This document shows, one piece after another, positions 1-64,000 of a stretch of 64,000 nucleotides of DNA. Origin of the DNA: Cladophialophora immunda (lineage: Eukaryota; Ascomycota; Eurotiomycetes; Chaetothyriales; Herpotrichiellaceae); the NCBI RefSeq assembly GCF_000835495.1, contig NW_015622543.1, positions 3,770,619-3,834,618 on the forward strand, written 5' to 3'. Each line of letters begins with the position of its first letter. The stretch's first letter is position 1. The notes beneath the pieces were generated by a model. That model was not told the DNA's origin and did no database searches. It saw nothing but the letters and a program-made list of their open reading frames with translations. The translations under genes were made by a program, and so were the position numbers.

Positions 1-1458
1 TTCCTGTAGCGTGATAATCTCGCGTTGTATGAGAGAAATAGAGATAGTTAAGGTGTATTTTAGTGCTATAGACGAAACACATTCCTCATATAAATTACTA
101 GGCGCTAGCATTATAGCGTACTTTTTTAGTACGTTGGGGGCCAAGTAAATTCGGTATTATATCGAATCTTCGGTTTCAGAACGTTTATTCTTTCGTCAAG
201 GAATAGATTTCACGTATTTTACCATCACTGCCCATCAGCCGTGCTCAGTCCCGTTTCTAGGCCCCGCTGTCATTGCATGCTAACGCCATCTTCATAAGTG
301 TCTCTCTTCATAGACGTGGAAACTTTACGCGACTATCCACGGAGGTACAGTTTTAGGAACCTAAGGTTCGAAACTGGGACTCCCTTGTAGAGACGGTCGA
401 TGCAATCTCTCACAATCCACGCCCTCCGTGCATCAGGGAGCGCATCTCCCTTGTTGCATTCGATGGACAAATCTGAACCAAATATCACAAATGAGGGTAG
501 AGTTCTTTGTCGCAACCTATTAATGAAGGAGCAAACTGTCCCCAAGGATTCGATATTCTTCGATGACGTGTTTGAGAAAGCATGCAGGAGGCTCCAAAAC
601 AAAAATGATGCTAGGGTAAGCTGAGATATACCTCGACTCATCGTTCCGTCTGCGGAGACCCTGGCCACATTCGGTGCTAAATATCTCGATAAACTGATTG
701 AAAGTGTGAACAGAGGCCGGTACAACTATGTCCCAGCGACCAGTCCCCGACCTCAACCTGACTACTCTGTTGGATTCAACACCCTGCATTCACCGAGACC
801 CAACTTCAGAACCTTCAGCCATTTGTGGGCGAACTTACTGACAACTCCTTCATGGGTAAAGGGTATGTGTCCTTCCCCTTCCCCATTGAAGAGTCGTGGA
901 GCTGTCTAGGCTGGTGAAACGCGAGAAGGAGGTGCACCAGGAGATTTTCGTCTTTTCAATCTCGCACGATCACCGACCAGTGAGAATTTATAGCCATTAT
1001 CCCGTGATCCGAGGGTCAAAAGACATCGTTCTATCGCCATCCTACTATGAGTTCACCTTTACCGCTCTCGATATATATCGTAGCTAGATCGCTATTTTTG
1101 GTTTTTGTTGCGCAGCCTGACTGACGCGAACTTGAGGCTTAGTCGGGCGAGGCAGATTCTTGAGAGCAGTGACATCGATCTCTCCCCGTGCATTAGAAGA
1201 TATGGTAAGTCTTGGCAGTTGCACCGCCTCGTGCACGTCAGGCAACAAGATGCGCAGATACTCACCACCCCGCTTCTCGATGGATTCTTTATCTACGCTC
1301 AATTTCCAGCCCCCCTGATTGTTGAGCAGGTCTAAATGTTTGTGGATTCTTCTATGACCATCTGCGGAAAACTTCGGAGCTATGAGGTAAGTAACTCTCG
1401 TTTGTTAAGCCCCCGGGCGGTCAAGATGTTGTGGTTAATTTTCCGATCTGCGTGACAG
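1..1458. other. unassigned left edge
   Basis: No reading frame here has recognisable domains or a convincing exon structure. Open frames are short and overlap on both strands. From about 1335 to 1386 a short ATG-led stretch ends in a good donor (GAG|GTAAGT at 1387), with an acceptor at 1458, which may be the 5' exon of the STAND gene that follows. The phase does not join cleanly, however, so I leave it unassigned. Confidence 0.4.
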
Positions 1459-4400
1459 CGCCAGAACCGCTCGAGAAATCTTCGAAGATGCAAGATTGAC
1501 TTTCTTGCAATCCCTTTCCCCTGATGAACGCCTTCACTTGACGTCATATACAACGATCGAAGGAATCCTTGCCGGGCTAGACGGGCAGACTCACGCGGTC
1601 GCCAATTCAAGGTCGTTTCGAATCGGCGGCAAAGTTCTCACCCTTATCAAAGAATTCGGGGATGGCCTCAAGTCGTATTTCGATATCATCGACATCTTTA
1701 ATCAGATTGACCCGCAGTACTCAGCAATAGTGTGGGGCTCGCTACGACTTATCATTCAGGTATGTCGCGCCACGATCCTAATTCCCGGTAATTGAGTTCG
1801 GGCGCTCATCGAAGGGTCTAGCTTGCAACAAACTTTGCGACATTTCTTGACAAGTTATCTAAAGTCTTGGAGAGACTTCGATTCGCCCTGGCATTCGGTA
1901 AGGATGTGCTCGCTGAAGCAACCAAGGTGCAACATTCTCCTTCAGCACAACGAGTTGCCGCTTCGCTTGGCGAAATCTATCGGGCATTACTCTCATTCTT
2001 TCGGGATGTGTTTCGGATTTTCCGGAAAAAAGATGGCAGTGAGTGTCCCATTGACACAAGTTCGTCCGTTGTTACTCACAGCTACGTAGGTTCTGGCTCC
2101 AAGACAGTCCTCATGGGCAAACTTATGTGGAGACCTTTTGATGAGAGATTCCAGGATACTCTAGCAGCTATGACGATGTACTACACCCGGGTCAAAGACG
2201 ACCTTCTCCTTATTCTTGCCCAGCAGTCTGGACAGTCTACCGAGCGATTGGCCGAGGAGATAATCAGGGCATCGGGAGCCAACAATCCTGCTCGTGAAGA
2301 GCTCAGGGACATCCGAGAGAGCAATTCCAATATATTGAAACAGCTTCAAGGTAAGCCTACTTTTCCTATGAATCATATAACTGGCCCTGTTCGTGTAACT
2401 GATTACCATAGACACTGCATTCGACCGCGTACTGAAATGGATTCAGCCACCTGAGTTTAATTCAGAACTCATCCAGTCACGAGACTTACTGGAGAACGAC
2501 ACGACCAATTGGATATATGATGACAAGGCATTCATAGAGTGGATGCATGCAGAATCGACAGCGCCGCCAGGCAGCGTAGAACGTCCCAAGAGCTTCGGCA
2601 CGAATTCTCTTTGGATCAACGGTATGCTTGAGATCCGGGCACTTTCGGGTCACGCACTTACTCTCACACGGTTCTAGGGAATCCAGGGGTTGGGAAGACT
2701 ATCCTTGCAGCATCTGTTGTCACCAAGTTACGGAATGGATACTGCGATGGTTATATACTTTACTTCTTCTTTGCAGCAAGCTCGCCGACCAAGACCCAGA
2801 CAATTTCAGCGCTGCGTGCTCTCCTGGCTCAGCTTTTGCAACATCGGAGATCTGAGCAGCAAATTCTTGACAGATTTCTGTTTATGATGGAGGGCCTCTC
2901 GGGGGGTCAGCTTACTTCAACCATAGACGACCTAATGGACCTTTTGCGCATATGCTTAGAGGAGCAAGGCACGACTTGGATGATTATCGACGCAATTGAC
3001 GAATGCGATGACAACAACAGTCTCCTAAAGCATCTCCTGACTCTATCGGCGATTAAAACTACCAAATTACTCATGCTCAGTCGACCGAATGTTCGGGGAC
3101 TCATGAAATCAACTTGCAAGCAACTTCGCCTGAGAGAAAATAAGCCGGCATTGTCCCGAGACATTCGGATCTACGTATCGCGTCTGATCAACGAGCTAGT
3201 CGACGATGGAGAGCTTGTTGCCGACGAAGACGACATGCCAAACCTAATCGACAGGCTTGTACTTGGCGCTGATGGTATGTTTTTGTGGGCTCGACTGATG
3301 ATGAGCTATCTCGCGTCACCCCTTCTAAGCCCACACTCAAGAATGCAGACGATTCTCAACGTCGTACTCCCTGAGGGACTTGAAGAGATGTACGACAGAA
3401 TCTTGCGGGCTATCCTCCGAGGCGGAACCACCCAGCAGCTTCTGGCGCGACGCGTATTTACATGGCTGATGCACTCTGTCGCTCCACTTAGTATTCAGCA
3501 ACTCCATGATGCCATTGTGGTTGAGGAAGCACAAAACTCAGTGATCCACGAAACAAGCAACTACACTGACTTTGCGCAGACTATTCTGATAGCATGCGGC
3601 AGCCTAGTAGAACAGCGTTATGAGGACCCAAGCAAGCCAACAAAAATGGTCGTCAAGTTTATTCACATTTCAGTCGCTGAGTACTTCAACTACCTGGCGT
3701 CCAACCCTGAGCAGAATCAATATTTGGTGGTCAAAGGGAGTAGCAAGGCCTTTCTCTGCGACAAACCCCTGGCAAGCATGGTCATTGCCAAGAACTGCTT
3801 GCTGTATCTGACCTATCATTTTCCAGCACAGCCTCTTTCAGGACTAGTGACTGAGAATGTTGACCATGACCAGCTCTCCGCGAGCTTTCCCCTCGCTCCT
3901 TACGCAGTTTGCTATTGGGCCCAGCACCTTCTCTCATCAACTGAGCCTTCCATCAATAAATCAGACACAGAAAGTGAATTTGTCGTTCTTGCCGAGGTGA
4001 TTGCGGCGTTCTTGTCGAAGCCTACAGTCCTGACGACATGGATACAGGCATTCTATATCTTCTCAAACCAATTAAATCTGGGCCTGCCGTCAGACGAGTT
4101 GGTGACGTGGTCCGACTTTGCTAGGGGGAAGACAGTTCTTTGTCCGGCTCTATCTGACTTCCCCAAACTATGCAGTGATATGCTAGAGTTTGGCCAGGAG
4201 TTGTCCACGCTTAAGAAGGAGTGGGCAGACAACCTGCGGAAGTCGCCTGTTCTGATCTGGAATGAGGTGACGGCATTTACGAAGTGTCGGTTTCTCGTCG
4301 AGACTGAACTCACAAAAGCTATTCCTTTGGCTGCCGGTGAGCCTGAGACGACCAAGGGGAGCTCAAAACGTCTTTGCTCAATTTCAACCATGTCACCATG

Positions 4401-5836
4401 TGGCACCTTCATAGCCATTCTCGCAATTTGGCCATCAAGGTATGTCAGCTTGACCCACCGTCAAGAGCTTCACTAAGGCACTTCTAGCCTATTTGAATAC
4501 GTGTGGGAGGACATGGACGTTCTTGTCACCGCGCATGAGCTTAGGGATATTTGCAGTGGCTGGGTATGCCGTTATGAAGCCTTTTCCACCCACGTCGAAC
4601 CCAGGCGGCTTTTTGAGATTCAAATTCCTCTTGACTCTGACGAGATATGGCTTCTCATGAGACAATCGCTTATAAGAGATTCCACCGGATGGCGGATAGC
4701 GTTCCCGGTTAGTATAAGCGAAGATGCAAGGTCCTTCACTGTCCTTCGAACGCTCTTTCGGATCCAGAGCGAGAAATATCGGTCAGAAATCACATACAAG
4801 TCCTTCGCCATCGACACAAATTTCTCGCCGGGGCTCAGGAAAGCCTGGTCCGAGTGCAGATCGATGCCTGACATACAGGGATACCACCGAATCTACACCT
4901 ATTCGTTCCATTTTGGCGCTGGAGGGCGACTATTCTTCTCAGACTATGAGCACGCAAATTCCAACCACTTCGCCATCTTCAATCAGATATCTACTGCGGG
5001 TGAAGTCGAGCTCGTTAGGTTCGCTGTGGGGAATGGAACACAACCACTCATAACCAAGGTCGCCTTCCACTCCAGCGAACCATTAATGGTTCTCATGAAT
5101 GACTCGGTTCAAGTGTGGAATTACGACGAAAGTACGTATAAGTAGCTACACTACTCCGCTGTTCCTGCATTCAGTTGACTTTAAAACGCTGACTAACTTG
5201 ACAGACTGCATGAGCAACCTTGTGACACCGAGCTTTCTAATTCGAAGTATCTGCATTTCGTCATGTGGAAGATTCGCTGTGCTCAACGGCGATTCCCAGA
5301 CTCAGGTCGTCTCATTAGAGGACTTCATCAAATCATCGGTTGCAATGCAGTCATCAACCTCGGAACCACCCGCAACGTCAGCCGCAAGTCAGGAGATCCT
5401 CCCCTTTAACATGCACCCAGGCCAAACCCTCAAGTCCTCATCCACCTACGTCGCAGGAAATACTGCTTCTGGGACGGTGTCTGTGGTCGGAAAATCGGGA
5501 AGCGTCCATCTCGTGCACAACACCACAAAAGGAGAAGAATCAATCCCCGTCGTTTCTCTGCCCCGACGGCGTGAAATGGTACAGGCGCAAGTAGATCTCA
5601 AGCTCCCGGCTTCCTCGGATCCGTTCTACAGCATTGTGATAAACAACGTCGCGCAACCTTGGTACAATTTCTCGCAGCCATCTGACGAGCACTTCCCGCT
5701 GTTGGTTCGTCGCGATCCGAGAGTTGTAATGTGGCAAGGCAGAGGAGCAGGGTATAATGGTGAGACTGACGGGGAGTTAAGTAGTGGTGGTCCTTCATAT
5801 CGCAAGAAGTTGGATTGGAGCAGCCCGGCCGCGTGA
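1459..5836 (+). CDS. DUF7708-NACHT STAND NTPase (fungal NLR-like)
   Basis: Large signal-transducing NTPase of the STAND class. These fungal proteins resemble NLRs and are often linked to non-self recognition; no specific partner is known here. Proposed exons are 1459-1759, 1822-2350, 2412-2621, 2678-4439, 4488-5131 and 5205-5836, about 1350 residues. The N-terminus (AREIFEDARLTFLQSL onward) matches the DUF7708 region of fungal NACHT proteins. Splicing at 2621/2678 creates the Walker A motif GNPGVGKT, and Walker B (WMIIDAIDECD) lies near 2980-3010. Helical NACHT-associated sequence follows. The C-terminal half has beta-propeller-like segments (MSPCGTFIAI, SSCGRFAVLNGD), but clear WD40 repeats are not visible. 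The true start and first exon are unresolved. An extra in-frame intron at about 2039-2089 is possible. Confidence 0.8.
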
Positions 5837-6698
5837 ATGCCATGGTGGAGAAATTGAGAACTGGACGAAAGGTATTGTCATGCCAAGTATCTCCTATACG
5901 AAGATATCAGTGGACTGCCACCTGGGAAGTTGCATGACTGTGGAGGCCATTTTCAATGCAAAGGTTACCGACAGCCTACCAATCTCTGGAACAGGAAGCT
6001 CACGGATCTAAAGAAGTTCTATATTAGAGTGCTTGTGATACGAATTTCTTCCACTCAATTAGGGTTTGGTAGCATGGGCGACTTGCTTCCACGTGAAAGT
6101 CAGGCCCATCGTTTACCACCACAGAACCGGGGCAAAGTTTGGGATGTGAAGCGGGTGCGCCATTATTTTCTGAGACCTGGGTCAAGCAAATCAGGGCGCA
6201 CTGGACGCAGAAAGCCACGAAAGACCAATTCATTCGACATTAAAAAAGCTCACCTCCCCATTGAGAGCATCGGTGCCGATTTCATCTCGGCACAGATGGA
6301 AGCTCGGCACGGACAGGGACTTCAAAGGGATAGGTCAACGCCGGGAGAAAGAGAATTCGTGGAACGGCGTACAGTATCCCGAATCTGTGCATGCCGTGAC
6401 GCTGAGAGATTGGGCGCCATCCATGGACAGCTGGCGCAATTCTATGAACAGCGCTCCATTTTCGCATTCCGTTGCACACATGACAGAGGATGTTAACCCA
6501 TGGGTTTCTCGAACCTTCCAATGCCACGATTTGGGGCACCCCTTCCAAGCGTTTGACACTTCAGAGCACCAGAAACACCACCAAGAGGATTATGTCATAC
6601 ACAAGCATCGGTGCCAATCAAAGAAAGTACATGGACGACAATAATACCCAAGTGAAAGGGATAAGCAGCCAGGACTATATCTAGCAAATCCAGTTCCC
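5837..6698. other. intergenic, nothing assigned
   Basis: Frames are short and overlapping on both strands with no recognisable domain. The right part may contain further decayed sequence of the P450 remnant that starts at 6699, but I could not align any P450 motif here. Confidence 0.4.
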
Positions 6699-7055
6699 AT
6701 GACGCCGATAGAAGCTGGTGTAAACAAGCAGGCCATAGCTGAAGCGGTTACTGACTCTACCGGAAGAGAGCTTCGGAGCACCAAGCTACGGACCCTGCGT
6801 GCTCTGAACAGACTACAGGCTGAGCTCCAAAATGCGAAGCTCTCCGACTTCCCGAAGTTTAAGGAGACATATCATCTCCCATCTTTGAGTGCTGTCATCA
6901 AAGAGGCGATTCGCCTCCACACCCCGGTAGGCTTGATTCTCGAACGAGTCGTGCCTCAAGGAGGTGTGATTCTCTCGGAACGCGAAATTTCCTGAGGGTA
7001 CGATCGTCGGTTGCAACCCGAGACTATGCGCCATAGCGTGGCAACGTCGCTATTA
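6699..7055 (+). pseudogene. cytochrome P450 remnant (I-helix to K-helix region)
   Basis: A fragment of a membrane-bound fungal P450 of the pisatin-demethylase type. Readable sequence includes ALNRLQAELQNAK followed by LSAVIKEAIRLHTPVG, which contains the K-helix ExxR (EAIR), and then ERVVPQGGVIL. At about 6985 a one-base frameshift separates the first frame (which ends EIS, stop) from the continuation EFPEGTIVGCNP in another frame. No haem-binding Cys loop follows, and neither an N-terminal anchor nor an I-helix AGSDTT motif was found upstream. It is therefore a decayed fragment and not a functional gene. Two intact P450s of related architecture lie 3-6 kb away. Confidence 0.7.
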
Positions 7056-7136
7056 CGAATAAAAGAGCCCTCCTCGACGGATAGTCCCAGAGTGGAGCTT
7101 TCCATAGACATTGCAACTGCGAAAGATGTTGCGACC

Positions 7137-9190
7137 TTAGGGGTCGGCATTTGGTTCCAGAACCATGTCTCTCGGCTGCGAGTTGTCGAATACGTCCATC
7201 ATGCTGAAGTCGAAGTTGCCTCCGTCGAAGTCCCGATGTCCTGAGAGCATGGCCCGAGGATCGGCTCCTTCAAGCGGGTCCGTAGCAGTATTTTGATCTC
7301 CATTCAAAGGAGCACGCCCGTTGAAATCCGGAATACTTTGATCAGACCGAACACTGTCACATTCTCCCGTTCCAACTCTCTTTGGAGTTGCAAGGAGTGG
7401 AGCCGCACGTTTGCTGACAGAAGGCAAAAACCAAAGACAATACCGGGCAATCAAAGGCAGGTCTATCTCGTCGAGTCCGTCTACATCTTTGACGGCGCAC
7501 AGCTCTTGTATTCCTGCGAATTTTCAGCGTTTCTTTGTTCGTAAATTGTTAGACAGATACTCACGTTCAGCTATGTAGCCCAACCTCCACAGGTCCCCTG
7601 TGCGGGACTGTATGAGCTTCACTACTTCAATTGAAGACGAACCTACATGGGAAGGGATACACGATGATATCCCTGGCACATATGGAGTAAGCATGTAAAA
7701 TGAGAAAAAGGGATAGGCGGATCGGATTTGATTTAGGGGCCATCGCTGTGCAATCCGTGACAAATCAATCCCTCGCTTTTGAAGAAATGTTGACGCGCTG
7801 GCCATTCCAAGAACGTTTCCGGCTTGTTCAACATTATTGAGGGCGAGACTGCCTGTGACAAAGGATGCTGCAGACAGGGCGAGATATGTGCCAATGATCC
7901 AGTTACGACGAGCTGCCGATATATTCGCGGAGGCCTGAGAGTCGTTGAGCATGCGAAACGACGGTGGAAGAGCTAGCTTGAAACAACTGATCTCATTCTC
8001 CAACCTGTATAGGTCTTCGGGAGTGGTATTCTGTCTTTGCAAGTGTTCTGCTGAGGCTGACAAAATGCTTACGGACAGAAAGTACCGAGCCCATTCGCTG
8101 TGGTTAGGAGACTCCCGCAGTCTCGTCCAGGAACCTTCAGATCCTGTCGGAAGGCCTATGGAAGGGACAATCTCGCCCGTGAACCACACTTCGTCGGATA
8201 CTGGAAGGACCACCGAAAAACTCCGCCGGTCAATGGCGAAAGGCTTCTTTCAGACATGGGATCCGAAGGTATCGAGCTCCCACATAAGCCAACCAACTCT
8301 CCGACGCTCTTCCAACTGGATGCAATCTAATTCTTCTTGCTCCTCCGAGTCAATATCAGAGAGGCCGACTTCGTTAGCCATGCGAATGCAGACGCCCACC
8401 AGGATCCATGCTTGTGCTAATAGCCCAGATGAATAGCAGTAGTGAGCCAGGGTAATGCATCCTTGCAAATATACCAGGCCGTACGACTCTTGTTCACGAG
8501 CCTCAGTATAATAATCCAGTGCTTTCGCGGCGTAAGCCTCTTCCCATTCGCACAAAGGAAATGTTGTCATTGTCTCGGCGGGCAGGAAGCGCGATACCAA
8601 GGTAAACATGCTCATCAGCAGGAATGCTTCTTCCACACGGAGACTTGCCAATGCGTTCTCCTCTGCCCCCAATATCTCCAGCAGAAACTGCTGAAAGCGT
8701 GGCTTGTGAAGTATAGGGAGCCACGGCTGAACTTTCTCGAAGAACAAATCCACCAGAAGTAGTACCATACTCCATGAGCAGGACCCTGGTCGGGGGTGAG
8801 GCGCTGGTTGCGGCTGTTCTGCCCTCCCATGCTCCTGCTCGGATAGCTGTGCGACCGACGCTGCGGCCCCTCGAACTTGATCACCGGGCGGCTGAAAGTC
8901 CAAGTCCGTGAAAGTGAAGGATAGACAGTTTTCTTCCGGAGGAGTGACTTGGCTGTAGTCTTTGTCTTTGTCGTCTCGAGGGAGGAAAGTGGGAGGACCA
9001 AGTGAAGCGTCAAAGTGTTCTGTTGGGGCTGAGTGTCGGCCCACGTCCTGCGCTGCTGCTGAGCCGTTGTCCTCTTCCAGAAGCTGAATCAGTTTGGCAA
9101 TGGTGCTGAGGTGTCGGTCGTCTCTGCGCGCTCTCTGCTTAGTGCTAGAATTTCTTATGCTCCTTTTTCGAGACGGATAGACGGTAATCC
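7137..9190 (-). pseudogene. fungal-specific transcription factor (fungal_trans) with in-frame stop
   Basis: Resembles a pathway regulator with the fungal-specific TF domain (PF04082). A basic stretch (PSRKRSIRNSS) is followed by a linker, then the regulatory domain: VDLFFEKVQPWLPILHKPRF, a helix-rich core, and ERRRVGWLMWELDTFGSHV. The same frame then has TGA at 8250-8252 and continues directly as KKPFAIDRRSFSVVLPVSDEVWF, which is the expected next family segment. An intron at 7514-7564 joins AER to IQELCAVKDVDGLDEIDLPLIARY before the C-terminus at 7137. No Zn2Cys6 cluster was found upstream of 9200. A nonsense mutation, a sequencing error, or stop-codon readthrough are all possible; the missing DNA-binding domain favours decay. 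Confidence 0.6.
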
Positions 9191-9199
9191 GTGTTTCCC

Positions 9200-9851
9200 C
9201 TGAAAGCCATGGTTCGTACTAAATGAAAGCTTTGGCAGTCATTCACTTGTTTTACAATTGCTTCGTTTCTAATGGAGAATCGGAAAAATCCTTCTTGCTA
9301 CTATGGGTCGATTTCAGATCCTTAACGGTATTCACTACGATACCGGTGCAGCAGTGTCGTATGATGAAAACTTCATCTGTCGTTGCATTTGGCTTCACTG
9401 TGTTGGTATTCGTCGAACAACTCGAAATTCACGGTAGTTGAGAGGCCGTACGGTTCAATGCACCTGTTAATGGGCTTCCTCGGCCTACGCTTCCACATTT
9501 CCACTGCACGTGGCCTCTTTTTTTATTTTTTTTTAGGTCAACCCGTATCACACAAGAGGTATCTTAGAATGTATGCGAATGCGATTCAAAGTGTTTGGAA
9601 ACTACTCCAGTTTGGTGGCACCACACCCTCTATCGACCTGCTCGGGTGCTTTAAGTAGTTCGGTCAACGGATACGCAGATTAAAAAGAAGCCGGTACGCT
9701 GACATGTCACGATTTTAACCCGAATCAAGTTGGCATTCTCTACGGCCAGCAGCTGTGTGAACCCAGCTATCCGTGGCGAGCCTGTGAAGACAGGGGTCGA
9801 TGATGCCTACACTTGGTCTACCGTTCGTAGAAGCCTTGCCCCCAGCACTAC
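9200..9851. other. intergenic, fairly AT-rich
   Basis: Separates the 3' end of the minus-strand P450 (9852) from the 5' side of the fungal_trans regulator. The reverse strand was read specifically for a CxxCxxxxxxC zinc cluster and none was seen. Contains a T-rich tract near 9520-9535. No RNA gene or repeat recognised. Confidence 0.4.
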
Positions 9852-11661
9852 TCATGCCGACTCCTTTTCGAGCGCTAGTCCATCCGGCCTGCGCATGGTG
9901 CGACCAGGCCGTAAGCAGATCTTCATATGTTGATCATGCTGATATGCAAACCAGTACTGCCACCAAGTCAGCCAAAGCCTAGATGGGGGCTCGATGAACA
10001 TACGGTTGTGATACGCCACGGGTTCTTCGGGTCAACCATCTCGACGTCGAAGTAATAGAGGAGCTGAGCGACGAATTTATGAATTTCCACCTAATGATAG
10101 ACCCATGTTAGTGCGACTGTGTCTCCTGAATCCCTATTTGCCGCGGGTTGAGGTATTCAACTTACCAGAGCGATGTTTTTTCCTACACACATCCTCGGTC
10201 CGCTCCCGCCGAATGTCATAAGACTAGTATCCATATAGCCAGCTTTGTCGCGGTCCTCAAGCCAGCGCTCAGGGCGGAACTCATCGGCATCCTCCCCAAA
10301 GATATCACAATCTCGATTCTGAGCCATCGGGCTGATGCCCACGATCGTTCCAGCTGGTATGTACTGGCCTCTCACAGTGAAATTATCCGGCGCATGTCGC
10401 AGTAGTTGAAACACAATGGACGGCAGAAGGCGCGTGGCTTCCTTCACCACCGCCTGAAGGATGGGGAGTTGTTGGGTTTGGAGGTACGTTATTGGTTCTG
10501 CTCCTTTGTTTGCACCGTAGAAGTTGTCGACTTCGTCTTGAACTAAGCGGTAATATTTTGGATATTTACACAGGTAATGCAAACACGATCGCATGCCGAT
10601 GGAAGTGGTGTCTGCTCCGGCGCCGCTATGCTTGCCATTAGTCAGTAGATCCAAGGCACAAGGTATACCCAAGGTCAGTGCACTTACATGAGGTTCATCG
10701 CCTCAATGAGCACTTCATTTAAAGGGGCCGGGCTACCGTCTTTACATTTCATCCGGCAAAAGTGACCAAGCATGTCGTCACGTTCGATGTTGTCCTGGTT
10801 CTCCATCCGATCTTTCACCCGATCTCTGCTCCACGTCGCAAATTTCGCAAACACGGGCGGAACTCGCACAATCCAAAGCAAGCCTTGCGTCAACGAATTA
10901 TTGATAATCCAGGCCTGACCAGGGAAGTGGCCGAGGTTAGAGAGTGTAAAAAAGATGTTGAAGATGTTAGCTCTCAGGTTATTGACGTCTGTCTCGGTCC
11001 GCAAATGACCCAGCTGCGTCCCGTATGCCAGCTCACCGACAACATCAAAGGCGAATGCGTTTGTCCACTGGGCCATATCCACGCGCTGGCCGAGTTCTGC
11101 TTTTCCCTTCAATCTCCAGAGAAGGAGGTCCAAACAGTCTTGAATGTACTTCTCATACTTCAGTATCGACGACATTGCATAAGCTCCAGCGACCCGTTTT
11201 CGAAGGTATGCATGGTACGTCTTGTCCAGTTCGGAGAAAAGCTGTGGTGCCGTGTTAGGAGGATCCCACACTTTGTACCACGCCGTTTTTTTTGCGTTAT
11301 GGCCATGGCCGTAGAGATGCTTCATGGCGAATTCGTCCACAATGGAGAGCTCGTTGGGTGCTAGGCGAACAATGCGTCCATATTTCTGGTGCAGTTCGAG
11401 AACGTCGTCGTGCCACGTTCCTTTCATATACCGGTTACTGCGCCATAAGCCGGACATTTTGGCCAGGAAGGGGCCAGGAAATCCTGACAGTGGATGAAAG
11501 AAAACACGGTAAGTCACGAGAAGAAGGTGGGCTGCCAATAAAACCAGAAATGAGGAGAGTAGGGCAAGCCGAGGGTTATCAACCAGCCAGACTGTGACGG
11601 AGTGGTGGCTCAGAAGCTGCCATCTGGCATCCAGCTGCTCTTGCAAATTTCGTAGAAACAT
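9852..11661 (-). CDS. cytochrome P450 monooxygenase (pisatin-demethylase-like)
   Basis: ER-anchored haem monooxygenase. Exons read from the minus strand are 11661-10688, 10625-10166, 10090-10004 and 9956-9852, giving 541 residues, a normal length. An N-terminal membrane helix (ALLSSFLVLLAAHLLLVTY) is followed by the proline-rich HPLSGFPGPF. The I-helix motif GAGADTTS is created by splicing at 10688/10625. The K-helix is EATR and the PERF-type motif is FRPERW. The haem loop is FGGSGPRMCVGKN with the cysteine ligand. Two short 3' introns are needed to reach the family C-terminus (YWFAYQHD). It is divergent from the next P450 across 0.7 kb. The substrate cannot be read from sequence. Confidence 0.9.
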
Positions 11662-12372
11662 GGTGTTTTAGAGGAGTGCAGAAAGGACCTTTTCGACAAA
11701 GTCCTCGGCAACAAGCATCCATCGCAGAGTCCAACATCTTAACAGGTATATCACCAAGCTACCTACTTTTAATTGTCCCTCTTGGGATGCAAGTTCGGTC
11801 CTACCCCGCAATATCTGGACTCTCTTCGACCTCTGACCGCCAATCCTCAAAAAATCAGCACTTGAGATGCGGGATGCAATCTGGGAAGGCCAGGGGCCAA
11901 ATAGTATGGAGGAGCCATGCTCTGCGCCTGCGTCGCCGCTGAGGAAGAAATGATGGTCCATGTGCAGCCTCCGGGGCACTTCTCGCCCCAGAGTTTCCGC
12001 GTTGAGATGAATTCAACCCCGCCACCCACCTCCACATTTGGCGTCCCAGTGACGCTCTGCACAAAGTGATGGAAGCATACACAAGATGCGGATAAGTGAC
12101 GACATTGGGATACAAACTCTGTTTACACCACATATTTCCCGAAGCAGGAATTGTGGGTTGCTCTTGCAGAGCAGAAACGGGGATGAACCTCGGAGAATGA
12201 CTCCACCATCCTTGGAGGGGTTGACTGGACATTCGAAGATGGTCTGACACACTTGAAGCGCACAGCGAACAGTCATGGTATGAAATGTTGGCCAGGGATG
12301 GATTGATCGTGATCTCAACATTCCAACCTCCTGCCCAAAAGAAAGGATCGCACGAACCGCGCCTCAATCGAC
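11662..12372. promoter_or_regulatory. divergent promoter region between two P450 genes
   Basis: A 711-base interval between the starts of two divergently transcribed P450 genes, so it must hold both promoters. No coding exon is supported. I did not identify a specific operator or a clear TATA box. Co-regulation of the two genes is an inference from the shared interval. Confidence 0.5.
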
Positions 12373-14088
12373 ATGACCCCGACGGCATCACTGATCCTTG
12401 GACTTCTAGTCCTCTTCGTCGGACAGAGTTGGCTTCGCTCCTTGATCAAGAGCAGATCCTATAGACTGCCTACCGTGGTCCCAGGCGTCCCAGTCTTTGG
12501 CAACACTTTCCAGATCCCTGCACTTCAGCAAGGACCATGGGCCAAAAAGCTGGCTGAAAAATATGGAGAGATGTGAGCAACATTTGTCCAGACTCTTGAA
12601 GCTTCAGTACCGGGCTAGAAGCCAGACTCACATTATGTTGTTGCTAGGTTCACTTGCAAATTTGGTTCTCAGACTTGGGTGTTCTTGAATTCGTCCAGGG
12701 TGGTGGCTGACCTCATGGAACGCCGGGCAGCTATTTATTCCTCTCGGCAACCCTTTCCCATGACGCAGGGGATCATGTCGGGAAATTCCAGGATCGTGCT
12801 TATGCCCTACAATGAGCAATGGCGAACTCTGCGGAAGATTATGCATCAAATCTTAACTGCTGGAAAGCTCTATATGCCCTTCGAGGATCTAGAGTCGAAA
12901 CAGCTATTGTGGGACTACCTGGAAAAGCCAGATAGATGGTGGTCAGCCAATGGACGATATGCCAATTCCGTGATCATGAGTGTCATTTTCGGCAGGAGAT
13001 CCCACCTGGATGATCCTGATGTCGTCGAGCTTTTCGAAACCTTAGAGCTCTTCCTCGAAAACCAACAGCCAGGAGTCAATATCGTAGACGCATTCCCCGT
13101 CCTGGACCGACTGCCTAGGCGACTCCAGTGGTGGCGCCCACGCGGTGAGAGAATATTCGAGAAGACTAAGAAGTAAGTCAGTGCATTGGGATGGGGTCTC
13201 GCATGATAAGCTTGCCTGAGTTTCGTTGCTAACACGTCACTGAAGGGTCTATCAGAGAGAGGAAGACAAACTCCGTCGAAAGATGCAGGAAGGAACTCAG
13301 AAGGAGTGTTTCGCCACGGCCTTCCTTGAAACGAAGGAGGTCGCTGTGATGAGCGACACTCAGAGACTTTTTGTCTTTGGCACTCTCATGGAAGCTGGTA
13401 GCGACACTTCGAGAGTCACGTTGGGCCAAATCATTGCTGGAGCAGCCACTTATCCAGACTGGGTCAATCGAGCGAGAGACGAACTGGATAAGGTCTGTGG
13501 CCACAACGCCGAGCGGCTACCCCAATGGGAGGATCGCGACCAGCTTCCATACATCACGGCCGTGGTGAAAGAGGGTTTTCGCTGGCGCCCGAATATTGCT
13601 GAGATCGGGGCGCCGACTATGCTCATCAAGGATGACGAGTACGAAGGATACAAGTTTCCCGCCGGAACGGTCTTCACCTGGAATGCATGGGCCATCGCCC
13701 TGAACCCTGATGAGTATGAAGACCCTGAACGCTTTTGGCCCGACAGGTTTCTAAATGACGAGTTAAACAACCCGCTGAAAGGGCACTGGGCTTTTGGACC
13801 AGGTAAGTTAGCCACTGATTCCTTTCGCATATAATTTACTAATCTGGTCTAGGCCGTAGAGTGTGTGCGGGTTGGAAAGTTGGTGAGATGAATGTCTGGA
13901 TCGCCATCGCTCGCCTGCTTTACTGCTTCGATTTTGCCGAAATGCCGGGCAAACCGATTGATACCATGACGATCCCGCAACTCACCAAGCACAGCGCACC
14001 TTTTGACGTCAAAGTATCCGTGCGAAGCGATGCGCATGCGGCTTTGATCAAAAGGGACTGCGAAGAAGCAACGAGAACGAACTACTAG
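12373..14088 (+). CDS. cytochrome P450 monooxygenase
   Basis: Exons 12373-12572, 12648-13172, 13246-13802 and 13853-14088 give 505 residues. The N-terminal signal anchor is LILGLLVLFVG, then a short VVPGVPVFGNTF. Motifs present: I-helix region GTLMEAGSDTSR, K-helix EGFRWRP, FWPDRF, and haem loop FGPGRRVCAGWKVG, whose FxxGxRxCxG is completed by the last splice junction. It shares YSSR, FESKQL/LESKQL and RYANSVIM-type blocks with the P450 at 19442-21229, so the two are diverged members of one P450 clan. Located inside a run of oxidative and hydrolytic genes; expected to hydroxylate a small hydrophobic or aromatic substrate (inference). Confidence 0.9.
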
Positions 14089-14462
14089 ATTGTTAAAAGG
14101 GAAGGAGGCGCCGACTTTCTTATTCTTGAAATCAACGAGCAAGAAAAAGCCACAGTCAAGCATCGGCGTCGTAGGGATATGATGGCGCTCACCGAGAGAC
14201 TAGGATTTCACGTAAGAGTGCATTTAGCCTGCCCTTCCCCCCAATCAAAAAACTTATAATGTGCTCATTGCATAAACGAAACTGTCATGAGTACGTCGCC
14301 TGACAACAAGGACGAGAAGGGTCATTGCAACGACCTAAACGACCATTTTCCACAGAGGATCCATGTAAAATCGAAATGTTATTAGTATGTAGTTCGGAAA
14401 AAGTTAACAGTTATGGAACTCTATAGTCTCTTCACGGCAATATCTACCGCCATTCCCATATC
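14089..14462. other. intergenic between convergent genes
   Basis: About 370 bases between the 3' ends of the P450 and of the FAD monooxygenase. No gene is recognised. AT-rich stretches around 14340-14400 fit 3' untranslated and transcription-end sequence. Confidence 0.4.
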
Positions 14463-15863
14463 TCAGTCCGACGCCCCCCCCACAGCGGGGACGCTCATTG
14501 CCGACCCGGTACCGGCTTCCTTTGCCTTCTCAGGATCAGCGGTATGGTAGTGCTGAGTAAAATTGTATTTGATAACATTGATTCCATCCATCATTTCCTT
14601 CGCGAACTCCAAGTCTGTCACGGTTCGCTTAGCGAGTTGGAGGAACTCGTTGGTTTCTAGCACCGTCTCCGGATCTGAGTCGAACATTAATCGGATGTTG
14701 CTGCTAGATATCGGGTTGATGACTTCGTCGTACTTTTGTCGACGAACTTCCGAGTATATATCGAGGATGGAGTCATCAGCCTTCCCGTGGTAGATGCCCG
14801 TGAGGCAATCGAAGAGTCCTCCCACATCGACGATTCCACCGGTTAGGCCGAGGCCTCCGAAAGGGTTACACACTGTTAATGGGTTAGCATGGCATCAACA
14901 CCGGTATGGAAAGGTCCTCCCACAATGAGCCGCATCGGCTGCCAGCAGAAATCTTCCCGCTCTCATGGACTCGGCCAGCCGCTGGTGAACCCTGTACGGA
15001 CTGAAGTTGACAATCTTGTAGTCTGCTGGGGTTGGATGGCCAGGGAGCATTTCTTGCCATTTTGCTGGCTGTCTCTCTTGCAGCTCCTCCCGAGTGGCCA
15101 CCTTCTCGCCATAGGTGACCCGCCACAAACCACCTTTGGATATCCGAGATGCCATGTACCAATGTTGGGGGTCAATGATGAAATTGGCATCCTCGAATCC
15201 AAATTTGTGGAAGTCGTAGTACACCTGAGGCCAAGGTCAACATGTAGGCAGATCAACAACCGCTGTAGCAGCGGAACGCGCTTCACTCACGTTGGTGGCG
15301 ACGATCTGTTGGTCCCAAGTCTTGCCGGGGAACTCCCAGTCGCCAAAAAGCGAACGTCGGATTATGCTGTTTGCTCCGTCGCATCCCACAATATATGGCG
15401 CCGAGAATGTCTCTTTTCCTGATGGGGTCTGGACATCGACCCAGGCACTGTTGTCATTTTGGCCAATCGCGGTCACCTTGTGGTCCCAAGAGATTGTGAC
15501 GTTCGCCTGCTGCTTCAGATGGTCATAGAGAATCTGGCCAAGTTGATTGAGCGGCAGGCAGATCATGCGATCTGGGTCATCAGCCTGGCAGCGATGATCA
15601 AGACCTGCCAATAAGGTGCCGTCAATTTTGCGCCAGCAGATAACATCGGGGTAGAATCCTTTTGCGCGAATGGCATCCAGTACCCCTGCTCTTCGTAGCT
15701 CATAGACCGCTGGGGGCCCATAGTGAGTCGCTCGTGGTTGCTCATCCAGCTTGGTTGACATGTCCAAAAGATGGACGGAGATCCCGGCTTGGGAAAGCAG
15801 TAGGGATAGCAAGAGCCCAGCAGGCCCAGCACCGACAACTATCACCCATGGTGACGAGGACAT
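14463..15863 (-). CDS. FAD-dependent aromatic-type monooxygenase (PHBH fold)
   Basis: Flavoprotein hydroxylase of the FAD_binding_3 family (PF01494), which uses NAD(P)H and O2, typically to hydroxylate phenolic rings. Exons on the minus strand: 15863-15291, 15224-14924 and 14872-14463, giving 427 residues. The dinucleotide-binding GxGxxG is VVGAGPAGLLLSLLL at residues 9-23. The DG motif is IVGCDGANSIIRR. The GD/FAD-ribityl motif is AADAAHLCNPFGGLGLTGG, regenerated only when the second intron is removed, which supports the model. It is convergent with the preceding P450. Substrate unknown; its context with P450s and hydrolases suits an aromatic metabolite. Confidence 0.88.
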
Positions 15864-16377
15864 TCTTCATAGTTTTTCTACAGCTTCTCAAATTTGCACT
15901 GCCACGGTTCGTGGTTTCTCGTGGGTCGTTGATCTGTGGTATATATTCCACGAAAGGCCGGCTCTGAACATGGCCAGTCATATCCGAGAGGAATTCTAAC
16001 ATCCATCTTTCGAGATCGAGAGCAGGGCTAACCCCCTCTGGAATGTCTCTGGGGCCCCCCACACGATGTTTTTAACCTTTAATGTATTCGGAATGCGCAT
16101 GGACACCAATTAGTCACAATAGTGCCAACGTGCCACCAACCAAGCTACTCCATTTCCAAGCCCAAGACTTGCCCCTCCCCCCCTCCGGCATCCCACAATT
16201 TCCCTTTTGGGAACTTGTTCTCAGTTCCGAAACAGCAGCAGCAGTACACACATCGCATCCAAGCGGGGTGCAGTCATGAGACTTGGAAGACTAGAACAAC
16301 TTCCACAGAGGCCTTCCAGGACATCTCGGGTGGAGGATCGACAGCATAGAAAGATAGTACTATGTAATTACCACTAA
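15864..16377. other. intergenic, upstream of FAD monooxygenase
   Basis: Half-kilobase region with the promoter of the minus-strand monooxygenase and the 3' flank of the minus-strand hydrolase's neighbour interval. No supported exon. A C-rich patch lies near 16160-16190. No RNA gene or repeat recognised. Confidence 0.4.
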
Positions 16378-17226
16378 CTATTTCTTCTCCAAAAGCGCGG
16401 AAAGGAACGCGAGAAGGGCCTGCTGACAAGCCTCTGGCATCTCCACGTATATTTCGTGCCCTCGTCCATTGATGACTTCAAGATGCGCGTGTTTCACAGT
16501 TTGCTGAATTCCCCGTTGCTCCTCTAGTTTCGTAGCAGCACTGTTTGCGGGAGCAAGAATGAGCATCGGCGCCTTAATGTGTGGGAGGTATTCTCTCGAA
16601 TCCAACGTGGACAGGAATTTCGCGTAGCCGGCGAGCCCTTCGGCCGAAGACACGGCAACTTGGTCTATCCACCAAGATAGGTACTTTTCGTCGTCGACTG
16701 AAACTGTGCCGGGCACTCGTGACAATGCTTCTGCCCACCCCCGTGAGCCCAACTCACGACAAGCCGTGGGCCAGTCTTTGTGGCCAAATGCAAACAGAGA
16801 CAGCGCAGCCGGCGGTAAAAATGTCGGTGATGAGCAAATTATCAAAGATCGCACCCGTTCAGGATGCTTGCACGTAAAAGCCTCTCCGACCATGCCGCTG
16901 GTTGATTCTCCAAGGAAGTGAACTTGGCCTACGTCCAGTTGGTCCAGGGTGTCGACGATCTCATCGCAGATAGTGTCAATAGAATAATCATAGATCCGTT
17001 CATTTGGTGTGCTAGAGTATCCATGGCCCCGAGCGTCGCGTCTGATAACCCGGTATTTTCTTGCAAGGACCGGAATCCAGTGGTACCAGAAGGCCGCATG
17101 TCGACCAAACCCGTGCTGAATGAGAATGGTCTCTCGTGGCAGCCATGGATCCGTAAAGTCATCGACGATGACGTGGCTTGTTTCGCCGTTTGGATGTGTG
17201 ATAACCCTTCCAGAAGGGCCCGTCAT
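16378..17226 (-). CDS. alpha/beta hydrolase
   Basis: Single-exon 282-residue alpha/beta-hydrolase fold protein of the enol-lactone / meta-cleavage hydrolase-like group. Visible elements: oxyanion strand ILIQHGFGRHAAFWYHW, cap-preceding RRDARGHGYS, nucleophile elbow FLGESTSGMVGE, and C-terminal histidine in NGRGHEIYVEMPE. The elbow reads G-E-S-T-S rather than the canonical GxSxG, so the second glycine is replaced by serine directly after Ser-Thr. The protein may still be active. No signal peptide is seen, so cytosolic location is likely. It is divergent from the carboxylesterase across 237 bases, suggesting joint control and perhaps sequential ester or lactone hydrolysis. Confidence 0.85.
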   Translation of the reverse strand: MTGPSGRVITHPNGETSHVIVDDFTDPWLPRETILIQHGFGRHAAFWYHWIPVLARKYRVIRRDARGHGYSSTPNERIYDYSIDTICDEIVDTLDQLDVGQVHFLGESTSGMVGEAFTCKHPERVRSLIICSSPTFLPPAALSLFAFGHKDWPTACRELGSRGWAEALSRVPGTVSVDDEKYLSWWIDQVAVSSAEGLAGYAKFLSTLDSREYLPHIKAPMLILAPANSAATKLEEQRGIQQTVKHAHLEVINGRGHEIYVEMPEACQQALLAFLSALLEKK

Positions 17227-17463
17227 GGCTCAGATGCCGTCGAGATTAAAGTATTGGTCTTGTCTGCACTTTCGAGATGGAGACGAAGCAAGACATGAGG
17301 AAAAAGATTCGGTGCATGTGGAGGCAGGTTCTTACTTATTTTAACGGTTCTCCACACGGCAGAACCCCCGTGCGGTCTGTATAGAAAGGAACCGTAATTT
17401 CCCTCCATTCCCTGCAACCCCCCCGGGCAAGAGCATCGAAAAGACCGAGTCACTAATTACATC
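17227..17463. promoter_or_regulatory. short divergent promoter, hydrolase / carboxylesterase
   Basis: Only 237 bases separate the start codons of two divergently transcribed hydrolytic genes, so both promoters must lie here. Contains a C-run near 17417-17424. No specific factor site could be assigned. Confidence 0.5.
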
Positions 17464-19297
<1,834 letters not shown>

Positions 19298-19441
19298 ACT
19301 GATATAGATATCGTGATGTATTGAGCATCTATGCCGCGAATATAGAGAAACACTCGAGACCACCTTTTAGGAAGATGCGGGGTCAATCCACGTAACATAA
19401 AACATTGAATTTGTGCCAGTCTCACAGTCGCTCCTCACAAG

Positions 19442-21229
19442 CTACTTTGCTGCTCGGCGTTCAAACTTAATACCCTCCTTTTCCGCTGCTTCGAATGTTT
19501 TCCGGATCGTGGCGGCATGCGCGGGTGACCTGACGGTCAGGTTGGCCTGGAAGGGCTTCGGAACACTAAGAAAGCCCCGGACCATAGAGGTGTCTGGCTC
19601 GATAGTTTGTCCATCTGCTCCTACCGGTTTCTTGATATTAAAGCCCCATAAGGTTCGTACAATGTTGATGTACAGCGATTTCTCGGCCACATGCACTCCT
19701 GGACACACTCTACGGCCAGCCCCGTATGTAAAATGATCTCGTTCGTACGGGTCGTTCACGTTGATGTATTCCGCCGCGGGTAGTGGCTTGTTGAGGTATC
19801 GCGATGGATCGAACGTCTCCGGGTCCTTGTAGAGTCCAGAATTCATATGGATTGCCCTAGGACACATGCAAATTAACCCTCGCCTGTGTATAAGGGCATT
19901 TCAGTTTAACTCACCACCAGTTGAGCATCACAACCGAGTTCTTAGGGATAAAATACCCCTCGTACCAGTCGTCTTCGCTAGTGTAGTGAGGCATTCCAAA
20001 CTTGTTCACAGCTCGCCACCGAAGAGTCTCCTTGACCAAGGCCCTGACAAAGGGGAGATTCGGCTCGTCTTCCCACGTCGGCATACGAGAGCCGTCACTA
20101 CCGATGACCCGGTCGACCTCTTCCTGTGCCTTTTGCATGGCCTCGGGGAACAGGAGCATGGCCAAGACAAAATTGTTCAAAGTGGTGCTGGTAGTTTCAG
20201 ACCCGGCCTCAACGAGCCCACCACACATGTAAGCCGCCTGCAGATCGTCAATGCCGTGCTGGTACGGGTTACTCAAGAAATAGTCCTTGCAGAAACATTC
20301 CGCCACAGTGCCTTCCTGGACCCCTTTCTTAAGGGTCTGCCAAAGGTCCATGTAGACCTTGCTGTCGTGTGCAAACACCTTCTTAGCGTGGGATCTCCAG
20401 CTTCCGAGGAGAGATTGAGGTAGATTTGCCAAAGAAGGGAAGCTGTCCACAGCATGCGCACCAGGAGCCGTCATCTCGGTGAGATTGTCGAGAACGGTGT
20501 ATATCTCCTTAACTAGGGGATGCTCCCAGGTAGGAAGACGATATCCGTAGGTGAGCAGCATAATCACTGATGAGCTGTAGCGACGGTTATGTTCGTAAAA
20601 CCTGTCCGGCGTGTCCAGGAACTCGACCATGAGTTGTTTTGACTCAAAATCCTGAACAGGTTGGTATTTGACCGCACTTGTGGCGTTGAGTAAGGCATGG
20701 CTCGACTTCCGCAAGTTTCGCCAGTCGGGGCCATAGGGCATGAACAACTGTCGTTTCCCACCACTGGCAACGTCCTGAGCAAAAGGTGATGGTGCACGCG
20801 ACGAATAAATGTTTGACTTCTTGTCGAGGCAATCTTTGACTGCTTTTGGCGATGACAGCCAAATGTAGTCTGTGCCTCCGATTTTGGTATAGAACACATC
20901 CCCAAATTGTTCATGCCACTTCCTAGCCTTCTGTCTGACGAGCTCCGAGTCAGCCAGATCTAGGAGATTGCCGATGAATGGATATCCCCGAGGCCCGGGT
21001 GGTAGGTGCCTCCGTCGGCTGTCCTGGGCGTGAAACAGTCAGCTTTAGAAATTTGTACTACGAGGGAATCCAAAAATACCTTCCACTTGGAGGGCGTTGA
21101 ATAGAGATACAGGCCGAGGAGGCCCAGCAGGGATGTCACCAACAGGAGCGATATCAATCTGTATGTTGCTCCAAAAAGTTCGTTCAGCTGGTTGTGAGGG
21201 AACGGCAACGACATTTTGTTCAATGCCAT
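19442..21229 (-). CDS. cytochrome P450 monooxygenase
   Basis: Exons on the minus strand: 21229-21080, 21023-19915 and 19856-19442, giving 557 residues. The N-terminal membrane helix is LISLLLVTSLLGLLGLYLY. Removing intron 1 creates the proline hinge LPPGPRGYPFIGN. The I-helix region is CGGLVEAGSETTSTT, the K-helix is KETLRWR, the PERF region is FDPSRY, and the haem loop FTYGAGRRVCPGVHVAEKS has the cysteine ligand. Intron 2 removal joins VVMLNWW to AIHMNSGLYKDPETF as in homologues. It resembles the P450 at 12373-14088 in several blocks. The start was taken as the ATG at 21229, since an upstream frame extension lacks family similarity. Confidence 0.9.
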
Positions 21230-22049
21230 GGCAGTTGTAATACACTGCGACAATGAGTGATCGCAATTGTTTATGAGCCCGACATATTGCGGGCATTGAA
21301 TAGCTCGTGGTCTGCTCGGATTTAGGGTAGTGGGCGGTGTGAAATCCCTGGAGAGCAAATGTGGAGGGTCATCGAGTCCCGTTTTGGTAGATCATCCCAC
21401 TATCCGCTATATAGCGAGCCTCCTCAGCTTCCTTTTGCCCCCCCCCCCCCCCCCCGGACCCGGGGGCCCTCCCTCACACCCCCCTCAACAAGCCGGCTAC
21501 AAACACCTTCTCAATAGAGTCTATATGGATAGGCAGGTATCTGGCTCTCATGCCGATTGAATCATTCTGGGTGACAAGAGGACGAATACGTATGAGCCAT
21601 GGGATGTGGGACATTGGTCAGGGGTATGCAGAATGTGGAATGTTTTTGAATTGATGAGATTGCATGAACGTCTAAGCGCCGTCTGGACTACTCCGTATTG
21701 TACTAGCAGAAATGTGGGCTGAGAGCTTACTACCAGCAGGAAGTGAAACTGGTCCCATCTGGAATCATTGTCACTGAAGCAAGACAATCCGTGTGCTCCA
21801 ACGCAGAATCAGCTGCGACCGCCGTTAAAACCGCAGCAGGCAGGTGTCTCGTAGCCTCTGTGTAAAACATGCAGAGGACCGAAAAGATAGAGTCACACGA
21901 ATGTTCTGCGGGGCATAAGTAGGTACCGAGCTATCGGCCAAGTCCTCAGCATGTATTGGTGCGTTTCTGGAGGAAGAAGATGTGTTTTGAGGGAGGCTTG
22001 CTCTGCTTTGCTTGATAGTATTATCTCCAGCCACGACGGGGACGCTGCC
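21230..22049. other. intergenic with poly-C tract
   Basis: Separates a P450 promoter from the 3' end of the C2H2 regulator. Contains an uninterrupted run of 18 C at 21438-21455 followed by a CCGGGGGCCC-like palindrome. No exon or RNA gene recognised. Confidence 0.45.
21438..21455 (+). repeat. poly-C tract
   Basis: Eighteen consecutive C residues, intergenic. Similar C/G runs flank both assembly gaps, so the exact length may be unreliable. Confidence 0.9.
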
Positions 22050-25000
22050 TCATGCGAAACATAAGGCTGCAGCTTGGTCTTGCAGCCTCGAGGATATGGA
22101 GGATTCTTCGTAAGCTCTGGCAAGCTCTTGCAACACAAAACCTATGCGTGGTGTCACTGACAAAATGTGTTAGCTTCGTGCCACGAATAGCTATACAAAC
22201 TACGCAATCAGCGAGCCAAGTTCAATCTCCAGATCATATGGATGGTAGATCGAGAACGGCAAACAAGGCTGCCTTCGCGACTTTGATCGGAACAATTGGA
22301 CGTTGCAAGAGACTTACCACCCCAGACCCATGTGTCGGTAAAGAAGAGAGCCCAATACCTCGCTACTGCCGCGGCCAAGGAACCTGAGCTGGTAGTTGGT
22401 GTCTGAGATTCTTCTATCAGGCGTTGCACCTCCTGCATCGTCTTTTTTTCCAAATCGTCGACCGGACGGTTATGCAATTCCTCTTGTTCAATCGCGTGGA
22501 TCCAGCGGGTCACGAAGAGCCCTAAATACGGTCAGCTCATACATCATTTCGGAGCTTTTCTGAGTCTAGACGTCGATGGGGACTTGCGTACCGGTGTCCC
22601 AGCCTGCCAGTGCATGGTCTACCCACCATGTGAGTGCCGCAGTTTTTACGGTCCATAATACCCCTGCCTGCACGGGGACAAAAAGTCCTTCAACCGATCT
22701 CGTGATTGCCCGGGTGATTGATTCACCGCGAGGCGAATCAATGGACAAATACTTTTTAATGGCATCCACAATCTCGCTACCTGTTTCTCTCAGCAGTATA
22801 AATCGGTCCAGCGTTGAACCGGGCAGAAACGTGCGACCATATGCCACCCGGAGGACGGCCATGCAGTTGAAAAGCATCGGCCCATCCTCATCACTCCACG
22901 TCGCCTCATTCGCCCTCTTCGCATTGGTTAAGAGCTCTCTGCACCTGTTTAGAGCAGCCTCGGTCTGCATTGAGGCGCCCAGGCCTGTGGGGTGGTTATG
23001 AAGCCCATTTCCCCTAGGTAGCATACCAAGGTCTCTGGTGGACGATATGTACCAGACCTGCATCGCGACTGCATGCATAACAACACATGTTGCGAACGGA
23101 GACCAATTCCAGGCGGCATCAGTATCCTCTTTGCTTGTTGTGTCATACATTAGCTTGGCGACGGCCTCCCCAAGACTGAGTGGCGTTGTCCTGGACCGCT
23201 GTTGTTTTAATAAGAGCCATTGACCTTCTGAAGATGCGTCCCATAGATCCTGATCATCAGGCATCTCTAATGATTCAAGTTGCGCCGTTGAAAAGGCTGG
23301 GGTTAGTCCATATGCAGTACTAAGCATGTGCGATAGGATCACCACGCCGTAGAAGAGTCTGTCGCAATGAGTCAAGGAGATCAGTCGGGTTGGACGTGGA
23401 GAACAAACCTCTTGAAAGACTCCCTTTCTAACCACCCTCTCCACGTTGTCTCGCCGCCGGTTTCGCCGACGCTCACGGACGACAACATGAGATGACAGTC
23501 CTATAAAATATTCAGTCTTTCTTCAGTGTTCACATTCGCGATGAGAATCCTCACGATCCATTGACTTCCCAGCCATCCGAAGGCGGTTTTGATCAAACCT
23601 GCACTGCCGTTCAAAGTGCCAAACAATGCAAGGAGAAATCTCGTCTGCATCATCCAGAGAGGAAGAGATTTCGGGTGGGTTGTTTCATTTTGCCATGGCG
23701 CGGAGTTATCGATAGCTAGCAAAGGCTCATTGACGGCCAACCAAGACGACATACTTAGCGTGAACGCCTGTGATGCCTTGCGATACATGCTAGTAGCCGA
23801 TTTCCGCTCGAGACGGTACAACGCTCCAATCGCGCACATAATCAGAATCAACGGACTGGGCGTTTCTTCGACGAGGAGTGCTGGAATATGAACAATGGGC
23901 AGATGGACGTGAAAGGCATCGGTGTAGCTGCGCATGCATTTTTCCAGTGCAAGCGCCTCGGGAAAATCAAAGTCCCACATCTCCTCTCGTGTCAACCTGG
24001 CCGCCAAGTCCGCATAGAGTGCTGTCCTTGCCTTTTGAGTGATTCCGAAGGAAGCTCTTCTCACCTGAGAAGCGTGTACCACCCTCGGAAGACTGGGAGC
24101 GTTAGAAATTGCCGAGTCGGGTGACGATTTGGCCAAGGTGGTAGAGTTATCCATACGGTTCGGCGTCTGAGAGAGGGCATGAACCTGTGACTGTATCCGC
24201 GGGGTAGGGCTACCGATCGAGGTGCTAGGCGGAGGAAGCTGCCAATTCAGAATCGTCACATTGGTGGGGGTCTCAATATCTCGAACAGCAAACTCTCGAT
24301 GCTGTGACATTGAATCTCCTAGTTGACTCAGCGGTGAGAGGGCTCTGAGGTGTTCGATATCATGATGAGAACCCGAAAAGTCCAGAGCGTCGTGGGAAAG
24401 GCCCAGAAAGGGGTCAAAAAAATCAAGGTTCGCAAAGGTGATATCAGGTAGAGGGGCTGTGTTAATACTGGGCTCATTGAGCGATCCGTTCTGCACGGGC
24501 AGATTTTCTTGGTGCGCTGCAGAGGCGGGCATGATTTGCTGGAGGCTGATGTTTGCTGAGAGGTCGGTCAATTCATTGACAGGGCCGGGTTTTTCGAGGC
24601 CTTCATTGCCTGGAAATGATTCTTTAGTTGCATTACCGGCTGTTCTTTCTTGGGACGACGGTTCGAGTACGATGCGGAAGCCCTGGTTCATCCCGGAAGA
24701 ATGGAGGCCGGCAGCAAAATCCAATGTTGATTCAACGCCGCCGCGCACCGGGGTTGCGTTGTCAGCACTGTCCTCGCCCGTCAAGCTGCCAGTTGGTGAA
24801 GGCCCTTCATCAACGTCGGCCAATCGTTCATGACTTTGACCATCCCGAACCGAAGTGTCCTTGCGAGCGCGTTTGTTCCCGGGGCCATTGCGGTCTGCCT
24901 CATTGGCAGCAGTATATGTCGAAGCATGCAGTGTCTTCTCATGTCGCACAACAAGGTCTCTCCTAGCATAGCGCTTGTGACAGTATCTGCACGGGAATGG

Positions 25001-25189
25001 CTTCTCCTGGCTGTGCCCACGCTCGTGGCGAAGTCGATGCTCACTTCGCTTAAAGGCCTTGGAGCAGACATTGCACACATGTCGTCGACTCGAGAAAGGC
25101 GGCTCATCAAAAACAATAGTGCCACACTTGCCGCCAGCAGCAGTTTTGATGTTCTGAGGCATAGGGAATTCGGCTGTTCTAATATACAT
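22050..25189 (-). CDS. C2H2 zinc-finger / fungal_trans transcription factor
   Basis: Probable pathway regulator. Exons on the minus strand: 25189-23555, 23500-23409, 23358-22592, 22521-22318 and 22156-22050, giving 934 residues. Two C2H2 fingers lie at residues about 38-90: CNVCSKAFKRSEHRLRHERGH and CRYCHKRYARRDLVVRHEKTLH (each shown here by its key Cys/His spacing). A low-complexity middle region follows, then a PF04082-like regulatory domain from about residue 440, with GGETTWRGWLERESFKRLFYG restored by two splice junctions. The C-terminus ARAYEESS...QAAALCFA is reached through the last intron. An alternative start 27 bases downstream (MPQNIK) is possible. It sits centrally among the oxidative genes, as cluster regulators often do. 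Confidence 0.85.
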
Positions 25190-26219
25190 ATATGAGTGGG
25201 CGTGGAGTGAGCCTGAGATTTTTGGAGGGCGAGTGCTTGCGAGGGTGAGCGTTCGGGGAAACCCAGCGTGGCAGAGGGGCCGGCCACGGCATTCCCCCAG
25301 CCTTTTCCCTCCCCCGCCTCCGCCCCCCCGCCCGGTCCTACCCAGGCGGAGTAGAGGTCAGCCGAACGACCTATCAAGACGCCCCGGGTTAGAAATGGTC
25401 CAATCTAATGGTCAAACCCTGGTGGGGCCAGACACCTCTCTTTCCAATCCGCCAACTAACAACTAATAGGCCAGGGGTCGTCATGCATCTTGCCACACGC
25501 TCGGTGCAATTTTCTTCCTTACAACCCATAATTCCTTCTTTGGGAAATGCTGTGGTGACCTCGGCAACGTTGCCCATGGCACAAGGCCTTGGATGGCCTT
25601 CAACGGCCAGTGATCCATAACGCTGCAGTCTTTGTGCCGCTGACTCTCGCAGATGGTTCTTGTCGGATGTGGCATAAGGAGACCAGGCCTCGCGTTGGCC
25701 TTAAAGCGAGCCAACCTTTCACGGGAAGTCCAACAAACGCAAGAGTGTTTTAGTAGGATATTGCCGCACTGGCAGCGTTAAACCTCGTTCGAAAACTAGC
25801 CCATCTGCGGGCCCTTTGTGAATCACCAGAATGTAGTCTTCTGCCAGCCCACTTATCCTTGTACTGGTCACTATATTCCTTCTCGCGGTGGCACCCGCGC
25901 ATGTTTTCATCGAGAACGACGTAGCCCACCAGAGACAGCACATGAAACACTCTCACGAGCAAGCTATTTCCCCATGCCCAACACATAGACGGCATTCCGA
26001 GCTTGGATTCTGTGTTAGTAAGTAATGGAAGCCTAAGGACCTCTCAATTTGGGAGCGTTACTGGCCCTTGCGTTCCATTCTGACCCATCAAAATCATGCA
26101 GCGCGGGGCGAGACGAGAGTAATACAGGACTCTGGCATACCACACATTGGGGATGCGTCGATATACATTCAATAATGTCATCGATCTAGCTGCAAGCTAG
26201 CAGAGCGGGAACGGTTTGC
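25190..26219. other. intergenic; promoter of C2H2 factor and an unassigned fragment
   Basis: The left 300 bases are the upstream region of the C2H2 regulator and contain a C-rich block (25310-25335). At 25995-25800 on the minus strand a short open stretch reads MPSMCWAWGNSLLVRV ... LDENMRGCHREKEYSDQYKDKW. It looks protein-like but has no partner exon that I can support, so it may be a gene fragment. The rest shows nothing recognisable. Confidence 0.4.
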
Positions 26220-27281
26220 TCACTTTTGTTCGGGATGAATGCCCGCTGGGACTAGTCGCCGTTGCCCTTCATCTACATCCTCGCTCAGCTGCGCGCCCAT
26301 CCATATGTGCTGACATTCGTGAATCTTATCCTCCAGCTCCGTGATCTTGTTCCCGGCCACGAAGAATACCTTGCCATTGATGCTTTCATCGACGACGGGG
26401 AGCAGCAGTGCATGCGCGACTCCCGCGGGACTGTTGGCAGGCAGAGTGCCCCACATGTCTACAATAGCTTGCGGCAACATCGGTGATACTACATTGACGT
26501 TGGCCTTGAGGATCCTAGGGGAAAATTTCAAGGGCAAGACTTACTTGTCATCCAGGGGGCTATCATGTTGATGGTGATGTTTTTGGATATCAGTCGCGTT
26601 CGAAATGCTCTCATGAGCCCTAGAAGTCCGGCCTTTGCCGCGCAGTACTGATACAGGGGTGAAGTGTCGATATAACTCGCCGCCGATCCCGTCATGATGA
26701 TTTGCGACCGCTTCCCAGGGGCTTTTGCGAAATAATGGACGGCGCATTTGACGACATATATGTGAGCGACCAGATTGACCTCGAGATTCTTCAAACTCGG
26801 GGCCTTTAACATCCCCGTTGCCTCGTCGATTTCTTCGTCCAGGAGGTTCTCCTGGTTGATCCCGGCGTTGGAGATTACGGCATCGATCTTTCCAAACTTC
26901 TTCCATGCTCCTTGGAACACCTGGAGAATGTTATCCCATTTGGACACATCGGTCTTGTAGAAAAGTAGGCGGCTGTCAGGCTTGGTTCTTAGGCGGAGAA
27001 GTCAATAAAACCGGGGGCCGTGTCACATACTCTGTATTCCTAAGCTCTGCTAACAGGTTCTTTGCTTCAACTTCATTCCAATCAGCCAGCGCAAGTTTAG
27101 CGCCATGCTCTAGGTTGGGCAGTTAGCCACCTGCTTTCCAATGTGGACAAGAGCACTGATGGGGGCCATCACCATATGCAAGCTTCGCGGTTGCGCGACC
27201 TATCCCCGTAGAACAGCCAGTGATCAGAATGGTTTTGTCTTTGATGTTACGGAAATCCACGGGCACTTCGTACGTCGTCAT
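26220..27281 (-). CDS. short-chain dehydrogenase/reductase
   Basis: NAD(P)-dependent SDR, 303 residues. Exons on the minus strand: 27281-27173, 27109-27031, 26973-26545 and 26514-26220. Rossmann motif TGCSTGIGR at residues about 22-30. The acidic ALADWN after beta-2 suggests NAD preference. AVISNAGIN is the NAG motif. The catalytic serine is in IIMTGSAASYI, and YxxxK is YCAAK in YQYCAAKAGLLG. All introns rejoin family blocks in frame. It closely resembles the SDR at 27910-29284, and the two are divergent across about 630 bases, suggesting an old duplication and perhaps consecutive redox steps on similar alcohols. Confidence 0.87.
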
Positions 27282-27909
27282 CTTTGGAAGCGTATGTTGT
27301 ATCCTGCGCCGCTCACGCGGATGATGACTTGAAGTTTCCGGCCTTGACTTGTACCGATGGTGAGCTGGCAGGTCCGGGACAGAGAAAACCTGGCCAGTAT
27401 TTCACAGAACTCAGACAGATGATTTCAACATAACATTAACAGGTATGAAGTCCTCTAAATTCAAGTTAATAGCCTTTGGACATCCCACTTACCCGATTTG
27501 TACAAATCTGGTCGATCCGGCTCCCGCTCCAAAACGTGGTTGTGCTCTGCCCATCACCCCACATTCTCGACGTTATGGTAACTACATGTTCGGCTCCCAC
27601 TAAGCTCTCTGCGAATTGCCTCTTGCCAGGCCTTCCCGTTTAGTCTCCGGGACCAGCACATGTTAGAAATCCGATCTCGGGCTTTGATTGCTCACCTGAC
27701 ACGTCATTTACAGCCAGGAAAGGTTCGAGCGCGGCGGTAGAAATACCATATATCCCCCGTGTTATCCCTGAGAAGGTCTCGGATTGATAGATGTCCACCT
27801 ATCTTCAGTCAAATTTCAGATACCTTACGCTGCGCGGAGCCGAAAAAAAAAGCAATCAGGTCATCAGAATATTAGTTGACTTGACTACTTCTTAATTATC
27901 TTCAACACA
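27282..27909. promoter_or_regulatory. divergent promoter region between two SDR genes
   Basis: About 630 bases between the start codons of two divergently transcribed, similar SDR genes. It includes a short A-rich tract (27842-27851) close to the plus-strand start. No operator could be named. Confidence 0.45.
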
Positions 27910-29284
27910 ATGGCCAAGATAGAGCTTCGGCAAGATCTTTTAGCCCGGTTGCGAGGCAAGAATGTCCTAATCACAGGTCTTTTGCAGCTCGATTGGTTTT
28001 GTGCTTGTCCAATGCTGACCATCTCATAGGCGGTGCTAATGGCATAGGACGCACGACGACGTTGTTACTCCATGGTTGACCGCTCCCTGTGATTAGATCA
28101 GAACGGATTGCTGACGACAGGAGAGCAGGGTACGGTGCAAATGTTATAATTGCTGATGTAGATGTCCAACGAGGAGAATCGCTCATCAAAGAAATCGGCG
28201 GGTTGTTTGAAGGTGAATTCCTTCGTCGAATCACTAGCTGACACGAGATCCAGGGCAGGCTGCTTCCAGAAGACAGATGTGACGGACTGGCATTCTCTCT
28301 TGGCTTCATTTAAATCAGCGTTTGAGAAGTACGGAAGTATTGATGCAGTCCTGGCAAATGCCGCCCTCCCTGAGCGTCCGCCGATGCTGTTTGACAATGC
28401 GGTTGACGAGAACGGAGAGCTGAAGGCGCCCGACTTTCGCCTGATAGATGTCAATCTGAACGGCGTACTGAGGAGTATATTATTCCAAACTCATATTTGG
28501 AAATTGGAGCTGACCACCGCAGCCGCAAAGCTTGCCTTGCACTACTTTGCCAAAAATCCCGTTCCAGGGGGTGCTCTCGTCATAACCGGCTCTGCTGCAT
28601 CGTAAAATCCGTGCCCTGGAGTTTCACGGTACGTAGCGCAAGCTAACCGCGCCAGGTACTTTGCCACGCCTCCGATAGTACGATATGGCGCCGCCAAACA
28701 CGCTGTAAGGCATAGTTCCAGGCTTACCAGGGCTCTCGAATAACAGCCAAGCAGCTTTTAGGAGTTATGCGTACCATGGCCGCAATGACAAGGCCTGCAA
28801 ATGTCCGCGTGAATTTAGTTGCCCCTTGGATGACAGGTGAGCTGCACTTCCAAATTATGGACTGCCTGGCGGGGCACGGTGCTGACACGAGAAAAGAGAC
28901 CGAATTCAGCTCTGAGGTCGTCGAGATGTGGAAAGGCATGCCAATCAACACTGCAAAGGAAGTAGCTGAAGCCCTCTGTTTGGCATGTGCTGATGAAAAC
29001 CTTCATGGTGAGTTTTATTTGTTTTCCCTTTTCTTTCGCTCCTGGGGGAGGGGTTATTCTCCTGCATTTCTGGCTAGTCACAACCATTTAGAAGTGAGTG
29101 ATTGATCTGGGCAGGTCGAGCGCTATACGTGGCGAAAGAGATTGTAGATTTCGAGTTACCTCTGCATGAGAATAGGAATGCTTGGATGGGCAAGGGGCAG
29201 GCCGACCTGTTTGAGAAGGGAAGAGAGCGACTCGCGGCAGGGATGGGTCTACCAACAGAACACCATCTTGATGCGGCCTCATGA
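27910..29284 (+). CDS. short-chain dehydrogenase/reductase
   Basis: SDR of about 320 residues, split into eight exons: 27910-27976, 28030-28074, 28129-28212, 28259-28474, 28523-28601, 28656-28704, 28755-29007 and 29115-29284. Cofactor motif TGGANGIGR is formed across intron 1, and VIIADVD after beta-2 suggests NAD. The NAG motif is changed to ANAALPE. The active-site serine is in VITGSAASYF, and YGAAK supplies the Tyr and Lys. A possible further 60-base in-frame intron (28837-28896, with a CTGAC branch-like site) would shorten the protein by 20 residues. Homologous to the divergent SDR at 26220-27281. Confidence 0.83.
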
Positions 29285-29773
29285 GGGAAGAACGGTAACA
29301 CCCTTTCACGGTGCTGTGTGTGCTCTGGGATGCTCCAGCCTTGCCTACGACACTGCCCCTGTCTCGGTCCACCTCCACATTCTGTGGTCATGGGGGCGGC
29401 CCATGAGTCGTTCTGTAGTATTTTGCCCCTGCTACTTCCCGTGGGGTCCTGCGATACTGTTTGTTGACAGTTGAAAGTTAACTCTGTACTGTGAGAACAG
29501 AGAAAGGCTATCCGAACCTAGTTAGGTCGCCTATTATGGAATACAGTCTGGTCAATACGCACGTCTATTGCAACCCACTAAGCCCCTCCTGGGGCATGAT
29601 ACACCCCCTCAATTCTACCCCAAACCCAGGTAACGGCATCCTAAAATGGTAGACTCGATGTGGGTTGGATCCCTTCCATGATAGGCAAGAAGATATAAAG
29701 GAAGGCACGCGTTCGCGGTCGAAAGCCCCAACGTCCTTAGGAAACCAAGTATCTATTGACAAAGTCCATCATC
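29285..29773. other. intergenic, MFS promoter
   Basis: Upstream region of the plus-strand MFS gene and 3' flank of the SDR. ATATAAAGG at about 29692 is a reasonable TATA element, roughly 80 bases before the MFS start codon. No other gene seen. Confidence 0.45.
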
Positions 29774-31574
29774 ATGGGTCTCGGTATCTTGGAACCCAAA
29801 ACCTCCCTTCAGCATGTGCCCGGAACCACATTGCTCGATGTCCATGATCAGGCGGCCGTCGATACAACGCAGTTCTTGAAGAAGGGCACCGGTCGCAATG
29901 CCCATGTCGTCTTGATCCCGCAGCCCTCCCATGATCCCAGAGACCCTTTGAATTGGCCTTTGTGGCAGCGAGATTGCATCCTTCTACTCTATGGTGCATG
30001 CACTATTGCAACGATTGGGTAGGTCGTGCTAAACATCAGACCCATTATATGATAAGACGTCGGACTAACACAAATCAGGCTTGGACCAATTCTCTCGCCC
30101 GTAGTTGTCCCCCTCATGATGGAATTTAAAGTTAGCTTTACCGATGTCTCCCTGTTGAGCGGATACAACTTGTGTGCCACTGGTGCAATTGGAATCTTTA
30201 TGGCTTGTTTGTGTCGAAAGTGGGGGAAACGGCCGGGATTCCTGCTTTCCATGACTTTTGCTTTCGGCGGCTCACTCTGGGCAGCTTGTGCGCATTCTTA
30301 TGGGTCACTTCTCGGTGCTCGTGTGATGCAAGGCTTGAGCATGTCCTTCTTTGAGAGTATCGTTTTTTCTGTCATTGGAGATCTTTACTTCGTGCATGAG
30401 AGAGGGAAACGCATGGCCGTCTACATCTGCTCCCTGTCGGCAATCACGAATATACCAGTCCTTGTGGCTGGTACTGTCCAAGAGGTGCTTGGGTGGCGCT
30501 GGATCTTCTGGATCTATTCGCTGTTCCTTGGAGTCTTGTGGTTGCTCTCAATCTTCTTTGGCTGGGAGACCGCTTTCAACAGAGACGCGATCTATGAGGT
30601 CGATGTTTCTTCCCACGAGGTACGTACGATACTGACCCCTTGACCTCTGATTCGAAGCTGATTGAATCGGGCAGAATCTGCACATAATCGAGGAAATGAA
30701 GGCCGCCGATGCCGAGGTATGGAATGATACGCAGATTGAACATGCTGATGAAGCCAACGCATTGGCCGGTCCACACGATTTTCCATGGCATCGGCGCCTG
30801 GCTCCAATCAACGGCACATATTCGCCTGCTCCAATCGTGAAGATGGCTATCTCCCCATTCCTAGTGGTGATCAACCCGGCGGTGATCTGGTCTGCCTTGA
30901 CAGTGGCCTTTCCCGTGCTTTGGGTGGTTGGTATCTCGCTTGTGACTGCTCAGATCTTCTCAGCACCACCCTTTCTGTTGACACCAAAACAGCTTGGCTA
31001 CATGTCGGGAGGCCCAGTTGTGCTTGGGACGCTGGCAAATCTAGTCTGCGGGCTCATCTCCGATTCGAGTGTGAAATGGCTGAGTCGCCGTAATGGTGGC
31101 ATCTACGAGCCAGAGTTCCGATTGTTCTTGATGATCGGCCTTGCAATCTGCGCGGCCCTAGGCTACTACCTGATGGGCCATGTTGTGAAAGTGGGAGGTA
31201 GCGTGGTCGCGGCATCAGTCTGCTATGGCATCACCGTGGCCGGATGTCAGTTCTCGGCTGTCTGCGCCGGCACATACATGGTCGACGCCTTCAGGGCACT
31301 CAGCATCGACGTTTTCATATTCACCATGATTTTCAAGAACTTCTTGTACTTTGGCTTCTCATGTGAGTTATCGTCTACTGAATTGCTTCGATTTGGTCCT
31401 GACCTTCACATAGATATCTTGAACGACTGGGTCACTATGCAAGGTCCAACATACTTTTTCTACACCGTCGGCGGTATTCAGCTGGGCCTTACGCTTCTCA
31501 CCGTACCACTTTACTTCTACGGGAAGAAGATTCGTGCCTGGTGGCATGTACAGCCGATCGCGCAGAAGTTCTAA
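29774..31574 (+). CDS. MFS transporter (DHA1-type)
   Basis: Plasma-membrane drug:H+ antiporter-like protein of 544 residues. Exons 29774-30018, 30079-30619, 30675-31362 and 31414-31574. The N-terminal cytosolic tail holds DPRDPLNWPLWQRD, the usual lead-in to helix 1 in fungal DHA1 transporters. GARVMQGLSMSFFES and DLYFVHERGKRMAVY match the conserved helix 4-5 blocks. A hydrophilic central loop (IIEEMKAADAEVWNDTQ) separates two six-helix halves. The final helix region YFFYTVGGIQLGLTLLTV is followed by a basic tail. It is at the end of the oxidative cluster, so export of its product or uptake of its substrate are both plausible. Confidence 0.88.
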
Positions 31575-32462
31575 GATAATCTATATGCGAGTGATGGCAC
31601 TGGGATAGAATTAAATTTGTCCAGGGATGTGATAGCCTCTGGCTGTGGCCTTTGGAATCAGAATTAGGCCGTCGCTACACCTAGGCGAAGACTGTGAGGG
31701 AATGGCAAAATGTATCAACTTCTCGCGGCTCTACCGGATTCTCTTAGCAACGTGCAGCCTGGGACCTAACCTTTCCCAATTGTGTCTTTTCTCTTCATCC
31801 ATATTACATTATCACCCATCTCATCTTGCCATCAGCTGGTCCGGCCAGCGTGAGCAAAACGGCAGAACTATTACTGATCGGCCCCCAGCAAGCGTCATTT
31901 CCTCGCTCGAAGAAGAGCGAGGAGTGATAGACTACTCCTATCCTAGTCGCAATGCCCAGAGCTCGATACACAGACGAGGCAGGCCGTGTCCGGGTCATGG
32001 CCAGCGAGAGTTAACAAGTGGCTGAACAGAGTTTACTTTTGTCTATCGAGACCTTAATATAGTTAATATCGTCGATTTCGTTAAGCGGCGCGAAATTTGC
32101 TGTAACCGTGGCTGATGAGAGCCACTAATTCTGGGTTCACTAACTAATTAGGCTAGTCGCCTTTCAACTCCTAGTGTGGGAGTCCTCGAAAAGCTCATGC
32201 CCATTTCGTGCCTTCCCCACAGAGCACTGAGTACCCCATACCGTATTCCCGACCAAAGAAGTATCCACAAGGCGACCACCCAGTTACCGCATTATACAGC
32301 AGCGTGGTCCTCCTATCCTCTGTTCCGGAAACCACCTTCGCGCATCGGATGATCCTTCAGTCTTTAAGTCAGGCACAAGTTTCCATGAAAACATCTCTTT
32401 TGAACAGATAGCTCCCACAGGACAAGCCTCGCATATACGCCTTCCAAGGCAAATACCACCTC
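31575..32462. other. intergenic, nothing assigned
   Basis: Nearly 0.9 kb without a supported gene, between the MFS transporter and the decayed reductase. Frames are short and mixed. Confidence 0.4.
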
Positions 32463-33725
32463 ATGCCTCACAAAGCTACCTGGATCAACGATGACGCAAC
32501 CCAGGAGATCAAGACAGTAGAAGGAGGATATAAGCCATCGGCCGAAGAGTTACTATTGAGGACAATATGCGTTGGCGTGAATCCAGGAGATTACAAGTAG
32601 GTGTCCTCTACCTTCTCCTCGTCTACCAGGTCCCTCGGTAGGTTGGACAGGAGAGTTCCCAGACATCTTGAATGGCAGCGTGATGTAGGCATCCCGAGGC
32701 TTTCGGTGCCGTCAACACAATCGAAGGCTTCGATGTCGCTGGCGAAATCGTTAAGGTCGGCTCCAAAGCGTCCGGCTTTCAGGTCGGCGATAAAGTTATG
32801 ACTTTCACGAGAGGAATTGGACCACGTAAGTCTTGTTTCTGATCCGGTGTCTGAAGCTCTTCTGACAGGAAAAAAGCTAAATGGGGAGGGTCTCAGGAAT
32901 ATTTTCTTGCGCTGGCAGCAACGGCCTGGAAGTGGATGAAAGTGTGTTGAGCGAAAACGAAGCAGCCACTATTCCCTTGACCCCGTGCATTGCATGCGAT
33001 GCTCTTTACAACCAAATGCAGACTCCTCTAGCCCTTCCATAGGAGGAGCGACGCGATTAGCCAATCCCTCTTTGAGGAGGACCCAGTTAGATCGGTATAC
33101 AGGCAAGTCAATTGAATTTGCGAAATTTAGTGGTTGCAACCCGATCATTGTACTGCCTCGCCATGCGTACGAGAGCCAGCTCAGTCACCTAACTATAACC
33201 ATCGGCTAACTATTTCACACAGCAACACGATTATCTCAAGGGCTCGAAAGCTCACTACACCTTTGATTGGCGAGATAAAGATGTCGTCAGCAAGATCAAA
33301 TCCATCATATCAGCCAACCAGTCTTTGAAACACGCTCTCGACTTTGTCTGGGTGGACATCGCACCTTTGGAAGAGGCCGTGGCTCCTGGTGGGTCAATCA
33401 TATTCGCCTTGCCGCTGACCGGGCCAAGCGCACACCACTGTGCTGAGATGGCTATCGCCGGCATAATCCATGATCTGAAAACATTCAAAAGCGACGACTT
33501 TAAGTTCCACAATGGAGATAAACATCATAGTCATCCAGGTTCTGGAAATTGAGAGCCATAATGGCTTAGACGATGGAAAATGTCGGTAAAGAGTATGAAC
33601 CGGCTAGGGTTAGGTATTTGTCCGGGAAAGGCATGTATGACGTTTTGGAGGCGTTTGAGTTGATGAGGGCGAACAAGATCAATGCATTAAAGGTAATATG
33701 GCGTATGTCAGAAACTCCCGGTTTG
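32463..33725 (+). pseudogene. decayed quinone-oxidoreductase / trans-enoyl-reductase-like gene
   Basis: MDR-superfamily reductase remains in correct order. The start MPHKATWINDD...VGVNPGDYK joins across an intron to HPEAFGAVNTIEGFDVAGEIVKVG and VGDKVMTF, and a second intron joins to SNGLEVDESVLSENEAATIPL. A stop then interrupts near 33042, while IGGAT continues in another frame. The Rossmann part FAKFSGCNPIIV needs a one-base change near 33152 to reach TASP..HDYLKGSKAHYTFDW. The C-terminal YEPARVRYLSGKGMYDVLEAFE is followed by MRANKINALK. At least two frame breaks argue for a pseudogene. Relatives act as stand-alone enoyl reductases beside fungal synthases, but none is present here. Confidence 0.65.
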
Positions 33726-34617
33726 TAGCTTACGAGAGAATCGAGGAGGTTCGATGTTTGTTCTGGAAAGCCGGACGAACCTATTTCCCTGCACCTTTTG
33801 CACCTTGTACACAGGTGTTTTCTGACAGAAGACGATCACATTGCCTACGAAGCACTATCTTACTGTGCTGGCAATGTCAATGACATCTAGAGAGTGAAAC
33901 TTGACGGGCACAACTTCATCGTGTAAGAGAAGACAGCTTTGAAGAGACGACGAGTTAAATTAAAGCGGCAGAAGTCTGAAGACAGACGAGCAAGATCAGA
34001 AATTTGAGGCAAAGAACGTCAGGGAGGCAACAATTGTGTCTAGCCAGCTATTGATCGACGTCCCGGCATGGCGAAATGCCCTGCGTAGGACATACGCAAT
34101 AGGTACTTCGACTTTATTCACGCTTTGCTCACCATCCATAGCTATGGTCGGTGATCAGAATGAATATGCATGGTTTGGAACTACCAATTTTCATTCATAA
34201 ATACAGAAATATAAATACAGAAATACCACTGCTTGAGAGCTTGGTGTCTTCCGTCCACCATCTGAGCTGATAAACCGCTCCATCCCCTCAGCGACGACAA
34301 GGTCGGCTTTGCTGATGATCTGGCACAATAGAAAGAAAAGCCTGATGCACAGGAATCGTCGTGCCAGCCAGCATGCCTCGCGCTGCAGGTGTGCACGGCC
34401 TGTGCTGCGATCTCGTCACGCTGTTCAGGATCAAGGGGTGACACACTTCTATATTCTAGAGACTAACCAGACGGCTGAGAGTCAGCACATCGTACGGTTA
34501 TCACTGCCCGAACCTCGAGCCATTCTACTAACCACAAAATTCTTTGCTGTCCGCATTTTCTCGTTTCTCCTCTCGCTTCTCTTGAGCCGGGACTCATTGG
34601 AAGCCTCTCCGTCTTCT
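33726..34617. other. intergenic, 3' flank of the peptide precursor
   Basis: No supported exon. It lies between the reductase pseudogene and the 3' end of the minus-strand precursor. A short imperfect tandem ATAAATACAGAAAT(A) unit occurs twice at about 34197-34225. Confidence 0.4.
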
Positions 34618-35012
34618 TCACTCCAGCCAGTCTGCGGTCCGAGCGCCCTTTTCGGAAGGGTCACGCTTTTCAAGCCAGTCTGCCGTCAAAGACCCCGTCT
34701 CGGAGGGCTCTCTCTTTTCTAGCCAATCTGCCGTCAACGAACCTTTCGCCGAGGGTTCACGCTTTTCCAGCCAGTCCGCAGTCAATGAGCCCGCCTCAGA
34801 AGGTTCGCGCTTCTCCAACCAGTCTGCCGTCAGAGAACCTTTCTCGGAGGGCTCACGTTTCACTATCAGGGCAGAGATTGGCTGAGGCCCGCCCTTTTGT
34901 CATCAGCAAACGGACACTGGGATAGAGATTCCTTTGGACGTACAATGATTGGAAGGCCAGCAACCAGCTGGACGCCTAACACAACGGCCAGAAATGCCGT
35001 GGAGGACCGCAT
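34618..35012 (-). CDS. Kex2-processed repeat precursor peptide (RiPP candidate)
   Basis: Small secretory precursor of 110 residues. Exon 1 is 35012-34944 and exon 2 is 34881-34618, with a 62-base GT...AG intron. A typical signal peptide (MRSSTAFLAVVLGVQLVAG) leads to a short propeptide (LPIIPISALIV). Five units follow, each preceded by Lys-Arg: four of the form EPSxxGSLTADWLE and a last one, DPSEKGARTADWLE, which ends the protein. Lys-Arg is the Kex2 cleavage signal in the Golgi, so five 14-residue peptides would be released. Without the intron, the reading frame stops before the repeats. This layout matches dikaritin-type RiPP precursors. No cysteine is present in the repeat units, which argues against an alpha-pheromone. 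A UstYa-family oxidase lies 1.8 kb away. Confidence 0.85.
34621..34854 (-). repeat. 48-bp tandem repeat coding for five core units
   Basis: Units on the minus strand: 34854-34807, 34806-34759, 34758-34711, 34710-34663 and a 42-base last unit 34662-34621. At protein level residues 4-5 vary (EK, EA, AK, ET, EK), while P-S, G, T-A-D-W-L-E and the Lys-Arg spacers are kept. Nucleotide differences are largely synonymous or confined to the variable pair, which suggests selection on the peptide. Confidence 0.92.
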
Positions 35013-35143
35013 GATGGTAGCGGGCTGCGGGACTTTGGAATTGGTATTGAAAGGAGGTGAAACTCTGGGCAAATATCAGTTTGATGTCGCTGGAAAGCTT
35101 TGAGAGACCGAGACGAACGGCTTCATCTCGATCATCTCGCCTC

Positions 35144-35149
35144 TTTATA
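35144..35149 (-). promoter_or_regulatory. TATA box of the precursor gene
   Basis: On the minus strand GTATAAAGAG lies about 135 bases before the precursor start codon, a usual TATA position for a strongly expressed fungal gene with a short leader. Assigned by sequence and position only. Confidence 0.45.
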
Positions 35150-35832
35150 CTCGAGTTCAACAGTGAGGCTCGGTATTTCCACTTTTGGCCAGTCCGTCCT
35201 ACCTGGGTAACGATATCCGTTCCTCGACGTCCTCCCAACAGTGGCGGTATCGGAGAAATCCTCCCGCCAACCCCCAGCACTGATCCCGTGCCAAATTCTC
35301 GACGTCGATACTCGGACGACGCTCAGGAATGGGTTTAGCACCGCTCTTACGATGCAGGTTGGTCTCCGTCTCTCACACTACAAACTGCACGACTCAATCC
35401 TGAAGGTATTCGGGGCATCGTTCCGGAGAGAGCTCGAAACTTCAGCGTCAGTAGGCGAGAAAGTGGAGAATCAGAAGGACGGTGGATCGGGGACTATACG
35501 GGGAAGTTCCTTAGATTTTGAGCAAGCCAGTCGTCGGTGGAAATCTACTCTGGAGTGTCGCCCAGGGGGGAGGGGGCGGGGTCATATGTCGTCGTGTCCC
35601 AAGAATCTAGAACATCTCTCGAGGAATCTCCCTCGACAAAGATGAGTAATTGATCAACAGACAGTCAGCACGTACTTTTCACCCGCGTGCAGCGGAATGT
35701 TGGCACTCACGGAGCACCGACAAGCATAGATTCTAGACGCTGCCAGGAAGTACTCTTCGGCTCGATAGACGTTAAAGTGGGATTAGCGGTATAACCACCT
35801 TCTACTTCGGGCTATGTTTTCTATCCACCGTG

Positions 35833-35865
35833 ATAAGCGCTAGGTCACAGTAATAAGCGCTAGGT
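35833..35865. repeat. direct repeat with palindromic core (candidate operator)
   Basis: Two exact copies of ATAAGCGCTAGGT spaced by 20 bases start-to-start. AGCGCT within each copy is self-complementary. Position between divergent precursor and oxidase genes makes a regulatory role possible; no known factor was matched. Confidence 0.5.
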
Positions 35866-36793
35866 TTGGAGTTCCCATGCGCCGTGTCTCCTTATAAGGC
35901 ACAATCCCCAGAGAGCTAAAGTCTTAAATGTTGGAATTGTTCATAAGCACTAAGGGTTCGGGTGCAGGGAGCGGTCCCCGCTCTCAGATCTGTCCACCTC
36001 AATACGGCTCAGATATCGATGAATTCGTATTCCGACTCCCGAGGGCCCAACGGTGTCCAGGCAAGTATGGAAAGTGACCAAAATGCATCGTTGTGCAGCT
36101 TGAGGAGAGCCATGAAATCGCTTGAGGCATGCTGACTCTATAGATGGCAGGAACGTGAAGCTGGTAACTTGGCATGACGAAGAAGCAGGATACCATTCGG
36201 GCTGGCTATCGCGTATAGTTAGTGCCCTTTTTCTCCTTGCGGAGATCACCTTTAACGGAAAAGTGAACGAAGCACGACGCATCGTATAGCGGTCCGTGCT
36301 TTACGTAAAGAGGATCGAGCTCTCGGCATTCCTTTCTGATTGCAGGTGCGTTGAGAACGAGGCGGTGAGTTCGAAGGTAAGAAGCTCAAGGAAACGGCTT
36401 GAGGTTGACCATCGACCGCCAGTAGTATTCAAAGAAAAGCCAGGGATGACACAAGCGCAGTCCTAGCTTGCGGTGCGTGGCTCGTGAGTGTACTGCAGCA
36501 TAGCAGGCGGGATCCACCATCCTTCGTCCAGTTCACGGCACCACCTCTGCCTGTACCTCAATGCGTCTTGAATTCCGAAGTGGTAACTTGTCTAGGTATT
36601 CGGGATATTGTGACCAGGTGTGGTATCGAGTCATTGCGTAGGAGGAGGATCGAGGACCCCAGGAAGCTTTTAGAGATGACTGTCTCCCCTGTGACAGACT
36701 GGCATCTCAAACATCCACCGCTCTTACCTTGCCCAGCCCCAAAGGCCTCTTTCCCTTGCTTCTGTAGATACAGAGATCTCATCTCGCCTCACA

Positions 36794-37854
36794 ATGGACT
36801 CGGCAGAGTCGTCGTCGAAGAGCCTGTTGTTGACTTACCGCGACTCGCTTTCTGACGGCGTAGACGAGGCGTTATATCATACTGAGAAAAGACCTGTTCA
36901 TCGGAAATGTCCATATCCATCACTTTACACCGCCATTGTTCACCTCGCCATCCTCATCCTCGTTCCTGCGGTGATTGTTCTACATCGGCGGGCCGGAAAG
37001 GGACAGATTAATGATCCCATGCTCCAACTATACTGTGAGAATTAGCCCGTCGAGCGCGTCATAGAGAGCCTCCAGCCACTAACTCGCGGTGTATCCAGCT
37101 CCTGTCAACGACCACATTGAACATGAAATCAAATTGATCAAAGGAGGCTTTGCGTTCAGCAATGACCCTGACGCAAAGGCATACGTTGGGTCTAGCAACG
37201 CCACGAACGAACTGTGGTTAGATCTGTACCAATATTGTTCGTGACGAAACCTTCCCTCGGATCGATCGTGGGATAGCCGAGAAATTGACATACTTCGCAA
37301 CAGCGGGACCGAGCATCATTTCCGCCGAGGAGAATGCTCTCCTCCCTCAAAAGACTTCGAATATCAAGGGCCATCCAGATAAGCACGTCATGATCCTGGA
37401 AGTCTTCCACGAGTTACATTGCCTGGTAAGTAACATGACCGGCCGCCTCCCGCGGGAGATGTATTAGTAACTCTAACTGTATGCTCAGGATCGTATTCGT
37501 CAGAGTCTGTACCCCGAGACATTCGGATGGGTGACCTATCCGGACGGAACCAAGGACACGAAGAAAATGGGCCACCTTGGTATGTTCCACGAGCCGTCTT
37601 GCCCACATAAGACAAGGAGACCGATTGAAGACTGAGACAACATCGACTGACTCCCATTTCATCTCGGACCAGAACACTGCGTCGATCTGCTGCGACAGAC
37701 AATCATGTGTGTCGGGGACACGAGCGTGGGGATCTTCCAGCGACAAGAAGATGGCTCCTTGAAGGCCGATTCGGATGTCTTGAGGGTGTGTAGAAGCTTT
37801 GAGAAGATCCACGAGTGGGCTGCGGGGCGACATGCTCAAGTCGCTGTCGCGTGA
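36794..37854 (+). CDS. UstYa-family (DUF3328) oxidase
   Basis: Member of the UstYa/DUF3328 family (PF11807), whose characterised members carry out oxidative cyclisation or other tailoring of fungal RiPPs. Exons 36794-37034, 37099-37236, 37304-37425, 37489-37579 and 37673-37854 give 257 residues. There is a short cytosolic N-terminus, then one membrane helix (IVHLAILILVPAVIVL, residues about 45-60), then a lumenal domain. Both family HxxHC motifs are present: HELHC near residue 162 and HLEHC near 197, the second followed by VDLLRQ and completed by the last intron. The preceding GPSIISAEENALLPQKT also matches the family. Proximity to the Kex2-repeat precursor indicates they work together in the secretory pathway. 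Confidence 0.9.
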
Positions 37855-38685
37855 TTTTCAGAACTTGTTCTCTCGGTATCTGAGCCGTCGTTCGAGAATC
37901 GAGATTTGGAACACCCGGACAACACCGCCTTGACCCGATACTCAGTTTATTGAATTCTCGGTAAAAACTTGGTTTCCGTAACGAGAGCGAGAATTCATCT
38001 TGGGGTGGACTCGTTTGGCTCGGACGATGTCGTTCAGATCCAGCGTCAAGGGGGGGGGGNNNNNNNNNNNNNNNNNNNNNNNNNNNNNNNNNNNNNNNNN
38101 NNNNNNNNNNNNNNNNNNNNNNNNNNNNNNNNNNNNNNNNNNNNNNNNNNNNNNNNNNNGGGGGGGGCTAGATAAAGGCGAAAAGGGAACCAAAATCGAA
38201 CAATCTACCAAACACCTATATCTAGCCGGAAGTAACCCACATGGCCCAGGCCGAAAAGGTGCACACTCGGCCTCCGAAATCGCCGTCAGAAGCAGCAGGG
38301 AACCGCGGTCTGGGAGCTTGCCTGAGGGCTCGAAACAGCAGTCTTATAGAGCCCGTTTCCAGGTATTCGGCGTATGCCCGACAGCGCCTTGCCGTAAGGG
38401 GTATGTATCGACGGCCTGAATAGGCACTTGTATATCACAGGCATGTCATGTTCTACCCGAAGCAATGCCTTTAATCGAACATGATAATTCTTCGACGTCC
38501 GGCTTTTGACCACTTGGCCCCCAAGCAAAGAATAGAGTTGAAACTGAGAGCATGTTCAATTGGCTCTGGCTGACGTCTTTCATGGATCAAGGGTGGTGTC
38601 CACAGACTGACGGTTGCGGGTCTTGTAGAGACCGATTCAATAGAGCCACCACTTTTGCAGGAATCGAGACTGTTTACACGCGGCT
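37855..38685. other. intergenic interval containing an assembly gap
   Basis: Holds a run of 100 N at 38060-38159 flanked by G homopolymers (9 G on the left, 8 on the right). The length of the gap is therefore nominal. Nothing coding was recognised on either side. Any additional small gene of the RiPP locus could be hidden here. Confidence 0.6.
38060..38159. other. assembly gap (100 N)
   Basis: Exactly 100 N with G homopolymers on both sides. A round number indicates unknown true length. Confidence 0.98.
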
Positions 38686-40473
38686 CTACTCTTGAAGCTC
38701 GATCCTGGGGCCGTGATAGTGCCTTCGGCCATGTAGGAACCAATTGATGATGACTATCACCCCGACAATACCAATCATCACGGAACTATAATCTAAATTT
38801 GGCGTCAGTATGTGTAGCAGGCAGAAAAAAAGAACGAAACGAAGGAAAGTGCGAGCACTCGAAAAGTGAGATGTACTCATATTGCCGGCTGTGACAGGCC
38901 TGAACGGCGGGATGCAAAAGACTCCGATGAACAGGAGTCCAAACAACACGACGAGGATGTTGGCGGTCCAGCCGATCACCGGGGGAAGGCGGAAGGCTCG
39001 ATTCGGAGGCAAAAATTCGGGCGACCGTCGTCGATACAGGAGGAGGGCGGCCGGAGGAATAAAAGAGATCTGCTGGAGGACAAACGCGGAGGAGAGGATG
39101 GCATTGAAAGCTAATTGAGGGTTCAGTTCGTCGAATGGAGGCGAGTAGTCGGAGACAATCTCACCGGTTTGGGAGGCCACAAAGATACAGCCACAAATCA
39201 CCAAGATGACCCAGTTCAGGAGCAAGGCATTGACCGGCACCTCCAACTTTGGGTGGATGGTCGTCAAGTATCGTGAAAACAACAACCCGTTGTCACGTGC
39301 AAAGGACCAGGTGATGCGACTCGACGTCTGGATGATCGCATTCAGCACAAACCAGCTCAAAACCACGCCCACGGCCGTGAAAACCGCGGCAGCCGTCTCG
39401 CTCCGCATGCCTTGGGCGTACACTTCAAATGTGATGTAGCTAAAGGACCACGGGTCAGTATACTGTTCGGAACATGACCCGCCAAGCGTGGAAACATACC
39501 CAGAGATCTCCAAGATGGCATCGATATCCGTGATCGAGTACAAAAGAATGATCGAGAAGGGGAACGCGGTGAGAAAGCCGATGGTCACCGCCAACATTGT
39601 GGCGCGAGGAACCACCTTTCTCGGATTCTGGCACTCTTCGGCGAGGTGGAGCGTGGAGTCGATGCCCGCAAACATGAAAGCCGTCGTGAGGAGGCCGGTG
39701 AGGAAACAGAGCCCATCCGGCCAGCCCGTCTCATTGATGAAGGTGCCCCAGACGAACTCCGAGGGTGCCTTGGGAGAGGAACGAGCGAGGAGTGTGATGG
39801 AGGTGGTCACGAACAGCGTGAGGGTGAGAGCGACTGTATGGCGAACAAGGAGATCAGCATCGAGTCGAAGGCCAGAGGAGTCGATCGACTTACATCCGAC
39901 ATCGTGGAGCCGCGGGGTCCTCTTTAGGACAAAGATATTGATCACTAGCACAAACAGGGCCAGGACTTGGTAGATGAGAAATTCGTGCCAGGCCTTGGGC
40001 ACGTAGCCTGGGTTATATGCGGCGGCCATGGCAACGATCTGTTCGGCCGGAACCATCAAAACTGCAGCGCCAATGGCCACCCAGGAAAAGACGGCGAAGA
40101 TTCCACAGATGTAGGATAAAAGCAGGGCCGTCCTCTCCGGGGCAAGAATGGAGACGAAGTGATATTGCCCACCAGCCGTAGGATAGACACTAGCCAGCTC
40201 GGCCAATGTAAGAGCGAGGCTCAGTGCAGCGGCGGTGCTGATGAACATGCCATAGAGGAGGGTCACCGGCCCGCCTTGCAGAATGACAATCTGCAATGTT
40301 GCCGCCACACCGGCCCAGCTGTTGCAGATGTTGAAGCCCAGCGCGATCAAACTCAACGGGCCGATATTGGCCTTGACATTGGCCTTGGTGAGATTCAGCA
40401 CCTTCACCTCGCTTTGCTCGATGGAGGAGACCTCCTCGAGACCTGTCTCGAATTTGGTCTCGGTGATCGACAT
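38686..40473 (-). CDS. amino-acid/GABA permease (APC superfamily)
   Basis: Plasma-membrane amino-acid, choline or GABA permease-like transporter, 527 residues after removing in-frame introns 39834-39893, 39440-39499 and 38793-38876. The signature block after helix 1 is GFNICNSWAGVAATLQIVILQGG, followed by ELASVYPTAGGQYHFVSILAP, typical of fungal GABA/choline permeases. About twelve hydrophobic segments follow, including SWVAIGAAVLMVPAEQI and RITWSFARDNGLLFSRYL. The start MSITET at 40473 was chosen because the frame upstream (to 40575) lacks family similarity. Substrate cannot be told. It might be part of the RiPP locus or simply a neighbour. Confidence 0.87.
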   Translation of the reverse strand: MSITETKFETGLEEVSSIEQSEVKVLNLTKANVKANIGPLSLIALGFNICNSWAGVAATLQIVILQGGPVTLLYGMFISTAAALSLALTLAELASVYPTAGGQYHFVSILAPERTALLLSYICGIFAVFSWVAIGAAVLMVPAEQIVAMAAAYNPGYVPKAWHEFLIYQVLALFVLVINIFVLKRTPRLHDVGCKSIDSSGLRLDADLLVRHTVALTLTLFVTTSITLLARSSPKAPSEFVWGTFINETGWPDGLCFLTGLLTTAFMFAGIDSTLHLAEECQNPRKVVPRATMLAVTIGFLTAFPFSIILLYSITDIDAILEISGYVSTLGGSCSEQYTDPWSFSYITFEVYAQGMRSETAAAVFTAVGVVLSWFVLNAIIQTSSRITWSFARDNGLLFSRYLTTIHPKLEVPVNALLLNWVILVICGCIFVASQTGEIVSDYSPPFDELNPQLAFNAILSSAFVLQQISFIPPAALLLYRRRSPEFLPPNRAFRLPPVIGWTANILVVLFGLLFIGVFCIPPFRPVTAGNMSTSHFSSARTFLRFVLFFCLLHILTPNLDYSSVMIGIVGVIVIINWFLHGRRHYHGPRIELQE

Positions 40474-42080
40474 GGCTGTGGGTTCTGCAAGATGAATCAA
40501 CCGGCTGCGCGTGGTTCGAAAGAAGCGGAAGAAAGGTAGGGGGTTTACTCTGTGGTGGCTTTGAACGGTCGTCATCCATCATATTTCTTCCCTTACGGCC
40601 ACGGTCAATGTGCGGAGGAAGACACAGAAATAGGAATCTGAAAGATGCAGTCAGGTCGAGACCCCTGATATTTGTGTTCTTTGAGCATCACCGCCGCGGG
40701 CTCTCCTCAGACACCCTGCACAACGCCAACCATAGAGGGCACGCCCGAGCCCTGTCCATGGGTGAGCAGGACGGTGGGGTGCGGGCGCGCTTCGTAGTCT
40801 CTTAAACGCGTCAAGGTCTGGGGCCGTGCCAGACAGCCCTTGGATTGGAATCAAAAGGATGCATCGCATCATGACATTCAGTATTCGGCCAACACCTCCA
40901 ACTCATCGCTCTTGCGGAGCTCGCACTTGAGATAGCGGTAGAGAGATATGAATAGGGCCGAGCCGCGGCAAAGAGCTTATCTCTTACGATGGGAAGCGAA
41001 GGCGGATGGTATTCTGGAGATAGTGGCGGTCCTCATTCTAAGGCGAGCCGGCAAAAGGTCCCAAGGTGGAGTCATTAGACGGTATCGTAGGGTTGCGGAG
41101 TGGAAGCGAAGCCACGAACACAAGGAGGGGGGAGAGTCGGTCAAGGGATTGGCCAGGCGGTGACTTCGCTGAATACCCGTCTAGGCCATGCAAAGACAAA
41201 AGATGAAGCTGAAGGTGCTATGAATAGTGAACGCGTTTAAATGGAGTTCGACCAACGCAACACCGCGATTCGCGATACTCTTTCACCCCCGAACAGGACT
41301 AGTTCCGACTGTGGACCCAGATGGGGGACCAGGGACTTCCAATTCCTGATTCCTGAAAGATCTCCGATATCTCCATCAGAGCTCAAGGAACACTTGCTGA
41401 CAGCTCTCTACGCGGGGCTAGATGCGGTAAGATGCGGTAAGACGTCTCCAGAGTACCCTACCTGCCTATCTACCCGGCTAGTAAAAGCTTTCCTTGACCA
41501 CCTGCTCAATTTCCTATCCACTTCTCCATTTCTTCCGGTGCTGATCTCACAGAGCTTGCTGTACGGAGCTTGAATCATCCTCTCGCGTGTCGCCCGTACA
41601 ATGACCTCGTCCGCCGCATCCGACGGTACAATCGACCCCGAGGGCCGAGGATGAAGATGTGTTACAGAGAGGGCTCTGGGGTGGATTTGAACTCTCAGAT
41701 CTCGCCGTCGCCGTCGAATGGCCCATGTCCCCACGGTTCAAGTCGTGGACCATAGGCTCAAGATCACGTCACAGACATATGTATAAATCCATCCATGGAC
41801 TAGATGTTGGTGGTGCAGCAATGATCGTGTCTCTCCACGATAACTTGTCAGAACGTCAGTGATGGATGGAGTGGCAAGGTTGCAGTCAATCGGAGAAATC
41901 TCCACCATTGAAGCTCTGCTCATTCAATCGGCGCCGTCTAGGTATAGTTGTACTCTATATTGCAAACACTCCCTCGACTTGCTCGACATCCAGGACCGGC
42001 AAGGGCAGTGAGCAACGCCATTCCCTCACCTGCAGCGGAGAGGGTAATTGCTGACAGGTCTTCTTATCTGAACACTCTTT
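40474..42080. other. intergenic, nothing assigned
   Basis: 1.6 kb between the permease start and the esterase 3' end. Frames are short. A direct duplication AGATGCGGTA occurs at 41419-41438. A TGGATTTGAACTCTCA stretch at 41681 looks like a tRNA T-arm on the minus strand, but no cloverleaf could be built. Confidence 0.4.
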
Positions 42081-43046
42081 CTAGAAGCTCTGCATCGCCG
42101 CCAGTCGATTTGCGTGTGCCCGCTGCGCCACACTCGTCTCGGGCGCAAGAAACTCAAAGGCGTGCGGCACCCCGGGGTACAGGTGGAACTCGACGTCGAT
42201 GTTCTCCGCGACAAGCCTGGTGGCGTATGCCATGTCCTCGTCGCGGAAGATGTCTAGCCCGCCCACGTCAATGAACGTGGGCGGCAGTCCAGCCAGGCTT
42301 TTCGCCCGCGCCGGGGCCGCGTACTGGGAGACGTCGGCGTCCTCCTTTCCTGCTCGACCCCCGAGCAACGCCGTCCAGCCGGTGACGTTGTCGTCGTTGG
42401 TCCAAAGCGCATAGGGCTCGATCGCCTTGTCAGCGACCATGTTGCGGTCGTCCAGCATGGGATAGACGAGAATCTGCTTTGCAAGAGGGGGTTGCAGGTT
42501 CTGGTCTCGCGCCATCAGGGCCACCCCGGCGGCGATGCCACCTCCGGCGCTCTCCCCCATGACCGCTATCCTGGCTGGATCGATGTTGAACTGCTTCGCA
42601 TTCTGGGTGAGCCAGATCAGCGCAGCATAGCAATCATCTACCAAGGTCGTGTTTTGATGTTCGGGCGCCAGGCGATATTCGACGCTGAAGACAGGCACTC
42701 CGGTCCGCTCGACCACCGAGGCCAGGGCGGGTGCAAAAGCCGGGACCGACCCAAGAATCATCCCCCCGCCGTGACAATGGAGAATGGCCGGGCCCAGCGC
42801 TGAGCGGGTGGTCTTTGCGACGAACCTGTGGACCGGAATCTTGAACCCGTCGGCGGCCTCGACTTCGTGCACGCTCTGGTCCACATCCTTTGCCGGCGCG
42901 ACGCGACTCATTAGGAGACCGAGCTCGGCGACGCCCCTTTCCCGATGTGTTTGAACGTCGTGCAGTGCCGGTTTCGGCAACGTCGCTACGGCTGGGAGCA
43001 GGGGCGCCACTGCTTCATAGTATTCGGGGTCAACAGAGAGAGGCAT
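42081..43046 (-). CDS. HSL-family esterase/lipase (alpha/beta hydrolase_3)
   Basis: Single-exon 321-residue hydrolase of the hormone-sensitive-lipase family (PF07859). The oxyanion motif HGGG is in ILHCHGGGMILGS. VEYRLAPEH is the conserved strand after it. The nucleophile elbow is AVMGESAGGGIAAG. The acid and histidine are in DIFRDEDMAYA and GVPHAFEFL. No signal peptide is seen, so it is likely cytosolic. GC-rich codon use is higher than in the neighbouring intergenic DNA. Probable small ester or lactone substrate. It may belong to cluster B or act independently. Confidence 0.9.
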   Translation of the reverse strand: MPLSVDPEYYEAVAPLLPAVATLPKPALHDVQTHRERGVAELGLLMSRVAPAKDVDQSVHEVEAADGFKIPVHRFVAKTTRSALGPAILHCHGGGMILGSVPAFAPALASVVERTGVPVFSVEYRLAPEHQNTTLVDDCYAALIWLTQNAKQFNIDPARIAVMGESAGGGIAAGVALMARDQNLQPPLAKQILVYPMLDDRNMVADKAIEPYALWTNDDNVTGWTALLGGRAGKEDADVSQYAAPARAKSLAGLPPTFIDVGGLDIFRDEDMAYATRLVAENIDVEFHLYPGVPHAFEFLAPETSVAQRAHANRLAAMQSF

Positions 43047-43682
43047 TTTGTTGGCGAGGTACGGTATTTGCGGATGGGTGAAGGTCGGAAAGGCTGGCCT
43101 AGCACTACGAGCAGGTAGCCATCAGCATTTTTAATACTAGGAGTTCCTTAGAGTGCTGGATGGTGAGCCATCTCATCGGCTGGATCTAGAGCTAGAAACT
43201 CGTACTAAAAGGACGGATCACGGAGTCATCACGGCTGCAACCGCGGTGCTTGCTAGTGCACAGACAGCTGCTGGAAACGGAAAGGGACTTGGAGAGTGTG
43301 AGAGGTCAAGATTCGCAGCCGAGTATTGTGGTATACGGCGTCTTGAGAGAACAAGGCTTGCACCCTTTGCATCAGGTTGGTCTTCTCATTAAACATGATT
43401 GAATAACATGGGTATACACACTCAGCTTCTAAGGAGACGACGATCCGCCTCGATATATCTAGTCGACACTCTTTGTAACCCAGGTTGCAGACACGAGAAT
43501 GCCTCTGCTCCCAACGTCGACCTGTTTGATCCTTGCTTCAAAAGAGGACTCGTCGCACAATTCGTGACACATTTCATACACACGTATCGTATCAAATATC
43601 TAGGAATGAGGCAGGATACATTCCTCCAAGGGACTCCCAGACTGTTCGAGGGTATACCTCACTCCTCCACCGGCAGCATTCA
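43047..43682. other. intergenic, nothing assigned
   Basis: Upstream region of the minus-strand esterase plus the 3' flank of the phytochrome gene. No exon supported. Confidence 0.4.
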
Positions 43683-46600
43683 TCATGTCGTTTCGTTGAC
43701 TGGCACAACAGTTGCCTCTGAAGGTGGTGATTGCTCGGCCGATGTGGTTCCCGACATTTCGTGATCACTTTGTTCTGTTTGCTTGGTAGGCTTCTCCTGA
43801 CTCGGCTTGGTGTTGATACCAAAAGGGTCTTGTAGTTCGTCCCGCGGGGAAAACCAACCTCCCCTCTCCCATTTGCCCGGCTCGTAGACACATTCGTTCC
43901 GGGCGTCCTCGTCGACAATCCCCTTTAACAGCAAGTCCACACGCTTGAAATCCACCGGTTTCAATATCCACCCGTCGAAGCCTGTTTGCACATATTTGGC
44001 GTGCTCCTTCTCGACAAGCGAAGCAGAGACCGCAAAAATAGGAATCCGTCCGTTGTGCCCAGCTCTACTGGAGAGACACGACTTGCCGTGGGTTTTCTCG
44101 AATGACCGAATCATCTTTGTGGAGCTGAATCCGTCCACAATGGGCATTTGAAGGTCCATCAGAATGGCGTCGAATGAGGCTGGCTGTTCACCGTGGGCCG
44201 AGGAACACTCCTCACCATTCACCGTCAGATGGACCGCGTGTCCAAGCTTTTCTAGACGTTTCCTCATTATTTTGCTGTTGATGGGGTCGTCTTCCGCGAC
44301 TAGGACCGAGAAGTTATCGGATGATGTTGCTTTCGGCGTTTCGGTTGTATCAGATCTTGTGCCTACAGATTCCGGCTCTTCGAAAAGGACCTTGGGGCCA
44401 GATATTGATCCGCTCGGCTGTTCAGGCTGGTTATTAGGTACTCGGATAGGTCGCAGAGGAGTCCCAGAGTCTTTTATCTTCTCGGACCCTGGTGTCCGAG
44501 AGAACGCAAACTTCAGTTCTCTTGGAGAGGGGAGACTTTTCGATTTGGGAGCATTTGGGGAGGCTTCTGATAGATTTAGAGAGATGCGGCGAGAGTCTTT
44601 GGCGCTAAGACTAGAACTGCTATTCGGTTGCTCAGCCAGGTGCAAAGGCTGCTGAATAGCGTCAATGAGTCTGTCCGCGTCACTCCTCTGGCTCGCATCG
44701 CTTTTGAGGCTGAGCCCACTCTTTCCGCTCTTCAGACTTGCCAGGCTGTTCATGCTCCCAGCACTTTCTCTACGAAGCAAGGGAGGCGGCTCGGAGGCTT
44801 TTGGCAGGTTCTGGTAGATCAAGGTGACTTCGCCTTCACGGTGTCCTCCAGAAGTGGAAGGTCGAGAAACTGCACCTGATGATTGAGGACGATGGTCGAG
44901 TTGAGCGGGCTTGGACCCTCCATTATCAAAGCTTAGAACAATGACGAATCGGGAGCCTTTTCCCTCTTCCGTTTTCACTCGCAACTGCCCATTCATATTC
45001 CGAATGGTACGTGCTACAACAGCGAGCCCGAGACCGAGAGCCATGTTTTCGGATTGCGCCTTATCGACGAACCTATCACTCGTGATGGCTGTATGGCTCT
45101 GCAGATCCTCTTCGTAGGAAACTTCTTCAAGTTCTCTAAACAAGGCGTCGACTTTGGTCTGAGACATCCCTACCCCGGAATCCTCGACGACGACTTCGAT
45201 CTCGGTCTTGCCCTGCGCTTGTGCAGTGGGCAAAGTATACGCTTCGACGACGACTTTTCCTTCTTTTGTGTGCTGTATCGCATTCGCAATGAGGTTAGAC
45301 ACCACTTGTCGAACTCGTCGATAATCTCCCATGACCTGTTGAGGCAGCTCGGGCTGGATCGAGACCTCGTACTGTAGATTTTTTCGCTTCGCATCGCCAA
45401 TAAAAGGATCAGAGGCGTCCTTCAAGGTCTGAGGGAGGTTGAAAGGCTCATCCTTGACCAGGGTCTGTCCCCCTTCTGTCTTCGTGAGGTCCAGCAGATC
45501 GTTGATGACATAAACCAACGATTTCGAGGCGGAATGGGACCTAGCCAGGTTCTCTCGGGTGTCCTGGTCCAGCTGGCCTTCGAGCGCGATCTCCAGGTAG
45601 TTAATGATTGCATTCAACGGGGTGCGAACCTCATGCGCGGAATTCGCAAGCAGAAGACGAGTGAGCTGACTGTTTTGAAGGGCCGCTTCTTTCTGCCGCC
45701 AGACCTCGATGAATTTGCCGTAGACAAGACACAGGACCGACGCTGTCTCTATCTCCTCGTCCGTCCAGTCTCGACATCGACCTACGATGGTCTCGCTCCA
45801 CGCTTTGAAGCTTGTTCTGGGTTCAAGGTAGCCTTCAGTTCCTTCCCTGATGAACTTTTCGTAGGGATTGCCAGCCCATTTAACTTCTTGCAACACACCT
45901 TTACGGAAAAAAGCAATAAAGTCATTGCCACCAGTCGACAGAGGGACGAAAAGGACACCCGCCAGGAATTTCCAGCCCGGTTCGTATCGCAGATCAGGAA
46001 AATCGTTGCTGATGTCCTGGGAGCAGAACACGGCGCTCATCCCTCTCATCCGAAGGTATTCGACCATGGCAAGGACCTCTTGGAGGTGGCCTCGGGGGTG
46101 GCCCAGGATCTTCGTCTCATCCCTAATAGATAGTGCACCGACATCAGCGTCGAACAATTTCAATAGGTCGTCGGATGAGGCCACGATATACCCCGACGGG
46201 TTTGTTGCGGTAGAGGAGGTGTTGATAAGTTTACGAGCTTGCAACCTGGAAGCGTAGGAAAGTCGTTCCACATTTCGAGAGGCCGTGTCACCGACTAACC
46301 GACACATCTTGCGGATGGGGAACGACACCCTCATCCCCTTGGCTCCATATGAATGGCAAGAAATCAATCCCCACAGTTCATTGAAGGCGTTGATTGAGAT
46401 CGACATGGATGACCGGACGCCCATGTTGGCGAGATACTTCAGGTGGATCGGAGACATCGCGCGGAGGTTGGCATGTGTCATATCGAGAGGCTTCTCCAGG
46501 TCTTCCACGGTCCTGCACACGAGTCGGGCTGTCTCCTGATCTCGATCGTAGAGCAGGCGGACTTTGTTGATCTTATACAGATCTCGCGCCTGTTTGGGTA

Positions 46601-48125
46601 TGTCGGATGCGGGAAAGTTCAGGCCCTTGTACAGGTCCTTGGTCGATCGAGGATCAACCAGTTCTGCAACCACTCTCCCATTCCAGGCGTTGTCGAACTG
46701 GTATATCATGACACGATGAAAGCCGGTCAGTTCTTTGACAATCCCAATGAGGACTTTAAGAAAGGTTTGTAGGGTTGGCGCATTGGCAAGTTGTTCCTGT
46801 ACCTGGGACATTATGTTGAATACTTCCATTGCTGCTGCCTCGGTTCTCTTCTTACGAGCGCTCCGCAATACGCGTAAGGGTTTGCTAATGTTGACAGTGC
46901 TGTCCATGAGTTCTTCCACGGTAGGATTACTTCCAAGAGTGTTTTCAGGGACTGGTGGAGTGATGTCCTCTGGCGAAACCAACGGATTCCTTGTGTCGTC
47001 CTCGATCTCGAACTCACAGATCACTAACCCGGAATCTGTCTCGGACAGGTGCATGGCACACCATAATCTCCGGGTTCGAGCCTGCGGAGGTTTGATCGAC
47101 AGGAGAAAAACGTCCGGTCCATTTGCGACCACATCTCCTGCACCCTCCTCGCGGATAAAGTCCAGGTGATCCAGCAAATTGTCTGCTTGATCTTCGCTGA
47201 GAATGTCGAGGAATGATTCGAGTTTGAAAAGTTGATGAGGGGTATATCCGATAATTTTAGCCGAATTCTCGCTGACCACACGTACGACCAGCTTTTCGTT
47301 CTCTTCGCGGAAAGCAATGAGAAGACCAAAACTCTGAATGGCGCCAGGAATATGAATTGGCTCATCTTCGCATCTCTGTAACGTCTCCCCATCCCTTCCC
47401 GTAACTACAGCATGGCCACCGTCGGTCACAACATGCTTGAAGCGTGCCGTGACCAACCCTGGTTCCGACGCTGCTGAGAGTGGTACCCCACCGGACAAGC
47501 TCGAGATTTCCGACTTGTTGGAGACATCATCCGCAATGATATTATTCAGAAGCTGATGGTCGACATTTCCAAAAGAAGGGGTCATAGAGCCAGCATCTGA
47601 CGCTTCCGATATTGACGCGTGCCTTGTGGAAGTGGACACACGTCCCAGAATACTGCGGCTCGCGGTTCTAGAGCCAGTCGGAGGTCTCATCCCCGGATAA
47701 CCACCAGCTAAATCCATTCGAGGCATTGGAGTAGCGACGGGATCGATGGAAACGGTCGAACGGACAGGGAAGACACGATTAATAGACCCTGGACTCAATG
47801 TCAACTTGCCTTCATCCGATCTTGCCGATAGCGAAGGCGATACCGGTGGTTCAGCATCAGATCGTCCCGTGAACATGCTGACATGTGACTGAATGGGTGC
47901 AATAGGTATCCATGTTGGAGGTGTTTGATGCTGGCGCAGGGTCGGAGAGGCCGAACTACTGGCCTTTCCTTGGGTAGGTGGTGGTAAAGGATTTGCGTCC
48001 TTGAAGGGATCCGAAGAGTCGGGGGAAGCCTGGCCCGACATGTTTGTAGAATCTTCTCCAGGGCCGGAGGCAAGTTCGAGGACGCGAGAGATAGAAGTCC
48101 CTTGGGCACTTGTGTTGGTACCCAC
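43683..48125 (-). CDS. fphA: fungal phytochrome hybrid histidine kinase
   Basis: Red/far-red photoreceptor and hybrid histidine kinase, 1480 residues in one uninterrupted frame. Order: a long Ser/Pro-rich N-terminus; a PAS-like domain with the biliverdin-attachment cysteine (Cys about 252, RCEDEPIHIPGAIQSFG); GAF (FPASDIPKQARDLYKINKVRLL, SPIHLKYLANMGVRSSMSI); PHY; HisKA with the phospho-accepting His in SAHEVRTPLNAI (about 830); HATPase with VVEDSGVGMSQ and ALGLGLAVVARTI; and a receiver with Asp in AILMDLQMP (about 1322). In A. nidulans FphA represses sexual development and links light to secondary metabolism. The start at 48125 is the first ATG of the frame. An additional 5' exon starting near 48148 (MSSPAH) cannot be excluded. 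Confidence 0.93.
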   Translation of the reverse strand: MGTNTSAQGTSISRVLELASGPGEDSTNMSGQASPDSSDPFKDANPLPPPTQGKASSSASPTLRQHQTPPTWIPIAPIQSHVSMFTGRSDAEPPVSPSLSARSDEGKLTLSPGSINRVFPVRSTVSIDPVATPMPRMDLAGGYPGMRPPTGSRTASRSILGRVSTSTRHASISEASDAGSMTPSFGNVDHQLLNNIIADDVSNKSEISSLSGGVPLSAASEPGLVTARFKHVVTDGGHAVVTGRDGETLQRCEDEPIHIPGAIQSFGLLIAFREENEKLVVRVVSENSAKIIGYTPHQLFKLESFLDILSEDQADNLLDHLDFIREEGAGDVVANGPDVFLLSIKPPQARTRRLWCAMHLSETDSGLVICEFEIEDDTRNPLVSPEDITPPVPENTLGSNPTVEELMDSTVNISKPLRVLRSARKKRTEAAAMEVFNIMSQVQEQLANAPTLQTFLKVLIGIVKELTGFHRVMIYQFDNAWNGRVVAELVDPRSTKDLYKGLNFPASDIPKQARDLYKINKVRLLYDRDQETARLVCRTVEDLEKPLDMTHANLRAMSPIHLKYLANMGVRSSMSISINAFNELWGLISCHSYGAKGMRVSFPIRKMCRLVGDTASRNVERLSYASRLQARKLINTSSTATNPSGYIVASSDDLLKLFDADVGALSIRDETKILGHPRGHLQEVLAMVEYLRMRGMSAVFCSQDISNDFPDLRYEPGWKFLAGVLFVPLSTGGNDFIAFFRKGVLQEVKWAGNPYEKFIREGTEGYLEPRTSFKAWSETIVGRCRDWTDEEIETASVLCLVYGKFIEVWRQKEAALQNSQLTRLLLANSAHEVRTPLNAIINYLEIALEGQLDQDTRENLARSHSASKSLVYVINDLLDLTKTEGGQTLVKDEPFNLPQTLKDASDPFIGDAKRKNLQYEVSIQPELPQQVMGDYRRVRQVVSNLIANAIQHTKEGKVVVEAYTLPTAQAQGKTEIEVVVEDSGVGMSQTKVDALFRELEEVSYEEDLQSHTAITSDRFVDKAQSENMALGLGLAVVARTIRNMNGQLRVKTEEGKGSRFVIVLSFDNGGSKPAQLDHRPQSSGAVSRPSTSGGHREGEVTLIYQNLPKASEPPPLLRRESAGSMNSLASLKSGKSGLSLKSDASQRSDADRLIDAIQQPLHLAEQPNSSSSLSAKDSRRISLNLSEASPNAPKSKSLPSPRELKFAFSRTPGSEKIKDSGTPLRPIRVPNNQPEQPSGSISGPKVLFEEPESVGTRSDTTETPKATSSDNFSVLVAEDDPINSKIMRKRLEKLGHAVHLTVNGEECSSAHGEQPASFDAILMDLQMPIVDGFSSTKMIRSFEKTHGKSCLSSRAGHNGRIPIFAVSASLVEKEHAKYVQTGFDGWILKPVDFKRVDLLLKGIVDEDARNECVYEPGKWERGGWFSPRDELQDPFGINTKPSQEKPTKQTEQSDHEMSGTTSAEQSPPSEATVVPVNETT

Positions 48126-49573
48126 GAGCGACGTGTGCTGGCGAGGACATGGATGAAGGCGTTAGAACACCCGCATATTGGTGCACCCACCGAATTCCGT
48201 TATTTGTTTCCCTCTTCTGGGTCTCGACCAGCTGCGATGTATTGGATCTTTCCACCAGAACTGAGTAGACTTTCGTCGTCAACCGTCACCCGAGTAGCTC
48301 CAACTCGTCGGCGCAACGAAGTACCGCAGTCGATTGTGAACAAGGTTGAGGAAGACTGCAGGCAAATTCAATCGGATAGAAGCCTGCTGATGTTGACTAG
48401 AGGGATAAGTCGGGCGGGAGGAATTCGGGTCTAGGTATGAATCGATGCGCGAAATGTCGTCAGAGGATGGATAGAAATGTAGGAAGGTTGCCCAGGGGCT
48501 AACAGGACCAGAAGACACCGTCAAGCTGTAGATGTGGTAGGGCGAAGCCCCTGTCAAAGGGTCAATTGATCTCAAGCGTGGCGATCGTCAAGAGTGACCG
48601 TGTTGTACCAGTGCGCCGGACAAAGGCAATTGGAAGGTGGAATTTAGGTAGGATGGGAGGCGATAGTTGCAGATGCAGCATCGACGCCGAAATCAGGTGA
48701 GAAAAAAGAGTGGGATATGAATATACGAGGTTCAGGATCGTGTTCGTATGGCGCAGGTGAGAAGATTGAAGTTGTGGTAGTAGTGGTTACGGTGACGGCC
48801 AAGCAGTGTGAAGGGAAGGTGGGAAGAGAAGCGAGCCCGCAGGTTTGGGTGGCTGCGTGGCGCGGGACACGACCACCACCTTCTCAACGACGGGAAGATC
48901 TATCCATGGATTTTCTCTCCCCCTGTCTGTGAAAAGAGGATCCCGAAAGTCGAACAGTGGTGTCTTCATCGTCCCTCTCTCGTTACTGGGCGCAACACTA
49001 TTCCTAACGTACCAACTTCTCCACATGCTACCCTTGTTTGACGACTCCCCGTCACACACCAACGAACCTAGGCTAGTGAAGCACAGTTACCGCCTGCAAG
49101 ACTTTCTCTGGTTCCAATCTTATGTCTTTGGGGCTTCAATCGTGTCCAGCCTAGGCCTGGACGATATGGATAACTAGGCATGGTCTTCATGCTACGCTTC
49201 CTAGAGGAGTAAATCGAGATGACTGACATTGCTTCAAGGAGAACTTGGAACCATGACCCCTCAGACGACCCCCCTTTTTTCACCCCAGGCCACCATGCGA
49301 GATGACGAAAATGGCTTGTTCGCGTAGGTGGCGAACGATCTCGCTTGCTGAAGAGTTGGACAAGTCTTACGGGGCGCTTGGATCACGCAGTTGGGCGGAA
49401 CACACGCTACTACGCTCCTACGCCACTGACGGAGGCCCCAAATTCCCATGCGCAACAAAATGCAATTGTTTTGTCAGCCCCTGGAAATCCCATCCCAGGC
49501 CCCAGCGCCACAGACGGGCAGGAGTCAAAGGGGGTTCAAGTCCCCAGAAGCACCAGCTGCTGTTTGCCCACCC
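48126..49573. other. fphA upstream region
   Basis: About 1.4 kb upstream of the phytochrome start and downstream of the dehydrogenase pseudogene. It probably holds the fphA promoter and a long leader, possibly with an untranslated exon. Short GT-rich segment at 48764-48795. No gene recognised. A GGGGGTTCAAGTCCCC hairpin-like stretch at 49525 resembles a tRNA T-arm but lacks the other arms. Confidence 0.45.
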
Positions 49574-50530
49574 TTAAAGCCTCCGCGTCATTGCATCGAT
49601 CTCTGCTTTGACTAAAGGAATCCCCGACTCCCTTCTCGCCAGAGCCGTAATCTGTTCGATCTCCCCCGGAAAGAATATTCGGCCGAAACCCTCCATCTTC
49701 GATATCCCACAACCTGTTGGTACAGATAGTCCATGCGGTTCTTAAACTCTTCCAGGCTCATGAAGAGAGCAGGTTTGATGGCGATGAAGAAATGGCCTAT
49801 CGCCGGGCTTGCTGGGGTCGTACGGATTGGTTGCATGGCTGGCAAACGCACTGCCAGAAAGCACCCCCGCGAAGACGTCCATCATGATTGAGAGACCCAA
49901 CCCCTTGGGCCCGCTCCTAGGGAGCATGACGCCTCCCAGTGCCGCCTCGGGTCATCCGTCTGCTCCTCATCCAACGCCCAGTCAAGAGGGGTTTTTCTCC
50001 ACACCGCTTGGCCTTGTAGATCTTCCTCTGGCTGCGACGCTGGGCGCCATGTCAAGGATAAATGGTGGCGCTTGTCCTGCAGGCGCACCACAAGCAATGG
50101 GACTTACGCCCACGAGTTTCTCCTTACCTCCCCAGACTGGCAGCGCCGGACTCGAGTCGGTAAACACTAGACACATCATGCCGGCGTCGATGGCTTGCTG
50201 CACGATCCAAGCAGACATACCAAAGTGGTTTGAATGCTTGATACTGACCATGCCCACCCCGTACGTGCGAGCCATCTCAATTGCATGCTTCATGCCCAGA
50301 TGAGCACACAGAAATCCAAAGGCATTGTGACCATCGACTTGGCCGACCACGGGCGTGACCTGATTGACACAGGTTGGGCTGTGGGATTGAGCGCTCCCTG
50401 TCGGATGCGTTCCATGTACGACGGGATAGGGATCATGTCATGAGTGTCGACCAAGCGCAGGTCAGCCTGGATGAACATTTCCTGCCGTCACGCAGCGCTT
50501 GCTTGCAAGCTCGTTTTCTGTTGCAGTGTC
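49574..50530 (-). pseudogene. malate/L-lactate dehydrogenase (Ldh_2) pseudogene
   Basis: NAD(P)-dependent 2-oxoacid dehydrogenase of the Ldh_2 family (PF02615), with conserved blocks in order but in different frames. From the 5' side: VDTHDMIPIPSYMERIRQGALNPT, then QVDGHNAFGFLCAHLGM with VSIKHSNHFGMSA, VFTDSSPALPVWGG and SPIACGAPAG in one frame. PLDWALDEEQTDDP is in another. GPKGLGLSIMMDVFAGVLSGSAF is in a third. FFIAIKPALFMSLEEFKNRM shifts again, and the end MEGFGRIFFPGEIEQITALARR shifts once more to a stop at 49574. At least five frame changes are too many for introns, given the short spacing, so it is dead. The expected N-terminal helix region is unreadable. Confidence 0.82.
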
Positions 50531-50996
50531 CATGTGCCCGGAGTTGGCGATGGCTGGGGATACCAGGGCGGCTCAGATGAAGCAAGTTGATAGTGCCTTA
50601 TGTCCGCCTTGCACAACCGCAGGTTGTAGCAATCAGGCACAACAGAATAGAAAGGAGGGGGAACAACAAGCCCGCCCGGTCAAACCGGAGAGCAAGGCCG
50701 ATCAAGCAGCTAATGCGCTCCAAGAGGGCTCCTTCTCCCTTCTAGGTTCAGTATACTCGATACATCACTTATTTCCAACGGCTGATGGTCGAAGAATACC
50801 AGGTACCTTTGAGCCTAGAAGCAGTCGAGCTATATGGTTTGATGCTTTTCTTGATTGCTCTGATTTCGTTGGATCAATAAAAAGGGTCAATGTCCCAAAT
50901 TTTTCCCTGTCCTCAACGGGTTCCATCCTGGCGTATGTGGTACCTCGGGTGGTATTATGTAGATATCAAACTGGTCCCAAGAGCCTCCCCCGAACG
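50531..50996. other. intergenic, nothing assigned
   Basis: Gap between the 5' end of the dehydrogenase pseudogene and the 3' end of the DUF4243 gene. No reliable exon. The first 50 bases may contain scrambled N-terminal dehydrogenase sequence. Confidence 0.35.
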
Positions 50997-52470
50997 TCAA
51001 GCCTTCGTCTCGGCCGTCTCTGTGCTCACTTCCCCCGTGCCTTCCTCCTCGACGCCGAAGCCGCCCCAGTCGTTGAACTCGCTGGCAAACCTGACCGCGG
51101 CCTTGAGGTAGAATTCGTCGTCGTCGCCCCAGACCCTCGCGGCCTCGCGCATGGCGCGACACGCCTTGACGAAGTGCGCGTCGAACTTCCACTTGCTCCC
51201 GACGGCCTCGCGGGCGACGTAGTCCCAGCCGCGGCCCCGCAGGTCAAAGTCCGCGACGGGCTCCTTCTTGATCGGCGGCCGGAGCTGGGCGATGTAGATG
51301 GCCAGCGCGATCAGCAGCCACTCCCGCACCAGGGGCACGTGGTGCGGCGCGTCCAGGAAGGGGACCAGGATGCGCACGGCGTGCGACGTCGTCAGCAGGT
51401 GCACGAGGAAGAAGTCCCACCCGTGGCCGCCGACGCTGGGCGCGCTGGCGATGAGCAGCGCGGTCGCCAGCGCCTGCGACTGCGCAAAGTCCTTTGTCGG
51501 GTCCACAATCTGCCACGCCCGAAAGTGCTCGAGCAGGATCGCCGTCAGCGCGGGATCGCTCAGCAAGTGCGTGAGGTTGGCATCGCCCAGGTGCTCGAAT
51601 ACTCCGTCGAGACGGCTGTCTCCGTGAACCCGGGCAAAGACCTCGAACAGGTCATTCGTCGAGTACGTCGGCGGATTGGCCGATTGCGACGCCGACGTCG
51701 CCGTCTCCAGCAGCTTTGCGAGTTTCTCGTCGTAGCACGTCGCCGCGAGCCCCAGCGCCTCCATCGCCACCTCGCGGCTATTCAGCTCATACGCATACCC
51801 GAGATGAATCAACGGATGGCCCAACCCCCCGGTCAAACAGTTGAAGATCGGCTCTGCATTCAGCTCACCCTTCTTCGCGTTGCCCCTCTCGAAGAGAAAT
51901 TTCTCGACCACCCGCTTCCAGTCATAGCCAGCGAGCACAACTTGGTCCTCGAAGAAATCCACGAACGCACGCTGGTACTCGCGTTTGCCCAGGTAGTCGC
52001 GGTAGTCGTGCGGGGCGATCTCGGAGGGCGAATCGACCCAGTGCTCATGGCCTTCGTTCGCCGCGGCGTCCTCGTAGACGGCGTGTAAGTGGTCCGCCGA
52101 AGAGGAGAGGAGGTACGCAGAGCCGAGGATCTAGACGATCGCACATAGTGAGTAATGTACAACAGTGGGCAGGTAAAGGGGCTGGAAAGCGGAACAAAGG
52201 TGAAAGATGGGATATCAGAAGCGGACGATGCCGGGGATGGGCAGCTCCTACGTGAGGCGTGTGGTTGTGGAACCTCAAGTGATTGTACAGGATCGAAAAG
52301 TTCACATGGTTGAGCTTCAGCAGGTGCTTGAGAGCACGCCCTTGCTTGTCCGTCGACGTTTCCACATCGTGGACCTCGACGGGAGGAATCTTGATTGCGT
52401 CTGCCGCTGAGGTCGAGCTCCGGCCAAAGCCGCGGCCGAAGGACGACAGAGATGTGAGTGATGAGAACAT
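50997..52470 (-). CDS. questin-oxidase-like protein (DUF4243)
   Basis: Baeyer-Villiger-type oxidase-like protein of the questin oxidase family (PF14027/DUF4243), 450 residues. Exon 1 is 52470-52252 and exon 2 is 52130-50997. After a Ser-rich start, LLKLNHVNFSILYNHLRFHNHTPH joins by splicing to ILGSAYLLSSSADHL, the usual family block. GGLGHPLIHLGYAYEL and FFLVHLLTTSHAVRIL carry the conserved histidines. Family members with known function open anthraquinone-type rings in polyketide pathways. No polyketide synthase is in the window, so this copy is either a stand-alone paralogue or acts on a product made elsewhere. The C-terminal tail is Glu/Thr-rich. Confidence 0.85.
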
Positions 52471-52933
52471 GTTTGGGGGCGATGGACGGTTGCAGGGGAC
52501 AATTCTCTTTACATGATGGACTCTTGCAATAGTGAGAAGTAGGTCTGGAGAAGAGATGTTCTGGATGGTGAATTATATGGGATGGTGCCATGACGTTCCC
52601 AACAATCGGCGGCGGAGGCGAGAAGCGGAATTTCTCAGCCTGCGAAGTTGTTTGCTGATTGGATCCCCCGCATCTGGGCCTCAGGCCGCCATCCAGGCAG
52701 CTTCAGGCATCAACACCACAGAAACAAACTGGAATAGGAGGACGATGGACGACGGCAAAGCTATATCAAGTAGATTGGTGGTCTATGACAGAGGAAGAAT
52801 CTATCTGCGAACGACATACAATCCCCCATCTCCTTTCGTCTTGTCGGCAGGACAAATCCCATCACCAACCCAATCGCACCAAGTCACTCAGAAATCCGCC
52901 TCGACGCCTTTGCGTACGGATACTCGTCAGGTC
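52471..52933. other. intergenic, nothing assigned
   Basis: Upstream region of the minus-strand DUF4243 gene and 3' flank of the Myb-like gene. Open frames exist on the plus strand but show no domain. Confidence 0.4.
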
Positions 52934-54403
52934 TTACAACCCTACACCCTCCTTCTTGATCCTGGGTCCGGCCACGCAATCGGCTGCTGTTGTCAAACAA
53001 GTCTGAACCTTTCCCTCACCCTCATCATCTGAGTCCACTTCGACAATGTCGGGAATATCTGGTAGCTTGCCACCAGTGTCTGCATGTGCCGCAGATTCAC
53101 TGTAGGTGTTGAAGGTGTCCAACGGCGTGACTGACGTTCTGGTGCTGGCTCCTCCATCGCTGTTCTTCGTTGTCGGGTTCCCTGCCGGCGGCGCTGTTGC
53201 GGTTGTCGAGGAAGTAGACGATGGGCATCCATGATTGTTGTCTTGATTTTGCCCGGCGTTTGGTGCTTCAACCACACCCGACTGATGTGCAGGTGCAATA
53301 TTTTGAGCTTTTGCATGTGACATTTGCGGAGGGGATGCCCCTGTGTACACTCTGTACAACGGCATATTCAGCATGTCTTGGTATGAAACGGCATAAGGAT
53401 TCAACACCATTTGGTCGTAGGCATCATCCGTCGAAGTGGTAACAGAATTCTGACTTGCACAAGCGGTGGACCAGGGAAGAGCATTCTGGCTCTGACTATG
53501 GCCACAGAATGGCGGGTGGGAGACAGAGCCACGTGAGAAGTTTTGTGCTGTTGAGAATGCAGATATGTCCGCAGGGAACGAACGGCTTGGTGCTGAGGTC
53601 GATACACTTTGCTGAGGACCGAAGAAGGTGTTGATCGTCCGTGAGAGGGGATAGTTGACTGAGACACTATTGCGGCTGACAGTGGTAGCCAATGCCTCAT
53701 CTTCCATGGTTGTTCCTGGTTCCTTCTTCACGATTGTGGCGCCGACGTCAGCTCCCCCGCGGTCGCCTGCAGACCCCTCGTCCTCCTGCTTGATGGCTGG
53801 AGGCGCCGTCTCAACGTCGTGGCAAGCTTTCGGAATCGTGTTCGGCTCTGTCTTGATAACAGGTGTAGGATTGACATTGTGAGCAGGGAGCCCAGGCATT
53901 CCGAACGAAGTTTGCGGCACGGCTTTGACTGGCATGGTTGGGTGACCCCAGAATGGGCTTGGGTACATCTGCGGTGCATCTGGCGTGTACATAGAATACC
54001 AGGGGTGATGAATGTAGGACTGGGGCTCGACTTTGATTCTCTTGGGGTCATGGTCTGGTTGCATGACATGTTGATACGCCGCTCGCTGGTTGGCCAGCCG
54101 CTCATTCTCTTCCTCCTCAATCAGGCGCTTGTTCTTGGGTTTGGTCTTGGAAGTCTTGCTGTCGGCCGTGTTGGTGGTCTCCTTTTTGGGTTTCGGGGGC
54201 TTGACTTGGTTGGACGTGCCTTCAAATTGCGACTTCATGCGGCTGTACCTCATCCGGGCGGCGTGGCCATTAGAGATACCGAGACAGCCTGCGACTTCAT
54301 TCCAGTTGATCGACCTGAGGTCCAGCTGTTTGAGGATCGTGTAGAGGAATATCGGGGTTTGAGGGTCGTTTGCGAAGTTCTTGGTGCGTCGGAGTGAACC
54401 CAT
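52934..54403 (-). CDS. Myb/SANT-like nuclear protein
   Basis: Single-exon protein of 489 residues when started at the ATG at 54403 (MGSLRRTKNF). The N-terminal block FLYTILKQLDLRSINWNEVAGCLGISNGHAARMRYSRMKSQFEG (residues about 14-58) has the helix pattern and spaced tryptophan of fungal Myb-like DNA-binding domains. A basic region with nuclear-localisation character follows (KPPKPKKE, KPKNKRLIEEEENERL). The remaining 350 residues are low-complexity Pro/Ser/Thr/Gln with several I/VKxEP motifs (RIKVEP, VIKTEP, AIKQED, IVKKEP, RIKKEG) that look like SUMOylation sites. Probable transcriptional regulator; target unknown. An upstream frame extension to 54535 lacks family similarity. Confidence 0.75.
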   Translation of the reverse strand: MGSLRRTKNFANDPQTPIFLYTILKQLDLRSINWNEVAGCLGISNGHAARMRYSRMKSQFEGTSNQVKPPKPKKETTNTADSKTSKTKPKNKRLIEEEENERLANQRAAYQHVMQPDHDPKRIKVEPQSYIHHPWYSMYTPDAPQMYPSPFWGHPTMPVKAVPQTSFGMPGLPAHNVNPTPVIKTEPNTIPKACHDVETAPPAIKQEDEGSAGDRGGADVGATIVKKEPGTTMEDEALATTVSRNSVSVNYPLSRTINTFFGPQQSVSTSAPSRSFPADISAFSTAQNFSRGSVSHPPFCGHSQSQNALPWSTACASQNSVTTSTDDAYDQMVLNPYAVSYQDMLNMPLYRVYTGASPPQMSHAKAQNIAPAHQSGVVEAPNAGQNQDNNHGCPSSTSSTTATAPPAGNPTTKNSDGGASTRTSVTPLDTFNTYSESAAHADTGGKLPDIPDIVEVDSDDEGEGKVQTCLTTAADCVAGPRIKKEGVGL

Positions 54404-54684
54404 TGTGACAAGAATCTCTACTTGGCTGCAAGTAGAACTGGTCCGAGAGGTTTGAGAAGGATATTGAGTTGGATGACGGGTTCTGAATATGCGCAAAATT
54501 ATTTGTAGCCAGATCTGTTCTCGTATGGTGGCCATGCTTTGTGATCGTGCTCACCGAGAGCAAACCGTCTGGGGTTCATCCCTGTTGCTTTGTTCAGCAA
54601 CGCGGACAAGCATTCTCAGAGCTAGAGACCTTGACAAACAACCAGCATTGAGGGAGGAAAGGGCGCCCGTTCAACCCTAGTGTC

Positions 54685-56753
54685 TTACAGTTTATTGTCG
54701 AACTGCAATGCACCACTCATGCTGAAATCTTGGTCTTCCGGCTGATCTCCGTAAAGGACGTGCTCTCGACCTCCCCTAGAAGTCCACCAAGTAACGCAAG
54801 TTGCAGCACGCTCAACATCCATCTCGCCATTGCTGAGCGTGTCCCAAAGTCGCCGCTGACATTGTATTCTTTGACTTGGGTTCCCGATCTTGTGCAGGAG
54901 CTCCGCAGCTAAAGGAAGATGTTCCTCCAATAATGGAACCGGCAGAAAACTCAAACAATCAATTATCGCAAGAAGTAAAACAGCCTTTTCAGACAAAGGT
55001 TGACTATTCTCGATGGGAAGATCTGGGTTGGGAGGAAGTAAATCTTCTGACGCATGCTCCATGCGTTCTCTGAGCAAATCAAGAACAACGGCCTGTGTAT
55101 GAGGCATAGAGACGGCAACGGCAGACGGCGGTGCTGCAAGACGGACAACGGATCTGATAGCTAACCGGAACTGACGTGGCGAAAGTGGCTTTGGAAAGCT
55201 CTGGAGCAGTGTCTCGACATAAAATGGTACCATTGTCAACGCAAGCTCAGCATTTTGGGGTGCGGCAAGGATGGCCAACACTACACTGTGAGCAGCTTCA
55301 AAGATCTCCGCTAACCGTGAATCTCCCTGTGGGTCAACATACGGTGCAGCCGCATTAAAGAGGAGGTCCTTGTTAGTTTGTGGTGACAGTATCAAGGTGA
55401 AATGTTCGGCAGTGTTGAGGAAGAAGAGATCCTGGAGTCGGTCGAGGGGATGAGGAGGAATCCGACCTAGATCAACCGGTCGGATTGAGTCCAGGAAATT
55501 CTCCGATTGCAGTGGGTATTGACTCAGGATATCGATGGCTGTGAAGTTGACGAAGACGTACTGTGAGGACGAGGTGAGGCCGAACCGATGTGCTATGAAG
55601 TATGTGTCACGCAAAATGTGTAAAGATTGCATGGCTATGCCCGGGCAATTCGAATCAGATGCTAGAACCCTGTCACAGAGCACTCTTCCGAGCACAGATC
55701 GGAGACTGATGACCACGGAGAACATTGTGTCTCTCAGCACCTGCAGCAGAACCGGGAAGGTTTTGTTGATAGTCTCCTGGTCCAAGCATTGCGATTCTTC
55801 CTTGGTGTCAACTTCGGACAGCTTGTTCTGTCTCCACGCAGTGGCAAAAGTGCGTGAAAACTCAGCCAGTCTGTTTACGCAGTAGATGATGAGGGATTGG
55901 TCGTGGACGTTCTCGATACTGTGGGCGATAAAGCGCGATAAAGCGCCTAGTCCAGATACGAGGTTTCTCGATCTGATCTCGGTGACTTTGCGGAAAGACG
56001 TGGAATTGGCGTTCCAGTTGAATTTCTGCTCAGGAGACGGTCGGACATCGTAGTCGATTACCCCAAGCCAGTAGCCATGCTCAAGACCCTCCCGAGAGAA
56101 GAACGTCGCGTCGACCAGTATTGGCAGAAGCACATCATAACTGATCTGTTGCCGGTGGACGTCTGAGAGGAGAGGGAAAGTATTGTTCAAGACAAAGACC
56201 ACAGCCAGCTCACAATTAGGCTCAGCATCTTTGTCTTGCAGGGCCAGATTTGACGCGACCACCAGCGCAACTTCGAGTTTATTTTTCAAGCCTGAAGCCA
56301 GTCCTTCGAAGTCTTTTGATTGGAAAGCCAGGAGCAGAGCCCCGAGCAATAATGTATGCCTCCATCGAGGGGACTTGTCATTTGCCCCGTGGACAACAGC
56401 CGTCGTCCATTCCGTAACTGTGAGATTGCTCCGCGTATGTTCTTGAGCCAGGCTATGTTTATCTTCAATCAAGCGCAGCACCGCAGTATAAAAGACGCTG
56501 AAAATCTGCCGACACCGGGCGACCTCTGTTGGGATCGGATAGAGCACGTCATTCGACAGTAGCTGTGATGTCAACAGCGTGATATTGAGAGGATTCGAAA
56601 GGCGCGACAGAAGGCCGGTAGCCACTGGTAGTAATCTGAAGTCACTTAGCAAAACCGGGGTCGATCAAGTTGTTCTGTCGCTTACCGTGCGGCATCATCT
56701 GGATGATCCGATGTCTGCAGGGACCTCAGTAAAGTCGCAAGCGACCTGTCCAT
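54685..56753 (-). CDS. pex8: peroxin Pex8-like protein
   Basis: Probable peroxisome biogenesis factor 8, an intraperoxisomal peripheral membrane protein that links docking and RING complexes of the import machinery. Exon 1 is 56753-56686 and exon 2 is 56635-54685, giving 672 residues. The splice joins LLRSLQTSDHPDDAAR to LLPVATGLLSRLSNP. The body is alpha-helical (HEAT/ARM-like) without catalytic motifs. The end TCVTWWTSRGGREHVLYG and MSGALQ resembles fungal Pex8 C-termini, and the last three residues, NKL, are a variant type-1 peroxisomal targeting signal (family usually SKL/AKL). Identification rests on this C-terminus and overall layout, so it is good but not certain. Confidence 0.72.
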
Positions 56754-57468
56754 GGCCTACCGGTGTCTACTTGCACGGAAACATAGTAGGTATCTGCGGA
56801 TGCGAATCCAAAGTCGATCAATCTGCGAGGGAACGCTTCCACCATAACAGCCGAGGTTAGATGAGAAGTCTTGGCGCTAAAAACGGACAAGGTAAATCGC
56901 CGCTTTTACACACAACCTCAACCTCCTACTCAGCTTTAACCCGCCTTCTCATCTTTCATTCACCCTGGGCAACTTACCTTCAATGTACCTTTAACTCATT
57001 CGTTATTCGTTGAGGGCCTACATCTTCCCTGTCACGGCTTGCCAAACTTTCTCTGGGATCGGCTACACCATCTTTGGAAGCACAGGGAGAGCAGGTTTCC
57101 TTCTTGATAACTATGGGTTTACCTCCTGTAGCTACCAGCTAGCAGTTGGCTCGCACTCTATGTCGCTATATCTGTCGGTGGCCCTCAGTACCCCCGTACA
57201 ATCAGACACAAAATGATGCCGCATGCCCGCCTCGAAATTACCACTCACTTCAATAAGCGTTGAGATCAGGATAACGCTACGGGAGCCGATCCGTGGCAGA
57301 CCGACACCTGACCCGGGCCGGAAGCTATGTCTACCTTTATTGATCCAGAGTCGAACTTTCAAGGCTCGGCTTGGGTAGATTAAGCTTATTTCGGTAGGAT
57401 ATCTCTTTCTTGTTTGTTACACAACTATTGCCCGATAAAGACCCTTGAACTGGAGGCAACCATACGCC
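56754..57468. other. intergenic, nothing assigned
   Basis: Divergent upstream region between the Pex8-like gene and the SDR remnant. Pyrimidine-rich stretch at 56905-57000. No exon recognised. Confidence 0.4.
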
Positions 57469-57863
57469 ATGGCGACAATGCAAGACCCCAGCGATTTCAA
57501 AATCACCGATCGCTTGAGCCTGATCAACAGAGATTTTCTGATTACCGGAGGAGGGCGCGGTATTGGCTTCGCATGCGCCAAAACAATCGCTCAGCTAGGT
57601 GGCGGTGTTGCCGTTATTGGTACCACTGCAGAACTGGTAGAAGAGTTTCATACCTTAAGCAAGCGGTACCGATTCAGAGGCTCGGATTACCAGAAGACCT
57701 GACCCTGCTTGTGTGCTATCTGTTGAGTGATGTGGCTTCGTTTATAACAGGCACCGCTATTTCGGTGACAGCTCAGCATTCTCCAACCTCCAGTGTTCAT
57801 TCACTGACCACAGTCAAGGTGGCTTGCACGCGGGCACCCTACGTATATACATACGGGGATTGA
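57469..57863 (+). pseudogene. SDR with large internal deletion
   Basis: The N-terminal third of an SDR (MATMQDPSDFKITDRLSLIN, with cofactor motif FLITGGGRGIGFACAK) runs to ELVEEFHTLSKRY near 57670. Immediately after, in a different frame, the family C-terminus appears (VPIQRLGLPEDLTLLVCYLLSD, then VASFITGTAISVT). About 170 residues, including the NAG motif, catalytic Ser and YxxxK, are missing with no room for an intron. The open frame then runs on to 57863 without similarity. A deletion of about 500 bases with a frame change explains it. The protein could not be catalytically active. Confidence 0.82.
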
Positions 57864-58302
57864 GTCCTATGTCTACCAGACTGCTTGGGTGTAGACTTCT
57901 CGCGGCTGGACCCAGGTTCCAGAATGGATGGCGATGCACCCTCGCACGGTACCTGTGTACTCGGCATTTCCTTCCAACATTGAAATCGTGACTGACAGTG
58001 TCTGGTGTTTGGAACCAAGTGTGCCAGCACCCCCACATGATTTTCAACCATCGGGCTTCAGTATATCCTATTGGAATGGCATCACACCGGACGATCCCGC
58101 TTCCGATACCTCGGGTTCCTTCCCGATGATGCGCCCCGAACTTCCACTGGGATTCCCCTTGCTCGGATCTTGTCCCGACTACATGCCACAGTCAATAAAA
58201 ATGAAACCGAATATTCCGCACGCCTGTGTAGAGCCACCAGAGTCGAACGAGACTGAAGATTCGGACTAAAAGCAACTCTTAAACTCTTCCGGCCTGTTCA
58301 CA
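57864..58302 (+). other. short unassigned open frame upstream of aldo-keto reductase
   Basis: An open frame at 57928-58269 (113 codons, Pro/Ser-rich, acidic end PESNETEDSD) sits 33 bases before the reductase start. It has no recognisable domain and no splice partners, so it may be leader sequence rather than a gene. Confidence 0.25.
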
Positions 58303-59307
58303 ATGTCTGTCGATGATAATCCCACCAAGAAACCCCGGGTCATACTCGGCCTCCTGACCTTTGGTCCACCTGGATCGGAATTCTATGGCTCGAGGATTAC
58401 ATCTCTAGACGATTTCAACGCGTGCCTCGATGACTACCAGGCGAATGGATACCGTGAAGTCGACACAGCGCGCCAGTACGTGAAAGGGCAACAGGAAGGC
58501 TTCACCAAAGCGGCCCAGTGGCGAGAGAGACAGCTGGTCCTCGCCACGAAATGCTACCCCGAACAGCCCGGCTGGCATAGGGAAGCCAAACTCAAGGAGA
58601 TCCTGGGGACGAGTCTAAGGAATCTCGGAACGGACCAGGTGGACATCTTCTATCTCCACGCGCCCGATCGATCCGTCCCTTATGAGGAAACGCTGCAGGC
58701 GTGTGATGATCTGTACCGAGCGGGGAAGTTCAAACAACTAGGGCTGAGCAATTACGCTGCCTGGGAGGTCGCCGAGATCTGGAACATCGCCAATCAGAAA
58801 GGTTTCGTCAAGCCCTCAGTGTACCAAGCCATGTACAACGCCATCACCCGGGCCATCGAGGACGAGTTGGTACCGTGCTGCCGGAAATATGGCATTGACA
58901 TCGTCGCCTACAACCCCCTGGCGGGCGGAGTCTTAAGTGGCAAGTACAAGAGCAAAACGGTGCCGGTCGATGGCCGCTTTGCCCAGACGGATCCGCGCAT
59001 CGGCGAGATGTACCGTGAGCGGTATTTCAAGGACACCAATTTCGAGGCGTTGAGCTTGATCGAGCCCGTGGCGGCCGCCCACCATCTGTCCCTGCTGGAG
59101 ATCGCCTTCCGGTGGCTCGTGCACCACAGCAAGCTGAAAGTCATCGACGACGGGCATGACGGAATCGTGATTGGAGTTAGCTCGCGCGATCAGCTCAGAT
59201 CGAATTTGGCCGACCTCGAGAAAGGCCCTTTGCCAGAGGCTGTGTTGGAGGTGCTGGACCGCGCATGGTTGATCACCAAAGCCACCTGTCCGCTCTACTG
59301 GAGGTGA
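58303..59307 (+). CDS. aldo-keto reductase (AKR7-like)
   Basis: NADPH-dependent aldo-keto reductase, 334 residues in a single exon. It resembles AKR7 aldehyde reductases of the aflatoxin-aldehyde-reductase group. Barrel motifs: GLLTFGPPGSEFYG at the N-terminus; catalytic Asp and Tyr in EVDTARQYVKG; Lys in LVLATKCYP; His in DIFYLHAPDRSVPYEETL. Further blocks are GLSNYAAWEVAEIW, YQAMYNAITRAIEDELVPCC and the cofactor-phosphate region IVIGVSSRDQLRSNL. Family members reduce dialdehydes and other small carbonyls. Cytosolic. No partner gene is evident, since the SDR next to it is broken. Confidence 0.92.
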   Translation: MSVDDNPTKKPRVILGLLTFGPPGSEFYGSRITSLDDFNACLDDYQANGYREVDTARQYVKGQQEGFTKAAQWRERQLVLATKCYPEQPGWHREAKLKEILGTSLRNLGTDQVDIFYLHAPDRSVPYEETLQACDDLYRAGKFKQLGLSNYAAWEVAEIWNIANQKGFVKPSVYQAMYNAITRAIEDELVPCCRKYGIDIVAYNPLAGGVLSGKYKSKTVPVDGRFAQTDPRIGEMYRERYFKDTNFEALSLIEPVAAAHHLSLLEIAFRWLVHHSKLKVIDDGHDGIVIGVSSRDQLRSNLADLEKGPLPEAVLEVLDRAWLITKATCPLYWR

Positions 59308-61187
59308 GAAAATTCCGGGGCAACGGGCCATGCAAGCACCCCAACATTGAATGGTATTCTCAACCACATGGCATCAAGTGCTCGCCGAGGGCTTCATGTC
59401 AAGAGTGTGTATATCTGGCACGTGCCCCAGACTCATACGTAGCAGCGAAGCCAATTGAAGAGACTGTCATATTGAACATCTGCCTTTCGCCATTATTGGA
59501 GAGAACCGAGAACAGCCACTATTTTGCACAATATCTTCGAGCGAATCAGTCTCTTGCAAAGCAATTCTTGAAGGATCATGCGTCAGAGGTGGAGGTGGAG
59601 AGCGACGTGCCTCCTTTCAACAAAGCAACAGGGAGGCCGCCTCGGTAATAGTTCATGGTGCATTATGATGTCCAAGGGGATCAGAACCAAACAATGCGGC
59701 CATTTGTCTAGGAAGCAGACAACTGCTTTCATTTTAGCTACGGCCACATGATCGGCTCTTCATCGCCCCGAAGGAGCCAGAATGTCGATCGCTTAAACAA
59801 ACAAGCCCTTTTTCGCTCCGGTGGAGCCTCATGCAGCAAGCCCTATCAGGCGATCAGACTTCTTGTATGGAGGCGAAGGACTCCATCGGCTTTGGCGGGC
59901 GGCATGCAAATTCAAACCTTGTTTCAGTTTCATCGGACCATCAGTGATACCATGGTGTAGTCAGTGGACTCGGTGCCTCCGACGAGGAGTTCTGAATAGG
60001 GCAGATGGCGGTTGCGCACGGCTTCGGTATCCAGAGGCAACACTAAGCGAACATCAGTGTGTCTTGCAGCTAATTTCCAGGAGATTCTAGAGTGCAAATT
60101 GTGAATCTGGGTCAGACATACCACGATCCGCTCTGCTTCAAACATGGCAAAGGTTCGTGGCATCACGTCTGAAGGCCTGAAGCTTGTCGTGGCTCGTCCA
60201 CCGGGCAAAAGTACGACTCACCCCGCATTGGTTGCTCCACCATCCCATCGTCTCCACATTCTCGATGATGGGCTGAAGGCGGGGGGAACACTAATGCAAC
60301 ATTGTTATTCACCTGGGTTTTCGCCATATACCAACCTCGTGATCCTTTGTTCTTCTACAAGTCGTCAGTTTCGAAGTTTCTCAAGGAGGGTTAAGAATGC
60401 CCACGTAAAGGTATAGCAAAGCCCATCAAGATCCAGACAGGCTCCTGCTGTGAGGACCACCTACTGCTGGACCAGCCCAAAGAGCAAATACAGCAAAGAT
60501 AGGTCACCTATCTAGGGAGGCTAACTGATCGAAGGCAGGACGGATCAGAGACTGGTGGAAGCCTCGCTTCATAGTCCTTAAGATGCTTTCTCTGAGTTTC
60601 TATACAGACGCAGTCGAAGGATGCACACGCACGGACGCTGTCTTTCCATCGATCCGGCTATCCCTCCAGCCTTCACACATACTTTCCAGTTCCCCCGTCA
60701 GGTGGTTAAATAGCCTGTCGTAGGTTCTCTCCGAAAAGCACAATGCCACATGGGATTGTGGAACGTGAACCTCGCTTAAAACTTTCAACGCGTGACTGGC
60801 TTCCAAGCAAGAAGTGACTGCAGGTTAGGTTACACTCTCTGGTGGTATTTCCCAAGGACCCAGATCGTTCTCTTCCTTTTCTATTGGGACACGGAGTGAC
60901 ACAATGCCCCATGTATGGCTCAACCGAAGGGGAGAGGCAGCAAGCAAGACAGAACAGGATCTTGAGACGTGCTGCGGTGGTGTGCTGCTCGGCACAGCTT
61001 CGAACGTGAGGCACAAACGTTCCACCACCACCGGAGCCTGGGTCGATCAGGAGTGTGTGGCACACTGGAACCGGATGCCATATATACAAGTTAGGTGGGT
61101 GAAAATTTAGAACCCAACTTCGCCTTTCCCTCGGGTCTTTGCTTTCTGTCTGTTTTCCCTCACATTGGCACATAGAAATCCAGAAAA
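59308..61187. other. intergenic, nothing firmly assigned
   Basis: Nearly 1.9 kb without a supported gene. A plus-strand frame at about 59430-59648 (PIEETVILNICLSPLLERTENSHY onward) looks protein-like. A minus-strand frame at 60208-59930 (FEAERIVVCLTQIHNLHSR onward) also looks protein-like. Neither has a domain I recognise or a complete exon structure; they may be gene remains. The promoter of the sugar transporter is at the right end. Confidence 0.35.
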
Positions 61188-62578
61188 ATGTCGTCGGATG
61201 GCGACAAGTCAAAAAGTGGGTTGCGCCAGGGGGATCAGGGCGATGTCCATCATTCCGACATCCTGGTCGAGGAGGCCAAGAGCGACTTGCACCAGGGCGA
61301 CAAAGCCGGCGTTGACCATTCCGAGGTCTTGGTCAACCCGGATCTCATGAGCGATGCGGTCGACGGCGAGGTCCGCGAACATGGAATGGGCATGTGGACG
61401 GCGGTCAAGCAGCACCCCTGGGCTTGTCTATATGCATTCGTCATGTGCTTCACCATTGTGAGTCCAATTCCTGCCATCCCTGATCTCCTCCCCCCCCCCC
61501 CNNNNNNNNNNNNNNNNNNNNNNNNNNNNNNNNNNNNNNNNNNNNNNNNNNNNNNNNNNNNNNNNNNNNNNNNNNNNNNNNNNNNNNNNNNNNNNNNNNN
61601 NCCCCCCCCAAAAAAAAGATAAAACTGATAGCTGATGCCCCCCACCAGGTCATGGAAGCGTTCGACATGTTTCTGAACGGTAACTTTGTCGCGCTTCCCG
61701 TCTTCCAAAGAAAGTACGGCGTCTTGTTGAAGGGAGATGACTATGCCATTCCAACCCGATGGCAGAGCGCCCTGTTCCAATCTGGTCAATGTGGTGCTTT
61801 CGTCGGCGTCTTCCTGGCTGGACCGGTCACCAACCGGCTCGGCTATCGCTGGACTACCATCTTGGCCCTGGTGCTGATGAATGCCACGATTTTCATTTCG
61901 TTCTTTGTGAGTACCACGCCGAACCCCTTACTGAGCTCTATCGCCTGACCGTGACCACTTTCTTAGGCCGAGTCACTCACAGTCCTCACGGTCGGACAAG
62001 CGTTGGAGGGCGTCCCTTGGGGTTTCTTCATCGCAAACTCCCCCGCCTACGCCAGTGAGATTGTCCCCCTCGTCCTTCGAGGTGCCTGCACGGCGAGTCT
62101 GCAGATGGCCTGGTCTGTCGGGCAAATCATCGTCGCCGCGGCCACGTATGGCTACAACAAGCGCAACGACCAGTGGGCCTGGCGAGTGCCTCTGGCGTTG
62201 CAGTGGATCTTCCCCGTGAGTGCCCTCCTGTTCAGATGCTTCGATCTGGCAAAGCTGACTCGTCCCAGACGCCCCTCTTGATTCTCATCTTCCTCGGGCC
62301 CGAATCTCCATGGTGGCTGGTTCGTCGTGGACGCAAGAAGGAAGCCCTTCGCTCCATCAAGCGTCTCGGCACCGAGTCCACGGAGCACGCTGAACAGACA
62401 CTCGCAATGATGGAACGAACCGTCGAGATCGAGCTGCGCCAGGGTGGTGCTCCCACGCTCCTCGACCTTTTCAAGGGCACCGATCTTCGACGGACGATCA
62501 TCATCTGCTTAATGTACGCCTCGCAGAATTTTGCAGGTAACCTGATTGCCAACCAGGCGACTTTCTTCTTCGAACGTA

Positions 62579-62656
<78 letters not shown>

Positions 62657-63281
62657 ACAGCTTTCAAAACATACACGGGCTGACTGCTCTGTTGATTTAG
62701 AGGCCGGGATCTCGACCGACAAGGCTTTCGAGCTCAATCTGATCAACTCGTGTCTCCAATTCTGCGCGAACGCGGGCTCTTGGTTCCTCACTGCCTGGTT
62801 CGGCCGCCGGACCATCTACCTCTGGGGCACGGCCACCAACATCACCCTGCTCTTTGTGCTGGGCATCTGCGCCTCCGTGGGCCAGAACAGCGCGACCAAC
62901 TACGCCCAGGCCGTGCTGGGCATCCTCATCTCCTTCGTCTTCGCCGGCTGCATGGGCCCGATCTCGTACACCATCATCGCCGAGACGTCCTCGGTGCGCC
63001 TGCGCGCGCTGAGCACCGGCGTCGGGCGCGCCGCGTACTACGTCGCCGAGATCCCCATGATCTACCTCGCCTCCAAGATGCTCAACCCGACCGGGTGGAA
63101 CCTCGCGGGCAAGTGCGGCTACGTCTGGGGGGGCACCGCGTGCGTCTGCTGGGTCATGGCCTTCTTCTTCCTTCCCGAGCTCAAGCACCGCTCGTACCGC
63201 GAGAGCGATATCTTGTTCAATCGCAGGATTCCCGCCCGGAAGTTCAAGGCGACCGTCATCGACGTCAAGGACAACGAATAA
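61188..63281 (+). CDS. MFS sugar transporter (SP family, alpha-glucoside permease-like)
   Basis: Plasma-membrane sugar:H+ symporter of 554 residues. Exons 61188-61457, 61649-61906, 61967-62215, 62269-62575 and 62701-63281. A hydrophilic N-terminus (about 75 residues) precedes helix 1. EAFDMFLNGNFVALPVFQRKYG, the GYRW helix 2-3 loop, VPWGFFIANSPAYASEIVPLVLRG and the sugar-porter signature FLGPESPWWLVRRGRKKEA are typical of maltose/alpha-glucoside permeases. The second half contains AETSSVRLRALSTGVGRAAYYV. Intron 1 contains a 100-N assembly gap, and intron 4 contains a long CT microsatellite. Both are outside coding sequence, and the exon sum stays in frame. Confidence 0.92.
61502..61601. other. 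assembly gap (100 N) in intron 1 of the sugar transporter
   Basis: Exactly 100 N bordered by C homopolymers (11 C on the left, 8 C then 9 A on the right). Splice sites on both sides are visible, so coding sequence is probably unaffected. Confidence 0.98.
62584..62652 (+). repeat. CT microsatellite in an intron
   Basis: About 34 uninterrupted CT units just after the donor at 62576 and ahead of the acceptor at 62700. It makes this intron unusually pyrimidine-rich and probably length-variable between strains. Confidence 0.95.
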
Positions 63282-63842
63282 AATCGGGCTTGGGGCGGTC
63301 GATGGGAAGAGAAGCGAGAACACTTTGCGAGCGTTCTCTGGGTATAATGGCGGTCAAGGAAGATTGCATTTCGGTTCAATTGTGACATGGACATTTGAAA
63401 GGGATGCTTGAGGACCGGGAGTCTGCAGTATATGGGTGGCATTGTTTCTACTTTCTAAGGAAAGAGAGCTGCGTAGGTATGAATTAAGAGTGTTCCTGGA
63501 ACACGAAGTGTCTGTATCGAAGTTGACTTCGAGCGAAAGCTTCATCAAGTCGAGTACCGTGCCACGGGTAGCCAGCTACGTATTAAGTAAGGCGTATACT
63601 CGCTAGATTCTCTAGAACGGAAAAACAAAACGTATTATTCAAGGTGCGTTCGACCCTTGGGGTTGAGGCTGTCGTCGATTCATGACATTCTCTTTGCCAA
63701 CCAAAGGAAACAAGTCGGAAGTTGTGGCACGTACAGCGTATTTCTGCGCTCTTTCTCACCAACAGTCCCAGCTCTTTCGAAGTGAACTGGAAGGAAATGT
63801 ATATCTGCCGACACAAGTCCAGGCAGTAGATTCTGAAATCCT
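63282..63842. other. intergenic between convergent genes
   Basis: About 560 bases between the 3' end of the sugar transporter and the 3' end of the minus-strand partial gene at the edge. No gene recognised. Confidence 0.4.
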
Positions 63843-64000
63843 TCAACCGACACTCGACGACTCCTCCATCTCGATATCACTGTCCTCCTCGGCATCAAAG
63901 TCATAGTCTTCGTCGAATTCGGGCCCTTCGGGGTCCTCAACCGGTGTAGGATGGTCTTCCGGCACCCATTCGGAGAGATCGGAGTAGTTTGACAGATTAT
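63843..64000 (-). CDS. acidic C-terminus of an unidentified protein (partial)
   Basis: The minus-strand frame is open from the window edge to a TGA at 63843-63845. It reads NLSNYSDLSEWVPEDHPTP, then a strongly acidic tail (EFDEDYDFDAEEDSDIEMEE) ending SSSVG. About 52 residues are visible. Acidic tails of this kind occur in nuclear and chromatin-associated proteins and in splicing and anaphase factors. The family cannot be named without the rest of the gene, which continues beyond 64000. Confidence 0.55.
   Translation of the reverse strand, partial: NLSNYSDLSEWVPEDHPTPVEDPEGPEFDEDYDFDAEEDSDIEMEESSSVG

Follow-up and report, generated by a model that had tools for sequence, protein, structure and literature searches.

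A Kex2-repeat precursor with tyrosine-free units next to a UstYa gene: a probable two-gene, dikaritin-like RiPP locus

Analysis of a 64,000-nucleotide stretch of fungal DNA (the window), which belongs to an assembly of 42.2 Mb in 39 contigs, points to a two-gene, dikaritin-like RiPP system, in which a Kex2-repeat precursor would be trimmed by Kex2, Kex1 and a Ste13-like peptidase and then modified by the product of an adjacent UstYa (DUF3328) gene. We estimate the probability of this reading at roughly 70%. An earlier note on the same DNA had inferred the dikaritin class from the precursor alone, so that the adjacency of a UstYa gene is an independent test of that assignment. The outcome supports it: a complete UstYa gene with both HxxHC motifs was found 1.8 kb away, and the homologues of both genes carry consecutive locus tags in Cladophialophora immunda. 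The coordinates of all features are collected in Table 1.

Table 1. Features of the precursor-UstYa locus and precursors found at other UstYa loci of the genome. Positions refer to the window, except for L014 to L028, for which positions in the stretch round the locus are followed by contig positions in brackets.
Feature	Position	Strand	Remarks
Precursor gene, Kex2-processed repeat protein, two exons	34618..35012	-	110 aa (62-nt intron) or 114 aa (50-nt intron); homologue P0001
Signal-peptide-like start MRSSTAFLAVVLGVQLVAG	34956..35012	-	read by eye
62-nt intron, GTACGT..GCTGATGAC..CTCAG	34882..34943	-	GT..AG; yields 110-aa frame
Alternative 50-nt intron	34894-34943	-	acceptor AAG, in frame, 114 aa; fits C. 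immunda protein
Repeat unit 1 KR-EPSEKGSLTADWLE	34813..34860	-	translated gene
Repeat unit 2 KR-EPSEAGSLTADWLE	34765..34812	-	translated gene
Repeat unit 3 KR-EPSAKGSLTADWLE	34717..34764	-	translated gene
Repeat unit 4 KR-EPSETGSLTADWLE	34669..34716	-	translated gene
Repeat unit 5 KR-DPSEKGARTADWLE	34621..34668	-	translated gene
Intergenic region	35013..36793	.	1.78 kb; separates divergent precursor and UstYa genes
UstYa/DUF3328 (PF11807) gene	36794..37854	+	5 exons, 257 aa, complete; model checked against CLAIMM_11739
UstYa exons	36794-37034, 37099-37236, 37304-37425, 37489-37579, 37673-37854	+	last exon includes stop
First HxxHC motif, HELHC	37408..37422	+	residues 162-166 of UstYa gene model
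Second HxxHC motif, HLEHC	37573..37680	+	residues 196-200; interrupted by fourth UstYa intron
L014 precursor	7104-7646 (C5 4221103-4221645)	-	ten units, (EP)n-ETGYIAILGNK-type, between two UstYa matches
L017 precursor	5951-6538 (C1 5871951-5872538)	+	nine units EEDTERGGIPW, the first AEDTERGGIPW
L021 precursor	8598-8996 (C1 8174598-8174996)	+	four 26-residue units, D[AT][IL]ESNLFGWLIAVADYDGED-type, ~2 kb from UstYa matches
L028 precursor	1886-2188 (C2 913886-914188)	-	six units SPETDIYHAT[IA], ~1.5 kb from UstYa match

The ATG of the precursor gene is located at position 35012 and its stop codon at 34618-34620, which confirmed the previously reported boundaries and added the strand (minus), left unstated before. 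Exon 1 comprises 69 nt from the ATG and exon 2 runs to the stop. With the 62-nt splice, the protein starts with MRSSTAFLAVVLGVQLVAG, continues with LPIIPISALIV and ends in five units of the form KR[E/D]PSxxG[S/A][L/R]TADWLE. By eye, a hydrophobic stretch, LAVVLGVQLV, was noted after MRSSTAF (best 10-residue mean hydropathy 2.61), and this putative signal stretch is largely the same in the C. immunda homologue. The proposal of a 62-base intron stood in so far as the splice has GT..AG borders and an in-frame product of 110 residues. However, the 50-nt alternative is the one that matches the C. immunda protein P0001: it adds GGPQ, and P0001 reads GLPII-GGPQ-PIS with identical residues. Since P0001 presumably stems from automatic gene prediction, both acceptors were kept as alternatives. 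Kex2 sites and repeat units are identical under the two introns.

Translation displayed the five 14-residue units described earlier, all of them preceded by Lys-Arg; near-identical repeats set apart by dibasic sites are characteristic of Kex2-repeat proteins. The reported near-perfect conservation of PS..GS.TADWLE was borne out as well: no unit deviates at KR, P, S, G or TADWLE, while GSL is present in four of the five units and replaced by GAR in unit 5. Tyr and Phe are absent from all five units, each of which harbors one Trp. At the precursor, Tandem Repeats Finder reported an array with a 48-nt period, 4.9 copies and 73% matches. A search of the 42.2-Mb genome with the repeat as query, in which two residues per unit were guessed and the best candidates only were scored, returned three matches, all inside the precursor array.

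The DNA of the units is far more diverse than their peptides. In pairwise comparison of the units, 10-15 of the 48 bases differ, and the differences are distributed over codon positions 1, 2 and 3 as 22, 14 and 85. Pooled over the five units, pS was 0.774 and pN 0.089 (pN/pS 0.11). Six amino-acid changes relative to the unit consensus were observed. In a neutral null of 20,000 simulations with an equal number of base changes, the mean was 23.8 and the lowest value 14, so that none came down to the observed value. The repeat array is beyond chance. Its units are old at the DNA level, each peptide copy has been retained, and strong purifying selection acts on them. A functionless repetitive open frame, fortuitous or decayed, would have to accommodate this low pN/pS at saturated synonymous sites, the simulation result and a close homologue in C. 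immunda, and we regard its probability as negligible.

Searching the whole genome with the PF11807 (UstYa/DUF3328) profile gave 22 exon matches, one of which lies in the window (37303-37827, plus strand, 75 bits). The gene modelled around it contains introns of 64, 67, 63 and 93 nt; a suspected frame change turned out to be the 67-nt intron upon comparison with CLAIMM_11739. Residues 45-63 form a hydrophobic stretch that was taken, from its hydropathy, as a transmembrane helix. The DUF3328 protein CctR has been shown to be a binuclear copper enzyme that is dimeric, bound to the membrane and dependent on HxxHC(x)nHxxHC (PMC12435403), and by homology the window UstYa would be a membrane-anchored binuclear copper oxidase. 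For P0002, the AlphaFold2 structure built on an alignment of three sequences was of insufficient quality (mean pLDDT 36.7, pTM 0.26), and a sequence search matched none of the PDB chains.

The region between the two divergent genes is a candidate shared promoter. A Pfam scan of two of its open frames (35211-35642, plus strand; 35953-36300, minus strand) gave no match. At 35826-35865 it contains a 20-nt sequence in tandem (CACCGTGATAAGCGCTAGGT plus a copy matching at 90%), possibly a regulatory site. Two runs of exactly 100 N occur in the window (38060-38159 and 61502-61601), the first with poly-G flanks and just past the UstYa gene. They are probably scaffold gaps, in which a further gene could hide.

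Comparison of the precursor with 5.8 billion proteins (E up to 10; 4,905 candidates) matched a sole protein, CLAIMM_11740 (P0001) of C. immunda, with an E value of 6e-41. The two proteins are identical at 84 of 95 aligned residues, and the CLAIMM_11740 model comprises four units, terminating within the fourth. A piece of the window UstYa gave three matches from 11 candidates at E up to 0.001. The best one, CLAIMM_11739, is identical to the window UstYa at 254 of 257 residues and covers model positions 16-219 of 220 of PF11807 with 127.6 bits (cut-off 25). CLAIMM_11740 and CLAIMM_11739 are evident orthologues of the window precursor and UstYa. Their tags are consecutive, and for each of them a contig of 149,234 bases is given; therefore, the pair has very probably been kept adjacent in C. 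immunda, with gene order deduced from tag numbers. Both are annotated merely as hypothetical proteins. The precursor, previously called undescribed, is thus unnamed, but its C. immunda homologue had already been deposited.

At a distance of 3 kb from the precursor lies an MFS transporter gene (29774-31574, plus strand). Its C. immunda homologue, CLAIMM_11755 (95% identity), is again assigned to a contig of 149,234 bases, and its tag is 15 away from that of the precursor homologue. The MFS gene was dropped as a cluster member, since by tag number CLAIMM_11755 is no neighbour of the other two genes. Its placement reflects local rearrangement or gene gain or loss between the two genomes. Among the proteins searched, those of C. 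immunda were the closest to the window proteins. As the precursor-UstYa pair is very probably conserved but synteny with the MFS gene is lost, a two-gene unit is favoured.

DUF3328/UstYa is regarded as the class-defining dikaritin enzyme; the original five-gene definition (Ding 2015) included multiple DUF3328 genes, a tyrosinase and a methyltransferase, some of which are missing from later functional clusters (as outlined in PMC12048977). The window combines a repeated-core precursor with Kex2 sites, its signal peptide read by eye, and a neighbouring UstYa with two HxxHC motifs. Judged by sequence, the locus would fit the DUF3328-based definition, not the original five-gene one. The window contains a single UstYa match out of 22 instead of multiple DUF3328 genes, and none of the genome's 11 tyrosinase or three S41 peptidase exon matches. 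A methyltransferase was not found among the 44 window open frames scanned with Pfam, which are part of the window's frames; one DUF6919 match was discarded (15.5 bits, cut-off 27).

The closest design is that of the asperipin-2a locus of Aspergillus flavus, where a secreted Kex2-repeat precursor is accompanied by one DUF3328 gene; its units are typically 8 residues long as opposed to 14 in the window precursor (survey text, PMC7329392). The asperipin-2a core carries Tyr side-chain crosslinks, whereas the window core has no Tyr and one Trp. The asperipin-2a cluster also has a reductase and a transporter, for which no counterparts were identified at the window locus. Ustiloxin and phomopsin loci have a signal peptide, cores between KR sites and a nearby UstYa homologue in common with the window locus, and their repeats typically comprise 13 and 14 residues (PMC7329392, same text). 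In contrast to these clusters, which have at least two UstYa genes, the window locus possesses one; tyrosinase and S41 matches are missing from the window, and the units contain neither a YxI core nor any Tyr, the residue crosslinked in this subgroup. Moreover, the window units have X-Pro after KR, whereas no Ste13 action is predicted for the ustiloxin and phomopsin precursors (PMC6339444).

Tyr is crosslinked in ustiloxin, phomopsin and asperipin according to the survey text (PMC7329392), and for victorin a crosslink of Phe is described (PMC9233826). A Tyr-free, Trp-containing pair would be unlike these four systems. It is not rare among predictions: out of 7,878 Kex2-repeat proteins surveyed, 1,758 had DUF3328 next to them, and in this group roughly one repeat in three lacks Tyr (PMC7329392).

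From the architecture of the locus we infer the following course of processing and modification. The signal peptide would take the precursor into the ER. In the Golgi, Kex2 would cleave after each Lys-Arg and Kex1 would strip the basic residues, leaving five near-identical 14-mers. In unmodified form these have calculated monoisotopic masses of 1560.7307, 1503.6729, 1502.7253, 1533.6835 and 1573.7372. Kex2 and Kex1 processing is established for this precursor class. A Ste13-like dipeptidyl peptidase would probably trim the N-terminal X-Pro, which would result in the 12-residue peptide S-x-x-G-S-L-T-A-D-W-L-E. The adjoining UstYa would then oxidise the conserved TADWLE end, most likely through a crosslink or hydroxylation involving Trp12, and the finished peptide product would be secreted. 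The release of five small peptides, as claimed before, agrees with the five KR-led units; their final length is probably below 14 residues, as X-Pro suggests Ste13 trimming. Profile searches of the genome yielded a single match to the Kex2-type P-domain and a single one to DPPIV_N. X-Pro directly follows the dibasic site in all five window units and in all four units of P0001. The intervening residue varies (E, D, H, Q) over these nine units, while Pro is constant. A Ste13-type X-Pro dipeptide after the Kex2 site thus occurs in every window unit as it does in alpha-pheromone precursors, a resemblance in sequence. X-Pro and X-Ala are named as Ste13 substrates in pheromone precursors (PMC9769878).

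The main rival explanation makes use of the same trimming: Kex2, Kex1 and Ste13 would release a secreted peptide that stays linear and unmodified and acts like a pheromone or as a signal, and the UstYa would serve another pathway. The variable X and fixed Pro of all nine units suit it, as X-Pro/Ste13 signatures are typical of linear pheromones (PMC6339444). So do the missing Tyr residues and the composition of surveyed repeats, in which Tyr is present in 65.6% with and 38.2% without a DUF3328 neighbour, and Trp in 20.5% and 24.5%, respectively, so that Trp is not enriched next to DUF3328 (PMC7329392, survey text). Nevertheless, the UstYa adjacency is maintained in C. immunda by tag number, and with three exceptions the annotated pheromone precursors discussed in the same survey text are without a DUF3328 neighbour (PMC7329392). 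On balance, we consider a linear product unlikely; should it prove linear after all, this would be an ordinary gene for a secreted peptide.

The mature alpha-pheromone of ascomycetes contains a WCxxxGQxC-type motif. This motif is absent from the window units, which argues against a pheromone-like peptide and led us to reject alpha-pheromone identity. The corresponding DNA pattern had eight matches in the genome (control pattern, two), with the motif in frame at six of them, once each. None of the six in-frame loci has it in a repeat array, which is no proof that the genome is without a pheromone gene.

Within the dikaritin-like reading, Trp12 was proposed as the target because the core contains neither Tyr nor Phe. 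This choice is weakened by the survey frequencies given above, since Tyr and not Trp is enriched in DUF3328-linked repeats, and the Trp step is put forward as a proposal. That UstYa makes a Trp-centred crosslink, or another oxidation of Trp, Leu or Thr, on a Tyr-free peptide trimmed in alpha-pheromone style is a tentative idea of which we are rather doubtful. If true, a copper peptide cyclase would be coupled to pheromone-style processing, and the products would make up a Trp-macrocyclic subclass of fungal RiPPs.

The remaining UstYa matches were inspected as well. The 22 matches were grouped into ten loci, and the stretches round the nine loci outside the window plus the window itself amounted to 228,009 bases. 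Frames with at least three similar segments between dibasic sites revealed a Kex2-repeat precursor at five of the ten loci, compared to none of six control stretches (60,000 bases, arbitrarily placed). Two hits in a reversed-sequence control were both repeat arrays in backward reading. Ascomycota are credited with a mean of 5.25 Kex2-repeat proteins per strain in the survey text (PMC7329392), from which we calculated a chance expectation of about 0.03 in 228,009 bases. With a small control and a published mean that rests on other criteria, the co-occurrence is supporting evidence and no calibrated test. Arg-rich, long or shifted frames obtained in a looser first repeat scan were not regarded as precursors and were absent under the stricter scan.

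The L014 units contain the cores GYIAILGN, GYIAVSGN and GYFNVLGN with differing spacer counts, and a signal-like start is present upstream. The L017 precursor also has a signal-like start, and its units contain Trp and no Tyr. Of the two UstYa matches at this locus, the nearer one is some 5 kb from the precursor, and about 20 kb past both of them there is a tyrosinase match (C1 5844707). For L021 and L028, a crude test within 700 bases upstream detected no signal-like start. One L028 unit has an extra EP dipeptide. Thus both L014 and L028, which are UstYa-linked and Tyr-containing, exhibit variable numbers of X-Pro dipeptides, which look like spacers. Because these spacers share X-Pro with the window units, X-Pro is no argument against modification, which takes weight from the linear-peptide explanation. 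L021 and L017 fit the X-Pro pattern less well, as two of four L021 units start with DA and the L017 units with EE or AE. The X-Pro spacers of three UstYa-linked precursors (window, L014 and L028) bear on the proposal that pheromone-type precursors gave rise to modified peptides. In the survey of Umemura, type P-3 (W with P) consists of seven proteins, four of them with DUF3328, and occurs in Fonsecaea, Cladophialophora and three genera of mushrooms (PMC7329392). This type might correspond to the window precursor family or to the GGIPW precursor of L017.

The Agaricomycete -AADW peptides (Lentinula, Pleurotus) likewise derive from Kex2 repeats with Ser near the start and (T/A)ADW near the end, and the ...TADW end of the window units has a likeness in SGTGEASAADW and SGVAADW; the Pleurotus precursors have X-Pro/X-Ala motifs, comparable to X-Pro in the window (PMC9769878). 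These mushroom peptides were detected as linear molecules ending at W, whereas the window units go on with LE and have a UstYa neighbour (PMC9769878). At such length similarity proves nothing, and the likeness feeds the linear-peptide explanation too. Perhaps the -TADW end is related to the linear -AADW peptides. Kex2-cut repeat proteins also include structural or surface-active proteins such as the Rep1 repellents of Ustilago, the peptides of which form amyloid-like fibrils (PMC9769878). A structural role of this kind for the window precursor is highly improbable, given that its units are acidic, largely hydrophilic 14-mers in just five copies beside a UstYa, with no apparent sequence hint of amyloid or wall attachment.

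The window precursor may already be included in the lists of the published Kex2-repeat surveys. TADWLE, GSLTADW, CLAIMM_11740 and CLAIMM_11739 were not found in literature text, a search that mostly covered papers outside subscription, and none of the Cladophialophora papers listed, viewed by title and start of abstract, dealt with the precursor-UstYa locus. The biological role, at a guess, is that of a secreted bioactive or signalling peptide. With its two genes and its Tyr-free Trp core, the locus is a simple system to ask what else DUF3328 copper enzymes do.

A comparison with a plasmid collection gave no match, as expected for a fungus. Elsewhere in the window, a fungal phytochrome-type hybrid histidine kinase with PAS_2, GAF, PHY, HisKA, HATPase and response regulator domains is encoded at 43683-48161 on the minus strand. 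Several P450 open frames are located at 10684-21038, interspersed with a hydrolase and a frame that is weakly esterase-like; this region is possibly a separate metabolic cluster.
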